Source: Streptomyces spinoverrucosus
GTDB lineage: Bacteria > Actinomycetota > Actinomycetes > Streptomycetales > Streptomycetaceae
Direction: 5' to 3'
Assembly: GCF_015712165.1 (NCBI RefSeq)
Contig: NZ_JADPZX010000001.1
Coordinates: 2,418,001 to 2,482,000, forward strand
DNA length: 64,000 bases
The position numbers were made by a program, and so were the translations under genes. This document shows, one piece after another, positions 1-64,000 of this stretch; the stretch's first letter is position 1; every line of letters starts with the position of its first letter. The notes beneath the pieces are model-generated. The model did not search any database, was not told where the DNA came from, and saw only the letters and a list, made by a program, of their open reading frames with translations.

Positions 1-227
1 CCTCGCGCATCTTCGAGGGCGGCAGCGTGAACCAGACGGTTGTGGAGATGGAGCGAGGATTCCTCTTCATCATGTCCATTTCCGACGGGTCGTCGCTCGC
101 GGTTCTTGCGCACCCCGAAGCGGACATCGGCCTCATTGGGTACGAGATGGCGCTTCTGGTCGACCGTGCGGGCACGGTCCTGACTCCGGATCTTCGTGCG
201 GAGCTCCAAGGAAGCCTTCTCAACTAA
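1..227 (+). CDS. cvnB: Roadblock/LC7-domain conservon protein CvnB, 3' end only
   Basis: This is the last 74 codons of a small protein whose start lies before the window. The visible part (around GFLFIMSISDGSSLAVLAHPE) matches the C-terminal half of the Roadblock/LC7 fold, ending in a helix with 'GYEMALLVDRAGTVLTPDLR'. In Streptomyces conservons, CvnB is the roadblock protein that sits between a sensor-kinase-like CvnA and the CvnC/CvnD pair at the membrane and is thought to take part in G-protein-like signalling. The next two genes are clear CvnC and CvnD homologues in the same direction, which supports the call. About 95 bases separate its stop from the next start. Confidence 0.85.
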   Translation, partial: SRIFEGGSVNQTVVEMERGFLFIMSISDGSSLAVLAHPEADIGLIGYEMALLVDRAGTVLTPDLRAELQGSLLN

Positions 228-321
228 AAGACAGACGGTGCGATTTCGCGTCCCGTGGCCGTAAGGTTTCGGGACGCGGCTCCACAGCGATGGGTGCCCG
301 GCACAGTCGGAGGAGGAGAAA

Positions 322-891
322 GTGGCAACACCCCCAAGCGGTTCATCAGGCAACTGGTCGTACGGCCCTGGCCAGGGGCAGAACGACGGTTCCCCGAACC
401 GGTACAACTTCCCCTCCGCACCGAGCCACCGGCAGCCGTACGCGCCACAGGGGCCCGGCCCCGCGCCGTACGACCAGCCGAACGCGCCGCGCATCCAGCC
501 CGTGCAGCCGCAGCGCCGCACCCCTGAGCCGGCGCCCGCCGGGGCGTCGAACAACCCCCTGGTGCGCCCGTACGCGATGACGGGCGGCCGCACCAGGCCG
601 CGGTACCAGCTCGCCATCGAGGCGCTGGTGCACACCACCGCGGCTCCGCACCAGATGCAGGGCCAGCTGCCCGAGCATCAGCGGATCTGCAACCTCTGCC
701 GGGAGATCAAGTCGGTGGCGGAAGTCTCCGCCCTCCTGACGATCCCTCTCGGCGTGGCCAGGATCCTCGTCGCCGACTTGGCGGAGGCGGGCCTGGTCGC
801 CATCCATCAGCCCGGCGGCGACGAGAACGCCGGCGGCCAGCCAGACGTGACACTGCTCGAAAGGGTGCTCAGTGGACTTCGCAAGCTCTAG
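322..891 (+). CDS. cvnC: DUF742 conservon protein CvnC
   Basis: The product has 189 residues: a low-complexity Pro/Gln/Gly-rich N-terminus (about 1-85) and a C-terminal DUF742 domain (about 85-189) containing RTRPRYQLAIEALV, QRICNLCREIKSVAEVSALL and a winged-helix-like segment with ARILVADLAEAGLVAI. DUF742 proteins are the third member of cvn operons and are thought to work with the GTPase encoded next. The GTG start is chosen because a strong GGAGGAG site lies just before it. The gene overlaps cvnD by 20 bases, so the two are translationally coupled. Exact biochemical role is unknown. Confidence 0.9.
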   Translation: MATPPSGSSGNWSYGPGQGQNDGSPNRYNFPSAPSHRQPYAPQGPGPAPYDQPNAPRIQPVQPQRRTPEPAPAGASNNPLVRPYAMTGGRTRPRYQLAIEALVHTTAAPHQMQGQLPEHQRICNLCREIKSVAEVSALLTIPLGVARILVADLAEAGLVAIHQPGGDENAGGQPDVTLLERVLSGLRKL

Positions 892-1453
892 CGGCGGTCC
901 TTCCCGCTCCACCACCTCCGCGAAGATCGTGGTGGCGGGCGGCTTCGGCGTGGGCAAGACCACGTTCGTCGGCGCCGTCTCGGAGATCAACCCGCTGCGC
1001 ACGGAGGCCGTCATGACGTCTGCTTCGGCAGGCATCGACGACCTCACCCACACCGGAGACAAGACGACCACGACGGTCGCCATGGACTTCGGCCGTATCA
1101 CGCTGGACCAGGACCTGATCCTGTACCTCTTCGGTACGCCCGGCCAGGACCGCTTCTGGTTCATGTGGGACGACCTGGTGCGCGGCGCCATCGGCGCGGT
1201 GGTGCTCGTGGACACCCGGCGCCTGGCCGACTGTTTCCCCGCGGTGGACTACTTCGAGAACAGCGGCCTGCCGTTCGTCATCGCCCTCAACGGCTTCGAC
1301 GGCAACCAGCCGTACAACCCCGACGAGGTGCGCGAGGCCCTGCAGATCGGCCCCGACACCCCGATCATCACCACCGACGCCCGCCACCGCGCGGACGCCA
1401 AGTCGACGCTGATCACGCTGGTCGAGCACGCTCTGATGGCGCGCCTGCGGTAG
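872..1453 (+). CDS. cvnD: Conservon GTPase CvnD
   Basis: A 193-residue small GTP-binding protein of the MglA/CvnD type. The P-loop GGFGVGKT lies at residues 23-30, the G3-like motif FGTPGQDRF follows, and NGFD occupies the place of the usual NKxD. GTG start inside the end of cvnC. In conservons this GTPase is proposed to switch a membrane-associated complex of CvnA, CvnB and CvnC that affects development or secondary metabolism. Position and order suggest the conservon corresponds to cvn1 of S. coelicolor (from memory, not checked). The 3' end overlaps the convergent epoxide hydrolase frame by 41 bases. Confidence 0.92.
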
Positions 1454-2576
1454 CCGTACGACCTCGAAGGGCCCTTTCCGCCAGGAGGGGGCCCTTCTTC
1501 GTGTCGAGGAAGAAGTCCCGGACGTCCTGGGCGAGCAGCTCGGGCACTTCCATCGCGGCGAAGTGGCCGCCGCGCTCGAACTCCGACCAGTGCCTGATGT
1601 CGTACAGCCGCTCGGCCAGCGGTCGCACCGACTGGGTGATGTCGTGCGCGAACACCGCGACGCCGACCGGCACTTGGCACGGCACGGCCTGCCCCCGCGG
1701 AGCGTCGTGGTGCAGCCGCGCCGAGGAGGCCGCGGTGGCGGTCAGCCAGTACAGCGAGACGTCGGTGAGCATCCGATCGTCGCTGATCGGCGCGCGCGGG
1801 TCCGTCCACTGCGCGAAGCGCTCGGCGATCCAGACCAGTTGGCCGACCGGCGAGTCGGTCAGCGCGTAGCCGATGGTCTGGGGGGTGAGGGCCTGCAGCG
1901 CCTGGTACGGCGGACGATGGGCCATCAGCTGCCTGACCTTGTCCAGCCGGGCCTCGTCCGTCGCGGACAGCTCGACGCCGGCGTCCGGGTCCGGCCGGGT
2001 CGGCAGGTAGTTGATGTGCACGCCGACGACCTGCTCGGGCGCCACCGCGCCGAGCGCCAGGGAGATGCCCGCGCCGAAGTCCCCGCCCTGCGCGCCGTAG
2101 CGCTCGTAGCCGAGACGGCGCATCAGCTCGGCCCAGGCCCGCGCGATCCGGACGGCGTCCCAGCCGCGCTCGTGGGTCGGCCCGGAGAAGCCGTACCCCG
2201 GGATGGAGGGAATCACCAGGTGGAAGTCGCGTGACAGCGGCTCGATCACATCGAGGAACTCCAGGAACGAGCCGGGCCAGCCGTGGGTGAGGATCAGCGC
2301 GAGCGCGTCCGGCTTCGCGGACTGGACGTGGACGAAGTGGATGTTCTGGCCGTCGATCTCGGTGGTGAAGTGCGGCAGTTCGTTGAGCTCGGTCTCCTGC
2401 GCACGCCAGTCGTAGCCGGTGCGCCAGTACTCGGCGAGCTCCTTCAGCCGCGCCAGCGGGAAGCCGTAGTCCCATCCGGCGTCGGCGACCTCGTTGGGCC
2501 AACGGGTGCGGGTGAGGCGGTCGTTCAGGTCGTCGAGGTCGGCCTGGGGGATGTCGATGCGGAACGGCTTGATCAT
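1413..2576 (-). CDS. Epoxide hydrolase of the EHN/alpha-beta hydrolase family
   Basis: The 387-residue product has the N-terminal EHN domain (about 1-110, [13 protein letters not shown]), then an alpha/beta-hydrolase core: HGWPGS oxyanion region at 98-103, nucleophile in [10 protein letters not shown] (Asp166) and a C-terminal catalytic His in [11 protein letters not shown]. Such enzymes open epoxides to diols in the cytoplasm. The ATG is chosen because it begins the conserved MIKPFRI segment and lies just below the paired MarR operator; the longer upstream frame crosses that operator. The last roughly 25 residues are encoded across the bidirectional terminator and into cvnD and look unrelated to the family, so an original stop may have been lost. 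The divergent MarR gene is the likely regulator. Confidence 0.88.
1466..1497. terminator. Bidirectional terminator between cvnD and the epoxide hydrolase core
   Basis: Perfect 9-base arms gaagggccc and gggcccttc flank a 14-base loop, followed by TTC on the plus side. It sits 13 bases after the cvnD stop. On the minus strand it lies inside the extended epoxide hydrolase frame, so that mRNA would be terminated before its stop codon if the hairpin works in both directions. Confidence 0.7.
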
Positions 2577-2614
2577 GGTCTTCGCTCCAGTGAGATTCGT
2601 TCGAAGCCCAAACG

Positions 2615-2653
2615 TTCGTGGCACTAACGAAGGTAGACTGTTAGTGGCACTAA
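2615..2653. promoter_or_regulatory. Paired MarR-type operators in a divergent promoter
   Basis: A perfect palindrome, TTAGTGgCACTAA (2641-2653), is preceded by a near copy, TTCGTGgCACTAA (2615-2627), with centres 26 bases apart. Both lie between the epoxide hydrolase start and the MarR start. Two symmetric sites on the same helix face between a MarR regulator and a divergently read enzyme gene are the usual arrangement for autoregulation plus control of the target. Binding is inferred. Confidence 0.7.
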
Positions 2654-2673
2654 CACAAGAGGCGGAGGACCCC

Positions 2674-3138
2674 ATGAGCCCGAACCCCGACCCCACCCCG
2701 GCCCGGCTGCGCGCCATCCCCAGCCGGCTGCTCGCCGGGGCCGCGGTCGTCGCCGACCGGCTCGTCGGCGAGCGCCTGGCCGCCGAGGGCGCTCACAAGT
2801 GGCACTTCGCCGTGCTGACCGCCCTGACCGAGGCCGGCGCCGCCAGCCAGGCCGAACTCAGCCGCCGCACCGGCATCTACCGCAGCGACATGGTCGCCGT
2901 CCTCAACGACCTCGCCGACGCCGAATGCGTCCGTCGCGACCCCGACCCCGCCGACCGCCGCCGCAACGTCATCACCCTCACCCCCATCGGCCGCCGCCGG
3001 CTGGAGCGCCTCGACGCGCTCATCGCCGACGCCCAGCGCGAGTTGCTCGCCCCCCTCTCACCCGGCGAACAGGGCGAACTCACCCGCCTGCTCGCCGCCC
3101 TGACCGAGCACCACCAGCCCCCGCACGACGCGCGATAG
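2674..3138 (+). CDS. MarR-family transcriptional regulator
   Basis: A 154-residue winged-helix repressor. The helix-turn-helix lies at about residues 55-85 ([28 protein letters not shown]) and is followed by the wing [17 protein letters not shown], typical of MarR proteins that dimerise through N- and C-terminal helices. Start ATG follows GGCGGAGGA with good spacing; the longer frame upstream would run through the operators. MarR proteins usually release DNA on binding small phenolic or hydrophobic ligands. The divergent epoxide hydrolase is the probable target, with an epoxide, diol or related compound as a possible inducer (inference). Confidence 0.9.
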
Positions 3139-3152
3139 GCCATCCACACGAA

Positions 3153-3182
3153 AAGGGGCCCCTCTCATCAGAGGGGCCCCTT
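3153..3182. terminator. Bidirectional terminator between MarR gene and accE
   Basis: Perfect 13-base arms aaggggcccctct and agaggggcccctt around a CATC loop. It lies between two convergent genes and can serve both: the MarR gene on the plus strand and the accB-accE operon on the minus strand. Confidence 0.9.
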
Positions 3183-3214
3183 CAGCGTGTGGGGAACCGG
3201 TCGAGCGATGCTGC

Positions 3215-3412
3215 CTAGCCGTGCCAGCTGTGCGGGGCCCGGAAGCCCGGCTCGCGCTCCAGGCGGCGCCAGCCGGCCTTGGCGCGGCCGCGGTGGGCCG
3301 GGGTGGACGTGGCGGTGTGGGCGGCCGCGCGGGCCAGCAGGATCGCCGTGATGGCGGCGACTTCCTCGGGCTCGGCGTGGCCCTTCTCGACGCGGATGTC
3401 AGGGCTGTTCAT
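3215..3412 (-). CDS. accE: Acyl-CoA carboxylase epsilon subunit AccE
   Basis: A 65-residue protein with the AccE/PccE signature: an N-terminal IRVEKGHAEPEEVAAITAIL helix and a C-terminal W-R-R-L segment ending in GFRAPHSWHG. In Streptomyces acyl-CoA carboxylases this small subunit binds the beta (carboxyltransferase) subunit and raises activity of the complex. It lies 57 bases after accB on the same strand, the normal arrangement for this operon. Length and motif make the call secure. Confidence 0.95.
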   Translation of the reverse strand: MNSPDIRVEKGHAEPEEVAAITAILLARAAAHTATSTPAHRGRAKAGWRRLEREPGFRAPHSWHG

Positions 3413-3469
3413 GGATGTCAGTCTCCGTGAGAGAGGTTTCCGCGGGGGTGCCGCGGAGCGTCCGCTGGG

Positions 3470-5065
3470 TTACTGCGGGGGGTTGCCGTGCTTGCGCGAG
3501 GGCAGGTCGGCGTGCTTGGTGTGCAGCATCGCCAGGGAGCGGATGAGGACCTCGCGGGTCTCGGCGGGGTCGATGACGTCGTCCACCAGGCCGCGCTCAG
3601 CCGCGTAGTACGGGTGCATGAGCTCGGACTTGTACTCCTTGACCATCTTCTGACGCATGGCCTCGGGGTCCTCGGCGTCGGCGATCTGGCGGCGGAAGAT
3701 GACGTTGGCGGCACCCTCCGCGCCCATCACGGCGATCTCGTTCGTCGGCCAGGCGTACGTGAGGTCCGCGCCGATGGACTGGCTGTCCATGACGATGTAG
3801 GCACCTCCGTAGGCCTTGCGCAGGATCAGGGAGATCCGCGGCACGGTCGCGTTGCAGTACGCGTACAGCAGCTTCGCCCCGTGACGGATGATCCCGCCGT
3901 GCTCCTGGTCGACACCCGGAAGGAACCCGGGGACGTCCAGGAAGGTCACGATCGGGACGTTAAAAGCGTCACACATCTGGACAAAGCGTGCAGCTTTTTC
4001 ACTCGCCTCGATATCCAGGACGCCCGCCAGCACCTGCGGCTGGTTGGCGATGATGCCGACCACCTGGCCGTCCAGCCGGGCCAGCGCGCAGATGATGTTG
4101 CGCGCCCAGCGCTCGTGGACCTCCAGGTACTCGCCGTCGTCGACGATCTCCTCGATGACCTTCGTCATGTCGTACGGCCGGTTCCCGTCCGCCGGCACCA
4201 GGTCCAGCAGGACGTCGGAGCGGCGGTCGGGGGCGTCGGAGGACTCCACCCGGGGCGGGTTCTCCCGGTTGTTCTGCGGGAGGAGGGAGAGGAGGTAGCG
4301 CACCTCGGCGAGGCAGGTCTCCTCGTCGTCGTACGCGAAGTGGCAGACGCCGGAGGTCTCGGCGTGCACGTCGGCGCCGCCCAGGCCGTTCTGGGTGATC
4401 TCCTCGCCGGTCACCGCCTTGACCACGTCCGGGCCGGTGATGAACATCTGCGAGGTCTCGCGGACCATGAAGACGAAGTCGGTCAGGGCGGGCGAGTACG
4501 CCGCGCCGCCCGCGCACGGGCCGAGCATCACGCTGATCTGCGGGATGACGCCGGACGCCTTGGTGTTGCGCTGGAAGATGCCGCCGTAGCCGGCCAGGGC
4601 GCTGACGCCCTCCTGGATCCGGGCGCCGGCGCCGTCGTTGAGCGACACCAGCGGGGCACCGGCCGCGATGGCCATGTCCATGATCTTGTGGATCTTGGTG
4701 GCGTGCGCCTCACCGAGGGCGCCGCCGAAGATGCGGAAGTCGTGGGCGTAGACGAAGACCGTACGGCCCTCCACCGTGCCCCAGCCGGTGATGACACCGT
4801 CGGTGTACGGCTTCTTGGCCTCCAGGCCGAAGCCGGTCGCCCGGTGCCGGCGCAGTTGCTCGACCTCGCGGAAGGAGCCCGGGTCCAGGAGCAGCTCGAT
4901 GCGCTCCCGGGCGGTCAGCTTGCCCTTGGCGTGCTGGGCCTCGGTCGCCCTCTCGCTGGGGCCGGCCAGCGCCTGCGCACGGATCTCGTGCAGCTCGGCC
5001 ACTCGCCCGCGCGCGTCCGCCGGCTCGCCGGTCGCCTCACCCGTCGCCTCATCCAAAACGGTCAT
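3470..5065 (-). CDS. accB: Acyl-CoA carboxylase beta (carboxyltransferase) subunit
   Basis: A 531-residue carboxyltransferase. It moves the carboxyl group from biotin on the alpha subunit to acetyl-, propionyl- or butyryl-CoA, giving malonyl-, methylmalonyl- or ethylmalonyl-CoA for fatty acid and polyketide synthesis. Both halves of the crotonase-like carboxyltransferase domain are intact, with glycine-rich oxyanion-hole segments (GPCAGGAAYSPALTDF and AYGGAYIVMDS). In such enzymes an Asp/Ile difference in the second half sets acyl preference; here the segment reads MDSQSIGADLTYAWP. In Streptomyces usage accB names this subunit (not the biotin carrier of E. coli). The biotinylated alpha subunit is not in this window. 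It forms an operon with accE. Confidence 0.93.
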   Translation of the reverse strand: MTVLDEATGEATGEPADARGRVAELHEIRAQALAGPSERATEAQHAKGKLTARERIELLLDPGSFREVEQLRRHRATGFGLEAKKPYTDGVITGWGTVEGRTVFVYAHDFRIFGGALGEAHATKIHKIMDMAIAAGAPLVSLNDGAGARIQEGVSALAGYGGIFQRNTKASGVIPQISVMLGPCAGGAAYSPALTDFVFMVRETSQMFITGPDVVKAVTGEEITQNGLGGADVHAETSGVCHFAYDDEETCLAEVRYLLSLLPQNNRENPPRVESSDAPDRRSDVLLDLVPADGNRPYDMTKVIEEIVDDGEYLEVHERWARNIICALARLDGQVVGIIANQPQVLAGVLDIEASEKAARFVQMCDAFNVPIVTFLDVPGFLPGVDQEHGGIIRHGAKLLYAYCNATVPRISLILRKAYGGAYIVMDSQSIGADLTYAWPTNEIAVMGAEGAANVIFRRQIADAEDPEAMRQKMVKEYKSELMHPYYAAERGLVDDVIDPAETREVLIRSLAMLHTKHADLPSRKHGNPPQ

Positions 5066-5388
5066 GCAGCGACCTTACGAAGGACACCAAGGAAAGTGGG
5101 CCGTCGACTCCGTACAGTCTCCGGGGCGTTTTCCTGGTACCCCTGAACAGAACCAGGGCGGCATGCAGGCGTTCCGACTGCTCAGAGGGCTTCGGCGTTG
5201 TAGGGGTCGCACAAAATGGTCAGCCGGTAGCCACGCAAGATTCATGTCCGGCCCATGCCATCCATGGAGTGACACGCGAGGGTATCGCGACATCTGGCGG
5301 ATGACGTTGAAACTTGAACAGAATAGGTCTACGGTCGGTATCGGCACATCGTTGAAGATTCAACAGCCTCATCTCCAAGGAGCACACC
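5066..5388. promoter_or_regulatory. Divergent promoter region of accB and the YceI gene, with a TTGAA/TTCAA operator
   Basis: No convincing gene is seen in these 323 bases. Near the YceI start lies a perfect palindrome GTTGAAgaTTCAAC (5351-5364), and 45 bases upstream a related half-site pair GTTGAAacTTGAAC (5306-5319). TTGAA-N2-TTCAA-like sites are common operators of MarR-type redox or quinone sensors. No such regulator gene is adjacent, so the regulator would act from elsewhere. An AAGGAG site precedes the YceI ATG. Confidence 0.55.
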
Positions 5389-5985
5389 ATGGGCATCTTC
5401 GGCAGCAAGAACACCTCGACCGCGAACACCGCCGTGAACCCGGAGCTGGCCGCCCTGACCGGCGACTACACGCTCGACCCCGCGCACACCACGATCGGCT
5501 TCGTCGCCCGGCACGCCATGGTGACGAACGTGAAGGGCAAGTTCCTCGACTTCACCGGCTCGCTGCACCTGGACGGCGCCGACCCGTCGAAGTCCACCGC
5601 GACCATCGACGTCACGATGGACAGCATCGACACGGGCAACGCCGACCGGGACACCCACCTGAAGAGCTCGGACTTCTTCACCACGGAAGAGTTCCCGACG
5701 ATGACGTTCCGCTCCACCAAGGCGGAGGCGCTCGGCGGCGACGACTACCGCATCACCGGTGACCTGTCGATCCTCGGTGTCACCAAGCCGATCACGATCG
5801 ACCTGGAGTTCAACGGCGCCGCGAAGGACCCCTTCGGCAACGACCGGGTCGGCTTCGAGGGCAAGGCCGAGATCCTGCGTTCCGAGTGGGGCCTGACCTG
5901 GAACGCGGCGCTGGAGACGGGCGGTTTCCTGGTCTCCGACAAGATCAAGCTGAACTTCGACATCTCGGCGATCAAGAACGCGTGA
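5389..5985 (+). CDS. YceI-family lipocalin-like protein
   Basis: A 198-residue protein with the complete YceI beta-barrel signature from about residue 24: GDYTLDPAHTTIGFVARHAMVTNVKGKF, DTGNADRDTHLKSSDFF, FPTMTFRSTKA and WGLTWNAALETGGFLVSDKIKL. YceI proteins bind polyisoprenoids or amphipathic lipids and are often induced by oxidative or base stress. No signal peptide is visible, so it is probably cytoplasmic, as usual for streptomycete copies. The promoter carries a symmetric TTGAA/TTCAA element. Confidence 0.93.
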   Translation: MGIFGSKNTSTANTAVNPELAALTGDYTLDPAHTTIGFVARHAMVTNVKGKFLDFTGSLHLDGADPSKSTATIDVTMDSIDTGNADRDTHLKSSDFFTTEEFPTMTFRSTKAEALGGDDYRITGDLSILGVTKPITIDLEFNGAAKDPFGNDRVGFEGKAEILRSEWGLTWNAALETGGFLVSDKIKLNFDISAIKNA

Positions 5986-6019
5986 CGGCGGTACGACCGC
6001 CCGCCGACGCCTCTGGAGC

Positions 6020-6057
6020 GCGCCCGCCTTCCACTCCCCCGACGGGAGGGCGGGCGC
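6020..6057. terminator. Hairpin between convergent YceI gene and anti-sigma-like gene
   Basis: Arms gcgcccgcc (6020-6028) and ggcgggcgc (6049-6057) are perfect complements; the loop itself contains the smaller inverted repeat ctcccccgacgggag. It lies between two convergent stops and probably ends both transcripts. Confidence 0.65.
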
Positions 6058-6065
6058 TCACTGCA

Positions 6066-6473
6066 TCACTCTCGCACCGCGAACTCGCACCACACGATCT
6101 TGCCGGGGTGCCGCTCCCCCACCCCCCACTTGTCCGCGAGGGCGGCGACGAGGAGAAGGCCTCGGCCCTGTTCCGCGTCCAAGGAAGCGTCCGGCGTGCG
6201 GACTTCGCCCGTCCCGCTGTCGTGGACGGCGACCCGCAGCACGCCCTCGGAGTACAGGGTGAGCCGGACGAGGAAGCCGCGGCCTGCTGGTACGCCGTGC
6301 AGTAACGCGTTGGTGGCGAGCTCGCTCACGCAGAGCAGTACGTCGTCGCCGCGCTCGGCCATGCCCCACTCGGTCAGCGTGTCGCCGGTGAACTCGCGTG
6401 CCAGACGCACCGATCTGCGGTCCCGGCGGTAGAACGCCTCGCGGGTGTAGGGGTGTTGGGGTTGTGCGTTCAT
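6066..6473 (-). CDS. RsbW-like ATP-binding protein (anti-sigma factor / HATPase_c_2)
   Basis: A 135-residue single-domain GHKL ATPase. The N-box is LCVSELATNALLHG, the G1-like box VHDSGTGE and the G2-like box GRGLLLVAALADKWGV. Many streptomycetes encode dozens of such proteins beside WhiJ-like regulators and DUF397 proteins, and they are presumed to be Ser/Thr kinases or anti-sigma factors. A GTG start 24 bases upstream is also possible; neither start has a clear Shine-Dalgarno site. The divergent WhiJ-like gene and its DUF397 partner make up the rest of the module. Confidence 0.85.
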   Translation of the reverse strand: MNAQPQHPYTREAFYRRDRRSVRLAREFTGDTLTEWGMAERGDDVLLCVSELATNALLHGVPAGRGFLVRLTLYSEGVLRVAVHDSGTGEVRTPDASLDAEQGRGLLLVAALADKWGVGERHPGKIVWCEFAVRE

Positions 6474-6493
6474 GCGCCCAATGTCACAGGGAG

Positions 6494-6513
6494 TCACTAT
6501 CGTGAATCAGTGA
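6494..6513. promoter_or_regulatory. Inverted repeat in the anti-sigma / WhiJ-like divergent promoter
   Basis: TCACT (6494-6498) and AGTGA (6509-6513) form a short inverted repeat 10 bases apart, between the two divergent genes. It is a possible operator for the XRE-type regulator. The arms are short, so chance is not excluded. Confidence 0.3.
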
Positions 6514-6585
6514 GTGAAGTCGTAGTTCTCATTGCTACGGGTTCACTACGAGGAGTTCGGCTGCGTACGGGGGAAAGGTCCACGC

Positions 6586-7407
6586 ATGCACACGGCGAAG
6601 AAGACCAAGAAGGTCGGTTCCTGGCAGGCGGTCGGTGCGGTGCTCGCCCACTACCGGAAGCGAGCCCGTCTCACGCAGGAGCAGTTCGCCGAGTTGGCGA
6701 ACATTCACGTGGACACGGTGGGGTCCATCGAGCAGGGGCGGCTCGCGCTTCAGCCGGATCGGGCGGTGGAGTTCGACGAACTGCTGGGGACGGGTGGGGG
6801 GTTGGCCGTGCTGGTGGAGAGGATGCCGGTGCGGGAGAGGATCGTGCAGTTCGCTCAAGGTCTCGTCGATCACGAACAGGAGGCGGTCAGCCTCCTGTCG
6901 TACGATGCTCAGGTGGTTCCCGGGCTTCTCCAGACCCGGGACTACTGCCGGGCCGTCTTCGACTTCAGGTATCCGGCAATCGGGAGTGAGACGGCCGAGC
7001 AGTGGGTGAACGCCCGCATGGAACGGCAGTTGGTCTGGCAACGGGAACGGCCGCCCGTGGGCCACTTCGTCTTGGAGGAGAGCGTCCTGCGACGCCAGGT
7101 CGGCGGCCCTGAGGTGATGCGTGAACAGATCCGGCAAATCCTGGAGTACACCGAGCCCGTACACATGAGCGTGCAGATCATGCCGATGGACCGGACACCA
7201 CACGCCGGTCTCGACGGGCCCCTGGTGCTGCTGGAGACCCCGGAACACGAGCGCCTGGTCTACCTGGAAGTGCAGCGCGCGAGCTTCCTCGTCGATGACC
7301 CAGATGAGGTCAGCGACTATCACCACAAGTATGGAATGCTGCGGTCACAGGCCCTCTCTCCCGACGAGAGCGTGCGCCTCTTGAACGGACTGCTAGGAGA
7401 GTCATGA
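6586..7407 (+). CDS. WhiJ-like XRE-family regulator with DUF5753 domain
   Basis: A 273-residue regulator with an N-terminal helix-turn-helix (about residues 13-70: VGAVLAHYRKRARLTQEQFAEL, then IHVDTVGSIEQGR) and a C-terminal DUF5753 domain (about 90-265) containing VPGLLQTRDYCRAVF and the acidic stretch near the end. This is the architecture of WhiJ and AbaA-ORFA, Streptomyces regulators that act with a small DUF397 protein and an ATP-binding partner in development and antibiotic control. ATG is preferred because GGAAAGG lies 7 bases before it; a TTG 54 bases earlier has no such site. The stop overlaps the DUF397 start (ATGA). Confidence 0.92.
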   Translation: MHTAKKTKKVGSWQAVGAVLAHYRKRARLTQEQFAELANIHVDTVGSIEQGRLALQPDRAVEFDELLGTGGGLAVLVERMPVRERIVQFAQGLVDHEQEAVSLLSYDAQVVPGLLQTRDYCRAVFDFRYPAIGSETAEQWVNARMERQLVWQRERPPVGHFVLEESVLRRQVGGPEVMREQIRQILEYTEPVHMSVQIMPMDRTPHAGLDGPLVLLETPEHERLVYLEVQRASFLVDDPDEVSDYHHKYGMLRSQALSPDESVRLLNGLLGES

Positions 7408-7643
7408 AGACCGCGTGGTTCAAGTCCAGCTACAGCGGCAGCGAAGGCGGCAACTGCCTCGAAGTCGCCTACACCTGGCGCAAGTCCAGCTACAGCAGCA
7501 ACGAGGGCGGCGACTGCGTCGAGGTCGCCACTCACACCACCGCCATCCACATCCGCGACTCAAAGACCCCCGACGGCCCGATCCTCACCGTCTCCCCCGA
7601 CACCTGGACCACCTTCCTCGCTCGGGGCCGGCGCCGGGACTAG
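7404..7643 (+). CDS. DUF397 protein with an internal tandem duplication
   Basis: A 79-residue DUF397 protein, the usual small partner of the WhiJ-like regulator, which it overlaps by 4 bases. The family motif W-x-K-S-S-Y-S...GG-x-C-x-E-V-A occurs twice: residues 5-22 (WFKSSYSGSEGGNCLEVA) and 25-42 (WRKSSYSSNEGGDCVEVA). The rest of the domain (IHIRDSKTPDGPILTVSPDTW) occurs once, so the N-terminal 20 codons have been duplicated. The two DNA copies differ by several silent and non-silent changes. The stop overlaps the convergent membrane protein gene by 4 bases. Confidence 0.9.
   Translation: MKTAWFKSSYSGSEGGNCLEVAYTWRKSSYSSNEGGDCVEVATHTTAIHIRDSKTPDGPILTVSPDTWTTFLARGRRRD
7416..7535 (+). repeat. 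60-base tandem duplication within the DUF397 gene
   Basis: Two adjacent 20-codon units begin at 7416 (tggttcaagtcc) and 7476 (tggcgcaagtcc) and share the core caagtccagctacagc. The reading frame is kept. It explains the doubled KSSYS motif in the protein. Confidence 0.8.
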
Positions 7644-8176
7644 GCAGTCTCGGTGACCCGCCCGGCCGTCACCGTTCCGCGCGCCGCAGCCCGCATCCTG
7701 CGGCCCCGGCGGGTCAGTCCCCAGGGCTTGAGTATCGAGATCACCGTCATGAAGACGTAGGCGGACAGCGACACGACCGGTCCCATGAGGATGTCGCCGG
7801 CCTCCGGCAGTCCTTCCCCGGCCGCCACAGCCGTGACCGCGGCGTTCACTCCCGGACGCAGGGCGAAGGCCGTGGCGGTGGTCGTGGCCAGGGTCAGCCA
7901 GAACTTCGTGTAGACCCACCGGTGCCTGGCCAGTCCCCACTGGGTGCCCAACGACAGCAGCAGACCGCTTACTAGCGTGCAGAACGCGACAGGAAGCAGG
8001 AGCCAGTCGGCGAAGAGCTTCATGGCCCGCACCGACGCCTCCACCGTCACGGCGGAGTCGGTGGTGGCCGCGGTGGCGCCGAGCGCGAGCAGCCCGAGCG
8101 TGAGCCCGAGCCAGCTCGCGGAGGCGGTTACATGCGTGACAAGAAGGGCCCGGCGTGCGGGGCGGCTGAGTTTCAC
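7640..8176 (-). CDS. Small integral membrane protein, four predicted helices (DUF2269-like)
   Basis: A 178-residue protein with hydrophobic segments at about residues 10-35 (ALLVTHVTASASWLGLTLGLLAL), 60-85 (LFADWLLLPVAFCTLVSGLLLSLG), 95-120 and 140-160, and a basic C-terminal tail. Family resemblance is to bacterial DUF2269-type membrane proteins, but I cannot confirm it. GTG start at the conserved VKLSRPARRALL; a GTG six bases upstream would also serve. No function is apparent. It is convergent with the DUF397 gene and divergent from the trypsin gene. Confidence 0.75.
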   Translation of the reverse strand: MKLSRPARRALLVTHVTASASWLGLTLGLLALGATAATTDSAVTVEASVRAMKLFADWLLLPVAFCTLVSGLLLSLGTQWGLARHRWVYTKFWLTLATTTATAFALRPGVNAAVTAVAAGEGLPEAGDILMGPVVSLSAYVFMTVISILKPWGLTRRGRRMRAAARGTVTAGRVTETA

Positions 8177-9172
<996 letters not shown>

Positions 9173-9190
9173 TTCCTGGTTCGCAAGCAG

Positions 9191-9221
9191 CGGGCCCGGT
9201 GCCGTGTCGGCACCGGGCCCG
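9191..9221. terminator. Bidirectional terminator after the trypsin gene
   Basis: Perfect 13-base arms cgggcccggtgcc and ggcaccgggcccg around a GTGTC loop, between two convergent genes. Confidence 0.9.
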
Positions 9222-9245
9222 TCCCGCGTCTGGGGCGGACGACGG

Positions 9246-10595
9246 TCAGAATCCGCCTCCGAAGTCGCCGCCGCCACCGAAGTCCCCGCCTCCGAAACCA
9301 CCCCAGCCGCCGCTGAAGTCGTCGGTGTTGAAGTCCGCGCCGGAGACGTCACCGCCCTCGTAGCCGGCGCCGAAGTCGCCGTAGCCGGAGCCGTAGTCGG
9401 CCGCGTAGGACGGGGTCGCCATGGCGCTGCCGAGCAGCGTGCCGACGAGCAGGCCGGGGAGGATGCCGCCGCCGAAGTAGCCGCCGGCCCAGGGGCCGTA
9501 GGCCGGGCCCGCGTCCCAGTACGGGCGGCGGCCGGAGGCCGTGTCGACCTCGCGGATCATCGGGTCCCGGCCGTCGGACAGGCGGGCCTGGTCGGCCGCG
9601 CAGACCGGCACCTCGCGGGTCGCGCCGCCCGTCGGCGTCCAGGTGACGTCGGCGACCGAGGGGCCGTGGCGCGGGTCGAAGAAGCACGGCGGACGGCGGT
9701 CGGGGAGCGGGTGCCCCTCGCGGCGGGCGGCCAGCGTCGCCAGCGCGAAGCGGCCGTCGTCCAGGCACTGCGTGACCGCCCGTACGTCCTCCGGCTTCTG
9801 GGCGGCCGCCATGTGCGACTTGGCCTTCTCGTAGGCGTCCAGCGCGTGTTCGTAGTCCGCGCGCATGGTGTCGTCGGCGCCGGGTTCGGCGGGGTGGAAG
9901 TCCAGGCGGTCCAGTTCCTCGCCGAAGGCGGTGATGTCCTCGTCGACCACCACCCGCAGCTTCTCCAGCGCCGCCCGCTGCTCCTCCTCGTGGCGGCGGC
10001 GGTTGCGGCGGGCGATCGCGTACGCGCCCGCGCCACCGGCGGCCAGTACCGCGCCGAGGGTGATCAGGCCGGTGGCCGAGACGCCGTCGCCGGTGCCCTC
10101 GCTCCAGCTGCTCGGCGCCGTGCCGCCCACGTTGCGCAGCGCGCTGTCGACGAAGTCGTTCAGCTGGGCCTTGGCGTCGCCCGCGCTCTGCACGGACGTG
10201 ACCAGGTTGGACACGGCCGAGCGGCTCAGCACGGCGCTGTCGGCGCGGGCGTCGAACTCGTCGCCGAGCCGGATGCCGTACAGGCCGGTGACACCGGTTT
10301 CGGTGCGCAGGTTCTGGAAGAGGTTCGCCTGGGGATAGTCGGACGGCAGGACCGCCACGAAGACGGGCTTGTCCGCGTCCCTGATCTTGTCGGCGAGCGC
10401 TTCGGCGTCCGACTCCGACAGCACGTCGGAGGCGGCCGGATCCACGTAGACCGGGCTCTCGCGCAGGGCCTCGGCGACCTTGGACAGGTCGGTGGCCGCG
10501 TATGCGCCGGGCGCACCGGCCACCAGTACCGCCAGCACGGCGGCGACAGGCACGATCAGCAGGCGTACGAGCCTTCGTACGAACGCGGCCTTCAT
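9246..10595 (-). CDS. Exported membrane protein with N-terminal TPM-like domain and Gly-rich tail
   Basis: A 449-residue protein. A signal peptide or first helix lies at residues 8-34 (LLIVPVAAVLAVLVAGAPGAYA). An extracellular alpha/beta region (about 40-160) resembles TPM-type domains (KIRDADKPVFVAVLPSDYPQANLF). A second transmembrane helix (about 172-192: ATGLITLGAVLAAGGAGAYAIA) is followed by a basic stop-transfer RRNRRRHEEE, a helical segment, a Cys-containing region (CFFDPRHGPS...VCAADQARL) and a Gly/Phe/Asp-rich tail of repeated GGGDFGG units. The function is unknown; streptomycete relatives are annotated as membrane proteins. Confidence 0.82.
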   Translation of the reverse strand: MKAAFVRRLVRLLIVPVAAVLAVLVAGAPGAYAATDLSKVAEALRESPVYVDPAASDVLSESDAEALADKIRDADKPVFVAVLPSDYPQANLFQNLRTETGVTGLYGIRLGDEFDARADSAVLSRSAVSNLVTSVQSAGDAKAQLNDFVDSALRNVGGTAPSSWSEGTGDGVSATGLITLGAVLAAGGAGAYAIARRNRRRHEEEQRAALEKLRVVVDEDITAFGEELDRLDFHPAEPGADDTMRADYEHALDAYEKAKSHMAAAQKPEDVRAVTQCLDDGRFALATLAARREGHPLPDRRPPCFFDPRHGPSVADVTWTPTGGATREVPVCAADQARLSDGRDPMIREVDTASGRRPYWDAGPAYGPWAGGYFGGGILPGLLVGTLLGSAMATPSYAADYGSGYGDFGAGYEGGDVSGADFNTDDFSGGWGGFGGGDFGGGGDFGGGF

Positions 10596-10630
10596 ATCTT
10601 CGAAGCTACCTGAATGGGTGCAGAAAGGGA

Positions 10631-10674
10631 CATCGGTCCCGGAGGAAATTCCCCCGGGACCCCCGGGACCGATG
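10631..10674. terminator. Terminator after the GH3 gene
   Basis: Arms catcggtcccgg (10631-10642) and ccgggaccgatg (10663-10674) are perfect complements. It lies just beyond the stop of the minus-strand GH3 gene and before the next minus-strand gene. Confidence 0.85.
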
Positions 10675-10692
10675 TCGACGGCGGTGTGTCGC

Positions 10693-13707
<3,015 letters not shown>

Positions 13708-13725
13708 GGAACGTCCCTCGACTCT

Positions 13726-13740
13726 CGTAAGTCACTTACG
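13726..13740. promoter_or_regulatory. Palindromic operator upstream of the GH3 gene
   Basis: CGTAAGTcACTTACG is a perfect 15-base inverted repeat 18 bases before the GH3 start. A site this close to the start codon would block transcription or initiation, fitting a sugar-responsive repressor of LacI, GntR or TetR type encoded elsewhere. Confidence 0.6.
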
Positions 13741-13950
13741 CCTTAGATCATGGCGTGAGTTAACTGAAGGCGGCCGCTTCGGTCAAGACTTCACGTCAGA
13801 ACCGGTACAGAGACAACTCGCTGCCGCATCTGGGCCGTTGTCTGTTCGGCTTCTGAATGCGCGACCCCTTGACGCGCGTCCGGAGCCGTCATTTACTCAC
13901 CGCTCGCACGCCCCACTTCCCCCACTCACCCCCCAGAAGGGCGGCGCACG

Positions 13951-15813
13951 ATGAGAACACGCCTACCGGCGGCCGGCTTGCTGCTGGCCGGACTGCTGAG
14001 CGTCACGGGCATCACGCCCGCGCCCCCGGCGCACGCCGCCGGCGAGCAGATCACCGCGTACCTGACCACCACCGACGACGCCGGTGGCCGTCATGTCGTG
14101 CGCGGTCTGCAACCGCAGACCCCCTTCGCGTTCCAGCCCGGCGCGGGCGGCGGCGGTGAGAACATCACCGTCGACGAGAACACCCGCTACCAGACCTTCA
14201 CCGGCGGCGGCGCCTCCTTCACGGACACCGCGGCCTGGCTGATGGACGGCAGCGGCGCGCTGTCGCAGGCCACCCGGGACGAGACCATGCGCAAGCTGTT
14301 CTCGCCGACCGAGGGCATCGGGCTGTCCTTCCTGCGCAATCCGATGGGCGGCTCGGACCTGGCCCGGTTCGGCTACACGTACGACGACATGCCGGCCGGG
14401 CAGACGGACCCCGACCTCTCCGAGTTCACGATCGCACACGATCTGCAGGACGTGGTGCCGCTGACCCGGCAGGCGCTCCAGCTGAACCCCTCGCTCACGG
14501 TGATGGCCTCGCCGTGGACCGCGCCCGCCTGGATGAAGGACAGCGGGCAGCTCAACGGGGGCTGGCTGAAGGCGGAGCACTACGGGGCCTACGCGTCGTA
14601 CTTCGTGAAGTACGTGCAGGCGTACCAGGCCCAGGGCATCCCGATCGCGTACGTCACCGCGCAGAACGAGCCGACCTGCTGCTCCGGCTACCCGTCGATG
14701 AGCTGGAACGCCTCCGGGCTGCACTACTTCACCAAGAACGAGCTGCTGCCGAAGCTCCAGGCGGCGGGCCTCTCCACCAAGGTGCTGGCGCACGACTGGA
14801 ACTGGGACACCTACGACGCGTACGCCGCCCAGACGGTGGACGACGCGGCGATCCGCTCGCACCCGAACTTCGGCGGCATCGCCTGGCACGGCTACGGCGG
14901 GGACGTGGCCAAGCAGACGTCGGTGCACAACCAGTACCCGCAGCTGGACGCCTTCGGCACCGAGCACTCGGGCGGCACCTGGATCGCCAACCAGCAGCGC
15001 GAGGACATGATGAACATCATCGACTACACCCGGAACTGGGCGAAGTCGGTGACGAAGTGGTCCCTCGCGCTGGACCAGAACCGGGGCCCGCACAACGGCG
15101 GTTGCGGCGTCTGCGACGGGCTGATCACCGTGCACAACGGGGACTCGCGGCACGGCCAGGTCGACTACACCGTCGAGTACTACACGATGGGTCACCTGAC
15201 GAAGTTCGTCCGGCCGGGCGCCCACCGGATCGCGTCCACCGCGTCGGCGTCCGTGCCGAACGTGGCCTGGCGCAACCCGGACGGTTCCAAGGCGCTGATC
15301 GCGTACAACGACGCCTCGGCGGCGCGGACGGTGACCATCAACTGGGGCTCGCAGCACGCGACGTACACGCTGCCGGGGAAGACCTCGGCGACGTTCACCT
15401 GGTCGGGGACGCAGAGCGGTGGTGGTGACCAGTCGGGGGCCCTCGTCGGTCTGGCGGGCAAGTGCCTGGACGTGGCCGGGGGGTCGTCGGCGAACGGTAC
15501 GGCCGTGCAGCTCTACGACTGCAACGGCAGCACCGCCCAGCAGTGGACCGTGCGGGCCGACGGGTCGGTGCGGGCGCTGGGCAAGTGCCTGGACGTGACG
15601 TCGGGGTCGACGGCGGACGGGGCGAAGGTGCAGCTGTACGACTGCAACGGCACGGGTGCGCAGCAGTGGTCGTACAGCTCTTCGACGGGTGATGTGGTCA
15701 ACCTCGCCGCGAACAAGTGCCTCGACGTCACCGACAACTCCTCGGCGAACGGGGCGCGGGCGCAGATCTGGAGTTGCACCGGGGCCGCCAATCAGAAGTG
15801 GCGGCTGCAGTAG
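13951..15813 (+). CDS. Secreted GH30 glycosidase with C-terminal ricin-type lectin domain
   Basis: A 620-residue protein with a signal peptide (1-33, LLLAGLLSVTGITPAPPAHA), a GH30 (beta/alpha)8 plus beta-sandwich catalytic module (about 40-485), and a ricin B-type CBM13 trefoil (about 492-620) with three repeats ending QQW, QQW and NQKW. The acid/base is Glu240 in AQNEPTCC and the nucleophile Glu338 in FGTEHSGG. GH30 members include glucosylceramidases, beta-1,6-glucanases and xylanases; the ricin domain suggests action on a plant or fungal wall polymer. Divergent from the GH3 gene, so the two may act together. Confidence 0.92.
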   Translation: MRTRLPAAGLLLAGLLSVTGITPAPPAHAAGEQITAYLTTTDDAGGRHVVRGLQPQTPFAFQPGAGGGGENITVDENTRYQTFTGGGASFTDTAAWLMDGSGALSQATRDETMRKLFSPTEGIGLSFLRNPMGGSDLARFGYTYDDMPAGQTDPDLSEFTIAHDLQDVVPLTRQALQLNPSLTVMASPWTAPAWMKDSGQLNGGWLKAEHYGAYASYFVKYVQAYQAQGIPIAYVTAQNEPTCCSGYPSMSWNASGLHYFTKNELLPKLQAAGLSTKVLAHDWNWDTYDAYAAQTVDDAAIRSHPNFGGIAWHGYGGDVAKQTSVHNQYPQLDAFGTEHSGGTWIANQQREDMMNIIDYTRNWAKSVTKWSLALDQNRGPHNGGCGVCDGLITVHNGDSRHGQVDYTVEYYTMGHLTKFVRPGAHRIASTASASVPNVAWRNPDGSKALIAYNDASAARTVTINWGSQHATYTLPGKTSATFTWSGTQSGGGDQSGALVGLAGKCLDVAGGSSANGTAVQLYDCNGSTAQQWTVRADGSVRALGKCLDVTSGSTADGAKVQLYDCNGTGAQQWSYSSSTGDVVNLAANKCLDVTDNSSANGARAQIWSCTGAANQKWRLQ

Positions 15814-15905
15814 GGCCGCCGGGGGCGGCGGTCGGGCTGCGGATAGGCTTCAGCGGCCCCATCGTGGAGATACGGGCCGCATCGACGCCCTGACCTGGAG
15901 CCGTG

Positions 15906-16508
15906 ATGACCACACCGCAGGATCTGCTGATCGTCGCCCTGAACGTTCCCTCCAGCCGCGAGGTGGGGCAGGGCGACCTCTCGCTCGCCCTCGCCGGAGC
16001 GGAACTGATCGACCTCGTCGAGGCCGGGGTGCTCGCCCTGGAGGACGATCGCCTGGTGCCCGGCGCCGAGCGCACCACGGGGGACCGGCTGCTGGACGAG
16101 GCGGGCGCGTCGCTCGTGCGGCAGTCGCCGTACGAGACGGTCGAGGACTGGCTGTGGCGCCGCGGGCGCGGGCTGGCCCAGGCCTATGTCGGCGCCCTGG
16201 AGGAGGAGGCGCCGACCGGCGGGACGCGCCGTCACTGGCTGCGGCGGCGCAGCGAACCGGCCGCGGCGGTGGACTCGCCCTCCCGACGCCGCGCGAACGA
16301 GCGGTGGGCCGCCCACGAGCCCGTCCTCGTGGGACTCGCGGGCACGCTGGGCGTCGGGGAGCCGCCGGCCGCGGGGGCCGACGCCCCCGGCGGGCCGTCG
16401 GCGACCGTCCTGGCCGCCGTCGACGACGCCCTGACGGAACTGGAGGCCGTCCGACAGCGCCGCCGCATCGAGGACGAGGCCTTCGACAACGTGTGGCGGG
16501 CGCCCTGA
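15906..16508 (+). CDS. GPP34 (Golgi phosphoprotein 3-like) family protein
   Basis: A 200-residue, mostly helical protein with the GPP34 pattern LLIVALNVPSSREVGQGDLSLALAGAELIDLVEAGVLALEDDRLV at the N-terminus. Eukaryotic GOLPH3 binds phosphoinositides; actinobacterial homologues are common and of unknown role. Residues 90-130 are Arg-rich and disordered (WLRRRSEPAAAVDSPSRRRA). A GTG codon directly precedes the ATG; the ATG is taken because CTGGAG lies just upstream. Convergent with cimA, 35 bases apart. Confidence 0.85.
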   Translation: MTTPQDLLIVALNVPSSREVGQGDLSLALAGAELIDLVEAGVLALEDDRLVPGAERTTGDRLLDEAGASLVRQSPYETVEDWLWRRGRGLAQAYVGALEEEAPTGGTRRHWLRRRSEPAAAVDSPSRRRANERWAAHEPVLVGLAGTLGVGEPPAAGADAPGGPSATVLAAVDDALTELEAVRQRRRIEDEAFDNVWRAP

Positions 16509-16543
16509 CCCGGGTGTGACCGGGGTTCGTCCGGCTCTTCCGG

Positions 16544-18148
16544 CTACGCGGCCGGCTCCACGCCCGCGCGCAGGAGGCCGTACGTGTACGCGTCCTCCAG
16601 GGCCTGCCAGGAGGCGGCGATGACGTTTTCCGCGACACCCACCGTCGACCACTCGCCCGCTCCGTCGGAGGTGGCGATGAGGACGCGGGTGGTGGACTGG
16701 GTGCCGTGCTTGCCCTCCAGGATGCGGACCTTGTAGTCGACCAGCTCCAGCTTGGCGAGCTGCGGGTAGATCTTCTCCAGTGCGACCCGGAGGGCGCGGT
16801 CCAGGGCGTTGACCGGGCCGTTGCCCTCCGCGGTCGCCACGATGCGCTCGCTCTTGGCCCACAGCTTCACCGTGGCCTCGTTGGCGTGGCTGCCGTCGGG
16901 GCGGTCCTCGACGATCGCGCGCCAGGACTCGACGTCGAAGTACTTGAGCGGCCTGCCCTCGACCTCGCCGCGCAGCAGCAGCTCGAAGGAGGCGTCCGCC
17001 GCCTCGTAGGTGTAGCCCTTGAGTTCGCGTTCCTTCACGCGCTCCACGACCCGGCCGACCAGCTCGCGGTCGCCGCCCAGGTCGATGCCGAGCTCCTTGC
17101 CCTTGAGCTCGACGGAGGCGCGGCCCGCCATGTCGGAGACCAGCATCCGCATGGTGTTGCCGACCCGTTCGGGGTCGATGTGCTGGTACAGGTCCGGGTC
17201 GACCTTGATGGCGGAGGCGTGCAGGCCCGCCTTGTGCGCGAACGCGGAGACGCCGACGTAGGGCTGGTGGGTGGAGGGGGTGAGGTTCACGACCTCGGCG
17301 ATCGCGTGGGAGATCCTCGTCATCTCGCGGAGGTGGCCGTCCGGGAGGACCTTCTTGCCGTACTTCAGCTCCAGGGCCGCCACGACCGGGAACAGGTTGG
17401 CGTTGCCGACGCGCTCGCCGTAGCCGTTCGCCGTGCACTGGACGTGGGTCGCGCCCGCGTCCACGGCGGCGAGGGTGTTGGCGACGGCGCAGCCGGTGTC
17501 GTCCTGGGCGTGGATGCCGAGGCGGGCGCCGGTGTCGGCGAGGACCGTCGAGACGACCGCCTGGACCTGGGCGGGGAGCATGCCGCCGTTGGTGTCGCAG
17601 AGGATCACGACGTCGGCGCCGGCCTCGGACGCCGTACGGACGACGGCCTTGGCGTACTCGGGGTTGGCGCGGTAGCCGTCGAAGAAGTGCTCGCAGTCGA
17701 CGAAGACCCGGCGGCCCTGCTCGCGCAGGTAGGACACCGTGTCGCGGACCATCTCCAGGTTCTCGTCCAGGGTGGTGCGCAGGGCGAGCTCGACGTGCCG
17801 GTCGTGGGACTTGGCGACCAGGGTGATCACCGGGGCACCGGACGCCAGGAGCGCCTTGACCTGCGGGTCCTCGCTCGCCTTCGCCCCGGCGCGGCGGGTG
17901 GCGCCGAAGGCGACCAGCTGGGCGTGGCGGAACTGGATCTCCTGCTGGGCGCGGGCGAAGAACTCGGTGTCCCTCGGGTTGGCGCCCGGCCAGCCGCCCT
18001 CGATGAAGCCCACGCCGAACTCGTCCAGGTGCCGTGCGATGGCCAGCTTGTCCGCGACGGTGAGGTTGATGCCCTCCCGCTGGGCGCCGTCTCGCAGGGT
18101 GGTGTCGAAGACGTGGAACGAGTCGTCGAGCTCGCTGGTTTCCGTCAT
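16544..18148 (-). CDS. cimA: Citramalate synthase CimA (alpha-isopropylmalate synthase family)
   Basis: A 534-residue enzyme. The HMG-CoA-lyase-like barrel (about 10-290) begins FHVFDTTLRDGAQREGI and has the metal-binding HAQDDTGCAVAN and GATHVQCTANGYGERVGN. A linker and a LeuA-type regulatory domain (about 385-530) follow. Length and sequence match actinobacterial citramalate synthases (TIGR00977 type) rather than LeuA. The reaction is pyruvate plus acetyl-CoA to (R)-citramalate, a threonine-independent route to 2-ketobutyrate and isoleucine. ATG is taken because it begins the conserved protein; the longer frame would cross a terminator. Its mRNA leader carries an Ile-rich leader peptide and an intrinsic terminator, which suggests attenuation by isoleucine. 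Confidence 0.9.
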   Translation of the reverse strand: MTETSELDDSFHVFDTTLRDGAQREGINLTVADKLAIARHLDEFGVGFIEGGWPGANPRDTEFFARAQQEIQFRHAQLVAFGATRRAGAKASEDPQVKALLASGAPVITLVAKSHDRHVELALRTTLDENLEMVRDTVSYLREQGRRVFVDCEHFFDGYRANPEYAKAVVRTASEAGADVVILCDTNGGMLPAQVQAVVSTVLADTGARLGIHAQDDTGCAVANTLAAVDAGATHVQCTANGYGERVGNANLFPVVAALELKYGKKVLPDGHLREMTRISHAIAEVVNLTPSTHQPYVGVSAFAHKAGLHASAIKVDPDLYQHIDPERVGNTMRMLVSDMAGRASVELKGKELGIDLGGDRELVGRVVERVKERELKGYTYEAADASFELLLRGEVEGRPLKYFDVESWRAIVEDRPDGSHANEATVKLWAKSERIVATAEGNGPVNALDRALRVALEKIYPQLAKLELVDYKVRILEGKHGTQSTTRVLIATSDGAGEWSTVGVAENVIAASWQALEDAYTYGLLRAGVEPAA

Positions 18149-18259
18149 GGTCTGAAGGCTCCTGAGGTATGGATCTCGGTCTGTACCGGAATGACCGGCT
18201 CCACCGTCCCCTATGATCCCTCGCGCTGAGCTCCCGGCTGAAGGTGGGCCAGAAAAGCG

Positions 18260-18285
18260 AAAAACCTCTCGCGGGTGCGAGAGGT
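18260..18285 (-). terminator. Intrinsic terminator in the cimA leader (attenuator)
   Basis: On the minus strand acctctcgc, ACCC loop, gcgagaggt is followed directly by TTTTT. It sits 112 bases before the cimA start in the same direction, where a terminator makes sense only as a regulated attenuator or as the end of an upstream leader transcript. The rest of 18149-18259 shows no gene. Confidence 0.8.
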
Positions 18286-18312
18286 CTGCGCGCGGGTCGA
18301 GGACGACGGTGG

Positions 18313-18339
18313 CCGCCCGTACGTGGTCGTACGTGGCGG
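18313..18339 (-). promoter_or_regulatory. Leader hairpin directly after the cimA leader peptide stop
   Basis: ccgcc and ggcgg plus two cgtacg copies form an 11-pair stem with one bulged base and a 4-base loop. It starts right after the leader peptide stop codon, so a ribosome terminating there would cover it, while one stalled on the Ile codons would let it form. It could be the pause or antiterminator element. Confidence 0.55.
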
Positions 18340-18375
18340 TCACTGCGGACCGGCGCGCCTGCTGCCAATAATCAT
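18340..18375 (-). CDS. Candidate leader peptide of cimA (MIIGSRRAGPQ)
   Basis: An 11-codon open frame, MIIGSRRAGPQ, whose second and third codons are ATT ATT. ATT is a very rare isoleucine codon in this GC-rich genome, and cimA makes the first intermediate of isoleucine synthesis. It lies upstream of a hairpin and a terminator in the cimA leader. No Shine-Dalgarno site is seen; a GTG 18 bases earlier in the same frame (MLSFATMIIG...) could also start it, possibly as a leaderless message. Confidence 0.6.
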   Translation of the reverse strand: MIIGSRRAGPQ

Positions 18376-18461
18376 CGTGGCGAACGAGAGCACGGGGGCA
18401 GTTTGGCACAAGCCGCCCCCGGTCTCACTCGCGTCTCAGGATGCGGGCGGTAATCCCACCG

Positions 18462-19073
18462 TCACGCGTCGCCCCGGGCCAGCCCGTCGTCCAGGAACTC
18501 CCGTACGTGGTGCAGGATCTGCGCCCGGTCCGTGCCCCGCAGCCCGATCGCCACGTGGATGGAGAACCCGTCGAGCAGCGCCCGCAACCGGGCGGCGAAC
18601 CGGTCGGGATCGACGGGGCGGAACTCGCCCCGCGAGACCCCCTCGGCGATCAGCGCGACCAGGTCGCGGTGCCAGGCGCCCTCGATGGCGGCCTGCCGGG
18701 CGCGGGCGTCGTCGTCGGCGTTCTGCGAGCGGTTCCAGACCTCCAGCCAGAGCGTCCAGTGCGGGTCGCGGTGACCGTCGGGCACGTACAGGTCGACGTA
18801 GGCGTCGAGCCGTTCCCGGGCGTCACCGCCACGGCTGAGCAGCCGCCCGCGCTCGGCGCCCAGCCGCCCCTCGCTCCACTCCAGGGTCTGCAGCAGCAGT
18901 TCGTCCTTGCTGTGGAAGTAGTAGAGGAGGTGCCCGCTGCTCATCCCCACCTCACGGCCCAGCGCCGCCATGGTGAGCTTCTCCAGACCGCGCTCGGCGA
19001 TCATCTCCATGGCGGCGGCGAGGACGTCCTCGCGGGGCGGTGCGTTCTTCCGCGCGCGAGCCGCACCGGCCAT
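18462..19073 (-). CDS. TetR-family transcriptional regulator
   Basis: A 203-residue TetR protein with the N-terminal helix-turn-helix (about 17-62: VLAAAMEMIAERGLEKLTMAALGREVGMSSGHLLYYFHSKDELL) and a BetI/RutR-like C-terminal ligand domain. ATG start is 11 bases after the agmatine deiminase stop, so it is probably the last gene of the ureAB-ureC-agmatine deiminase operon. The palindrome TTTAGA-N7-TCTAAA upstream of ureAB is its most likely operator (inference). Confidence 0.9.
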   Translation of the reverse strand: MAGAARARKNAPPREDVLAAAMEMIAERGLEKLTMAALGREVGMSSGHLLYYFHSKDELLLQTLEWSEGRLGAERGRLLSRGGDARERLDAYVDLYVPDGHRDPHWTLWLEVWNRSQNADDDARARQAAIEGAWHRDLVALIAEGVSRGEFRPVDPDRFAARLRALLDGFSIHVAIGLRGTDRAQILHHVREFLDDGLARGDA

Positions 19074-19084
19074 CCCTGACTCCT

Positions 19085-20128
19085 CTAGATCTTCGGCTGC
19101 TGCTGGGTGATGCAGTGGATGCCTCCACCCCCCGCGAAGATCGTACGGGCGTCCACCAGTGTCACCGTCCGCTCCGGGAACAGGCGGCGGAAGATGCCCG
19201 CCGCGATCTCGTCGCGGGGGTCGTCGAAACCGCAGAGCACCACACCGCCGTTGCAGAGGTAGTGGTTGATGTAGGAGTAGTCGGCCCAGTGGCCGTCGGC
19301 CTCCAGGACGGTCGGGGCGGGTACCTCGACGACCTCCAGGCTGCGGCCGCGCGCGTCGGTGGCGGACTTCAGGATGCCGATGACCTCCTTGGTGACCTCG
19401 TGGTCGGGGTGCGCGGGGTCCGGCTGGTGGTGGGCGACGACGACACCGGGGCGGGCGAAGGCTGCGACGATGTCGACGTGGCCCAGGGTGCCGAAGCCGT
19501 ACGGCGGGTAGTCGCCGGTGAGGCCTCGGGGCAGCCAGATGGCCTTGCGGGTGCCGAGGTGGGCGTGGATCTCGGCCTCGACCTCCGCCCGCGTCCAGCC
19601 CGGGTTGCGCTCGGGGCCGAGTTGGACCGTGTCCGTCAGCAGGACCGTGCCCTCGCCGTCGACGTGGATCGCGCCGCCCTCGTTGACGAGTTTCGAGGCG
19701 TACGTCTTCGCCGAACCCGCGAGGTCCGCGACATACGCGGCGATCTTCGCGTCGTGCTCCCAGCGGGCCCAGTCCTGGGCGCCCCAGCCGTTGAACGTCC
19801 AGTCGACGGCGGCGAGTTCGCCCTTGCCATTGGTGAGGAAGGTGGGGCCGATGTCCCGCATCCACGCGTCGTCGAGGTCGCGCTCGACGGTGTCGACGCC
19901 CGGCCCGAGGAGGGTCTGGGCCTGAGCCGACTGGCCGGGGCCGCACACGACCGTCACCGGTTCGAAGCGGAGGATCGCGCGGGCCACCGACGCCCAGGCC
20001 ATGCGGGAGAGGATCAGGTCGTCCGGGTCGTCGAAGGTGGGGTTCGGGCCCGGCCACGCCATCCAGGTGCGCTCGTGCGGGGTCCACTCGGCGGGCATGC
20101 GGAAGCCGTCGGATGCGGGGGTGCTCAC
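19085..20128 (-). CDS. Agmatine deiminase (peptidyl-arginine deiminase family)
   Basis: A 347-residue cytoplasmic enzyme converting agmatine to N-carbamoylputrescine and ammonia. Family markers are MPAEWTPHERTWMAWP at the N-terminus, DDAWMRDIGPTFLTN, KLVNEGGAIHVDGEG, the His of GTLGHVDIV, and the C-terminal GGGGIHCITQQQP with nucleophile Cys339. The GTG start follows GAGG and lies 8 bases after ureC, so it is in the same operon. No carbamoylputrescine amidase gene is nearby; the urease-like genes may act on a product of the same pathway or simply recover nitrogen (inference). Confidence 0.92.
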   Translation of the reverse strand: MSTPASDGFRMPAEWTPHERTWMAWPGPNPTFDDPDDLILSRMAWASVARAILRFEPVTVVCGPGQSAQAQTLLGPGVDTVERDLDDAWMRDIGPTFLTNGKGELAAVDWTFNGWGAQDWARWEHDAKIAAYVADLAGSAKTYASKLVNEGGAIHVDGEGTVLLTDTVQLGPERNPGWTRAEVEAEIHAHLGTRKAIWLPRGLTGDYPPYGFGTLGHVDIVAAFARPGVVVAHHQPDPAHPDHEVTKEVIGILKSATDARGRSLEVVEVPAPTVLEADGHWADYSYINHYLCNGGVVLCGFDDPRDEIAAGIFRRLFPERTVTLVDARTIFAGGGGIHCITQQQPKI

Positions 20129-20136
20129 AGGGTTCC

Positions 20137-21849
20137 TCACAGGAAGTACAGGCGGTTGAGGGAGACGGACTCGGCCGGTTGGGAGCGCAGCGGGTCGCCG
20201 TCGAGGGTGACCAGTCCGGTGCGCTGGTCGACGTCGACCTGTCCGGTACGGGAGTTCAGGCGCAGGTCGGCCGGGCCGATGCCGCGCGTGCCGCGCACGG
20301 CGACCCTGCGGCGGCGGGTCGGCATGGTGTCGTGGCCCTGGTCGAGGGCGGCCTGGGCGACGAACGCGACCGAGATGTCGGCGGGCGTGGCGCCGTGCGC
20401 GCCGAACTGCGGGCCGAGGACGAGGGGTTCGCAGGTGTCGGTGGCCGCGTTGGGGTCGCCGACCACGCCGTACGCCGGGAAGCCGGCCTTGAGCACCAGC
20501 TGCGGCTTGGCGCCGAAGTACTCCGGGCGCCACAGCACGATGTCGGCGAGCTTGCCGACCTCGATCGACCCGACCTCGTGCGAGAGGCCGTGCGCGATGG
20601 CGGGGTTGACGGTCAGCTTGGCCATGTAGCGCAGGACGCGCTCGTTGTCGTGGTCGGCGTCCGGGGCGCCGAGTTCGGCCTTCATCTTCCCGGCCATGGC
20701 GAACGTACGGCGGACCGTCTCGCCGGCGCGGCCCATGCCCTGCGCGTCCGACGAGGTGATGCCGATCGCGCCCAGGTCGTGCAGCACGTCCTCGGCGCCC
20801 ATGGTCCCGGCGCGGATGCGGTCGCGGGCCATGGCGGCGTCGCCGGGCAGGTCGGTCTTCAGGTCGTGGACGGAGACGATCATGCCGTAGTGCTCGGCGA
20901 CCGCGTCCCGGCCGAAGGGCAGGGTGGGGTTGGTGGAGGAGCCGATGACGTTGGGCACCCCGGCCATCTTCAGCACGTTCGGGACGTGTCCGCCGCCGCA
21001 GCCCTCGATGTGGAAGGCGTGGATGGTGCGGCCCTCCAGAACGCGCAGGGTGTCCTCCACCGACAGGCATTCATTCAGCCCGTCGCTGTGCAGGGCGACC
21101 TGGACGTCGTGCTCCTCGGCGACGCGCAGCGCGGTGTCCAGCGCACGCGTGTGCGCCCCCATGTCCTCGTGCACCTTGAAGCCGGACGCGCCGCCCTCGG
21201 CCAGCGCCTCGATCAGGGGCGCCTCGTGGGACGACGAACCCCGGCCGAGGAAGCCGATGTTGACCGGCCAGGCGTCGAAGGCGTTGAAGGCGTGCTTCAG
21301 CGCCCAGGGAGAGTTGACGCCGACGCCCCACACCGGCCCGAACTCCTGCCCGATGATCGTGGTCACGCCGGACGCCAGAGAGGCCTCCATGATCCGCGGC
21401 GACAGCAGGTGGACGTGGGTGTCGACGGCCCCGGCGGTGGCGATGAGGCCCTCGCCGGACACGATCGACGTGCCCGTGCCGACCACGACGTCGACTCCGT
21501 CGAGGGTGTCGGGGTTGCCGGCCCGCCCGATCGAGCAGATCCGGCCCTCGCGGATGCCGATGGAGACCTTGCGGATCCCCTGTACCGCGTCGATCACGAC
21601 GACGTTGCTGATCACGACGTCACAGGTCTCCCGGACGGCCGCCGCCTTGAGGTGCAGTCCGTCGCGCGCGGTCTTGCCGAAACCGGCGAGGAACTCGTCG
21701 CCGTACCGCTGGGAGTCGGACTCCACGCGGATCGTCAGGCCGGAGTCGCCGAGGCGGATCCGGTCGCCCGCGCGCGGGCCGTGGGTGGCCGCGTACTCGT
21801 ACGGGGTGAGACGGCGGGCTTCGGCCGGGTGGCCTCCGGGGCGGCTCAT
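20137..21849 (-). CDS. ureC: Urease alpha subunit, divergent type
   Basis: A 570-residue UreC. Nickel and active-site residues are present: HVH in DTHVHLLSP, the carbamylated Lys in SGFKVHED, His in VALHSDGLNE, His in HIEGCGGGHVPN, and Asp in TSSDAQGMGR. In the flap, gapless alignment with Klebsiella UreC (VCHHLD) gives SVHDLK: the catalytic His is kept, the flap Cys is Val and the following His is Asp. HEDWG has become HEDMG. These changes mark the divergent urease group found without accessory genes in streptomycetes. It overlaps the ureAB fusion (ATGA) and is followed by agmatine deiminase. No ureEFGD is seen here. Urea hydrolysis is likely but another amide substrate is possible. Confidence 0.88.
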   Translation of the reverse strand: MSRPGGHPAEARRLTPYEYAATHGPRAGDRIRLGDSGLTIRVESDSQRYGDEFLAGFGKTARDGLHLKAAAVRETCDVVISNVVVIDAVQGIRKVSIGIREGRICSIGRAGNPDTLDGVDVVVGTGTSIVSGEGLIATAGAVDTHVHLLSPRIMEASLASGVTTIIGQEFGPVWGVGVNSPWALKHAFNAFDAWPVNIGFLGRGSSSHEAPLIEALAEGGASGFKVHEDMGAHTRALDTALRVAEEHDVQVALHSDGLNECLSVEDTLRVLEGRTIHAFHIEGCGGGHVPNVLKMAGVPNVIGSSTNPTLPFGRDAVAEHYGMIVSVHDLKTDLPGDAAMARDRIRAGTMGAEDVLHDLGAIGITSSDAQGMGRAGETVRRTFAMAGKMKAELGAPDADHDNERVLRYMAKLTVNPAIAHGLSHEVGSIEVGKLADIVLWRPEYFGAKPQLVLKAGFPAYGVVGDPNAATDTCEPLVLGPQFGAHGATPADISVAFVAQAALDQGHDTMPTRRRRVAVRGTRGIGPADLRLNSRTGQVDVDQRTGLVTLDGDPLRSQPAESVSLNRLYFL

Positions 21850-22550
21850 CGCTCGACCTCCTGGTCAGTGGTTCCTGATACGCCGAGATAGCCGCAGGCG
21901 GCGGCCCGGCGCAGGGCCTCCTCCTTCGCCCCCGGCGCGTCCAGCGCCCCGTCGACGAGCCCGGCGAAACCGATGGCGATCCGCTCGCCCCCGATCGGCA
22001 CGAGCCCGACCTCGGACGACTCCCCCGGCCCGAACCGCACCGACGACCCGGCCGGCACGGCGAGCCGCATGCCGTAGGCCCGCCCGCGGTCGAAGTCGAG
22101 GCGCGGGTTGGCCTCGAAGAAGTGGAAGTGGGAGGTGACGGAGACCGGCACGGTCGCGGTGTTGGTGACGGTCAGCCGCACGACCGCCTCGGGCTCGGGG
22201 TGCTCCGGACCGGGCAGCAGCGCGCCCGGCGCCCGCTCCCCCAGCCCGCCCCCGATGGGGTCGGACACGACCGCGAGCCGTGAGCCGTCGTCGAAGACGG
22301 CCTCGACATGCACCTCGGTCACGACGTCGGCGACGCCCGGCAGGACGTCGTCCGGTCCGAGCACCGAGCGGGCCCGCTCGATGGCCTCGGCGAGCCGGGC
22401 GCCGTCGCGGGCGGCCTCGCAGACGGTGTCCGCGATGAGTGCGGTGGCCTCCGGCACGTTCAGCCGGAGGCCACGGGCCTTGCGGGACCGGGCCAGCTCG
22501 GCGGCCGAGAACAGCAACAGCCGGTCACGCTCCGTGGGGGTCAGTCTCAT
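21846..22550 (-). CDS. ureAB: Urease gamma-beta fusion subunit
   Basis: A 234-residue fusion. The gamma part (1-100) has the UreA pattern MRLTPTERDRLLLFSAAELARSRKARG, then LNVPEATALI and DVLPGVADVV. The beta part (about 118-222) has VTNTATVPVSVTSHFHFFEANPRLDFDR and AYGMRLAVPAGSSVRFGPGE. Fused gamma-beta subunits are known in some bacteria and, with UreC, make the full enzyme. First gene of the operon; its promoter region holds the palindrome TTTAGA-N7-TCTAAA. Confidence 0.92.
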   Translation of the reverse strand: MRLTPTERDRLLLFSAAELARSRKARGLRLNVPEATALIADTVCEAARDGARLAEAIERARSVLGPDDVLPGVADVVTEVHVEAVFDDGSRLAVVSDPIGGGLGERAPGALLPGPEHPEPEAVVRLTVTNTATVPVSVTSHFHFFEANPRLDFDRGRAYGMRLAVPAGSSVRFGPGESSEVGLVPIGGERIAIGFAGLVDGALDAPGAKEEALRRAAACGYLGVSGTTDQEVER

Positions 22551-22578
22551 GACGCGGGCACCTCCTTGTCATCCCCGA

Positions 22579-22597
22579 TTTAGAACATCACTCTAAA
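22579..22597. promoter_or_regulatory. Palindrome in the ureAB / NCS1 permease divergent promoter
   Basis: TTTAGA (22579-22584) and TCTAAA (22592-22597) are perfect arms around a 7-base spacer. The AT-rich site lies 29 bases before the ureAB start and 110 bases before the permease start. The size fits a TetR-family dimer; the TetR gene at the end of the urease operon is the obvious candidate. Confidence 0.55.
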
Positions 22598-22706
22598 CAT
22601 CAGATTCCCTGAACGGAAGCGTTGACGGATGTGGACGACGGACGCCACATTGAGCACCGCTCAAACTTGCCCCAAGAACCTGGCGGCCGTCGAAGGAGAC
22701 CAGCCC

Positions 22707-24137
22707 ATGCCGATGGAACAGCGCGGAGTCGACACCATCCCCGACGAGGAACGCACCAGCACACCGCGTGACCTCGTCTCGATCCTGCTCGGCTCCAACC
22801 TCTGCCTCGGAGTGATCGTCTTCGGCTGGCTGCCGCCGTCCTTCGGGCTCGACTGGTGGGGATCGGTGAGCGCGATCCTGGTCGGCACGGTCGTCGGCAC
22901 GGCCGTCACGGCACCGCTCGCCCTGATCTCCCTGCGCACCGCCACCAACCTGTCGACGTCCTCCGGCGCCCAGTTCGGCGTACGCGGCCGACTGGTCGGC
23001 TCGATCGTCGGGCTGCTGCTCGCCCTCGGCTACACCGCGCTGACCGTGTGGATCGGCGGCGATGTCACGGTGCGCGTACTGGAACGCCTCTTCGGGCTCC
23101 CGGCGAGCGAACTGTCGTACGGCGTGGTCTACGCACTGCTGGCCGCGGCCACCGTCGCGGGCGCGGTCTACGGCTACCGCGTGCTCCTCGCCCTGTCCCG
23201 CGTCCTCGCGATCGGCATGACCGGCCTGCTGGCCCTCGGACTCATCGCCTACGCCCCCGGCTTCACCACCGGCGCGCTCCCGGAGGCGGGCGGCTATCTG
23301 CTCGGCGGTTTCTGGCCGACGTGGGTGCTGGCGACGGTGGCCGCGGGCCTGTCCGGCCCGATCGCCTTCATCACGCTCCTCGGCGACTACACCCGCTACA
23401 TCTCCCCGGCCCGCCACTCCTCCCGCCGGGTACTGCGCGCGACGTGGCTGGGCCTGCTGCTCGGGCTGCTGGTCCCGCAGCTCTTCGGCACCTTCACCTC
23501 GTACGCCGCCCGCGCCGCCCTCGACTACGCCGGGCCGCTGGTCACGGCCTCCCCGACCTGGTACCTGATCCCGCTGCTGCTGGCCGCCTCCGCCGGTTCG
23601 GTCGGCAACGCCGGGCTGATGCTCTACTCCATGGGCCTCGACCTGGACGCCATCCTGCCCCGCGCCTCCCGCGCCCGGGCCACCTGCGCGGTCGCGGTCC
23701 TCGCCACCGCCTGCGTCTTCGCCGGGCACTTCGCCTGGGAGGCACAGGCCGCGATGACGTCGTTCGTACTGCTGCTGACGGCCATCGGCACGCCGTGGGC
23801 GGTGATCACCCTGATCGGCTTCGTCCGCTGCGGCGGGATGTACGACGCGGAGGCACTCCAGGTGTACAACCGCCGGGCGCGAGGCGGGGCGTACTGGTAC
23901 CGCAGCGGCTGGAACGTTCCGGCGACGGTGTCCTGGGCGCTGGGCGCGGTGGTGGGGGTGCTGGGGGTGTCACTGCCGTCGTACGAGGGCCCGTTGCTGG
24001 CGGTGACGGGCGGGGTGGATTGCAGCTTCCTGCTGTCCGGGCTCGTGGGCGGCGCGGTCTACCTGCTGCTGCCGCAACGGGCGAGGGCCGCCGAGGAGGA
24101 GAACTCCACGACGGCCCAAGCTACAGCCGACCTCTAG
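22707..24137 (+). CDS. NCS1-family permease (cytosine/purine/allantoin type)
   Basis: A 476-residue membrane protein with about 12 transmembrane segments from residue 23 (DLVSILLGSNLCLGVIVFGW) to 465. The NCS1 features include a Gly-rich first helix, SSGAQFGVRGR after helix 2 and the ITLLGDYTRYI loop. NCS1 carriers import nucleobases, allantoin or hydantoins with a cation. ATG is taken because GAAGGAGA lies 7 bases before it; the longer upstream frame would remove this site. It is divergent from the urease-agmatine deiminase operon and may bring in its nitrogen source (inference). Confidence 0.88.
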   Translation: MPMEQRGVDTIPDEERTSTPRDLVSILLGSNLCLGVIVFGWLPPSFGLDWWGSVSAILVGTVVGTAVTAPLALISLRTATNLSTSSGAQFGVRGRLVGSIVGLLLALGYTALTVWIGGDVTVRVLERLFGLPASELSYGVVYALLAAATVAGAVYGYRVLLALSRVLAIGMTGLLALGLIAYAPGFTTGALPEAGGYLLGGFWPTWVLATVAAGLSGPIAFITLLGDYTRYISPARHSSRRVLRATWLGLLLGLLVPQLFGTFTSYAARAALDYAGPLVTASPTWYLIPLLLAASAGSVGNAGLMLYSMGLDLDAILPRASRARATCAVAVLATACVFAGHFAWEAQAAMTSFVLLLTAIGTPWAVITLIGFVRCGGMYDAEALQVYNRRARGGAYWYRSGWNVPATVSWALGAVVGVLGVSLPSYEGPLLAVTGGVDCSFLLSGLVGGAVYLLLPQRARAAEEENSTTAQATADL

Positions 24138-24178
24138 GGGCGCGGGGAACTGCGCGACCAGCCACAGACGGCCCGCAC
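24136..24178 (+). repeat. Streptomyces intergenic repeat (ggggcgcggggaactgcgcg type)
   Basis: The sequence from the permease stop onward, gcgcggggaactgcgcgacc then agccacagacggcccgca, matches a short motif that I know to recur after genes in many Streptomyces chromosomes. It contains the inverted repeat gcgcgggg...gcgcg and probably acts as a terminator. Confidence 0.65.
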
Positions 24179-24191
24179 CCGGCGAACCCGC

Positions 24192-25280
24192 TCAGCCGAT
24201 CTGGTGCATCCACCCGTGCTTGTCCGGGGTGGTCCCCCGCTGAAGGTCGAGCAGAGCCTGGCGAAGACGCAGCGTGACCTCACCCGGCTTCCCACCCGAC
24301 TGCGTCCACTCGGCGCCGTCCCGCTTGACGGTGCCGACCGGCGTGATCACCGCAGCCGTACCGCAGGCGAAGACCTCGGTAAGGCCCCCGTTCTCGGAGT
24401 CCCGCTGCCACTGCTCGACGGACACCCGCCCCTCCTCGGCCTCGTAACCGAGATCACGCGCGACGGCGAGCAGGCTGTCACGGGTGACGCCCTCCAGGAT
24501 GGAGCCGGTGAGGGTGGGCGTGACGATCTTGTTGCCGTACACGAAGTACAGGTTCATGCCGCCGAGTTCCTCGACCCACTTGTGCTCGACCGCGTCGAGG
24601 TAGCAGACCTGGTCGCAGCCCTGCTTGGCCGCCTCCGCCTGCGCGAGCAACGACGCGGCGTAGTTGCCGCCGGTCTTGGCGTCGCCCATGCCGCCGGGGA
24701 CGGCGCGGACGCGGTCCTCGGAGACCCAGATCGAGACCGGCTTGACGCCGCCCGGGAAGTAGGCGCCGGCCGGGGAGGCGATGACGAGGAAGAGGTACTC
24801 GTTGGCGGGCTTCACGCCCAGCCCGACCTCGGTGGCGATCATGAAGGGGCGCAGGTAGAGGGACTCCTCGCCGCCGTGCGCCGGGACCCACGCCTTGTCC
24901 TGGCGGACCAGCGCGTCACAGGCCTCGACGAACGTCTCGACCGGCAGCTCGGGCATCGCGAGCCGGCGCGCGGAGCGCTGGAAGCGCAGGGCGTTCTGGT
25001 CCGGGCGGAAGGTCGCGACGGAACCGTCGGGCTGCCGGTAGGCCTTGAGGCCCTCGAAGATCTCCTGCGCGTAGTGCAGGACCGTGGTGGCGGGGTCGAG
25101 GGAGATCGGCGCGTACGGGACGAGCTGTCCGTCGTGCCAGCCGCGGCCCTCGGTCCACTTGATGGTGACCATGTGGTCGGTGAAGTGGCGGCCGAAGCCG
25201 GGGCTGGCGAGGATCGCCTCGCGCTCCGCGTCGGAGAGCGGATTGGCGGAGGGCTTGAGCTCGATCGTGGGCGTCGTCAT
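24192..25280 (-). CDS. ilvE: Branched-chain amino acid aminotransferase IlvE
   Basis: A 362-residue fold-type IV PLP enzyme that carries out the last step of leucine, isoleucine and valine synthesis and the first step of their breakdown, which supplies branched fatty acid primers. Markers: [31 protein letters not shown], the PLP Lys in [15 protein letters not shown] and the [15 protein letters not shown] region. ATG begins the conserved [12 protein letters not shown] 25-codon upstream frame ends 11 bases before this start and may couple translation. Confidence 0.95.
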
Positions 25281-25291
25281 GTGGTTGTCCT

Positions 25292-25369
25292 TCACCGGTT
25301 GTAGTGACGGGCCGCGCTCACGCCCGTACTGCCAGTGGCCAGTGCTAGGACGTCCGAGCATTCCCTCAT
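25292..25369 (-). CDS. Possible upstream open frame (25 codons) in the ilvE leader
   Basis: [13 protein letters not shown]... (25 codons) ends 11 bases before the ilvE ATG. It has Val-Leu-Ala-Leu with a CTA leucine codon, which is very rare in Streptomyces. There is no room for a terminator between it and ilvE, so it would act by translational coupling or ribosome stalling rather than classical attenuation. The start has only a weak GGAG upstream. It may be chance. Confidence 0.3.
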
Positions 25370-25472
25370 TCCGCGGCTCCGCGTTCGATTATCGCGCGCG
25401 GGTTGCCGTGGAACTAAAACGGCATGAATGCGGCCCAGGGGTTGATGGTCGCACCCGGCGGGGACAGTGAAA

Positions 25473-25504
25473 AGCCGCCGGGTGCGGATTGCGACCCGGC
25501 GGCT
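25473..25504 (-). terminator. Terminator after leuB
   Basis: Arms agccgccgggt and acccggcggct around a 10-base loop, followed on the minus strand by TTTT. It lies 38 bases past the leuB stop. Confidence 0.85.
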
Positions 25505-25542
25505 GTCGAAATGATCTGTCAGATTTCGAGGAGCGCGGCGGG

Positions 25543-26586
25543 TCAGCCGGCTACTCGTACGGCGAGCGCGTCGCCGATCTCCGAGGTGCTGCGGGCCGGC
25601 TTGCCGACTCGCTCGGCGAGGTCGGCGGCGACGGCCTCCTCGATCCGGGTCGCCTCGGCCTCGTGGCCGAGGTGGCGCAGCAGCAGGGCGACGGACAGGA
25701 CCGTGGCGCTGGGATCGGCCTTGCCCTGACCGGCGATGTCGGGCGCCGAGCCGTGCACGGGCTCGAACATCGAGGGGAACTCGCCGGACGGGTTGATGTT
25801 CCCGCTCGCGGCGACGCCGATGCCGCCGGAGACGGCCGCGGCGAGGTCGGTGATGATGTCGCCGAAGAGGTTGTCGGTGACGATGACGTCGAAGCGCTCG
25901 GGCTGGGTGACCAGGTAGATGGTGGCCGCGTCGACGTGCATGTACTCGGTGGTGACCTCGGGGTACTCCTCGGCCACCTTGTTGAAGACGTTCGTCCACA
26001 GGTGACCCGCGAAGGTCAGCACGTTGTTCTTGTGGATGAGCGCGATCTTCTTGCGCGGGCGGGCCTGCGCGCGGGCGAAGGCGTCGCGGACCACGCGCTC
26101 GACGCCGTACGCCGTGTTGACGGACACCTCGGTGGCGACCTCGTGCTCGGTGCCCTTCCTGATGGTGCCGCCGTTCCCGGTGTACGGGCCCTCGGTGCCC
26201 TCGCGGACGACCACGAAGTCGATCTCCGGCTGGCCGGCGAGCGGGGTGGCGACACCCGGAAGGAGCTTCGACGGACGCAGGTTGACGTGGTGGTCGAAGG
26301 CGAAGCGGAGCTTGAGCAGGAAGCCGCGCTCCAGGACGCCGGAGGGGACGCTCGGGTCGCCGATGGCGCCCAGCAGGATGGCGTCGTGCTTCTTCAGGGC
26401 GTCGAGGTCGGCGTCGGTGAGGGTCTCACCGGTGGCGTGGTAGCGCCGGGCGCCGAAGTCGTACTCCTTCGTCTCCAGCTTCACATCCTGCGGGAGGGCG
26501 GCGGAGAGGACCTTCAGGCCTTCGGCCACGACCTCCTGGCCGATGCCGTCACCGGGGATCACTGCGAGATTGAGGCTGCGAGACAT
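25543..26586 (-). CDS. leuB: 3-isopropylmalate dehydrogenase LeuB
   Basis: A 347-residue NAD-dependent decarboxylating dehydrogenase of leucine synthesis. Markers: [14 protein letters not shown] at the N-terminus, the substrate Arg region [20 protein letters not shown], and the metal/NAD motif [27 protein letters not shown] followed by [22 protein letters not shown] begins [11 protein letters not shown]; the longer frame upstream lacks conservation. A single-gene transcript is likely, with its own terminator. Confidence 0.95.
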
Positions 26587-26657
26587 GCCGGGCACCCTAC
26601 TCCTCGTCCCAGGTGATGACATCGGACGTCCGCGATACGGACACGCGAGGGTCGGCC

Positions 26658-26789
26658 TCAGTGGCCGGTCTCGCCGCCGTTGTCGCGACGGTCGAGGGCG
26701 CGCTGGAGAGCGGCTGCGGCGTTCTTGCGGTCGGACTCACTCGCACGGGAGATGTGACGGACTCGGCGGCGGACGGTCGTCTCGGCCAT
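26658..26789 (-). CDS. Conserved 43-residue basic protein upstream of leuB
   Basis: A small gene too short for most gene finders: 43 codons, beginning [20 protein letters not shown] and ending [17 protein letters not shown] lies 9 bases before the ATG. Base use is typical of coding DNA in this genome, and I recall near-identical small hypothetical proteins in other streptomycetes. It is charged, probably helical and probably cytoplasmic. No function is known. It precedes leuB by 71 bases on the same strand. Confidence 0.75.
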
Positions 26790-27001
26790 GGGAAATCGAC
26801 TCCTTCAACAACGTGGAGTACGGCAGGGGGTTTCGAGACGCCGGGCGGGGAGCGGTGCCGCAGGGGTTGCCTGCACGGGGCCCGGCTCACGACCGCCATT
26901 CGCTGGATCGAGCGAGACGTTCGGCTCCTACAAAGTTAAGCGAGGACGGAGCGCCTGTCTGCACAATTACTCGGACTTCCTACTATCTGAGACGGGCCAG
27001 G
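26790..27001. other. Intergenic, promoter of the 43-residue protein
   Basis: No gene is seen. A less GC-rich stretch (26930-27000) between this promoter and the acetyltransferase gene holds no clear hairpin. Confidence 0.4.
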
Positions 27002-27526
27002 TCAGAGCACATCTCCATCCCGCCAGTCGAAGATCAGCTCGCCCTTTGGGTCGGCGGGTGCGGGCCACACGTAGGTGGAGCCCTCCTCGTCGGGCAGCCG
27101 GACGACGCCGTCCGGGCCGAGCGCGCAGATCCGCCCGCCCCACGCCCGCCAGCCACGCGCGGTGTAGAGCAGGGCGCCGTCGTCGCTCGCGGAGAGGGCA
27201 CCGAGGTCGTAGGCGCGGGTGATGATCTGTTCCAGGGCCGCCATGACCTGGCCGCCGAGCCCCCGCCGCCGGGCGTCACGCCGTACGGCGACCCCCTCGA
27301 CGTATCCGACCCGCAGCCACCGCTGCCCGTGCCGCACCCGCCGCATCACGACCGCGCCGTGCGCGACGAGCCCCCGCTCGTCGTGGGCCAGGGCGTGCAT
27401 GCCGCCCAGTGTGTGGTCCCAGTCCGTGTCACCGAAGTCGCCGTCGAAGGCGGCGTCGAGGAGGGCGCGGACGGCGAGCAGGTCGGCGGGCGTGAGGTCG
27501 GCGGTGTGGGCGGTGCGGATGGCCAT
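27002..27526 (-). CDS. AAC(2')-I-like aminoglycoside N-acetyltransferase (GNAT)
   Basis: A 174-residue GNAT enzyme whose whole length resembles the AAC(2')-I aminoglycoside 2'-N-acetyltransferases of mycobacteria and Providencia: AAFDGDFGDTDWDHTLGGMHAL, RVGYVEGVAVRRDARRRGLGGQVM (acetyl-CoA loop RRRGLG), AYDLGALSASDDGALLYTARGWRAWGG and a C-terminal FDWRDGDVL. It may acetylate aminoglycosides or an endogenous amine. Streptomycetes often carry such intrinsic, weakly expressed genes. No aminoglycoside biosynthesis genes are near. Confidence 0.85.
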   Translation of the reverse strand: MAIRTAHTADLTPADLLAVRALLDAAFDGDFGDTDWDHTLGGMHALAHDERGLVAHGAVVMRRVRHGQRWLRVGYVEGVAVRRDARRRGLGGQVMAALEQIITRAYDLGALSASDDGALLYTARGWRAWGGRICALGPDGVVRLPDEEGSTYVWPAPADPKGELIFDWRDGDVL

Positions 27527-27643
27527 GGGGTCAGTATCGCGAGGTCGATGGACCCGTATCCCCCGGTTTATTCCGGTCGCCCGGCGCGAACCGCACCTCC
27601 TACCGACGACTTCGACGACCCGGCCCTGCCCGAGGGCAGCCCG

Positions 27644-28519
27644 CTACGCCCAAGCGTCCTGTACCGCCTGCCGAAAGCCCTGTGGATCCTCGACCCAGGG
27701 CAGGTGACCGGCGCCCGGGAGGGTCACGCGCCGGACGCGGGGTAGCGCCCGCTCAAGGGAGTCCACGGCGGAGCGGGGGCGGATGTCCTGGGCGCCGTCG
27801 ATGACGACGGTCGGGATGTCGAGGTCCCGGCAGGCCCGGTGGACGTCGGCCGCGCGTGTGACCTCGGCGTTCAGGGACTTGTTGCACTCGGCGTTGATGC
27901 CGAACCACGGGTCGGCCATGCGACGGGCGTGTTCCAGGCCCCGTTCGGGATCCGCGAACTCCGCCGACCACTGGAGTACCGCCCGCTCGCGGTCCTCCTC
28001 CTCGGTCAGGTGGGCGCGGGACCCCAGCTCACGCCAGCGGGCCAGGTGTTCGGGGTTCCGGCCGAGCCGGGCGAGGAGGTTCCGCTCGTAGGCGGGGTGC
28101 CAGGCGGCGTCCGGGCCGATGCCCGCACCGGCGACGTAGACCAGCGCGTTCACGCGGCCGGGGTGGGCGAGGGCGTGGGCGAGCGCCAGCCGGGCGCCCC
28201 AGGAGTGGCCGAGCAGGGTCATGCGCCGCATGCCGAAGTGGCGGCGGACGGCGTCCAGGTCCGCCACGAAGCGGTCCGTCGTCCAGGGGCCCGCGCACCG
28301 CTCGGAGCGGCCGCAGCCCCGCTGGTCCCAGCGGATCACCGTGGCCACGTCGGCCAGCATCGCCGCGACGTCCTCGAACATGTCCCACAGGCCCGGCCCG
28401 CCGTGGCACAGCAGCAGCGGCTCGGCGCCCCGGCCCGACCGGGAGGCCCACAGCCGTACCCCGTCGTCGGCCGTCACGGTCACGGACTCCGTCTCACGCC
28501 CACTTCCCGCCCAGATCAT
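27644..28519 (-). CDS. Alpha/beta hydrolase, proline iminopeptidase-like (S33)
   Basis: A 291-residue alpha/beta hydrolase with the HGGPG oxyanion motif (residues 39-43), the nucleophile elbow GHSWG (Ser106), an acid in DGAQDIRP and the catalytic His in GAGHLPWVE. HGGPG plus WDQRGCGRS is typical of S33 peptidases such as proline iminopeptidase. It sits next to the proline catabolic genes, so release of N-terminal proline from peptides is plausible but not proven. ATG start begins the family-like region; one longer start 30 bases upstream is possible. Confidence 0.82.
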   Translation of the reverse strand: MIWAGSGRETESVTVTADDGVRLWASRSGRGAEPLLLCHGGPGLWDMFEDVAAMLADVATVIRWDQRGCGRSERCAGPWTTDRFVADLDAVRRHFGMRRMTLLGHSWGARLALAHALAHPGRVNALVYVAGAGIGPDAAWHPAYERNLLARLGRNPEHLARWRELGSRAHLTEEEDRERAVLQWSAEFADPERGLEHARRMADPWFGINAECNKSLNAEVTRAADVHRACRDLDIPTVVIDGAQDIRPRSAVDSLERALPRVRRVTLPGAGHLPWVEDPQGFRQAVQDAWA

Positions 28520-28550
28520 GGGGGCAGTCTGCCCGGGCCGGACGCGCACG

Positions 28551-28586
28551 GGCCAGGGCGCCTCCCGGAGGGAAGGCGCCCTGGCC
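28551..28586 (-). terminator. Terminator after the put operon
   Basis: Perfect 13-base arms ggccagggcgcct and aggcgccctggcc with a 10-base loop, 22 bases beyond the pruA stop. Confidence 0.9.
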
Positions 28587-28607
28587 CGGCCGGGGTGTGA
28601 CGGAACG

Positions 28608-30239
<1,632 letters not shown>

Positions 30240-30276
30240 GTGTTCCGTAACTCCTTAGTGAGCGGTGTGTGCGGGT

Positions 30277-31203
30277 TCAGCCCTTGGTGATGATCGACCG
30301 GGCGAAGAAGCGCAGGTTCGCCGGCTTCTCCGCAAGTCGGCGCATGAAGTAGCCGTACCAGTCGGTGCCGTACGCGGTGTAGACGCGCATGCGGTGACCT
30401 TCGGCGGCGAGCCGGAGGTGCTCCTCGCTCCGGATGCCGTACAGCATCTGGAACTCGTACTCGTCCAGCTTGCGCCCGGCGCGCCGGGCGAGCTCCTGGG
30501 CGATGGAGATCAGGCGCGGGTCGTGGGACCCGATCATCGGGTACCCCTCCCCCTCCATCAGCGTGCGCAGGACGCGCACATACGCCTTGTCGATCTCGTG
30601 CTTCTGCTGGTACGCGACCTCGGCGGGCTCCTTGTACGCACCCTTGACCAGCCGGACGCGGCTGCCGTTCGCGGCGAGGCGGCGGGCGTCGGCCTCGGTG
30701 CGGAAGAGGTAGGCCTGGATGACGCAGCCGGTCTGCGGGGCGTCCTTGCGCAGCTCCTCGTGGATGGCGAACATCGAGTCGAGGGTGGTGTGGTCCTCGG
30801 CGTCCAGCGTCACCGTCGTACCGATCTCGGCGGCGGCCTCGACGACCGGACGGACGTTGGCGAGGGCCAGCTCGTGGCCGCCCTCGAGCGCCTGGCCGAA
30901 CATCGACAGCTTCACCGACATCTCGACCCGCTCGCCCAGCTCCAGCGGCTTGAGCCGGTCGACCAGCTCCAGGTAGGCGTCCCGGGCGGCGAAGGCCTGC
31001 TCACGGGTGGTGATGTCCTCGCCGACGACGTCCATCGTCAGCTCCAGGCCGCGCCCGGTGAGGCCCTCGATGATCGGGACGACGTCGTCGACCCGCTCAC
31101 CCGGGATGAAGCGGTCGACGACCTGTTTCGTCCCCGGGGCCGCCGTAATCAGGCGTCGCATCCGGTCGCTGCGCGACGCGGCGAGAATCACGGGACCCAG
31201 CAC
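30277..31203 (-). CDS. putB: Proline dehydrogenase
   Basis: A 308-residue FAD-dependent monofunctional proline dehydrogenase with the beta8-alpha8 barrel features GRGLELTMDVVGED, SVKLSMFGQALE, VTLDAEDHTTLDSM, RLVKGAYKEP and EFQMLYGIRSEEHLRL. It oxidises proline to 1-pyrroline-5-carboxylate at the membrane, feeding the dehydrogenase encoded next. The GTG start has GGAGG just upstream. The divergent PucR-type regulator is the probable activator. Confidence 0.93.
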   Translation of the reverse strand: MLGPVILAASRSDRMRRLITAAPGTKQVVDRFIPGERVDDVVPIIEGLTGRGLELTMDVVGEDITTREQAFAARDAYLELVDRLKPLELGERVEMSVKLSMFGQALEGGHELALANVRPVVEAAAEIGTTVTLDAEDHTTLDSMFAIHEELRKDAPQTGCVIQAYLFRTEADARRLAANGSRVRLVKGAYKEPAEVAYQQKHEIDKAYVRVLRTLMEGEGYPMIGSHDPRLISIAQELARRAGRKLDEYEFQMLYGIRSEEHLRLAAEGHRMRVYTAYGTDWYGYFMRRLAEKPANLRFFARSIITKG

Positions 31204-31309
31204 GGGGCACCTCCAGAAACACAACCAACACAAGGCCGCTACCCGACGATTCGGGGACGGCACGGAGAACCACCGTGAAAACTAAGGATCCCTCCGATCG
31301 TCGGCCATC

Positions 31310-31319
31310 GACAGCTGTC
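31310..31319. promoter_or_regulatory. Palindrome in the put operon / PucR divergent promoter
   Basis: GACAGCTGTC is a perfect 10-base palindrome between putB and the PucR-type gene. It may be part of the regulator's binding site, though a palindrome of this size can arise by chance. Confidence 0.35.
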
Positions 31320-31398
31320 ACGCATCCGTGCCGCAGATCTCAGACAGATGTATGAAGGCCCCGGGAGTGGTCTTCGGGAAATGGGAGAGAATGCCCGG

Positions 31399-32559
31399 GT
31401 GACGGCCGATTACCGGGGTGACTACCAGGAGCTGGTCGACGAGATCTCCGAGCTTCTGGGCGCCCCCGCGACACTGGAGAACCGCGACTTCGAGCTGATC
31501 GCCTTCGGCGCCTACGACAGCGAGGGCGACCTCGATCCGTCGGCCCTGGACCCGGTCCGCACCCGCTCGATCCTGACCCGCCGCTCCACGGCCGCCGTCC
31601 GCGCCTGGTTCGAGGGCTTCGGCATCACCCGGGCGACCGGCCCGGTACGCATTCCGCGCACCCCGGACGCGGGGGTGCACCGGGGCCGAATCTGTCTTCC
31701 GGTACGGCACCGGGGGGTCGTCCTCGGTTACGTCTGGCTGCTCGACGGCGAGCCCGGGCCCACGGACGCCCAGCTGGCCGCCGCCATGGAGGTGACCGGC
31801 CGGATCGGCGCGCTGCTCGCCGACGAGGCGCAGGCCGGCGCCGACCTCACCCGGGAGTTCCGGGCGGTGCTGACGGCGGAGCGCGGCTGGCAGCGCGACA
31901 TGGCCGTGGCCGCCCTGCGCACGGCCCTCGGCCCGCGCGGCGAGGGCCCGCACGCGGTGGTGTGCGTCGCCCCGTGGCCGTCCGCCGACCCGGAGGACGC
32001 CCCGTCGGCGCGGGCGGTACCGCACACGACGGCCCTGTGCACGATCCCGTGGGGCACGACCGGCCAGAGCCTGGCGGTGCTGGTCCGGCTGCGCTCCACG
32101 GACGTTCGCACTCCGGCGCTGACGGCGGCGGCCCGGCTGCTGAAGGGGGGTGCCCGGGCCGGCGTGGGCGACCCGCTGACCGGCCTCGCCGACCTGGGCG
32201 CGGCCTGGCAGGAGGCGACCGCCGCGGCCCGCGCGGCCCTGGCCGAACCCCGTCTCGGCCCGGTCGCCGAGTGGTCCCGCATCGGCCCGTACCGCCTGCT
32301 GACCGCCCTCCCCCCGGAGACGGCCCACGACCCCGTCATCGCCCCGCTGCTCTCCCCCGCCCACCACGAGCTGGCCCGCACGGCCGAGGTCTACCTGGAC
32401 TGTGCGGGCCAGGCCGCCCGCACCGCCGCCGAACTCGGCATCCACCGGCAGACGCTGTACTACCGGCTGTCCCGGGTGGAACAGCTGACGGGCCTCGACC
32501 TGGACGACGGGGAGGACCGGTTGCTGCTGCACATGGCGCTGAAGGGGGCCCGGCTGTAA
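31399..32559 (+). CDS. PucR-family regulator of proline catabolism
   Basis: A 386-residue regulator with a central GGDEF-like CdaR/PucR region and the C-terminal PucR helix-turn-helix (about 330-386: [52 protein letters not shown]). Divergent regulators of this family activate proline dehydrogenase genes in actinobacteria. GTG at [10 protein letters not shown] is preferred because GGAGAG lies 9 bases before it; two ATG codons 18 and 51 bases upstream are alternatives with weaker sites. Confidence 0.88.
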
Positions 32560-32608
32560 ACCGCGCGGTGCCGGGAAGCGGTGCCGACGGGGTGTGGCCG
32601 GGACCAAG

Positions 32609-32630
32609 CGCCCCCGAAACAGGGGCGTTT
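32609..32630 (+). terminator. Terminator after the PucR-type gene
   Basis: cgcccc (32609-32614) and ggggcg (32622-32627) form a short stem followed by TTT, about 50 bases past the stop. It marks the left edge of the accessory region. Confidence 0.65.
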
Positions 32631-32729
32631 GGGCGCGTGGAGTTCGGTTAGGCGCCTGAAGAAACACCAGTGCAAGCGGAGGACGGCGAGACGGAGGAAC
32701 CCGCGTGGTGTCTCGGGGGGCGTTAGGAC

Positions 32730-33722
32730 ATGCTTAATGCTCTTGGCCTGGATATCGTCACCGAAGCCGTCTACCGGGGGATGCTCGCCCACCCCGAGGA
32801 CGGAGCGGCGGAGCTGCGCGAACGGCTGGACCTGACGGAGGACGCCGTACGCGCCGCACTCAACCAGCTCAGCGAGATGGCCCTGATCCGCCCCGCGAGC
32901 GGGGACGAACAACGCATGCACGTGGTCGGGCCGCATGTCGCCGTCGAGATCCTGCTGGCCCGCCAGCAGGCCGAACTCGCGGCACAGCAGCAGCGGTTGG
33001 AGGAGAGCCGAGCCGCGGCGGTCCGGCTGCTGTCGGAGTCCGCGGGCCGGGATCCGGGCTCGCCCGGTGACGAGGTGGAGCACCTCAAGGGGCTCGACGA
33101 CATCCGCGACCATCTGGCGGAGATGAACCGGACCGTCGAGTCGGAGCTCATGGCGTTCGCCCCGGGCGGGCCGCAGACCCCGGACAACATGCGCAGTTCC
33201 CGTCCGTTGACCGAACATCTGCTCGGCCGGGGCGTCAGCGTGCGGACGACGTATCTGGACAGCATCCGCAACGACCCGGCCACCGTCGCCCACGCCGAGT
33301 GGCTCACCTCGGTCGGTGTGCAGGTGCGCACGGTGCCCACCCTGCCCAACCGGATGATCATCGCCGACCGCCGGGTCGCGGTCATCGCCACGGACAGTGA
33401 CGAGACGGCACAAGGTGCCGTCGTGCTGCGTACGCCCGGGGTGCTGGCCACGCTGTGCTCGTTGTTCGAGACCGTCTGGCAGACGGCGCGGCCGCTCGGC
33501 GCCGGTACGCCGCCGTCCTCCTCCGACGACCTCACCCCGCAGCAGCGTGAGGCCCTGCGACTGCTGGCCCAGGGAGCCACCGACGAGACCATCGCGAAAC
33601 GGCTCGGCGTCTCACCCCGTACGGCGCGGCGCATCTCCACCGGCCTGATGACCCACCTGGACGCGCGCAGCCGCTTCCAGGCGGGCGTGCACGCCGCCCG
33701 AAGAGGGCTCGTCAGCGACTGA
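32730..33722 (+). CDS. LuxR-type regulator with TrmB-like N-terminus
   Basis: A 330-residue regulator. Residues 1-60 form a winged helix of TrmB type (ELRERLDLTEDAVRAALNQLSEMALIRPA), followed by a coiled coil (about 75-115), a phospholipase D-like sensory region (about 130-245, with HLLGRGVSVRTTYLDSIRNDP), and a LuxR C-terminal helix-turn-helix (about 268-325: LTPQQREALRLLAQGATDETIAKRLGVSPRTARRI). This architecture is common beside streptomycete secondary metabolite clusters. It stands at the left edge of the ACP-ectoine operon in the same direction and is a plausible pathway regulator. Confidence 0.85.
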   Translation: MLNALGLDIVTEAVYRGMLAHPEDGAAELRERLDLTEDAVRAALNQLSEMALIRPASGDEQRMHVVGPHVAVEILLARQQAELAAQQQRLEESRAAAVRLLSESAGRDPGSPGDEVEHLKGLDDIRDHLAEMNRTVESELMAFAPGGPQTPDNMRSSRPLTEHLLGRGVSVRTTYLDSIRNDPATVAHAEWLTSVGVQVRTVPTLPNRMIIADRRVAVIATDSDETAQGAVVLRTPGVLATLCSLFETVWQTARPLGAGTPPSSSDDLTPQQREALRLLAQGATDETIAKRLGVSPRTARRISTGLMTHLDARSRFQAGVHAARRGLVSD

Positions 33723-33792
33723 TTTCCGGAAATCGACACGCCTCGCCGGTTACTGCCGGCCGGGCCGATACGCGGAAATTCGGCGGCATTTT

Positions 33793-33826
33793 CTGGACGG
33801 TTCGGGCCGTGGCCGGAACCGTCCAG
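33793..33826. terminator. Hairpin between LuxR-type gene and the small conserved gene
   Basis: Arms ctggacggttc and gaaccgtccag are perfect 11-base complements around a 12-base loop. No T-run follows, so its role (terminator or RNA-stabilising hairpin) is uncertain. Confidence 0.5.
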
Positions 33827-33860
33827 CGATGACGCATAGTGAGAATGCGCCGAACACGGC

Positions 33861-34184
33861 ATGGTCGATTTCATGTTTCTGGTGCATCTCACCTTCGAAC
33901 CACCTCCGGCCGGTAGTCCGCTGCCGGCCGACATCGCGTTTCTGATCAGTTCCTGTGCCACTCGCGCGGAGGCGTTGGAGCACATCACCGTCCATGCGGC
34001 CGCCAGGCCGTGCCCGGTCGTCGGCCTGTTTTTGCGGTGCCCCGACCTGGCGGCCGCCGAAGCGGCGGCTGACCGGCTGTGGCGGCGCACCGTGGACCGG
34101 TATCCGCAGCTCGGGGCATGCCGGTTGCGGCGTGCGGAGGTGCCGTTGCTTCTTCCCCAGATGATCTGGACGGACCCTCCATGA
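33861..34184 (+). CDS. Small conserved protein of unknown function, next to the regulator
   Basis: A 107-residue protein with pattern FLVHLTFEPP...LPADIAFLISSCATRAEALEHITVHAAARPCPVVGLFLRCPDLAAAEAAADRLWRR. Similar roughly 100-residue proteins, with the same 'EHxxVHAxARPxPVxGLxL' core, recur in streptomycetes next to regulators and natural-product genes (from memory). The fold appears alpha/beta with ferredoxin-like spacing. No catalytic motif is seen. Its place between the LuxR-type gene and the operon suggests a regulatory or accessory role. Confidence 0.65.
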   Translation: MVDFMFLVHLTFEPPPAGSPLPADIAFLISSCATRAEALEHITVHAAARPCPVVGLFLRCPDLAAAEAAADRLWRRTVDRYPQLGACRLRRAEVPLLLPQMIWTDPP

Positions 34185-34334
34185 GCCCCTTCGGGAGTCC
34201 CTTCACGAGCCCCGAGGCCTGAACGGGCCAGGGACGGTTGTGTCCACGGGAATCCCCTTCCCAGCGCGGCCGAGCCCGTCAAGAATCCTGTTCAACAGGA
34301 AATGAGTTCCACTGCCCGAGGGGGAAACAAAGCA

Positions 34335-34445
34335 ATGCGCAGTCATGCTCTTTCCGTGATTTCCGCCGGCGTCCAGGCACAGATATCCGCCCGGCCCCGC
34401 ACTCCCGAAATCCAGCAGACGTCCGAGGAGCCCGGCTGGCAGTAA
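34335..34445 (+). CDS. Possible small open frame (36 codons) just upstream of the ACP-ectoine operon
   Basis: A 36-codon frame starting MRSHALSVISAGVQ and ending SEEPGWQ. GAGGGGG lies about 11 bases before the ATG, a rather long spacing. The codons are less GC3-biased than in neighbouring genes (GCT, CTT, ATT, ATA), so it may be a leader, a small peptide or non-coding promoter DNA. The rest of 34185-34498 shows no gene; it should hold the operon promoter. Confidence 0.3.
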   Translation: MRSHALSVISAGVQAQISARPRTPEIQQTSEEPGWQ

Positions 34446-34498
34446 CCGGCGGTCATCGGCATGCGTACCCGCACCAGCGTGGCAGAAAGGCACCCCAT

Positions 34499-35803
34499 AT
34501 GAGCGCCGGAGCAGCCCGGATCCAGGGCCTGACCATGACCGCCCTCGCCGAGGAGTTCGGCACCCCCCTGTTCGTCTACGACACCGACGTCCTCCGCGAC
34601 ACCTACCGCCGGCTCCGTGAGCTGCTGCCCGAGACGGTGGACGTCTTCTACTCGCTCAAGGCCAACCCGAACATCAGCGTGTGCGCCTTCCTCGGCGCGC
34701 AGGGAGCCGGCGCCGAGGTCTCCTCCTACGCCGAGCTCGTCACCGCCCTGCGCGCCGGGGTGGCCCCGCGGGACATCATCTTCCTCGGGCCCGGCAAGGA
34801 CCCGCACGAACTGGCCGCCTGCGTCGACGCCGGCATCCATGCCGTGGTCTGCGAGTCCCTGGAGGAACTGCGGCGGCTGGACGCGCTGGTGGCGCGGCGC
34901 GGGACGAGCGAACCGTGTCCGGTGCTGCTCCGCGTCAATCCGTCGTTCGGTACCCAGGGCTCGGGGCTCGCCATGGGCGGCAAGCCCCGCCAGTTCGGCA
35001 TCGACGAGGACGCGGTGCGCGGGGCCAAGGAAACGCTGGCGCGCCTGTCGCACCTGCGGGTCCTGGGCGTGCACGCCTACATGGGCACGCGGTTCCTCCA
35101 CCACGGCGACGTCGTGCACAACACCGCCGAGATCCTGTCCCTGGCCGAGGACCTGGCCGGCCACCTCGGAGTCCCGCTGGAGACCGTGGACTTCGGTGGC
35201 GGGCTGGGGGTGGCGTACTTCGACAACGAGGAGGACCTCGATCTCGACGCCCTCGGGGCGGGGATCCGGGACACGGTCGGCGCCTTCTCCGCACGGCACC
35301 CGAAGTGCCGGCTGATCATGGAGCTGGGCCGCTTCCTGACCGCCACGGCAGGGACGTACGTCGTCCGCGCCCGCTATGTGAAGCAGTCCATGGGCGAGTG
35401 GTTCGTCGTCGCCGACGGCGGCACCAACCACCACATGGCCGCGGTCGGCATCGGCAGCTTCGTCCGACGCAACTTCCCCGTGGCCCACCTCGACCGCCCG
35501 GCGGAGCCGACCGTACGCCCGTACACACTCACCGGGCCGCTGTGCACCCCGAACGACGTCATCGCCAAGCGGGTGGCGCTGCCCGAGGTCCGGCCGGGAG
35601 ATCTGCTGGGCGTGGCGCGTTCGGGAGCCTACGGGCCGACCGCCTCACCCGGCCTCTTCCTCAGCCACGGGTTCCCCGCCGAGGTGATGGTCCATCGCGG
35701 CCGGGCCCGGCTGGTCCGGGAACGGGACACCACCGAGGACCTGCTGGCCAAGCAGCGCCTCGTCGACTTCGGCAGCGCCGCCGACCGGGCCGCGACGCCG
35801 TGA
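34499..35803 (+). CDS. BtrK/VinO-type PLP decarboxylase acting on ACP-bound amino acids (predicted)
   Basis: A 434-residue fold-type III decarboxylase of the LysA/DAP decarboxylase superfamily. PLP Lys54 lies in FYSLKANPN; DFGGGLGVAYF binds the phosphate; the active-site Cys349 is in GPLCTPND; SGAYG is near the end. Long stretches resemble BtrK of butirosin synthesis (IIF-GPGK, MGGxPRQFGxDE, ADGGTNHH), an enzyme that decarboxylates glutamyl-ACP, and the related VinO and FlvO. With AMP ligase and ACP genes in the same operon, an ACP-tethered diacid such as Asp, methyl-Asp or Glu is the likely substrate. Free diamino acid decarboxylation is the alternative. Start chosen by AGAAAGG at 8 bases. 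GTGA overlap with the next gene. Confidence 0.8.
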   Translation: MSAGAARIQGLTMTALAEEFGTPLFVYDTDVLRDTYRRLRELLPETVDVFYSLKANPNISVCAFLGAQGAGAEVSSYAELVTALRAGVAPRDIIFLGPGKDPHELAACVDAGIHAVVCESLEELRRLDALVARRGTSEPCPVLLRVNPSFGTQGSGLAMGGKPRQFGIDEDAVRGAKETLARLSHLRVLGVHAYMGTRFLHHGDVVHNTAEILSLAEDLAGHLGVPLETVDFGGGLGVAYFDNEEDLDLDALGAGIRDTVGAFSARHPKCRLIMELGRFLTATAGTYVVRARYVKQSMGEWFVVADGGTNHHMAAVGIGSFVRRNFPVAHLDRPAEPTVRPYTLTGPLCTPNDVIAKRVALPEVRPGDLLGVARSGAYGPTASPGLFLSHGFPAEVMVHRGRARLVRERDTTEDLLAKQRLVDFGSAADRAATP

Positions 35804-36708
35804 GCGGTGACCCCGTGCCGGTGGTCCGGATCGGCGTCGACGTGCTGGACCGGGACGAACTGCGCCGGCTGATCGGCTGGCCCTGGTTCCTGCGCTTCGG
35901 CTACGCCGCCGAGGAGTTGAGACGCGCCGACCGACTGGGGGCGGAGCGCCGGCTGGAGTTCCTGGCCGGGCGGTTCGCCGCCAAGGAGGCCGTGCTGAAG
36001 GTGCTCGGCACCGGGTTCCTGCACGGCGTCCCGCCGCGCGACATCTGCGTGGACCAGGACGACGACGGCGCGCCGTTGGTCCGGCTGAGGGGGCGCGCCG
36101 CAGGGCTGGGCCCGCCCGCGATCGCCCTGTCCATCACGCACAAGCAGAACGTGGTCGCGGCCGTGGCGCTCGGCACGTCCGCCCCGGCACCGCCGAGTCA
36201 TGTCAGCACGTTCGGAAACACGTTCGGAAAGGAGAGTGTCGCCATGCCCGTGGCGGACACCCACGACGAGCCCGAGGCATCCGCCTTCCTCCGCGTCCGC
36301 ATCGGCCAGGAGGACGCCCACTACGGCGGCGGCCTGGTGGACGGCGCCCATGTCCTGCGGCTCTTCGGCGACCTGGTCACCGAGATCACCGCCCGGACGG
36401 ACGGGGACGAGGGGCTGCTCGCCGAATACACCGGCATCCGCTTCCTCGCCCCGGTGCGGCCCGGCGACTACATCGAGGCGCGGGCGCGGCTGGTCCGCAG
36501 TACCCGGCTGCGCCGCATGGTCGAACTGGAGGCGCACAAGGTCATCGAGGCCCGCCCCGAGAAGGGCGTCAGCACCGTCGAGGTCCTCGGCACGCCGGTG
36601 CTGGTGTGCACGGCCGCCGCGACGACGGTGATCCCCCTGCGCAAGGCCGGAGCGAGGAAGCCGGGCCTCGCGCCCGCCACGAAGTCCACCGCCCTGAAGG
36701 AGGCTTGA
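35800..36708 (+). CDS. AcpS-type phosphopantetheinyl transferase fused to an aminoacyl-CoA ammonia-lyase-like hotdog
   Basis: A 302-residue frame with two domains. Residues 8-125 are a group I holo-ACP synthase: IGVDV with the Mg-binding Asp14, GRFAAKEAVLKVLG with Glu63, and LSITHKQNVVAAVAL. Residues about 160-285 form a hotdog domain whose DAHYGGGLVDGA (172-183) and DGDEGLL (201-207) match 3-aminobutyryl-CoA ammonia-lyase (Kal) and beta-alanyl-CoA ammonia-lyase. The first domain would prime the operon's ACP. The second may add or remove ammonia at the beta position of an acyl thioester. A strong AAAGGAGAG site precedes an in-frame ATG at 36244 between the domains, so a free hotdog protein may also be made. 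GTG start overlaps the previous stop. Confidence 0.82.
   Translation: MSGDPVPVVRIGVDVLDRDELRRLIGWPWFLRFGYAAEELRRADRLGAERRLEFLAGRFAAKEAVLKVLGTGFLHGVPPRDICVDQDDDGAPLVRLRGRAAGLGPPAIALSITHKQNVVAAVALGTSAPAPPSHVSTFGNTFGKESVAMPVADTHDEPEASAFLRVRIGQEDAHYGGGLVDGAHVLRLFGDLVTEITARTDGDEGLLAEYTGIRFLAPVRPGDYIEARARLVRSTRLRRMVELEAHKVIEARPEKGVSTVEVLGTPVLVCTAAATTVIPLRKAGARKPGLAPATKSTALKEA
36228..36236 (+). promoter_or_regulatory. Internal ribosome binding site between the AcpS and hotdog domains
   Basis: AAAGGAGAG lies 7 bases before the in-frame ATG at 36244 (MPVADTHDEP). It is the best Shine-Dalgarno site in this operon and sits exactly at the domain border, suggesting that two genes were joined by loss of a stop codon or that two products are made from one frame. 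Confidence 0.65.
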
Positions 36709-38354
36709 TGACGTCCGTTCAGCTCGACCCGCCACCGACCGACTCCGCACGGACCGACTCCACTCGTCCCGACGCCCTGCGGCCCGACCCGATACGGACC
36801 GGCGCCACCGAGCCCCCGTCCCCCCGCCTGCTGCACGACCTCCTCGACCGGGCCGCCGACCGCTTCCCGCATGCGGTCGCCCTGAGCACCACCGGCGCCC
36901 GCGTCACCTACCTGGAGCTCGCCCGGGCCAGCGTCCGACTGGCTGGGCGGCTGCACGAGCGGGGCGCCCGCCGCGGTGACCGTGTCCTGGTGAGCGCGTC
37001 GGACGGGCTCGGCACCGCCCTCGTCGTGTACGCGGCCTCCCGGCTCGGCTGTGCTTTCAGCGTCCTGCACGAGGACGTGCGCCACGGCGCCCTGGAGCAT
37101 GTCCTGCGCGACAGCGAACCCGTCGTCATGATCTGCGACGACCCCGGCGCCGGCCGCACCGCGGCGGAGCACCACGTACCCTTCCTGGCCCTCACGGAAC
37201 TCGTCCGGGACGCCCTCGACGGCGAGGACCCCACCGCCGCCCCGTTCCGGGATCCCGGCACCCTCGCGGTCGATCCGGTGTGCCTCATCTACACCTCGGG
37301 GACGACGGCACTGCCCAAGGCGGTGGTGTCCACACACCAGCAGGTCCTGTTCGCGGCCACCGCCATCCAGGCCTGCCTGAACTACCGCTCCGACGACGTC
37401 GTCTACTGCCCGCTGCCGCTCTCCTTCGACTACGGCCTCTACCAGCTGTATCTGGCGGCCCTGAGCGGTGCCCGGCTCCACCTGGGCACCGCGGCGGAGG
37501 CCGGCCCGCCCCTGCTGCGCAACCTTGAGCAGACCGGCGCCACCGTCCTGCCCGGCGTCCCCTCGGTCGCCGACCGGCTGGCCTGGCTGACCCGCCGCGG
37601 CAAAGGGACCCTGGGGCGCCTCCGGCTGCTCACCAACACCGGCGCCGCCCTCCCGGAGAGCACCATGAGCGCCCTGCGTCAGGCCCTGCCTGGGCTGCGC
37701 ATCCAGGTGATGTACGGCCTCACCGAATGCAAGCGCGCCGCGATCATGCCGCCGGACGGCGACCTGGAACATCCCGGGTCCTGCGGGCTGGCGCTGCCCG
37801 GCACCGAGATCCATGTGATCGGCGACGACGGCGAGCGGCTGCCGCCCGGCGAGATCGGGCAGATCGTGGTGCGCGGCCCGCACGTCATGGCCGGGTACTG
37901 GCGCCGCCCGGAACTCAACGCCGAGCGCTTCCCCCGCGCGGAGGGCCTCTTCCCCGAACTGCGCACCGGCGACTACGGCCGGCTGGACGATCAGGGCTTC
38001 CTCTACTTCTCGGGACGCCGTGACGACCTCTACAAGGAGCGCGGTTTCCGGATCAGCGCCACCGAGGTCGAGGCCGCCGCGCACCGCGTGCCGGGGTTGG
38101 CCTCCGCCGCCGTACTCCCGCCGACCGAAGGGCGCGGTGCGGTCCTCGCCGTGGTCACCGACCCGGACGCCGGCGAGATGAGCGCCGACGACGTCCGCGA
38201 GGGGATGCGGGAGCACATCGAGCCGTTCAAGATCCCCAGGCGCTGCGTCCGTCTCGACGCCCTGCCCACCAACGGCAACGGCAAGGTCGACCGGCGCGCG
38301 CTGGCCGCCCTGGTGGAGCGGGCCGCCGCCCCGCAGCCGCTCGCCGCGCAGTAG
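36708..38354 (+). CDS. AMP-forming amino acid/acyl-ACP ligase
   Basis: A 548-residue adenylation enzyme. The A3 loop LIYTSGTTALPKAVVSTH is near residue 194, A4 is PLSFDYGLYQ (Asp241 could hold a substrate amino group), A5 VMYGLTECKRAA, A7 TGDYGRLDDQGFLYFSGRRDD, and the A10 Lys526 lies in LPTNGNGKVDR. It is stand-alone, with no carrier domain, so it should load the separate ACP encoded next. FDYG is also found in prolyl-AMP ligases and exosortase-associated ligases, so the substrate cannot be read with certainty. An amino diacid for the neighbouring decarboxylase fits best. The ATG overlaps the previous stop by one base. The first 35 residues are Pro/Thr-rich and probably disordered. Confidence 0.85.
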   Translation: MTSVQLDPPPTDSARTDSTRPDALRPDPIRTGATEPPSPRLLHDLLDRAADRFPHAVALSTTGARVTYLELARASVRLAGRLHERGARRGDRVLVSASDGLGTALVVYAASRLGCAFSVLHEDVRHGALEHVLRDSEPVVMICDDPGAGRTAAEHHVPFLALTELVRDALDGEDPTAAPFRDPGTLAVDPVCLIYTSGTTALPKAVVSTHQQVLFAATAIQACLNYRSDDVVYCPLPLSFDYGLYQLYLAALSGARLHLGTAAEAGPPLLRNLEQTGATVLPGVPSVADRLAWLTRRGKGTLGRLRLLTNTGAALPESTMSALRQALPGLRIQVMYGLTECKRAAIMPPDGDLEHPGSCGLALPGTEIHVIGDDGERLPPGEIGQIVVRGPHVMAGYWRRPELNAERFPRAEGLFPELRTGDYGRLDDQGFLYFSGRRDDLYKERGFRISATEVEAAAHRVPGLASAAVLPPTEGRGAVLAVVTDPDAGEMSADDVREGMREHIEPFKIPRRCVRLDALPTNGNGKVDRRALAALVERAAAPQPLAAQ

Positions 38355-38408
38355 CCGGACCGGACAACCGACACCGAGCACCCCACCGAGAAACCCTGGA
38401 GGAATGTC

Positions 38409-38672
38409 ATGGACCGTCAGAACGTCGTGATCGCCCTGGAGGCCGCTCTCACCGACGCGCTGGAGCGGCCGGTCACCGGACTGCGCGGCGACATCCGGCT
38501 CTTCGACGACCTGCACCTGGACTCGACGACCATGCTGGAGATGCTCATGGCCCTGGAGAACTCCATCGGCCTGGTCGTCGATCCGGAGGAGCTGGACGCG
38601 GACGACTTCGTCACCGTGGACACCTTCACCGACTTCGTCCTGACGACGCTGCGAAACCAGGTACCGGCATGA
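38409..38672 (+). CDS. Stand-alone acyl carrier protein
   Basis: An 87-residue four-helix carrier protein. The phosphopantetheine attachment site is Ser39 in [14 protein letters not shown]. It resembles discrete aminoacyl carrier proteins of natural-product pathways rather than the fatty acid ACP. AMP ligase and AcpS genes lie directly upstream. A GGAGG site is 6 bases before the ATG, and the stop overlaps the ectB start (ATGA), which ties the ACP half of the operon to the ectoine half in one transcript. Confidence 0.92.
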
Positions 38673-39940
38673 CCATCATGCAGCCCGACCTGAGCGTCTT
38701 CACGGCCCTGGAGTCGGAGGTGCGCAGCTACTGCCGGGGCTGGCCCACCGTCTTCGCCCATGCGCGCGGCAGCCGGGTCTGGGACGAGGACGGCCACGCC
38801 TATCTCGACTTCTTCGCCGGCGCCGGGTCACTGAACTACGGCCACAACAACCCGGTCCTCAAACGGGCCCTGCTGGACTACCTGGAGTGCGACGGCCTCA
38901 CCCAGGGCCTGGACATGGCCACGACCGCAAAGCGCGCCTTCCTGGAAACGTTCGGGGAGACGATCCTCGGCCCGCGGGAGCTGCCCTACAAGGTCATGTT
39001 CCCGGGGCCGACCGGCACCAACGCCGTGGAGTCCGCGCTGAAGCTGGCGCGGAAGGTGAAGGGCCGCGAGGCCATCGTGTCGTTCACCAACGCCTTCCAC
39101 GGTATGTCCCTGGGCTCCCTCGCCGTGACCGGCAACGCCTTCAAACGCGCCGGCGCCGGCATCCCCCTCGTCCACGGCACGCCCATGCCCTTCGACCACT
39201 ACCTCGACGGCAAGGTCCCCGACTTCCTGTGGTTCGAGCGACTCCTGGAGGACCAGGGCTCCGGCCTCAACAAACCCGCCGCCGTGATCGTCGAAACTGT
39301 CCAGGGCGAGGGCGGCATCAACGTCGCCCGACCCGAATGGCTGCGCGCGCTCGCCGAGCTGTGCGAGCGCCAGGACATGCTGCTCATCGTCGACGACATC
39401 CAGATGGGCTGCGGCCGCACCGGCGCCTTCTTCTCCTTCGAGGAAGCAGGCATCGTCCCCGACATCGTCACCGTCTCCAAGTCCATCAGCGGCTACGGAC
39501 TGCCCATGTCGCTCTGCCTGTTCAAGCGCGAGCTGGACCTGTGGGAGCCGGGCGAGCACAACGGCACCTTCCGCGGCAACAACCCCGCCTTCGTCACCGC
39601 CACCGCCGCCCTGGGCGCGTACTGGGCCGAGGGCGGCGTGATGGAGAAGCAGACCCTCGCGCGCGGCGAGCAGATCGAACAGGAGTTGCGCGCGCTGTAC
39701 GACGCGCACCCGTCGGAGGTGGCCGCGTTCCGGGGGCGGGGCCTGGTGTGGGGCGTCGAGTTCGGCGACCCGTCGCGGGCCGCCCGGGTCGCCGGGCGCG
39801 CGTTCGACCTCGGCCTGCTCGTCGAGACCTCCGGAGCGCAGGGCGACGTCGTCAAGATCCTCCCCGCGCTGACCATCACGCCCGACGAGCTCGACGAGGG
39901 CCTGCGCGTCCTCGCCCGCGCGGTCCGCGAAACCGCCTGA
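38669..39940 (+). CDS. ectB: L-2,4-diaminobutyrate aminotransferase EctB
   Basis: A 423-residue class III aminotransferase that makes L-2,4-diaminobutyrate from aspartate semialdehyde and glutamate, the first step of ectoine synthesis. It is close to canonical streptomycete EctB over its length: [59 protein letters not shown], and PLP Lys271 in [15 protein letters not shown]. It shows no sign of changed function. It overlaps the ACP gene by 4 bases. Unusually, ectA is not upstream of it. Confidence 0.95.
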
Positions 39941-40005
39941 GCCAAGGGGCCGACCGCCCGACCGCCCGACCGAAAGCGCAACCGCCCGATCGAAGAAGGA
40001 GCACC

Positions 40006-40409
40006 ATGATCGTCCGTTCGTTCAAGGACATCGAAGGCACCGACCGGCATGTGAAGGCCGCGTCCGGCACCTGGGAGAGCAAGCGGATCGTCCTGGCCGG
40101 CGAGAAGGTCGGTTTCTCCCTGCACGAGACCACCGTCTACGCCGGCACCGAGACGTCGATGTGGTACGCCAACCACATCGAGGCCGTCCTCTGCGTCGAG
40201 GGCGAGTCGGAGCTGACCAACGAGGAGACCGGCGAGAAGCACTGGATCACCCCCGGCACGATGTACCTCCTCGACGGCCACGAGCGGCACACGCTGCGGC
40301 CGAAGACCGACTCCCGCTACATCTGCGTGTTCAATCCGCCGGTCACCGGCCGGGAGGACCACGACGAGAACGGCACGTACCCCTCCTCACCGACGCCGAG
40401 GCGGCCTGA
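40006..40409 (+). CDS. ectC: Ectoine synthase EctC, 3' end frameshifted into ectA
   Basis: A cupin-type L-ectoine synthase that closes N-acetyl-diaminobutyrate to the tetrahydropyrimidine ring. Residues 1-124 are canonical ([69 protein letters not shown]). After TYP the frame changes: as written it reads SSPTPRRPD and runs on into ectA with no stop. With one extra base after tac-ccc, the normal tail [10 protein letters not shown] and a TGA at 40407 would appear. This is a one-base deletion or a sequencing error. GAAGAAGGAG precedes the ATG. The read-through frame, 40006-40986, would be a 326-residue EctC-EctA fusion. Confidence 0.9.
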
Positions 40410-40410
40410 C

Positions 40411-40986
40411 ATGCCGGCGCAGCTGCGGCAGAACGCACCGGCCCCGGCCCGCAAGCAGGCGGTGTTCCGCACGCCGACGCCGGACGACGGCTTCGCGGTG
40501 TGGGAGCTGGTGGAGAACACCCCCGGCCTGGACTCCAACAGCCCGTACGCGTACGTCCTGTGGTTCCGGGACTTCGCCGACTGCTCCCTGGTGGCCACCG
40601 TCGACGACGAGATCGTCGGCTTCCTCACCGGCTACCGCCGCCCGGACGAGCCGGAGACGTACTTCGTGTGGCAGACCGCCGTCAGCCCGCGGCACGGCAT
40701 CCCGTTCCTCGGCGTGAAGCTCTTCGACGCCGCGGCCGAACGGCAGCGGTCCCGTGGCGCGCGCTTCGTCGAGGCCAGCGTCTCGGCCGAGAACCGGTCC
40801 ATCCTCATGGTGATCAAGCAGTACGCCCGCAGGCGCGCCGCGCCGGTCACCGAGCGGGTCCTCTTCCCCGGCGAGTGGCTGGGCGAGGGCCATCACGACG
40901 AGATCCTCCAGCGCGTCGGCCCGCTGGCCCCGACGACGGCCGACACCACGACCCCGACCTCCACCACGAAGGAGACCGCCCGATGA
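40411..40986 (+). CDS. ectA: EctA-like GNAT acyltransferase with an altered acyl-CoA loop
   Basis: A 191-residue GNAT protein aligning with diaminobutyrate acetyltransferase: [91 protein letters not shown] and the FPGEW...HHDEIL end. In canonical EctA the acetyl-CoA pyrophosphate loop reads HRGRGLA or similar; here it is HGIPFLG, without the R-G-x-G pattern. The donor may therefore be something other than acetyl-CoA, for example an acyl-ACP from the same operon. It may be made separately from its own ATG (GAGGCGG 6 bases upstream) or as part of the EctC fusion. Stop overlaps ectD (ATGA). Confidence 0.82.
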
Positions 40987-41873
40987 CCACCACCCTGCGC
41001 CCCGACCTGTACCCCACCCGCGTCACCGGCGAGGCCGTCCCCCAGCCGCGGGTCGACCCGGTCGTCTGGGGCGACGCCCCCGGCCCGCTCGGCCAGGAGC
41101 AGCTCGACCACTACGAGTCCCGCGGCTACCTCGTCCTCGACAACCTGCTCACCGCCGACGAGGTGGAGACCTACCGCGCCGAGCTGCTGCGCCTGGGGCG
41201 GGACCCGGAGCTGCGGTCGAGTGAGCGCGTGGTGCTGGAGCCCGACTCCGACCGGATCCGCTCGGTGTTCGAGGTGGAGAAGGTCAGCGAGGTCTTCGCC
41301 CGGCTGCTGTTCTCGTCGCGACTCACCGACATCGCCCGGCAGGTGCTGGGCTCGGAGGTGTACGTCCACCAGAGCCGGGTCAACTACAAGCCCGGCTTCG
41401 GCGGTGCCGAGTTCGACTGGCACTCGGACTTCGAGACCTGGCACGCGGAGGACGGCATGTCCCGGCCGCGCGCGTTCAGCGTCTCCGTCGCGTTGAGCGA
41501 GAACCACCCCTTCAACGGCCCGCTGCTGGTCATGCCGGGCACCCACAAGACGTTCGTTCCGTCGGTCGGTGAGACGCCGCAGGACTTCCACAAGGAGTCG
41601 CTGCGGGTGCACCGCATCACGGTGGGCTCGCCCGGCCAGGAACAGCTGACGCGGATGGCCGAGCGGCACGGCATCGACCAGATCACCGGTCCGGCCGGCT
41701 CGGCGGTGATGTTCGACTCGAACCTGCTGCACGGCTCCAACGGCAACATCACGCCGTTCCCGCGCTCGAACATCTTCATCGTCTACAACAGCGTGGAGAA
41801 CACCCTCGGGGAGCCCTTCGCGGCGCCCAAGCCGCGGCCCCAGCACCTCGGCAACCGGGAGTTCACCGGCTGA
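40983..41873 (+). CDS. ectD: Ectoine hydroxylase EctD
   Basis: A 296-residue Fe(II)/2-oxoglutarate dioxygenase that forms 5-hydroxyectoine. The family signature is intact: [15 protein letters not shown] (iron ligands His147 and Asp149), [15 protein letters not shown], the distal iron ligand His250 in [11 protein letters not shown] and the 2-oxoglutarate Arg261 in PFPRSN. The ectoine-binding segment [11 protein letters not shown] is close to canonical. Last gene of the operon, followed by a strong terminator. If the upstream enzymes make a modified ectoine, this would be its hydroxylase. Confidence 0.93.
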
Positions 41874-41888
41874 CGTTCCGACTTGCCC

Positions 41889-41919
41889 GCGCGGGGCGGC
41901 CGTTGTGGCCGCCCCGCGC
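41889..41919. terminator. Bidirectional terminator after ectD
   Basis: Perfect 13-base arms gcgcggggcggcc and ggccgccccgcgc with a GTTGT loop, between the convergent ectD and GlxA-type regulator genes. It marks the end of the ACP-ectoine operon. Confidence 0.92.
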
Positions 41920-41923
41920 TCCG

Positions 41924-42934
41924 TCATGCCACGGCCCCGGTCCCCCGGAACGTCGCCCGGTAGGCGCTCGGCGAGGTGCCCACCGCGGCGTGGAAGTGCT
42001 GGCGCAGATTGGCGGCCGTGCCGAGACCCACCTGTGCGGCCACCTGGTCCACCGGCAGGTCGGACTCCTCCAGCAGCTCCCGGGCGCGCTCGACGCGCTG
42101 CTGGATCAGCCAGTTCATCGGTGTCGTACCGACCTCCTCGCGGAAGCGCCGGGTGAAGTTCCGTACGCTCATGGCCTCCTGGGCCGCCATCTGCCCCAGG
42201 GTGACGGGTTCGTGCAGCCGCCGCAGCGCCCAGCCGCGGGCGGCCGCCGTGGACGGCGAGGCCGGTTCCGGTACCGGGCGGCGTACGTACTGCACCTGGC
42301 CGCCCTCCCGGTGCGGCGGCACGACGGTGCGCCGGGCGACGTCATTGGCGACGGCCATGCCGAAGTCGCGCCGGATCATGTGCAGGCACAGGTCGATCCC
42401 GGAGGCGCAGCCCGCCGAGGTGAGGACGTCCTCGCCGTCGGTGTAGAGCACGTTCGCGTCCACGTCGACCTGTGGGAACAGCCGCGCGAACCGCTCGGCG
42501 TACCGCCAGTGCGTGGTCGCAGTCCGCCCGTCGAGCAGTCCGGCCGAGGCGAGCACGAAGGCACCCGTGCAGATCGAGGCCACGCGCGTGCCCGGACGGA
42601 CGCGGGCGAGGGCGTCGGCGAGCGGCCCCGAGAGCTCGGGCGTCTCCTGCTCGTAGTCGTCGTACGAGGACAGCACGATCACCGTGTCGGCCTCCGCCAG
42701 CGCCTCGGGCCCGTGCCCGACCCGGACGGTGAAGTCCCCGTCCGTCGCGACCTCGCCCGCGCGCAGGGCGCAGGTGACGACCTCGTACAGCGGCTCTCCG
42801 TCCGCCGACGCGCCCTCGCGGGCCTGGCCGAACAGCTGGTGGACGATGCCCAGCTCGATCGGGAGCGTCATCTGGCGGACCAGCACGGCGATGTGATGGC
42901 GCGTGGGGTGGGAGAAGACAGTCCTGACAGCCAT
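41924..42934 (-). CDS. GlxA-family regulator (DJ-1/PfpI domain plus AraC helix-turn-helix)
   Basis: A 336-residue regulator. Residues about 8-185 form a DJ-1/PfpI-like amidase fold with the nucleophile-elbow pattern SICTGAFVLASAGLLDGR, and residues about 225-325 are an AraC-type double helix-turn-helix (EPVTLGQMAAQEAMSVRNFTRRFREEVGTTPMNWL, then LGTAANLRQHFHAAVGTSPSAYR). Such proteins respond to small nitrogenous ligands. It is divergent from the adjacent MFS transporter, its probable target, and convergent with ectD. ATG at MAVRTVFSHP is preferred (AAGGA 8 bases upstream); two earlier ATGs are possible. Confidence 0.88.
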   Translation of the reverse strand: MAVRTVFSHPTRHHIAVLVRQMTLPIELGIVHQLFGQAREGASADGEPLYEVVTCALRAGEVATDGDFTVRVGHGPEALAEADTVIVLSSYDDYEQETPELSGPLADALARVRPGTRVASICTGAFVLASAGLLDGRTATTHWRYAERFARLFPQVDVDANVLYTDGEDVLTSAGCASGIDLCLHMIRRDFGMAVANDVARRTVVPPHREGGQVQYVRRPVPEPASPSTAAARGWALRRLHEPVTLGQMAAQEAMSVRNFTRRFREEVGTTPMNWLIQQRVERARELLEESDLPVDQVAAQVGLGTAANLRQHFHAAVGTSPSAYRATFRGTGAVA

Positions 42935-43004
42935 GGCCACATCCTTGCGCATCCCGGCCATCGAGACACTCGTTCCGGGCCATGTACGTCGGCAGGGTGG
43001 AACC

Positions 43005-44306
43005 ATGGCTCAGCACACACAGACGCCCTCCCCCACGTCCGCCCAACCGCCCGCTCCACGCTCCGGTTCGCTCCGCGCCTGGGTCATGGCCGTCATCGCG
43101 GGCGCCGCCATCGTGACCGCCGGTGCCTTCACGACCGTGCCGGGCCTGCTGGTCACCCCGCTGCACGAGCAGTACGCGTGGGACCGCGGCGAGATCGCGC
43201 TGGCCGCCTCGGTCAACATGGTGCTCTTCGGCGTCACCGCCCCCTTCGCGGCGGCGCTGATGGACCGCGCCGGCATCCGCCGGGTGGCGGCGGGCGCCAT
43301 GCTGCTCATCGCGGCCGGCGCCCTGCTCACCCAGTGGATGGCCACCTCCTGGCAACTGGTCGCGTACTGGGGCGTGTTGATCGGGCTCGGCAGCGGCTGC
43401 CTCACCATGACCTTCGCGGCCCAGATCACCGGCCGGTGGTTCGAGCGGCGGCGCGGCCTGGTCACCGGCGCGCTGAGCGCGTCCAGCCACCTGGGCCAGT
43501 TGCTCTTCCTGCCGCTGCTCGCCTGGGCGGTGGACCGCAACGGGTGGCGGCCGCCGGTGGTGACGCTGGCGCTTGCGGCGCTGACGGTGGCCGCCCTGGT
43601 GTGGCTGTTCCTGCGCGACCACCCGGCCGACATCGGCGCCAAGCCGTACGGGGGCGAGCGGTTCGTGCCCAAGCCCGCGCCCGCCGAAGGGGCCGCCCGG
43701 CGCACCGTGAAGGTCCTGTTCACCGCCGCCCGCACCGGCACGTTCTGGCTGCTGGCCGGGATGTTCGTCATCTGCGGCGCCTCCACCAACGGCATCATGT
43801 GGAGCAACTGGGTGCCCGCCGCCCACGACCACGGCATGCACGCGACCGTCGCGGCCTCGCTGCTGTCGCTGATCGGGATCTTCTCCGCGCTGGGCGCGGT
43901 CGCGTCCGGCTGGCTCACCGACCGCTTCGATCCGCGTCGGCTGCTGACCGTCTACTTCACCGTCCGCGCGCTCACCCTGCTCGCACTGCCCCTGCTGTTC
44001 GCCTCGACGGTACGCCCGACCATGGTCGTCTTCGCCGTCGTCTACGGCCTCGTCGACGTGGCGACGGTGCCCCCGGTCATCGCCCTGTGCCAGCGGGCGT
44101 ACGGCGACGACGGGCCCATCGTGTTCGGCTGGGCCAACTCCGCCCACCAGTTGGGCGCGGGCGTCTCGGCCTTCCTCGGCGCCACCGCCCGCGACCTGTT
44201 CGGCTCGTACGACGTGGTGTGGATGGGGCTGAGCGCCATCTGCCTGGTGGCCGCCCTGCTGGCCCTGGTCGTCCGGGCCCCGCGGCGGATCAGCGCCGCC
44301 GCGTAG
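43005..44306 (+). CDS. Major facilitator superfamily transporter
   Basis: A 433-residue protein with 12 predicted transmembrane helices, beginning near residue 22 (AWVMAVIAGAAIVTAGAFTTVPGLLV). The MFS loop 2-3 motif appears as MDRAGIRRVAAG and the loop 8-9 motif as DRFDPRRL. It resembles oxalate/formate antiporter-like and other exporter/importer MFS proteins of actinobacteria; the substrate is unknown. It is divergently read from the GlxA-type regulator. Its 3' end overlaps the convergent TetR gene by 17 bases. Confidence 0.88.
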   Translation: MAQHTQTPSPTSAQPPAPRSGSLRAWVMAVIAGAAIVTAGAFTTVPGLLVTPLHEQYAWDRGEIALAASVNMVLFGVTAPFAAALMDRAGIRRVAAGAMLLIAAGALLTQWMATSWQLVAYWGVLIGLGSGCLTMTFAAQITGRWFERRRGLVTGALSASSHLGQLLFLPLLAWAVDRNGWRPPVVTLALAALTVAALVWLFLRDHPADIGAKPYGGERFVPKPAPAEGAARRTVKVLFTAARTGTFWLLAGMFVICGASTNGIMWSNWVPAAHDHGMHATVAASLLSLIGIFSALGAVASGWLTDRFDPRRLLTVYFTVRALTLLALPLLFASTVRPTMVVFAVVYGLVDVATVPPVIALCQRAYGDDGPIVFGWANSAHQLGAGVSAFLGATARDLFGSYDVVWMGLSAICLVAALLALVVRAPRRISAAA

Positions 44307-44874
44307 CCTCGGCGACCACCTGCCGCAGGCCTTCGGTGAGCTCCTGGCCGGTCGGCGCGGTCTTGGGATCGAAGGTCCACTGGGCGATGAGGCCGGTCAT
44401 CAGCGTGACGTAGAACTTGCCGAGGGTGTCCACGGCCTCGTCCGGTACGTCCTCCTCGCGTCCGCCCATGAGCAGCGGGATGAGGCCGCGCCCGGCCTCC
44501 CGCTGCGCCCGCGCGAGGTGTTCGCGCACCTCGGGCAGCTGGTCGCCCATGACGACGATCTCCATGCTGAGCCGCCACATCGAGCCGGGCTCCCGCATGG
44601 TGCCGATGATGTTCGACCAGACCTGGCCGAACCGCTCCAGGGAGCCGGGTGCACCGGTGATCTGCCCCTCGCCGCCCTCGAACTCGTCCCCCATCCCCTC
44701 CACCAGCGCGACGTACGCCTGGGCGAGGAGGGCGTCCTTGGAGCCGTAGTGGTAGCCGATGGAGGCGAGGTTGGTCCCCGACTCCTTGACGATGTCGCGC
44801 GCGGTGGTGCGCACGAAGCCCTTCTCCAGCAGGCAGCGCTTGGCGCCTTCCAGGAGGTCCTCACGGTGTCCCAT
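44290..44874 (-). CDS. TetR/AcrR-family regulator
   Basis: A 194-residue TetR protein with helix-turn-helix EGAKRCLLEKGFVRTTARDIVKESGTNLASIGYHYGSKDALL (residues 9-50) and a C-terminal ligand domain. It is divergent from a 14-helix drug exporter, the usual arrangement for a repressor of an efflux pump. The promoter between them carries two direct copies of TATACAGnCGT. Confidence 0.9.
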   Translation of the reverse strand: MGHREDLLEGAKRCLLEKGFVRTTARDIVKESGTNLASIGYHYGSKDALLAQAYVALVEGMGDEFEGGEGQITGAPGSLERFGQVWSNIIGTMREPGSMWRLSMEIVVMGDQLPEVREHLARAQREAGRGLIPLLMGGREEDVPDEAVDTLGKFYVTLMTGLIAQWTFDPKTAPTGQELTEGLRQVVAEATRRR

Positions 44875-44896
44875 GGCGCCATCGTAGCGCGACTCA

Positions 44897-44920
44897 TATA
44901 CAGGCGTCCTATACAGACGT
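44897..44920. promoter_or_regulatory. Direct repeats TATACAGnCGT between the TetR gene and the efflux gene
   Basis: TATACAGgCGT (44897-44907) and TATACAGaCGT (44910-44920), 13 bases apart, lie in the divergent promoter 22 bases before the TetR start. They may be operator half-sites or overlap the -10 boxes of the TetR promoter. Confidence 0.45.
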
Positions 44921-44958
44921 ACTAGACAACCGTTTAAGACGTCCGTACAGTCGCCGCC

Positions 44959-46482
44959 ATGACGACGAACCCGACGAACACGCGCGCCGGACGCCGCGAA
45001 TGGACCGCGCTCGGCGTGCTGATGCTGCCGCTGCTGCTGGTCTCGATGGACGTCTCGGTGCTGTACTTCGCGATCCCGGCGATCAGCGCGGACCTGGAGC
45101 CCACCGGCACCCAGCTGCTGTGGATCTTCGACATCTACGCCTTCGTCCTGGCCGGCCTGCTGATGACGATGGGCTCGCTCGGCGACCGCATCGGCCGCCG
45201 CAGGCTGCTGCTGATCGGCGCCGCCGCGTTCGGCGCCGCCTCACTGGTGGCGGCGTACGCGAACAGCGCCGAGACGCTGATCGCGGCCCGCGCCGTCCTC
45301 GGCATCGGCGGCGCGACCCTGATGCCGTCGACGCTGGCCCTGGTCCGCACGCTCTTCACCGACCCCGCCCAGCGGGCGAAGGCGATCGCGACGTGGTCCG
45401 GCGTGATGACGGCGGGCGTCGCACTCGGCTCGGTGCTGAGCGGGGTGCTCGTGGAGTTCTTCTGGTGGGGCTCGGTCTTCCTGGTCAACCTGCCCGCGAT
45501 GGCTCTGCTGCTGCTCCTCGGCCCGGTCCTGCTCCCCGAGTCGAAGGACCCGGCCCCCGGCCGCTTCGACTGGCTGAGCGTGCCGCTGTCGATGGCGGCG
45601 GTCCTGCCCGTCATCTACGGCCTGAAGGAGATCCCGTCGAACGGCTGGAACGTCGGCTACGTCGTCTCGATCACCGTCGGCCTGCTCTTCGCGACGCTGT
45701 TCGTGCAGCGCCAGCGCACGGCGACGTCCCCGATGATCTCCCCGGCCCTGTTCCGGGGCCGCGGCTTCAGCCCCGCCGTCGCCCTCAACCTGGTCGCGAC
45801 CTTCGGGGTGATGGGCTCGACGTACTTCACCACGCAGTACCTGCAGTCGGTGCTCGACAAGAGCGCGCTGGAGGCAGCGCTGTGGGCCCTGCTGCCGTCG
45901 CTGCCCATCGGCATCGCGGCACCGCTGGCGACCCGGCTCGTCCAGAAGGGGATGGACCGCGCCTACGTCGTCACCGCGGGGTTCGCGATCGCGGCGAGCG
46001 GTTACGCGCTGCTGGCCTTCGCCGGCACGGACGCGCTGGGGCTGGTGCTGCTCGCGTGCGGAGTGCTCGCCTCCGGGCTGGTGATGGTCATGTCCCAGAT
46101 CATGGACCTCGCCCTGGGCAGCGTCCCGGTGGAGCGGGCGGGCTCCGCTTCCTCCCTCATGGAGACCAGCGGGGAGTTCGGCGGCGCCCTCGGCATGGCG
46201 GTGCTCGGATCGATCGGTACGGCGATCTACCGCCATGAGATCCCGGCCTCGGCACCGGACGCCGCCCGCGAGACGCTGGGCGGAGCGCTGGCGATCGCCG
46301 ATCAGGTCCCGGGACTGGCCGCGGCAGCGCGGGCGGCGTTCGCCGGCGGCATGCAGGGGGCGGCGATCGCGGGGGCGGCGGTGCTGGTGGGGGCGGCGGT
46401 GCTGGCGACGGCGACGCTGCGCCGGGTGCGGAACATGCAAAGCGCCGGACAGACTGACCAACTCAGCCCGTCCGGCGTTTGA
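44959..46482 (+). CDS. DHA2-type MFS multidrug exporter (14 helices)
   Basis: A 507-residue drug:H+ antiporter of the EmrB/QacA/LfrA type. The first helix holds MLPLLLVSMDVSVLYFAIPAI (motif D1 like), loop 2-3 is GDRIGRRRLLLIGAAAFG, and motif C appears as SGVMTAGVALGSVLSGVLVE. Related to SmvA and Streptomyces antiseptic pumps. The TetR gene upstream likely represses it. It may export the product of the neighbouring operon or confer resistance. Its stop lies in a Streptomyces repeat. Confidence 0.92.
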   Translation: MTTNPTNTRAGRREWTALGVLMLPLLLVSMDVSVLYFAIPAISADLEPTGTQLLWIFDIYAFVLAGLLMTMGSLGDRIGRRRLLLIGAAAFGAASLVAAYANSAETLIAARAVLGIGGATLMPSTLALVRTLFTDPAQRAKAIATWSGVMTAGVALGSVLSGVLVEFFWWGSVFLVNLPAMALLLLLGPVLLPESKDPAPGRFDWLSVPLSMAAVLPVIYGLKEIPSNGWNVGYVVSITVGLLFATLFVQRQRTATSPMISPALFRGRGFSPAVALNLVATFGVMGSTYFTTQYLQSVLDKSALEAALWALLPSLPIGIAAPLATRLVQKGMDRAYVVTAGFAIAASGYALLAFAGTDALGLVLLACGVLASGLVMVMSQIMDLALGSVPVERAGSASSLMETSGEFGGALGMAVLGSIGTAIYRHEIPASAPDAARETLGGALAIADQVPGLAAAARAAFAGGMQGAAIAGAAVLVGAAVLATATLRRVRNMQSAGQTDQLSPSGV

Positions 46483-46535
46483 GGACGAGGCCCGTTCAGG
46501 GCCGAAGCGGGGGCCTGGGGGCGGCAGCCCCCAGG
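46465..46535. repeat. Streptomyces gene-end repeat plus terminator hairpin
   Basis: agcccgtccggcgtttgagg acgaggcc (46465-46492) is a motif that recurs at the 3' ends of streptomycete genes; here it contains the exporter's stop codon. Downstream, cctgggggc and gcccccagg (46514-46535) form a 9-base hairpin with a GGCA loop between the convergent exporter and serA genes. Confidence 0.7.
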
Positions 46536-46545
46536 GACGGCAACC

Positions 46546-48135
46546 TCAGACGAGGTTCACCGCACGAGCAGACGTCGCCCCGATCTCCGAGGCGACCTCG
46601 GCGAGCACTCCCGTGGGCACCGCGTCATCGACGGTCAGCACAGCCAACGCCTCGCCGCCCGCCGCCGCGCGAGCGACCTGCATACCGGCGATGTTGATCC
46701 CGGCCTCGCCGATGATCCGGCCCACCGTGCCGACGACGCCCGGCCGGTCCTCGTACCGCAGGACCACCATGTGTTCGGCCAGCGCGAGGTCCACGTCGTA
46801 CTCGCCGACCGCGACGATCTTCTGCAGGTGCTTGGGACCGGCGAGCGTGCCGGACACCGACACCTCCTCGCCGTCGCCGAGCGTGCCGCGCACGGTCACG
46901 ACGTTGCGGTGGTCCGGCGACTCCGAGCTGGTGGTCAGCCGCACCTCGACGCCGCGCTCCTGGGCGAACAGCGGGGCGTTGACGTAGGACACGGTCTCGT
47001 CGACGACGTCCTCGAAGACACCCTTGAGGGCGGACAGCTCCAGCACCTTCACATCGTGCTGGGTGATCTCGCCGTACACCTCGACGTCGAGGCGGACGGC
47101 CACCTCGCCGGCGAGCGCGGTGAAGATCCGGCCGAGCCGCTCGGCGAGCGGCAGACCCGGCTTGACGTCCTCGGCGATGACACCGCCCTGGACGTTCACC
47201 GCGTCCGGGACCAGCTCACCGGCGAGGGCGAGACGGACGGACTTGGCGACGGCGATACCGGCCTTCTCCTGCGCCTCGTCGGTGGAGGCACCCAGGTGCG
47301 GGGTGGCCACGACCTGGTCGAACTCGAACAGCGGCGAGTCCGTGCACGGCTCCTTGGCGTACACGTCCAGACCCGCACCGGCGACCCGGCCCTCCTTGAG
47401 GGCGGAGTACAGCGCCTCCTCGTCGACGATCCCGCCGCGCGCGGCGTTGACGATCCGCACGCTCGGCTTGACCTTGCGCAGCGCCTCGGCGCCGATCAGG
47501 CCCAGCGTCTCGGGGGTCTTGGGCAGGTGGACGGTGATGAAGTCGGAGACCTCGAGCAGCTCGTCCAGCGACAGCACCTTGACGCCCATCTGCGCGGCCC
47601 GCGCGGGCTGTACGTAGGGGTCGTAGGCGACGACCTTCATGCCGAAGGCGGACATCCGCTGGGCGACCAGCGCGCCGATGCGGCCGAGGCCCACGACACC
47701 GAGGGTCTTCTCGGCCAGCTCGACACCGGTGTACTTGCTGCGCTTCCACTCGCCGTTCTTCAGCGCCGCGTTGGCCTGCGGGATGTTGCGGGCGGTGGCG
47801 AGGATGAGGCCGCAGGCCAGCTCGGCGGCGGTCACGATGTTCGAGGTGGGGGCGTTGACGACCATCACGCCGGCCTTGGTGGCGGCGGAGACGTCGACGT
47901 TGTCCAGGCCGACGCCGGCTCGTGCGACGACCTTGAGCTGGTTCGCGGCGGCGATGGCCTCGGCGTCCACCTTGGTCGCGGAGCGGATCAGGATCGCGTC
48001 GACGTCGGCGATGGCGGGGAGCAGTTCGGCTCGGTCCGCTCCGTTGCAGTGCCGGATCTCGAAGTCCGGCCCGAGCGCGTCCACGGTGGCGGGCGACAGC
48101 TCTTCAGCGATGAGTACGACGGGTTTCGAGCTCAC
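46546..48135 (-). CDS. serA: D-3-phosphoglycerate dehydrogenase SerA
   Basis: A 529-residue long-form PGDH, the first enzyme of serine synthesis. The NAD-binding motif is VGLGRIGALVAQRM; the catalytic Arg, Glu and His lie in NAARGGIVDEEAL, AGLDVYAKEP and ATPHLGASTDEA. An intervening (ASB) domain (about 315-450) and a C-terminal ACT domain (about 455-529: VVLRYEDRPGVVGTVGRII) give serine feedback control, as in mycobacterial PGDH. The GTG start has GAGGA 6 bases upstream. Confidence 0.95.
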   Translation of the reverse strand: MSSKPVVLIAEELSPATVDALGPDFEIRHCNGADRAELLPAIADVDAILIRSATKVDAEAIAAANQLKVVARAGVGLDNVDVSAATKAGVMVVNAPTSNIVTAAELACGLILATARNIPQANAALKNGEWKRSKYTGVELAEKTLGVVGLGRIGALVAQRMSAFGMKVVAYDPYVQPARAAQMGVKVLSLDELLEVSDFITVHLPKTPETLGLIGAEALRKVKPSVRIVNAARGGIVDEEALYSALKEGRVAGAGLDVYAKEPCTDSPLFEFDQVVATPHLGASTDEAQEKAGIAVAKSVRLALAGELVPDAVNVQGGVIAEDVKPGLPLAERLGRIFTALAGEVAVRLDVEVYGEITQHDVKVLELSALKGVFEDVVDETVSYVNAPLFAQERGVEVRLTTSSESPDHRNVVTVRGTLGDGEEVSVSGTLAGPKHLQKIVAVGEYDVDLALAEHMVVLRYEDRPGVVGTVGRIIGEAGINIAGMQVARAAAGGEALAVLTVDDAVPTGVLAEVASEIGATSARAVNLV

Positions 48136-48399
48136 GTGAGTCCTCACAAGTCCAATGCGGACGGCCGTCCCGACGGCCGCAGGCGGTGGAGGGGGCTTGC
48201 CGCGTGGAAGACGCACGACGCTGTGGGCCTGACGCGTATGTAGTACGGCAGTGTAGTGGCGCTGCCTGGGTCGTCTTGCGCCTCTGCGGAAGGATCACCC
48301 GGACGAGAAACTCCATTTTGTATGGGGTCTTTGTATGGGGTCCGGGGCGAGGCCCCGTGGCAGCGCCCCGGCCGGGAGCACCGCCACGGGACACGGAGG
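48136..48399. other. Intergenic region between ilvC and serA with a short direct repeat
   Basis: No gene is supported. It holds the serA promoter and the end of the ilvC transcript. TGTATGGGGTC occurs twice, at 48319 and 48332, 13 bases apart. The small inverted repeat cggggc/gccccg (48343-48357) beside it may be part of a terminator for ilvC. Confidence 0.45.
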
Positions 48400-49518
<1,119 letters not shown>

Positions 49519-50043
49519 TTACGCCGATCGGTCCAGCGCGCGCAGCGAGCGGTCCGTGATCGAACGCGCACCGCGTCCGATCGCGATCGTGCCGGACTGG
49601 ACCAGTTCCTTGATGCCGAACTGCTCCAGCATCTTCAGCATCGCCTCCAGCTTGTCGCTGGAGCCGGTGGCCTCGATGGTGACGGCCTCCGGGGAGACGT
49701 CGACGGTCTTGGCGCGGAACAGCTGGACGATCTCGACGATCTGGGAGCGCGTCTCGTTGTCGGCGCGCACCTTCACCAGAACGAGTTCGCGCTGCACGGC
49801 CTGCGCCGGCTCCAGCTCGACGATCTTCAGCACGTTGACCAGCTTGTTGAGCTGCTTGGTCACCTGCTCCAACGGCAGGTCCTCGACGTTCACCACGATG
49901 GTGATGCGGGAGATGTCGGGGTGCTCGGTGACGCCGACCGCGAGCGAGTCGATGTTGAAGCCGCGGCGGGAGAACAGGGCGGCGATCCGGGCCAGGATGC
50001 CCGGCGTGTTCTCCACCAGGACGGAGAGCGTGTGCTTGGACAT
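49519..50043 (-). CDS. ilvN: Acetolactate synthase regulatory (small) subunit
   Basis: A 174-residue subunit with an N-terminal ACT domain (HTLSVLVENTPGILARIAALFSRRGFNIDSLAVG) and a C-terminal ALS_ss domain (about 85-160). It binds valine and confers feedback inhibition on the large subunit encoded just upstream (21 bases). Confidence 0.95.
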   Translation of the reverse strand: MSKHTLSVLVENTPGILARIAALFSRRGFNIDSLAVGVTEHPDISRITIVVNVEDLPLEQVTKQLNKLVNVLKIVELEPAQAVQRELVLVKVRADNETRSQIVEIVQLFRAKTVDVSPEAVTIEATGSSDKLEAMLKMLEQFGIKELVQSGTIAIGRGARSITDRSLRALDRSA

Positions 50044-50064
50044 GTTCTTGACTCAGCTCTCTCT

Positions 50065-51915
50065 TCAGTCGTCTTCGTTGTCGCCGAAGTCCGGGCGGAC
50101 GTCCCGTGCGGCCATGATCTCGTCGTTGGAGGTGCCGGCGGCGACCATCGGCCACACCATCGCGTCCTCGTGGACGATGAAGTCGACGACGACCGGGCGG
50201 TCGTTGATCGAGTTCGCCTCCTCGATGACCTTGTCGAGGTCGGCCGGGTCCTCGCAGCGGATGGCGTAGCAGCCCATGGCCTCCGACAGCTTCACGAAGT
50301 CGGGGACCCGGGTGCCCCGGGCCTGGGGGTTGACGTCGTCGGGGCCGGAGTGCAGCACGGTGTTGGAGTACCGCTGGTTGTAGAAGAGGGTCTGCCACTG
50401 GCGGACCATCCCGAGGGCGCCGTTGTTGATGACGGCGACCTTGATCGGGATGTTGTTCAGGGCGCAGGTGGTGAGCTCCTGATTGGTCATCTGGAAGCAG
50501 CCGTCGCCGTCGATCGCCCAGACCGCCTTGTCCGGGGCTCCGGCCTTGGCGCCCATCGCGGCCGGGACCGCGTACCCCATCGTCCCGGCGCCGCCGGAGT
50601 TGAGCCAGGTGGCGGGCCTGTCGTACTGGATGAAGTGCGCGGCCCACATCTGGTGCTGGCCGACGCCGGCCGCGAAGATCGTGCCCTCGGGGGCGAGTTG
50701 GCCGATGCGCTCGATGACCTGCTGCGGGGAGAGCGAGCCGTCCTCGGGCTGGTCGTAGCCGAGCGGGTAGGTGTCGCGCCAGCGGTTGAGGTCCTTCCAC
50801 CAGGCCTCGTAGTCGCCCTGGTGGCCGTCGCTGTGCTCCTTCTGCACGGCCTGGATCAGATCGGCGATGACCTCGCGGGCGTCTCCGACGATCGGCACGT
50901 CGGCGGCGCGGTTCTTGCCGATCTCGGCCGGGTCGATGTCGGCGTGCACGATCTTGGCGTACGGGGCGAAGCTGTCCAGCTTGCCGGTGACGCGGTCGTC
51001 GAAGCGGGCGCCGAGCGCGACGATCAGGTCGGCCTTCTGCAGCGCGGTGACGGCGGCGACCGCACCGTGCATGCCGGGCATGCCGACGTGCAGCGGGTGG
51101 CTGTCGGGGAACGCGCCGAGCGCCATCAGGGTGGTGGTGACGGGCGCTCCGGTGAGCTCGGCGAGGACCTTCAGCTCGGCGGTGGCCTTGGCCTTGATCA
51201 CGCCGCCGCCGACGTACAGCACCGGCCGCTTGGCGGAGGTGATCAGCTTGGCGGCCTCGCGGATCTGCTTGGCGTGCGGCTTGGTGACGGGCCGGTAGCC
51301 GGGCAGGTCCATGGTGGGCGGCCAGGAGAAGGTGGTCTTCGCCTGGAGGGCGTCCTTGGCGATGTCGACCAGGACCGGGCCGGGGCGGCCGGTGGCGGCG
51401 ATGTGGAACGCCTGCGCGATCACCCGGGGGATGTCCTCGGCCTTGGTGACCAGGAAGTTGTGCTTGGTGATCGGCATGGTGATGCCGACGATGTCCGCCT
51501 CCTGGAAGGCGTCCGTGCCGATCGCCTTGGAGGCGACCTGACCGGTGATCGCGACCAGCGGCACCGAGTCCATGTGCGCGTCGGCGATCGGCGTGACCAG
51601 GTTGGTGGCGCCGGGGCCGGAGGTCGCCATGCAGACGCCGACCTTGCCGGTGGCCTGCGCGTAGCCGGTGGCCGCGTGACCGGCGCCCTGCTCGTGCCGC
51701 ACCAGCACGTGGCGGACCTTGCCGGAGTCCATCAGCGGGTCGTACGCCGGAAGGATCGCGCCGCCGGGAATGCCGAATACCGTGTCGGCGCCGACCTCCT
51801 CGAGAGAGCGGATGAGGGACTGCGCACCCGTGACGTGCTCGGGTGCGGACTGTCCTCCGGATCGGGGCCGCGGCTGCGGGTGATGGGCCCCGGTGGCCTG
51901 CTCGGTCATCGGCAT
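50065..51915 (-). CDS. ilvB: Acetolactate synthase catalytic (large) subunit
   Basis: A 616-residue ThDP/FAD enzyme that condenses pyruvate with pyruvate or 2-ketobutyrate. Markers: the catalytic Glu region [43 protein letters not shown] and the ThDP-binding [29 protein letters not shown]. The N-terminal 40 residues are a Gln/Pro/Gly-rich extension common in streptomycetes. First gene of the operon; preceded by a leader peptide and attenuator. Citramalate or threonine supplies the 2-ketobutyrate for its isoleucine branch. Confidence 0.96.
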
Positions 51916-51989
51916 TCTCTTCTCGATGCTGAGGGTTTTTGCGAGATTTGTGCGGTGTACGACTGCTGTACGGCAGGTGCCTGTGCAAC

Positions 51990-52023
51990 AAAAAACCCCT
52001 CGTGCCGTAAGGCAAGCGAGGGG
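51990..52023 (-). terminator. Attenuator terminator of ilvBNC
   Basis: On the minus strand ccc ctcg...cgagggg with an inner tgcc/ggca stem (two bulged bases and a TTAC-type loop) is followed by six T's. It lies 75 bases before ilvB and downstream of a branched-chain-rich leader peptide, the arrangement of a transcription attenuator. Confidence 0.88.
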
Positions 52024-52040
52024 AGCGCGCCGGTGTGGTC

Positions 52041-52077
52041 GCTGGGGTTGCCGGATCGTCCTCCGGTGATTCCCAGC
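52041..52077 (-). promoter_or_regulatory. Leader hairpin of the ilvBNC attenuator
   Basis: gctggg/cccc agc outer arms with an inner accgga/tccgg stem begin next to the leader peptide stop. It is the likely pause or alternative structure that competes with the terminator stem; the exact pairing needs RNA folding. Confidence 0.6.
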
Positions 52078-52119
52078 TCAGCCGACGCGCTGTCCAAGTA
52101 CGAGAATTCGGGTGCGCAT
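52078..52119 (-). CDS. ilvBNC leader peptide (MRTRILVLGQRVG)
   Basis: A 13-residue leader with the run Ile-Leu-Val-Leu followed by a late Val. All three branched-chain amino acids are represented. It is followed by a hairpin, then a terminator, then ilvB. This matches the leader attenuators predicted for ilvB of Streptomyces (known from comparative work on Actinobacteria). Low levels of charged Ile, Leu or Val tRNA should stall the ribosome and allow read-through. Confidence 0.85.
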   Translation of the reverse strand: MRTRILVLGQRVG

Positions 52120-52152
52120 GGAACTGACCCTCCCCCCGGCGCGCACCCACTG

Positions 52153-55100
52153 TCAAGTGGGTGGGACGGGAGTCTCATTATGTGAGCGCAGGGGTTGGGC
52201 CAGGGGTGTGCCGACCGGTGTGGCCACGGGCGTGGCCCCGCCGAAGACGGTGGTCACCCCTCCCGTGTACGTCGCCGCGCCGCCCGCGAAGGCGGGCTCG
52301 GCCGGCCCGTGCGGCACCGGATATTGGCCGGAACTGAGCGCCCGGCGCAGCCGGTACTCGTCCAGTGGCCCGGAGAAGGCCATGCCCTGGCCGTGCGTAC
52401 AGCCCATCGCGCGCAGGGCGACGACCTGCTCGGGCAGATCCACGCCGTCCGCCACGGACTGCAGGCCGAGATCGCCGGCGATGCGCAACAGCCCGCTGGT
52501 GATCTTGTGCAGCCGCGCGGACTCGACGACGCCCTCGACCAGACCCCGTTCCAGCTTCAGCACGTCCACGGGGAGTCGCCTGAGCGCCGTGATGGCCGGG
52601 CAGCCGCTGCCGAAGCCGTCCAGCGCGATACGCACGCCGAGCCTCCTGAGGGCGCCCAGGCGGCGCTCCAGGTCGTCCAGGGGGACCTTGGCATCGATGT
52701 CGGACAGCTCGATGACCAGCGCCCCGGACGGCAGCCCGTGCCGGGTCAGCAGCGCCTCGACGGAGCCGAGGGGCATCGACCGGTCCAGCAGCCGGCGGGC
52801 GGCCATCCGGACGGCGACCGGTACGGCGTGGCCGGTGGCGGCGCGTTCGGCGGCCTGTTCCACGGCCTGCGCCAGCATCCAGCGGCTCAGCTCGGCCGTC
52901 CTGTCGCCGTCCTCGGCCACGCGCAGGAACTCCGCGGGCGTGAACAGCACCCCTTGGGACGACCGCCAGCGCGCCTGCGCGGTGACCGACGTGATCCGGC
53001 CGTCCTCCAGGCACACCACCGGCTGGTGCAGCAGCGTGAACTCGCCGTCGTGCAGCGCGGCCCGCAGCCGGGTGGCCAGCTCCGCCTTGCGTACGACGTC
53101 CTGCTGCATCTGTGGCTTGTACAGCTCGACCCGGCCCTTGCCGGCCGACTTCGCGCGGTACATCGCAAGGTCGGCGTTGCGCAGCAGCTCGCCCGCGCCG
53201 AGGCCCGGTTCGGCGAAGGCGACGCCGATGGACGCGGCGACCCGGACATCGTTGCCGTCGATGAGATACGGCTGCGACAGCGTCACCCTGAGGCGGTCGG
53301 CGAGCTCCAGGATGTTCCGTTCGCGGGCGGCCCGGTCCCGAGCGCCGTCGCCGACGATCAGGGCCGCGAACTCGTCGCCGCCCAGCCGGGACGCGGTGTC
53401 GCCCTGGCGGACCGCCTCCTGGAGTCTGCGCGCGGCCTGGACGAGCAGCTCGTCCCCGGCCTGGTGCCCGATCGTGTCGTTGACGGCCTTGAATCCGTCC
53501 AGGTCGATGAAGAGCACGGCCGTGCCCCGCAGGGCGGCACCGCGGTCGGTGCTGCGGCGACCGGACAGGGCCTGCTGGACGCGCTTGGTGAACAGCGCGC
53601 GGTTGGGCAGGTCGGTGAGCGGGTCGTGCTCGGCGTTGTGCTGCAACTGCGCCTGCAGGCGCACTCTTTCGGTCACGTCCCGGCTGTTGAAGATCAGGCC
53701 GCCGTGGTGCCGGTTGACGGTCGACTCGACGTTCAGCCAGCCGCCCTCGCCGGACCGGAAGCGGCACTCGATGCGCGTGGTGGGTTCCTCCAGGGGGCTG
53801 GCGGCGAGGAAGCGGCGCACCTCGTGCACCACGCAGCCCAGGTCCTCCGGGTGGATGAGTTCGGCCAGTTCGCTCCCCACCAGGTCCTCCGCCGGGCGTC
53901 CGTAGACCCCGGCGGCGGCCGGCGACACGTATCGGAGGATGCCGTTGGGCGCGGCGATCATGATGACGTCGCTGGAGCCCTGCACCAAGGAGCGGAAGTG
54001 GTTCTCCTTCTGCGCCAGTTCCTGGGTGAGGGTGATGTTGTCGAGCAGCATGATCCCCTGGCGCACCACGAGCGCGAGCACGACCGTGCCGCCGGTGAGC
54101 AGCACCACGCGGTCGACGCTGCGGCCGTTGAGCACGTTGTAGAGGATCCCCAGCGTGCAGACGGCCGCGGCGAGGTACGGCGTGAGCGCGGCCAGCGAGC
54201 CGCTGAGCGGCCGGGTGGCCGGATACCGGCTGGGCTCTCCCTGTTGTGCGGAGGGGTGCGGGTGGGCGTTGCCGCGCTGACCGGGCACGTGCTCGTGGAC
54301 CACGCGCGCGTGCGGCTCGTCGCCGGGCTGTCCGGGGCGCGGGGTGGCCCAGGGGGCGTACGCCAGGAGCAGCGAGCCGGCGAACCAGCCCGCGTCCAGC
54401 AGTTGGCCCGAGTGGTAGTTGTCGTGCAGCAGCGGTGAGGTGAACAGGGCGTCGCACATCACGGTCAGGGCGAGCGCGCCGATCGCGGTGTTCACCGCGG
54501 AGCGGTTCGCGCCCGAGCGCCGGAAGTGCAGCGCGAGCACCATGCTGACCAGGGCGATGTCGAGCAGCGGGTACGCCAGCGACAGCGCGGTGTGCGCGAC
54601 GCCGGGGCCGCCGCCCTTGGCCGCCTGGGCGAGCGCGAGGCTCCACGACAGGGTGACCAGGGAGCCGCCGATCAGCCAGGCGTCCAGGGCGAGGCAGACC
54701 CAGCCCGCCTTCGTCACCGGCCGCTTGGCGAGGACCAGCAGGCCCACGATGGCGGGCGGCGCGAAGCACAGGAAGAACAGGTCGGCGTAGCTGGGGCTGG
54801 GCACGGGCTGCCCGAGGACGACCTCGTACCACCCCCAGACCCCGTTGCCCAGGGCGGCCATCGCCGAGGAGAGGGCGAACAGCAGCCAGGCCGAGCGGAA
54901 CCGGACGCGGCGGCTGTGCGCGTACAGGAAGCACGACACGGCGGCCGCGCCGGCCGCGGCGCTCAGCCCGAAGTCGCCCATGATCAGGGCGAGCTGGTCC
55001 GAGCCCCAGCCGACCGCGGAGCCGACGGCGTAGCCCGCGCACAGCAGGGCCAGGACGAGTTGGTGGTACATGCCCGACCCGGCGCGGGAGGCCGGCGGCC

Positions 55101-55374
55101 GGGGCAGCAGGGCGCCCGGCGCGCGGTGCGGCCGCAGCGCCTGATCGAGGGTGGCCGTGGCCGGCGAGGGCGCGTTCACCGGGCCCTCCCGGTCCGTACC
55201 ACCGCCGGGTCCCGAGGGTCCCGGGGCGGGCAGGGCGCCTGCTTCCGGCGGCTGCTGTGCCTGCGCTGGTGATGGGTGTGGTGCCCGCCGTGACTGGCGT
55301 GATGGCCTCGTCGTCGCGTGGCCGTGCGCCAGGGCCGCCGTCGGCGGCCCCGCCTCGTCGGATCGTTCGTCCAT
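52153..55374 (-). CDS. Membrane PAS-GGDEF-EAL protein, probable diguanylate cyclase with degenerate EAL
   Basis: A 1073-residue protein: a disordered N-terminus (1-95), about nine transmembrane helices (about 105-420), a PAS domain (about 450-565: ENHFRSLVQGSSDVIMIAAPNGILRYVSP), GGDEF and EAL. The active motif GGDEF (near 663) is intact, with an RxxD inhibitory site (RQGD) five residues before it. The EAL motif is altered: V-T-A-Q-A-R-W in place of V-E-A-L-x-R-W; DDFG is DGFG and the KID-type motif is KLE. It should make cyclic di-GMP, with the EAL domain as a sensor or scaffold. In streptomycetes cyclic di-GMP controls BldD and hence development. Confidence 0.92.
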   Translation of the reverse strand: MDERSDEAGPPTAALAHGHATTRPSRQSRRAPHPSPAQAQQPPEAGALPAPGPSGPGGGTDREGPVNAPSPATATLDQALRPHRAPGALLPRPPASRAGSGMYHQLVLALLCAGYAVGSAVGWGSDQLALIMGDFGLSAAAGAAAVSCFLYAHSRRVRFRSAWLLFALSSAMAALGNGVWGWYEVVLGQPVPSPSYADLFFLCFAPPAIVGLLVLAKRPVTKAGWVCLALDAWLIGGSLVTLSWSLALAQAAKGGGPGVAHTALSLAYPLLDIALVSMVLALHFRRSGANRSAVNTAIGALALTVMCDALFTSPLLHDNYHSGQLLDAGWFAGSLLLAYAPWATPRPGQPGDEPHARVVHEHVPGQRGNAHPHPSAQQGEPSRYPATRPLSGSLAALTPYLAAAVCTLGILYNVLNGRSVDRVVLLTGGTVVLALVVRQGIMLLDNITLTQELAQKENHFRSLVQGSSDVIMIAAPNGILRYVSPAAAGVYGRPAEDLVGSELAELIHPEDLGCVVHEVRRFLAASPLEEPTTRIECRFRSGEGGWLNVESTVNRHHGGLIFNSRDVTERVRLQAQLQHNAEHDPLTDLPNRALFTKRVQQALSGRRSTDRGAALRGTAVLFIDLDGFKAVNDTIGHQAGDELLVQAARRLQEAVRQGDTASRLGGDEFAALIVGDGARDRAARERNILELADRLRVTLSQPYLIDGNDVRVAASIGVAFAEPGLGAGELLRNADLAMYRAKSAGKGRVELYKPQMQQDVVRKAELATRLRAALHDGEFTLLHQPVVCLEDGRITSVTAQARWRSSQGVLFTPAEFLRVAEDGDRTAELSRWMLAQAVEQAAERAATGHAVPVAVRMAARRLLDRSMPLGSVEALLTRHGLPSGALVIELSDIDAKVPLDDLERRLGALRRLGVRIALDGFGSGCPAITALRRLPVDVLKLERGLVEGVVESARLHKITSGLLRIAGDLGLQSVADGVDLPEQVVALRAMGCTHGQGMAFSGPLDEYRLRRALSSGQYPVPHGPAEPAFAGGAATYTGGVTTVFGGATPVATPVGTPLAQPLRSHNETPVPPT

Positions 55375-55595
55375 AGGCCGTGCATCGCCCGTCGCCCCCC
55401 TCGCAGTCTGAAATGTCCATCCCCGGCGCCGAACGTACGCGGCGCAGCCCCTGTCGGGACGATACACCAGTCTCGTCACTCAGGGACATAGCTTCTCTAC
55501 GCTCAGTGACCACCAGGGAGAACGCGGAACGGACCGCGTTCGGACGGTTGCGGAGGGTGCCCGAACCGGCTCAGACGTCGGCCACGCCGACGGCT
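55375..55595. other. Intergenic region upstream of the GGDEF gene
   Basis: No gene is supported in these 221 bases. They hold the promoter of the GGDEF gene and the end of the hydroxyacid dehydrogenase gene on the same strand. No clear hairpin is seen. Confidence 0.4.
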
Positions 55596-56546
55596 CTACG
55601 CACCCCTCGCGCCCGTCGTAAGGATCACGTTGCGCAGCGGCTCCCGGTTCACGAAGCGGTGCAACTGGTCCACGAGCAGCCTCTTGGCGCGCGGCATGAA
55701 CGCGGACGTGGGGCCGCCGACATGGGGGCTGATCAGCACGCCGGGCGCCTGCCACAAGGGATGCGAGGGCGGCAGCGGTTCCGGATCGGTGACGTCGAGG
55801 GCCGCGGTGATCCGGCCACTCTCCAGCTCCGCGAGCAGCGCCTTGGTGTCCACAACGGGACCGCGGGCGACGTTGACGAGCAGCGCGCCGTCCTTCATCC
55901 GCCCCAGGAACTCGCCGTTCACCAGCCCCCGGGTGGTTTCGGTCAGCGGCGTGGAAAGGATCACGACATCCGCCTCGGGCAGCAGTCCCGGCAGTTCGGT
56001 GAGCGGTTGCACGGGGCCGCGCGCCGTGGTGCGCCCTGAGCGCGCGACGCGCGCCACCCGCGCGAGCTCAAAGGGTGCGAGCCGGTCCTCGATGGCCGCG
56101 CCGATGGCGCCGTACCCGACGATGAGCACGTTCTTGTCGGCGAGCGCCGGCCGGAAACCGCCGCGCCACTCGCCCCTGTCCTGCGCCCTGACGAAGTCCG
56201 GAATCCCGCGCAGCGAGGCGAGGATCAGGGTGAGCGTGAGCTCGGCGGTACTCGCCTCGTGCACCCCGCGCGCGTTGCACAGGCGCACCCCCGGGGGCAG
56301 GTGCCCGAGCCCCGGCTCGACATGATCGGTACCGGCGGAGAGCGTCTGCACGACCTGCACGGAGGTCATCCGGGCCATCGGCCGTACGCCGACCTCGGAA
56401 GGCTTCATGTAGGGGACGACGTAGAAGGCGCAGTCGGCGGGGTCCGCGGGGAACGTTTCCTCACCGTTCCAGAAACGGTACTGCGGGCCGTCCGGAAGCC
56501 CCTCGATCTCCTCCGGCCGGATGGGAAGCCACACGTCAGCAGTCAT
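55596..56546 (-). CDS. D-isomer-specific 2-hydroxyacid dehydrogenase
   Basis: A 316-residue NAD(P)-dependent oxidoreductase of the glyoxylate/hydroxypyruvate reductase group. The cofactor motif is VGYGAIGAAIEDR; the catalytic Arg, Glu and His lie in VNVARGPVVDTKAL, DVTDPEPLPPSHPL and ISPHVGG. The substrate is unknown. The divergent aldo/keto reductase may work on related carbonyls. Confidence 0.9.
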   Translation of the reverse strand: MTADVWLPIRPEEIEGLPDGPQYRFWNGEETFPADPADCAFYVVPYMKPSEVGVRPMARMTSVQVVQTLSAGTDHVEPGLGHLPPGVRLCNARGVHEASTAELTLTLILASLRGIPDFVRAQDRGEWRGGFRPALADKNVLIVGYGAIGAAIEDRLAPFELARVARVARSGRTTARGPVQPLTELPGLLPEADVVILSTPLTETTRGLVNGEFLGRMKDGALLVNVARGPVVDTKALLAELESGRITAALDVTDPEPLPPSHPLWQAPGVLISPHVGGPTSAFMPRAKRLLVDQLHRFVNREPLRNVILTTGARGA

Positions 56547-56620
56547 GGTCAGAGGCTATGTGAGGGGCGGTGCGGTGCGGAGGTTAGGTTGGGTGGCCTG
56601 GAGAGGGAGGGTTACGGCAG

Positions 56621-57619
56621 GTGGAGCGCAGGACGATCGGCGCGGCGGCGCTCGCGGTGGGGGCCGTCGGACTCGGGTGCATGCCGATGAGCTGGGCGTA
56701 CAGCACGTCACGGCAGCGGGGCGACGCGTCGCTGCGGGCCGTGCACCGGGCGCTCGATCTGGGCTCGACGCTGCTGGACACGGCCGACATGTACGGCCCG
56801 TTCACCAACGAGCTGTTGGTGGGGCGGGTGTTGAAGGAGCGGCGCTCCGATGCCTTTGTGTCGACCAAGGTGGGGCTGCTGGTGGGTGAGCAGCACATCG
56901 TGGCCAACGGCCGCCCCGGCTATGTGAAGCGGGCCTGCGACGCCTCGCTGCGGCGGCTGCAGACCGACGTGATCGACCTCTACCAGCTCCACCGCTCGGA
57001 CCCCGAGGTCCCCGTCGAGGAGACCTGGGGCGCGATGGCGGAACTCGTGCAGGCCGGAAAGGTGCGGGCGTTGGGGTTGTGCGCCGTGGGTGCGCGGGGC
57101 GGACGCCGGTCCGGGACGCGGCTGCACGACGCGACGATCCGGCAGTTGCAGCGGGTCCAGCAGGTCTTTCCGGTGAGCGCGGTCGAGGCGGAGCTGTCGG
57201 TGTGGTCGCCGGAGGCGCTGGACGCGCTGCTGCCCTGGTGCGAGGCCCGCGGTATCGGCTTCCTGGCCGCGATGCCGCTCGGCAACGGCTTCCTGACCGG
57301 CACGCTCACGCCGGGCGAGGGCTTCGAACCGGACGACATGCGCGCCCGGCATCCGCGCTTCACGGCGGAGATGATGGCGGCGAACCAGCCGATAGTGGCG
57401 GGCCTGCGCCGCGTCGCCGCCCGCCACGGCGAGGACGTCACCCCGGCCCAGGTGGCCCTGGCGTGGGTGCTGGCCCAGGGGCGGCACGTGGTGCCGGTGC
57501 CGGGGGCGAAGCGGGAACGGTGGGTGACGGAGAACGCCGGGGCGGTGGGGGTGCGCCTGACGGCGGAGGATCTGGCGGAGGTGTCGGGGTTGCCGGGGGC
57601 GCAGGGGTCCTGGGACTGA
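56621..57619 (+). CDS. Aldo/keto reductase
   Basis: A 332-residue NADPH-dependent (alpha/beta)8 reductase. The tetrad is visible: Asp in DTADMYGPFTNE, Tyr in the same segment, Lys in STKVG and His in YQLHRSD. Cofactor-binding residues lie in VPVPGAKRERWVTENAGA. Start GTG is preceded by GAGGGAGGG. The last codons (GSWD and stop) form the first copy of a short tandem repeat that continues downstream. Confidence 0.92.
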   Translation: MERRTIGAAALAVGAVGLGCMPMSWAYSTSRQRGDASLRAVHRALDLGSTLLDTADMYGPFTNELLVGRVLKERRSDAFVSTKVGLLVGEQHIVANGRPGYVKRACDASLRRLQTDVIDLYQLHRSDPEVPVEETWGAMAELVQAGKVRALGLCAVGARGGRRSGTRLHDATIRQLQRVQQVFPVSAVEAELSVWSPEALDALLPWCEARGIGFLAAMPLGNGFLTGTLTPGEGFEPDDMRARHPRFTAEMMAANQPIVAGLRRVAARHGEDVTPAQVALAWVLAQGRHVVPVPGAKRERWVTENAGAVGVRLTAEDLAEVSGLPGAQGSWD

Positions 57620-57678
57620 GATCCTGGGACTGATGAGGTCCTGGGACTGAGGTGCTGGGACTGAGGTGCTGGGACTGA
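57609..57678 (+). repeat. Short tandem repeat across the aldo/keto reductase stop codon
   Basis: cctgggactga or gctgggactga occurs five times at 57609, 57623, 57640, 57654 and 57668, with spacings of 14, 17, 14 and 14. The first copy encodes the end of the aldo/keto reductase and its stop; the others are non-coding. The rest of the gap to the next gene (57679-57812) shows nothing. Confidence 0.85.
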
Positions 57679-57812
57679 GGGCGCCTCTCACCAGCAGCTG
57701 ACCTGCGGCTTCGTGATGTGTCGGCCGCTTCCTCGATTCGGGATCCGGTGATCGGGAACCTGTGGGACGCGAGCGGTGTATGACAAGTAGGACTCGCCGC
57801 GTCGAAGGGACC

Positions 57813-58982
57813 ATGATCGTGCAACGTCGAGCTGTGACGGCCGTTCTGGCCACGGCCACCCTCCTGCTCACGGCCGGCTGCTCCTCCGACGACGGGGGAG
57901 GCGGCCCCTCCGAGGGGAGCGCGACCCCGAGTCGTACGGCGGCGCAGTCGTCGCCCTCAGGAGCGGCCGCAGAGCAGACTCCCCCCGCGAAGGGCTCGGT
58001 CAAGGTCGTGCGCACGGTCACCGAGGGCCTCAGCAGCCCCTGGGGCCTGGCCGCGCTGCCCGACGGCGACCTGCTCGTCTCCTCCCGCGACGAGGGCACG
58101 ATCACGCGCGTCGACACGGAGACGGGCAGAAAGACCGAGCTGGGCGAGGTGCCCGGGGTGTCCCCGGCGGGCGAGGGCGGCCTGATGGGCCTCGCGCTCT
58201 CCCCGGACTACGCCTCGGACCACATGATCTACGCGTACTTCACCTCGGCCTCGGACAACCGCATCGTCCGCATGCTGTACGACGAGCAGAAGCCCGCGGG
58301 CGAACAGCTGGGCGCGCCCGACACCATATTCCGGGGCATCCCCAAGGGCTTCATCCACAACGGCGGCCGGATCGCCTTCGGCCCGGACAAGATGCTGTAC
58401 GCGGGCACGGGCGAGAGCGGAGAGGAGGGTCTGTCCCAGGACAGGGAGTCGCTCGGCGGCAAGATCCTGCGCATGACCCCGGAGGGCGAGCCGGCCCCGG
58501 GCAATCCGTTCCCGGAGTCGACGGTGTACTCGTACGGCCACCGCAATGTGCAGGGCATCGCCTGGGACGCCAAGCAGCGCCTGTTCGCCGCCGAGTTCGG
58601 CCAGAACACCTGGGACGAGCTGAACGCGATCAAGCCCGGCGACAACTACGGCTGGCCGGAGGTGGAGGGCAGGTCCGACGACTCCGCGTACCGCAACCCG
58701 ATAGCCCAGTGGAGCACCGACGAGGCCTCCCCCAGCGGCATCGCCTACGCCGAGGGCTCCATCTGGATGGCGGGCCTGCGCGGCGAACGCCTGTGGCGCA
58801 TACCCCTGGACGGCACGGAAGCCTCGGCCGACCCCCAGCCCTTCCTGGAGGGCGACCACGGCCGCCTGCGCACGGTCCTCGCGGCCGACGGCAACAAACT
58901 GTGGCTGGTGACGAGCGAGACGGACGGCCGGGGTTCCCCGGGGGACGGGGACGACCGGATTCTGGAGCTGGAGGTCAGCTAA
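57813..58982 (+). CDS. PQQ-type glucose/sorbosone dehydrogenase lipoprotein
   Basis: A 389-residue exported lipoprotein. The signal peptide ends in the lipobox LLLTAGC (Cys about 23), followed by an Asp/Gly/Ser-rich linker to about residue 65 and a six-bladed beta-propeller of the glucose/sorbosone dehydrogenase family (about 70-385: PWGLAALPDGDLLVSSRD, GEGGLMGLALSPDY, IHNGGRIAFGPD with the catalytic-type His, YSYGHRNVQGIAWD). It would oxidise sugars outside the membrane with PQQ, though many actinobacterial members have no proven activity. ATG is chosen next to GAAGGGA; two earlier in-frame ATGs are possible. Confidence 0.88.
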   Translation: MIVQRRAVTAVLATATLLLTAGCSSDDGGGGPSEGSATPSRTAAQSSPSGAAAEQTPPAKGSVKVVRTVTEGLSSPWGLAALPDGDLLVSSRDEGTITRVDTETGRKTELGEVPGVSPAGEGGLMGLALSPDYASDHMIYAYFTSASDNRIVRMLYDEQKPAGEQLGAPDTIFRGIPKGFIHNGGRIAFGPDKMLYAGTGESGEEGLSQDRESLGGKILRMTPEGEPAPGNPFPESTVYSYGHRNVQGIAWDAKQRLFAAEFGQNTWDELNAIKPGDNYGWPEVEGRSDDSAYRNPIAQWSTDEASPSGIAYAEGSIWMAGLRGERLWRIPLDGTEASADPQPFLEGDHGRLRTVLAADGNKLWLVTSETDGRGSPGDGDDRILELEVS

Positions 58983-59179
58983 CGCGGCCCCTCGGGCGCC
59001 GGCTGCTCGTCCTGCGTGGGCTCCGGTGGCCGTACCACCACCTTCCCGGAGGCGAGGTCTATCGGGCCGCGGCCCGGGTCGCCGTCGCCCACGTCCTCCC
59101 GGGTCAGTTCCAGGCGGTTCTGTTCGTCCCGGGTGTGCTTGCGGCCGGGTGCGAACAGTTCCTCGAAGACGTTGAACAC
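58979..59179 (-). CDS. DUF6191-type small protein
   Basis: A 66-residue acidic and charged protein, VFNVFEELFAPGRKHTRDEQNRLELTREDVGDGDPGRGPIDLASGKVVV, typical of a small family common in actinobacteria (I recall it as DUF6191). GTG start with a strong AGGGAGG upstream. It overlaps the convergent sugar dehydrogenase stop by 4 bases. Function unknown. Confidence 0.85.
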   Translation of the reverse strand: MFNVFEELFAPGRKHTRDEQNRLELTREDVGDGDPGRGPIDLASGKVVVRPPEPTQDEQPAPEGPR

Positions 59180-59216
59180 GGGGCCTCCCTCGGCCGGTCG
59201 CTGTACAGCGTATGCC

Positions 59217-62200
59217 TCAGCCGGCGGTCCGCGAGGTGAGCGTTTCGGACGGGAACAGTCCCAGCCGATGCGCCACCGCCGCCGCCTCTCCTCGCCCGGA
59301 GACGCCGAGTTTGGCCAGGATGTTGGAGACATGGACGCTGGCCGTCTTGGGGGAGATGAAGAGTTCCTCGGCGATCTGGCGGTTGGTGCGGCCGTGGGCG
59401 ACCAGGCGCAGGACATCGCGTTCGCGGGTGGTGAGGCCCAGGGCCTGGGCGGGGTCGGCGTCGGACTCCCGCGCCGGGGCCAGGCCGAGGCGGGCGCGCT
59501 GGGCGAGGACGGTGACGGCGTCGGCCAGGCAGCGGGCGTCGAGGTGGTCGGCGACGGCGTGGACGACGCGCAGCAGCTCCGTGACGCGCTCGCGGTGCTC
59601 CGTGGCGCCGGTGGCGAGCAGGGCCTCGGCCAGGCGGTGGCGCACGCGGGCGAGGTCGTAGGGGCGCTCCAGCCGCTCGAAGGCGGTGACGACCGGGGTC
59701 CAGGTGTCGGGGGTGGCGCGGCCCTCGGCGCGGTGCAGTTCGGCGCGGACCCAGTGTTCGTGGGCGAGCCAGATGGGGGCCTTCGTGGTGAGGGTCTTGA
59801 CGGCGGTGACGATGCGGTCGAGTGCCTCCGCGCGGCCCTGCTCGGCGACGGGCAGGGCACGGGCGTCGGCCTCGGCGGTGGCGGCGGCCAGCAGCAGCGG
59901 CCAGCCGTACTGCTGGGTGCCGGGTGGGGTGCCGGCGTCCAGGGCGGCGTGCAGTTCGGCGCGGGCGTCGAGGATGCGGCCCTCCACGGCGGCGATGCCG
60001 ACGGCGATGGTGGCCATCGGCAGCCACTGCTGGGGCATGGGGTCGTGCGAGCCGAACGCCGCGCGGGCGGCGGCCAGTTGGCGCTTGGCCTCGGCCACAT
60101 CGCCCCGGCCCAGGGCCAGATGGGCCAGGCCCACGGCGCCGGTGCCTCGGGGCTTGCCGCTCTGTCCGCGCCGAAACACGTTCGCCGCGGCCTGTTCGGC
60201 CTCCTGCCAGCGGCCGAGGCTGTACAGCGACTCGGAGAGGTTGGCCCATACCCACGCCTCGGTGTCGAGCAGGCCGAGCTTCCGGGCGAAGGCGGTGCCT
60301 TGCTCCAGGATCGAGGCGGCCTCGCGGGAGCGGCCGGTGGCTTCGAGGACAGAGGGCAGGTTCACATACGCGCGTCCGGCGACGTAGGCGAAGCCTTCCT
60401 GAAGGGCGCGTTCCTTGACCTCGTACATCGCGGCGAGCCCCGCCTCGACGTCGCCCGCGTCGACGGTGAGGCTGCCGAGGGTGAGGCGGGCGTTCAGTTC
60501 GATCTCGCGGGTGCCGACCATGCGTGCGTACTGAACGGCTCGCTCGGCGGCGGCGAGGGCCTCGGGGCCGGGCTGGTGCAGCATCGACCAGTTGGCGACG
60601 GTGGTGAGGACCTCGGCGTGCACCTCGGAGGGCGGCAGGCCGCGCAGCAGCTCCTGCGCGGTGGCCAGTTCCTGCCAGCCGTCGCCCCGTGCGAGGGACT
60701 GCACCAGCCGGGAGCGCTGGGTCCAGAACCAGGCGGCGCGCAGGGGGTCGTTCTCGTCCTCCAGGATGCTCAGGGCGCGCCGGATGATCTTCATGGCGCG
60801 TTCGCGTTCGCCGCTGAAGCGGCCGGCGACGGCGGCCTCGGCCATCAGGTCGAGGTAGCGCAGCGGGGTGGTCGCCGGGTCGCAGCCGCAGGGTGGGAAG
60901 GACGCCGTGTAGTCGACGGGCCGCAGCCCGGCGCGTACGTCCTCGGGGGCGGCGTCCCAGAGCTCCATCGCGCGTTCCAGGAGCCGCAGTTGCTCGGAGT
61001 AGGCGTCACGGCGGCGGGCGGCGACGGAGGCGGCGAGGACGGCGGGCAGGGCCTTGGCGGCGTCGTTCGCGTGGTACCAGTAGCTGGCCAGGCGGGTGAC
61101 GACCTGGTCGGCGGGGACGAGGCTCGGGTCGGCCTCCAGAGCCTCGGCGTAGCGGCGGTTGAGGCGGGAGCGTTCGCCGGGCAGCAGGTCGTCGCCGACG
61201 GCCTCGCGGACCAGGGAGTGCCGGAAGCGGTAGCCGTCGCCGGTGGGGGCGGCGAGCAGGATGTTGGCGTTCACGGCCGCGCGCAGCGCCTCGATGAGGT
61301 CGTCCTCGGTGAGCTGGGTGACGGCGGCGAGCAGCCGGTACTCGACGGTGGAGCCGCCCTCGGCGACGATCCGGGCGACCCGCTGGGCGCTCTCGGGCAG
61401 CGCCTCGACGCGGACGAGGAGCAGATCGCGCAGGGAGTCGGTGAGGCCGGTGCAGGAGCCCTCGTGGGCGGCGACGGCGAGTTCCTCGACGAAGAAGGCG
61501 TTGCCGTCGGAGCGTTGGAAGATCTCGTCGACCTGGGCGGGGTCGGGTTCGGCGGCGTGGATGCCGGCGATCTGGCAGGCCACTTCCTCGCGGTTGAAAC
61601 GGGGGAGTTCGAGGCGCCGGACCGTGCGCAGCCGGTCGAGTTCGGCGAGCAGGGGGCGCAGTGGGTGGCGGCGGTGGATGTCATCGGATCGGTAGGTGGC
61701 GAGGACGACGAGGCGGCCGGTGCGCAGGGTGCGGAAGAGATAGGCGAGGAGGTGGCGGGTGGAGGCGTCGGCCCAGTGCAGGTCCTCCAGGGCGACGACG
61801 ACCGTGCGGTCGGCGGCGACGCGCTCCAGGAGGCGGGCGGTGAGCTCGAAGAGGCGGGCCATGCCCTCCTCGTCATGACGGCGGGCGCCCGCGTCGCCCA
61901 ACTCTGGCAGCAGCCGGGCGAGTTCCTCTTCCTGGCCGGCGGCCGCGGCGGCCAGCTCGGCGGGCAGTTCACGGCGCAGGGCGCGCAGCGCCGTGGAGAA
62001 CGGAGCGAAGGGCAGCCCGTCGGCGCCGATCTCGACACAGCCGCCCAGCGCGACGACGGCTCCCCTGCCGGCGGCCGCGGCGGCGAACTCCTCGACGAGC
62101 CGGGTCTTTCCGACGCCGGCCTCACCGCCCACCAGCAACGCCTGCGGCTCGCCCGCTTCGGCACGGACGAGCGCGTCGTTCAGCGTGTCCAACTCCTCGG

Positions 62201-62240
62201 CGCGGCCGACGAACACCGGACTGACGGACCTGGTCTCCAC
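59217..62240 (-). CDS. Large ATP-binding LuxR-family (LAL) regulator
   Basis: A 1007-residue LAL protein. An N-terminal AAA/ATPase module has Walker A GGEAGVGKTR (38-47) and Walker B VVVALEDLHWAD, followed by a long TPR-like helical region (about 380-900) and a C-terminal LuxR helix-turn-helix (about 935-1000: LTTRERDVLRLVAHGRTNRQIAEELFISPKTASVHVSNILAKLGV). LAL regulators often activate sugar uptake or antibiotic clusters. GTG at VETRSVSPVFVGRAEEL is preferred (GGGGG just before it); an ATG 12 bases upstream is the alternative. Target unknown. Confidence 0.9.
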   Translation of the reverse strand: METRSVSPVFVGRAEELDTLNDALVRAEAGEPQALLVGGEAGVGKTRLVEEFAAAAAGRGAVVALGGCVEIGADGLPFAPFSTALRALRRELPAELAAAAAGQEEELARLLPELGDAGARRHDEEGMARLFELTARLLERVAADRTVVVALEDLHWADASTRHLLAYLFRTLRTGRLVVLATYRSDDIHRRHPLRPLLAELDRLRTVRRLELPRFNREEVACQIAGIHAAEPDPAQVDEIFQRSDGNAFFVEELAVAAHEGSCTGLTDSLRDLLLVRVEALPESAQRVARIVAEGGSTVEYRLLAAVTQLTEDDLIEALRAAVNANILLAAPTGDGYRFRHSLVREAVGDDLLPGERSRLNRRYAEALEADPSLVPADQVVTRLASYWYHANDAAKALPAVLAASVAARRRDAYSEQLRLLERAMELWDAAPEDVRAGLRPVDYTASFPPCGCDPATTPLRYLDLMAEAAVAGRFSGERERAMKIIRRALSILEDENDPLRAAWFWTQRSRLVQSLARGDGWQELATAQELLRGLPPSEVHAEVLTTVANWSMLHQPGPEALAAAERAVQYARMVGTREIELNARLTLGSLTVDAGDVEAGLAAMYEVKERALQEGFAYVAGRAYVNLPSVLEATGRSREAASILEQGTAFARKLGLLDTEAWVWANLSESLYSLGRWQEAEQAAANVFRRGQSGKPRGTGAVGLAHLALGRGDVAEAKRQLAAARAAFGSHDPMPQQWLPMATIAVGIAAVEGRILDARAELHAALDAGTPPGTQQYGWPLLLAAATAEADARALPVAEQGRAEALDRIVTAVKTLTTKAPIWLAHEHWVRAELHRAEGRATPDTWTPVVTAFERLERPYDLARVRHRLAEALLATGATEHRERVTELLRVVHAVADHLDARCLADAVTVLAQRARLGLAPARESDADPAQALGLTTRERDVLRLVAHGRTNRQIAEELFISPKTASVHVSNILAKLGVSGRGEAAAVAHRLGLFPSETLTSRTAG

Positions 62241-62338
62241 GCCCCCGAGCATCGCACGGGGGTCTGACAACGCGGCACCGGTTTTCCGGAGGGTCGCAGG
62301 GCGGCGCCCGCGCACGGCCACCCTTCCGTCCCCCGGCG

Positions 62339-62524
62339 CTACGCGGGCCGCGGGAACCGCCGCCGCCGTGGTCGGTGGCTGTGCTCCTCGCTCTCCTTGG
62401 AGCGTTCGGCGGCCTCGCGCCGCGCGGCACGCCCGCGCCGTACGGACTCGCTTACCAGCCGCTCGTGTTCGGCCCGGCGGATCAGCTCGGCGGAACGCAT
62501 CTGCTGGAGCTCGTACTGGTACAT
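62339..62524 (-). CDS. Small charged coiled-coil protein
   Basis: A 61-residue protein starting MYQYELQQMRSAELIRRAEHERLVSE and ending with a run of Arg and Pro. It is helical, Arg/Glu-rich and conserved in streptomycetes as far as I recall. GGGGGAGA precedes the ATG. Function unknown. It lies 98 bases upstream of the LAL regulator on the same strand. Confidence 0.72.
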   Translation of the reverse strand: MYQYELQQMRSAELIRRAEHERLVSESVRRGRAARREAAERSKESEEHSHRPRRRRFPRPA

Positions 62525-62663
62525 CTCGTCTCCCCCGTGAGAGGTCGGTTCCGGCATCGCTCGCTGCGATGCCTCAACCTTCGTCTCCCAGGCGGCCCCA
62601 CCACATCGGAAGAGTTCCGCATCTTCCGACGGGGCGGGGCCTTAGATGTACGTCGTGGGGGCC

Positions 62664-63230
62664 TTAGCTCGTCGACGGCAGCCCGAGCAGGATGCCGGTG
62701 TACTTGAGGACGGCCAGGAACAGGCCGATCACGCCCAGGGAGACACCGGCCCAGGCGACCGACTTGATCCACGGCGCCTGCGGCTTTCCGGGGGCGCCGA
62801 ACGCGGGGCGGGCCAGGACCACGACGGCGACGATCAGCGCGGCCAGCGCGAACACGCCGGCCCACAGGGCGTTGGCGGCCCAGGCGTCGCCGTAGCCCTC
62901 CTTGACCATCGTGGCGACGCTGGAGGTCTGCGAGGTCTGCAGCTGGCCGATCAGCGACTCGCGCGCGGAGGCCACGGTGCCGACCCAGCTGCCGGTGAGC
63001 GAGACGATGCCGAGCGCGGCGGAGACGACGGCGCCGGCGCCCTGGCCGACCCCGGTGGGGCCGCTCTCCTCCGCCACGGACGCTTCGGGCTGCTCGTCAC
63101 CGTCCTGGATGCCGGTGTCAGCCTCGGTAGCGGTGCCGTCCGCCGCTTCCCCGACCCGGTCCTCGTCGGCCTTGGCCTCGGTCTCGGCGCCGGTCTCGGC
63201 GGGCGTCTCGTCCACAGTCTTGGTTCCCAT
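62664..63230 (-). CDS. Membrane protein with acidic N-terminus
   Basis: A 188-residue protein. Residues 1-55 are Glu/Thr/Ala-rich and disordered; three hydrophobic segments follow at about 65-90 (AGAVVSAALGIVSLTGSWVGTVA), 122-145 (ALWAGVFALAALIVAVVVLARPAF) and 158-180 (SVAWAGVSLGVIGLFLAVLKYTG). No known domain is recognised. ATG at MGTKTVDETPA is chosen; a longer frame exists upstream. Confidence 0.75.
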   Translation of the reverse strand: MGTKTVDETPAETGAETEAKADEDRVGEAADGTATEADTGIQDGDEQPEASVAEESGPTGVGQGAGAVVSAALGIVSLTGSWVGTVASARESLIGQLQTSQTSSVATMVKEGYGDAWAANALWAGVFALAALIVAVVVLARPAFGAPGKPQAPWIKSVAWAGVSLGVIGLFLAVLKYTGILLGLPSTS

Positions 63231-63265
63231 GCCCCGCACCGTACGGACGGAGTCTGAGAGGTTCC

Positions 63266-63841
63266 TTAATGATCGTTGTGAGCGCCACGCGCGCGTGCCC
63301 GCGCCCACTCCGGCGCCAGCACCGCCCAGATCTCGTAGTCCTGCCGCACGCCCCGCCAGGGATAGCTCTCGCGCAGCACGCCCTCCCGGGTCATGCCCAG
63401 CCGGCGTGCCACGTTGATGCTGGCCGTGTTGTCGGACGCCGCGTGCCACTCCACCCGGTGCATACCGCGCTCGTCGAACGCCCAGTCGATCAGGACGCGG
63501 GACGCGCGCGTGATGAGGCCGCGTCCGGTGGCCGCCGGTTCCAGCCAGCAGCCGAGCTCGCAGACCCCGGTGGCGGCGTCGAAGACGCGGAAGAGGACAC
63601 CGCCGACAAGCTTGCCGTCCAGCCAGACGCCGTGCAGGAAGCCGCTGTCGGTGGCGCGCTTGTCGGCGTAGGACTGGAGCAGGGCCCGGGCGGAGTCGAG
63701 GTCGGTGGCCTTGGATCCGAACGGGATGTGCCGGGTGATGAAGTCCCGCCCCCGGTCGAGGTGGGCGAGGAACTCCTCGGCGTGCCAGGGCTCCAGGGGT
63801 CGCAGCCGCGCTCCGTCGTCACCCAGGGATATCGCGTACAT
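63266..63841 (-). CDS. GNAT acetyltransferase (RimJ/RimL family)
   Basis: A 191-residue N-acetyltransferase of the RimJ/RimL/Acetyltransf_3 type: HAEEFLAHLDRGRDFITRHIPF, GVCELGCWLEPAATGRGLITRASRVLIDWAFDERGMHRVEWHAASDNTASINVARRLGMTREGVLRESY and a C-terminal DYEIWAVLAPEW. ATGRGLITRA is the acetyl-CoA loop. Substrate unknown. Its start lies inside the 3' end of the MMPL gene, so the two are probably co-expressed. Confidence 0.9.
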   Translation of the reverse strand: MYAISLGDDGARLRPLEPWHAEEFLAHLDRGRDFITRHIPFGSKATDLDSARALLQSYADKRATDSGFLHGVWLDGKLVGGVLFRVFDAATGVCELGCWLEPAATGRGLITRASRVLIDWAFDERGMHRVEWHAASDNTASINVARRLGMTREGVLRESYPWRGVRQDYEIWAVLAPEWARARARGAHNDH

Positions 63842-64000
63842 CCGAACCCCGCTCCTTCTCCAGTACGTCCACGACGTCGGTGAGCTTCTCACGTTCGGCG
63901 TCGACGTCCGCGAGCTTTTTCTGCTCGGCGCGGGACTCGGGCGGCTCGATGCTGATCCGGGGCAGGTACCGGTCCAGCCAGCGGGGCAGCCACCAGTTGG
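63819..64000 (-). CDS. MMPL/RND-family transporter, C-terminal end only
   Basis: The last 60 codons of a protein that continues beyond the window. The visible part starts NWWLPRWLDRYLPRISIEPPE, the typical sequence just after the last transmembrane helix of actinobacterial MMPL transporters, and ends in a charged tail (KKLADVDAEREKLTDVVDVL). It overlaps the GNAT gene start by 23 bases. Confidence 0.75.
   Translation of the reverse strand, partial: NWWLPRWLDRYLPRISIEPPESRAEQKKLADVDAEREKLTDVVDVLEKERGSDVRDIPG

Follow-up and report, generated by a model that had tools for sequence, protein, structure and literature searches.

A candidate ectoine-type pathway with a carrier-protein acyl donor in a Streptomyces operon

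Here we describe an operon at positions 34499-41873 of the window (the whole stretch of DNA analysed, 64,000 nucleotides). On one strand it encodes, in order, a decarboxylase (DEC), an AcpS joined to a hotdog domain, a ligase (LIG), an acyl carrier protein (ACP), EctB, EctC, an acyltransferase of the EctA family (EctA2) and EctD. These genes and their neighbours are listed below, with curated NCBIfam cut-offs serving as thresholds for family membership.

32781..33722, plus strand: LuxR-type regulator with a GerE helix-turn-helix at its C-terminus, upstream of the operon
34499..35803, plus strand: DEC, BtrK/VinO-type PLP-dependent decarboxylase of 434 aa; best PDB match BtrK (2j66/7ru7, E 7e-84); TIGR03099 358.8 bits, below the cut-off of 478.45
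35800..36708, plus strand: AcpS (phosphopantetheinyl transferase), in one ORF with the hotdog domain; Pfam ACPS 8e-12
36244-36708, plus strand: hotdog domain related to beta-alanyl-CoA/3-aminobutyryl-CoA ammonia lyases; PDB match 4mtu/4mzq, E 1.4e-11; NF052388 (3-aminobutyryl-CoA ammonia lyase) 137.8 bits, below the cut-off of 160
36708..38354, plus strand: LIG, VinN-like stand-alone adenylation enzyme of 548 aa; best PDB match VinN (3wvn, E 4e-113); TIGR03098 306.5 bits, below the cut-off of 592.35
38409..38672, plus strand: ACP, stand-alone carrier protein of 87 aa with Ser39 in an LDS motif; Pfam PP-binding 4e-4, 21.0 bits against a cut-off of 20.8; AsbD-like but under that model's cut-off
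38669..39940, plus strand: EctB, diaminobutyrate--2-oxoglutarate transaminase; TIGR02407 642.7 bits, above the cut-off of 552.2
40006..40410, plus strand: EctC, ectoine synthase part of a 326-aa ORF (40006-40986); NF009806 185.3 bits, above the cut-off of 128
40411..40986, plus strand: EctA2, GNAT of the EctA family; TIGR02406 133.6 bits, above the cut-off of 120.6; EctA proteins are its best PDB matches
40983..41873, plus strand: EctD, ectoine hydroxylase in a clade of its own; TIGR02408 398 bits, above the cut-off of 336.5
41924..42961, minus strand: AraC regulator with a DJ-1/PfpI domain, FtrA/GbdR-like
43086..44306, plus strand: MFS transporter, kin of lactate/oxalate-formate MFS proteins, scores below cut-offs

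The initial annotation had described eight genes of these families on one strand, with the ACP gene overlapping ectB. Families, strand and the overlap (4 bases) are confirmed; the eight functions are, however, encoded by seven ORFs, with EctC and EctA2 in one reading frame, unlike the 10 of 10 relatives examined, in which EctC ends at its own stop codon. The AcpS-hotdog ORF has a GTG start that overlaps the DEC stop. We rejected the possibility that this fusion is an artefact: AcpS and hotdog lie in a single frame, uninterrupted by a stop, in 12 of the 17 other loci that hold both (different frames in 5), and the same fusion is present in many database proteins. Translation could also start inside the ORF, at another in-frame ATG (36244) preceded by AAAGGAG, which would yield a free hotdog protein.

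The set of related loci comprises the best 80 of 270 matches to the window protein, so that counts from it describe a non-random sample; EctC/EctA matches served to collect the loci, and linkage is thus seen from that side only. All 18 fetched loci that hold the hotdog gene also hold DEC, LIG, ACP and EctA2. Because it recurs in 18 loci, the gene arrangement is not due to chance. The sources are Streptomyces and Lentzea records, two Streptomyces plasmids and one Rhizobium gallicum plasmid, the last typed as conjugative. On the Rhizobium plasmid, DEC and hotdog form a single 574-aa protein, as expected for consecutive steps, and EctC and EctA2 are the only ectoine genes in the stretch. EctB is absent from this plasmid and from the Streptomyces plasmid of L087, and the Rhizobium and type-B cluster stretches examined contain no EctD match; both keep EctA2, EctC and the ACP cassette. 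Homologues of the LuxR-type regulator (57-73%) lie upstream of DEC in 10 of the 18 hotdog loci, the AraC regulator gene also adjoins the operon in L004-L007, L054, L061 and L087, and relatives including the Rhizobium plasmid (41%) encode a homologue of the MFS protein, the probable exporter of the operon product. EctA2 is also present in loci without hotdog: L004 and L011 (near contig ends), L034/L037/L038 and L099/L100 (CmlS type), L089 and L096/L131 (remnants), and L101/L102/L124 (another cluster). Elsewhere, the same cassette adjoins PKS or NRPS genes (L127-L130).

Judged by family and residue conservation, the first four genes probably convert aspartate to a small acyl group borne by the carrier protein. 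D230 and R331 of VinN, which we take to be substrate-binding residues, are kept in all 23 ligases compared, and S299 is T in the same 23. The only PDB match of the hotdog domain is beta-alanyl-CoA:ammonia lyase 2 (4mtu/4mzq), with which it shares the AHY.G.LV.GA core, D43 and E47; H26, Y27, D43, E47 and other residues are invariant in 23 aligned family sequences. Acryloyl is the acyl group that best fits these features, an assignment that we make tentatively. Alternatively, the amino group is retained: EctA2 would move beta-alanyl, EctC would form 2-(2-aminoethyl)ectoine, and the hotdog domain would be a weak relic or serve as an editing thioesterase. Retention of the amine would suit the frequency of thioesterases among hotdog proteins, the thioesterase or hydrolase names of a few database relatives of this one, and its score below the curated lyase cut-off (137.8 versus 160 bits); according to the review PMC11284099, the VinN/VinO pathways likewise retain the amine. 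We nonetheless consider this outcome unlikely, given the lyase-type core and invariant residues, the presence of hotdog beside DEC, LIG, ACP and EctA2 in 18 loci, and its fusion to DEC in Rhizobium.

The same review gives 3-methylaspartate as the substrate of VinN, the nearest relative of LIG, whereas the related FlvN loads Asp. A different amino diacid, 3-methylaspartate (leading to methacryloyl and 2-isopropenyl-ectoine) or similar, is also consistent with the methylaspartate mutase homologue encoded elsewhere in this genome and in 7 of 12 EctA2 genomes. However, the other 5 of the 12 have no mutase match, a scan of the genes between 28608 and 48084 found no mutase, and the residue equivalent to VinN S299 is the bulkier T in 23/23 ligases; we regard this substrate as distinctly unlikely and retain aspartate. 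Two further amino diacid routes were set aside: beta-glutamate, with no 2,3-aminomutase (LAM_C) match in this genome, and GABA from glutamate, for which BtrK offers a precedent, as a beta-lyase cannot eliminate a gamma-amine and LIG is VinN-like.

EctA2 forms a clade apart from canonical EctA. The motif [RQ]xxG[LIVM][AGS], which we take to be the acetyl-CoA-binding loop of EctA/GNAT proteins, occupies the loop columns in 60/60 canonical EctA and in 0/25 EctA2 sequences, the window protein included. In the window protein, the loop is replaced by PRHGIPFLG (residues 93-101), and [HNT]G[IV][PS]xLG is found at these columns in 24 of the 25, the 25th being the Rhizobium remnant L089 with HGIAALG. 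Of 107 database matches, an unanchored pattern assigned 102 to the HG type, 2 to the canonical type (P0225 and P0226) and 3 to neither (P0215, P0224 and P0227). The motifs LDxNSxYxY and VWQ on the side of the acceptor, L-2,4-diaminobutyrate (DABA), are largely kept, and the structure model (pLDDT 92.6) has EctA of Paenibacillus lautus as its closest folds. By alignment, the EctA2 clade has lost the acetyl-CoA loop, and we are fairly confident that it would take a carrier-bound, non-acetyl donor.

In the window EctC, the catalytic residues are those of canonical Streptomyces EctC, but the active-site strand differs: F-C is found in 61/61 canonical EctC versus S-F/Y in 19/20 variant EctC (S103-Y105 in the window), the bulky residue having shifted position in the variant clade. 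This is the strand of Cys-104 and Phe-106 (PMC6344544). Rhizobium EctC has F instead of S at the pocket position. The window EctD falls in a separate clade (rows below 75% of the query length and L001, L083 and L085 were left out of this comparison), with the product-binding residues Q127, H144, T149, W150 and R280 kept; ordinary ectoine as the product would also explain these retained residues. A full canonical ectABCD is present elsewhere in this genome, and another EctC is encoded by 12/12 EctA2 genomes found among 392 of the genus, a fairer sample than the best-80 set of loci. The operon could in principle supply a second set of osmolytes, ordinary ectoine and hydroxyectoine, with the ACP genes serving another product; EctB, EctC and EctD exceed their curated cut-offs with catalytic residues kept, and EctA2 also exceeds that of EctA. 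We judge this quite improbable, as against it stand the canonical ectABCD already in the genome, the acetyl-CoA loop gone in 25/25 EctA2, the persistence of EctA2, EctC and the ACP cassette in Rhizobium and type-B clusters whose examined stretches have no EctD match, and the cohesion of cassette and EctA2 across phyla.

Because no EctC match is present within the stretches examined of 3 of the 18 hotdog loci (L008, L070 and L075), ring closure may not be universal among them. A final product other than free ectoine, either acyl-DABA or a larger compound derived from it, with EctC optional, would accord with these loci, with the P450-sized ORF after EctA2 in L008 and L075, and with the P450, ferredoxin and reductase genes between EctA2 and a divergent EctC in type E loci, but it is very improbable here, as EctC is present in 15/18 loci, including the Rhizobium stretch where EctA2 is the only other ectoine gene, and the window operon has EctC and EctD and no P450.

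We therefore favour, with moderate confidence, an ectoine pathway with a carrier-protein acyl donor, its substrates and products being those we infer; an acryloyl-derived 2-vinyl-(hydroxy)ectoine is, more tentatively, its most likely end product. AcpS would convert ACP to holo-ACP; LIG would adenylate L-aspartate and load it through the side-chain carboxylate, giving aspartyl-ACP, from which DEC would strip the alpha-carboxylate to leave beta-alanyl-ACP; and the hotdog lyase would eliminate ammonia to give acryloyl-ACP. EctB would make DABA from aspartate semialdehyde, and EctA2 would transfer the acyl group from ACP to the 4-amino group of DABA. The resulting N4-acryloyl-DABA would be closed by EctC to the 2-vinyl analogue of ectoine and hydroxylated at C5 by EctD to 2-vinyl-hydroxyectoine, which the MFS protein would export. 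The product of the operon is thus probably a new relative of ectoine that carries another side group, not the ordinary salt protectant. The proposal in the initial annotation that an ACP-bound acyl group supplied by the first four genes replaces acetyl-CoA on the way to diaminobutyrate gains support from the conserved co-occurrence, the loss of the acetyl-CoA loop in EctA2, the clade-specific EctC change, the separate canonical ectABCD and a second, CmlS-type ACP-based acyl supply beside another EctA2. Two checks suggested there, a search for co-occurrence of the operon genes (18/18 hotdog loci with DEC, ligase, ACP and EctA2) and for a separate ectABCD in the strain, both came out in its favour. 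The initial annotation knew of no such pathway, and our search of open-access papers (ectoine with ACP or acyltransferase, acryloyl starters, lyases) found none.

More broadly, we see an even case for EctA2 being a family of carrier-protein-dependent DABA acyltransferases, in which varied ACP-bound acyl groups (acryloyl, dichloroacetyl) would lead to (hydroxy)ectoines that vary at C2 and are secreted as specialised metabolites, with plasmids carrying the pathway across phyla. Ectoine is regarded as an invariable end product that derives from acetyl-CoA, and clusters bearing ectC are labelled as ectoine by genome-mining tools. If this reading of EctA2 is true, the ectoine pathway becomes a scaffold maker and some clusters labelled ectoine have other products. 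A 2-vinyl cyclic amidine would be electrophilic and thus possibly a warhead, not an osmolyte. Two signatures, the HG[IV]xxLG-type loop of EctA2 and the change from F-C to S-F/Y in EctC, distinguish these clusters from genes for ordinary ectoine in the compared sets. The loci also point to a portable cassette for turning an amino diacid into an acyl-ACP, one that adjoins PKS and NRPS genes as well.

Compared with the VinN/VinO/VinL (vicenistatin), FlvN (fluvirucin) and BtrI/BtrK (butirosin) modules, the operon shares an ACP, a PLP decarboxylase of the type that uses amino diacids bound to a carrier and, with the Vin and Flv modules, a stand-alone adenylation enzyme. The features of the VinN/VinO/VinL module found here are Asp230 and Arg331 in the ligase, a BtrK/VinO-type decarboxylase and an ACP with the LDS serine; a scan of genes from 31399 to 46482 found no second aminoacylation enzyme, acyltransferase or PKS. 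The operon differs from all of these modules by the lyase-like hotdog protein that follows and by DABA as the predicted acceptor, reached through a GNAT. Beta-alanyl-CoA:ammonia lyase (Acl2, 4mtu/4mzq) and 3-aminobutyryl-CoA ammonia lyase share the hotdog family and the AHY.G.LV.GA core with the operon protein. Known beta-aminoacyl ammonia lyases act on CoA, not ACP, thioesters; the hotdog is here joined to AcpS or, on the Rhizobium plasmid, to the decarboxylase, and is encoded alongside an ACP, so that its substrate thioester probably sits on the ACP. Clusters that combine EctA2 with a CmlS-type halogenase (L034, L037, L038 and L125), none of which appears in the open-access papers searched, share with the operon a ligase, an ACP, EctC, EctD and an enzyme of the EctA2 clade, with EctA2 adjoining the halogenase, ligase and ACP genes. 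Their acyl supply is a chloramphenicol-type halogenase rather than the Asp-type cassette of the operon, and the predicted acyl group is dichloroacetyl. With canonical ectABCD, finally, the operon has EctB, EctC, EctD, the EctA fold and its DABA side in common; it differs by the lost acetyl-CoA loop of EctA2 and clade-specific changes in EctC and EctD, and adds a ligase, an ACP, a decarboxylase and a lyase-like protein.

Gene calls and family scans placed an operon joining an acyl-carrier-protein (ACP) pathway to an ectoine pathway on the plus strand, as the initial annotation had claimed. Its genes and those around it are as follows.

34499-35803, plus strand: BtrK/VinO-type PLP decarboxylase (DEC)
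35800-36708, plus strand: AcpS phosphopantetheinyl transferase joined in frame to an ammonia-lyase-like hotdog domain
36708-38354, plus strand: VinN-like adenylation ligase (LIG)
38409-38672, plus strand: ACP
38669-39940, plus strand: EctB
40006-40986, plus strand: EctC and the EctA-like enzyme, in a single ORF
40983-41873, plus strand: EctD
32781: LuxR-type gene, flanking the operon
41924, minus strand: AraC gene, flanking the operon
43086: MFS gene, flanking the operon
44290-46482: TetR regulator divergent from a second MFS gene (LfrA/QepA-like efflux, below the cut-offs for those families)
46546-48084: serA, on one side of the operon
28608-31191: proline breakdown genes, on the side opposite serA

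Four of the operon junctions overlap by 1-4 bases and the other two have gaps of 54 and 65 bases. The TetR regulator and second MFS gene have no match among the DEC-bearing relatives compared. At 40380-40415 EctC and the EctA-like enzyme share one frame, and a separate EctC stop is present in all ten relatives compared; the altered C-terminal tail of EctC in the window looks like a small frame change, either real or sequencing-derived. A separate canonical ectABCD, also raised in the initial annotation, was located as an ectD-ectC-ectB-ectA run at 6.987-6.991 Mb of contig C1 of this genome.

The EctA-like enzyme (hereafter EctA2) scores over the EctA cut-off, and its AlphaFold model (pLDDT 92.6) has as closest folds the EctA proteins of Paenibacillus lautus and Bordetella. 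The motifs on the diaminobutyrate (DABA) side are largely kept. By contrast, the GNAT loop that binds the CoA pyrophosphate reads [RQ]xxG[LIVM][AGS] in 60/60 canonical EctA sequences and in 0/25 EctA2 sequences, of which 24 have [HNT]G[IV][PS]xLG and one, from the remnant L089, HGIAALG. The EctA2 proteins of all cluster types, including the Rhizobium and CmlS-type clusters described below, form one clade against the 60 canonical sequences (support 1.0). Since the CoA loop is lost and a carrier protein is mostly adjacent in readable neighbourhoods, EctA2 would most simply draw its acyl group from the carrier protein. Further EctA-like GNATs (47-48% identity) without the canonical loop lie in L124 (9638-10150) and L101 (1480-1992), by eye after an ATP-grasp-like protein, with two adenylation enzymes nearby in L124; perhaps these represent a third use of the clade.

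Related loci were sampled by a contig scan with the EctC-EctA ORF, taking the best 80 of 270 loci, plus a plasmid search. In this sample the hotdog domain was accompanied by DEC, LIG, ACP and EctA2 in 18/18 hotdog-bearing loci; because retrieval went by EctC/EctA matches, the count means that the hotdog module comes complete, and not that every EctA2 has a hotdog. AcpS was found in 17 of the 18, EctC in 15, EctB in 14 (counting a cut, divergent match in L061) and EctD in nine. Five arrangements were distinguished: type A, the complete ectoine gene set (window, L003, L005-L007); type B, an operon without EctB or EctD (L061, L067, L087 and L054, which starts within DEC, so that its upstream genes cannot be judged); type C, from Lentzea, without EctD (L060); type D, with EctB and EctA2 and no EctC or EctD match (L008, L070, L075), in which L008 has a P450 after EctA2 and L075 an ORF like it; and type E, with EctD, EctB, EctA2, P450, ferredoxin, reductase and an EctC of 56-58% identity (L010, L013, L016, L019, L086). 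L004, outside the 18, resembles type A and reaches a contig end with no hotdog visible. The cluster is also carried on plasmids, two linear ones from Streptomyces and one from Rhizobium typed as conjugative (L086, L087, L088). Plasmid pRgalIE4872a of Rhizobium gallicum encodes MFS, EctA2, a 574-aa DEC-hotdog fusion, LIG, ACP and EctC, and a search of the whole plasmid found no EctB. Rhizobium bangladeshense p3 (L089) holds a remnant of the Rhizobium type (MFS, an EctA2 piece, ACP and EctC) split by several insertion sequences.

Among 392 genomes of the same genus, EctA2 was found in 12 (E ≤ 1e-42) and the hotdog in 21 (E ≤ 1e-18). By coordinates, the two lie within 5 kb of each other in nine of the 12 EctA2 genomes; the remaining three hold a CmlS-type cluster (G102, G181) or a remnant (G232). 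The latter (L131, near a contig end) comprises a truncated EctC, EctA2, AraC and MFS beside, by eye, transposase-like ORFs, and is a case of cluster decay in one genome. All 12 have at least one further ectoine synthase.

In the CmlS-type clusters (L034, L037, L038, including records from Streptomyces eurythermus (L037) and S. achromogenes (L038)), EctA2 (50-54% identity) is accompanied by EctC, EctD, a PPTase, ACP, ligase, SDR, NeuD-like enzyme and halogenase. CmlS makes the dichloroacetyl group of chloramphenicol. The L037 halogenase exceeds the curated CmlS cut-off (1074.9 versus 900 bits), and the other halogenases of the set share 96-97% identity with it. The cluster from G181 (L125) repeats that of L037, with 100% identity in the compared proteins, and is thus not an independent case. 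These clusters probably encode a dichloroacetyl-fed ectoine-like pathway. EctA2 is accordingly unlikely to be an acetyltransferase, the strongest argument being that two different non-acetyl acyl supplies appear to stand beside the same kind of enzyme.

In the acyl-ACP cassette, the best solved relatives of DEC and LIG are BtrK (E 7e-84) and VinN (E 4e-113), and the hotdog has a single one, beta-alanyl-CoA:ammonia lyase 2 (E 1.4e-11). The substrate-binding residues D230 and R331 of VinN are kept and its S299 is replaced by T in 23/23 ligases: one from the window, 18 from cluster loci and four from hotdog genomes without EctA2. The four extra ligases come from G126, G124, G335 and G049 (L127-L130). 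In L127, L128 and L130 the cassette (DEC, ACP, AcpS, hotdog and LIG) adjoins the last part of a type I PKS, with a thioesterase and two KAS III-like genes; its neighbours in L129 are an NRPS condensation domain, a single KAS III-like gene and a thioesterase. Eight genomes with weaker hotdog matches (41-45% identity) fall outside this comparison. Because it occurs beside PKS or NRPS genes without EctA2, the cassette looks like a portable source of a single acyl-ACP, and the products of L127-L130 would probably contain an acryloyl or beta-alanyl unit. According to a 2024 review (PMC11284099), VinN puts 3-methylaspartate on VinL, where VinO decarboxylates it in carrier-bound form, and the substrate of FlvN is Asp.

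The EctC catalytic and ligand residues listed in PMC6344544 match canonical Streptomyces EctC in 15/15 variant rows; the five rows of the divergent type E stood outside this comparison. On the strand with Cys-104 and Phe-106, however, the two neighbouring residues are F-C in 61/61 canonical sequences and S-F/Y in 19/20 variant ones, type E included; the sole exception is Rhizobium (F-A). Residue alternation along the strand suggests that the changed residues point into the pocket. The EctD proteins of hotdog-type and CmlS-type clusters form one clade (support 0.735), and the product-binding residues Q127, H144, T149, W150 and R280, named in PMC6890836, are kept in 13/13 rows. EctB of the clusters does not form a single clade, as an unchanged substrate would predict.

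Taken from the genes, the most likely route is that Asp would be loaded on the ACP, decarboxylated to beta-alanyl-ACP and deaminated to acryloyl-ACP; EctA2 would transfer acryloyl from the ACP to DABA, EctC would cyclise the product to 2-vinylectoine, and EctD would hydroxylate it before export. Asp is favoured as the starting acid because no extra enzyme is required: a methylaspartate mutase homologue occurs in this genome and in 7/12 EctA2 genomes, with none in the other five, and no LAM_C aminomutase was found in this genome. Against the 2-vinylectoine route stand the hotdog score, short of the lyase cut-off, the three loci without EctC, and the absence of EctB from two of the three plasmids searched. 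A survey confined to open-access papers returned no ACP-fed ectoine pathway. Every part belongs to a known family; their combination, like the EctA2 clade, is undescribed as far as could be seen. This proposed variant of the ectoine pathway would work like an aminoacyl-ACP module that supplies an ectoine cyclase.
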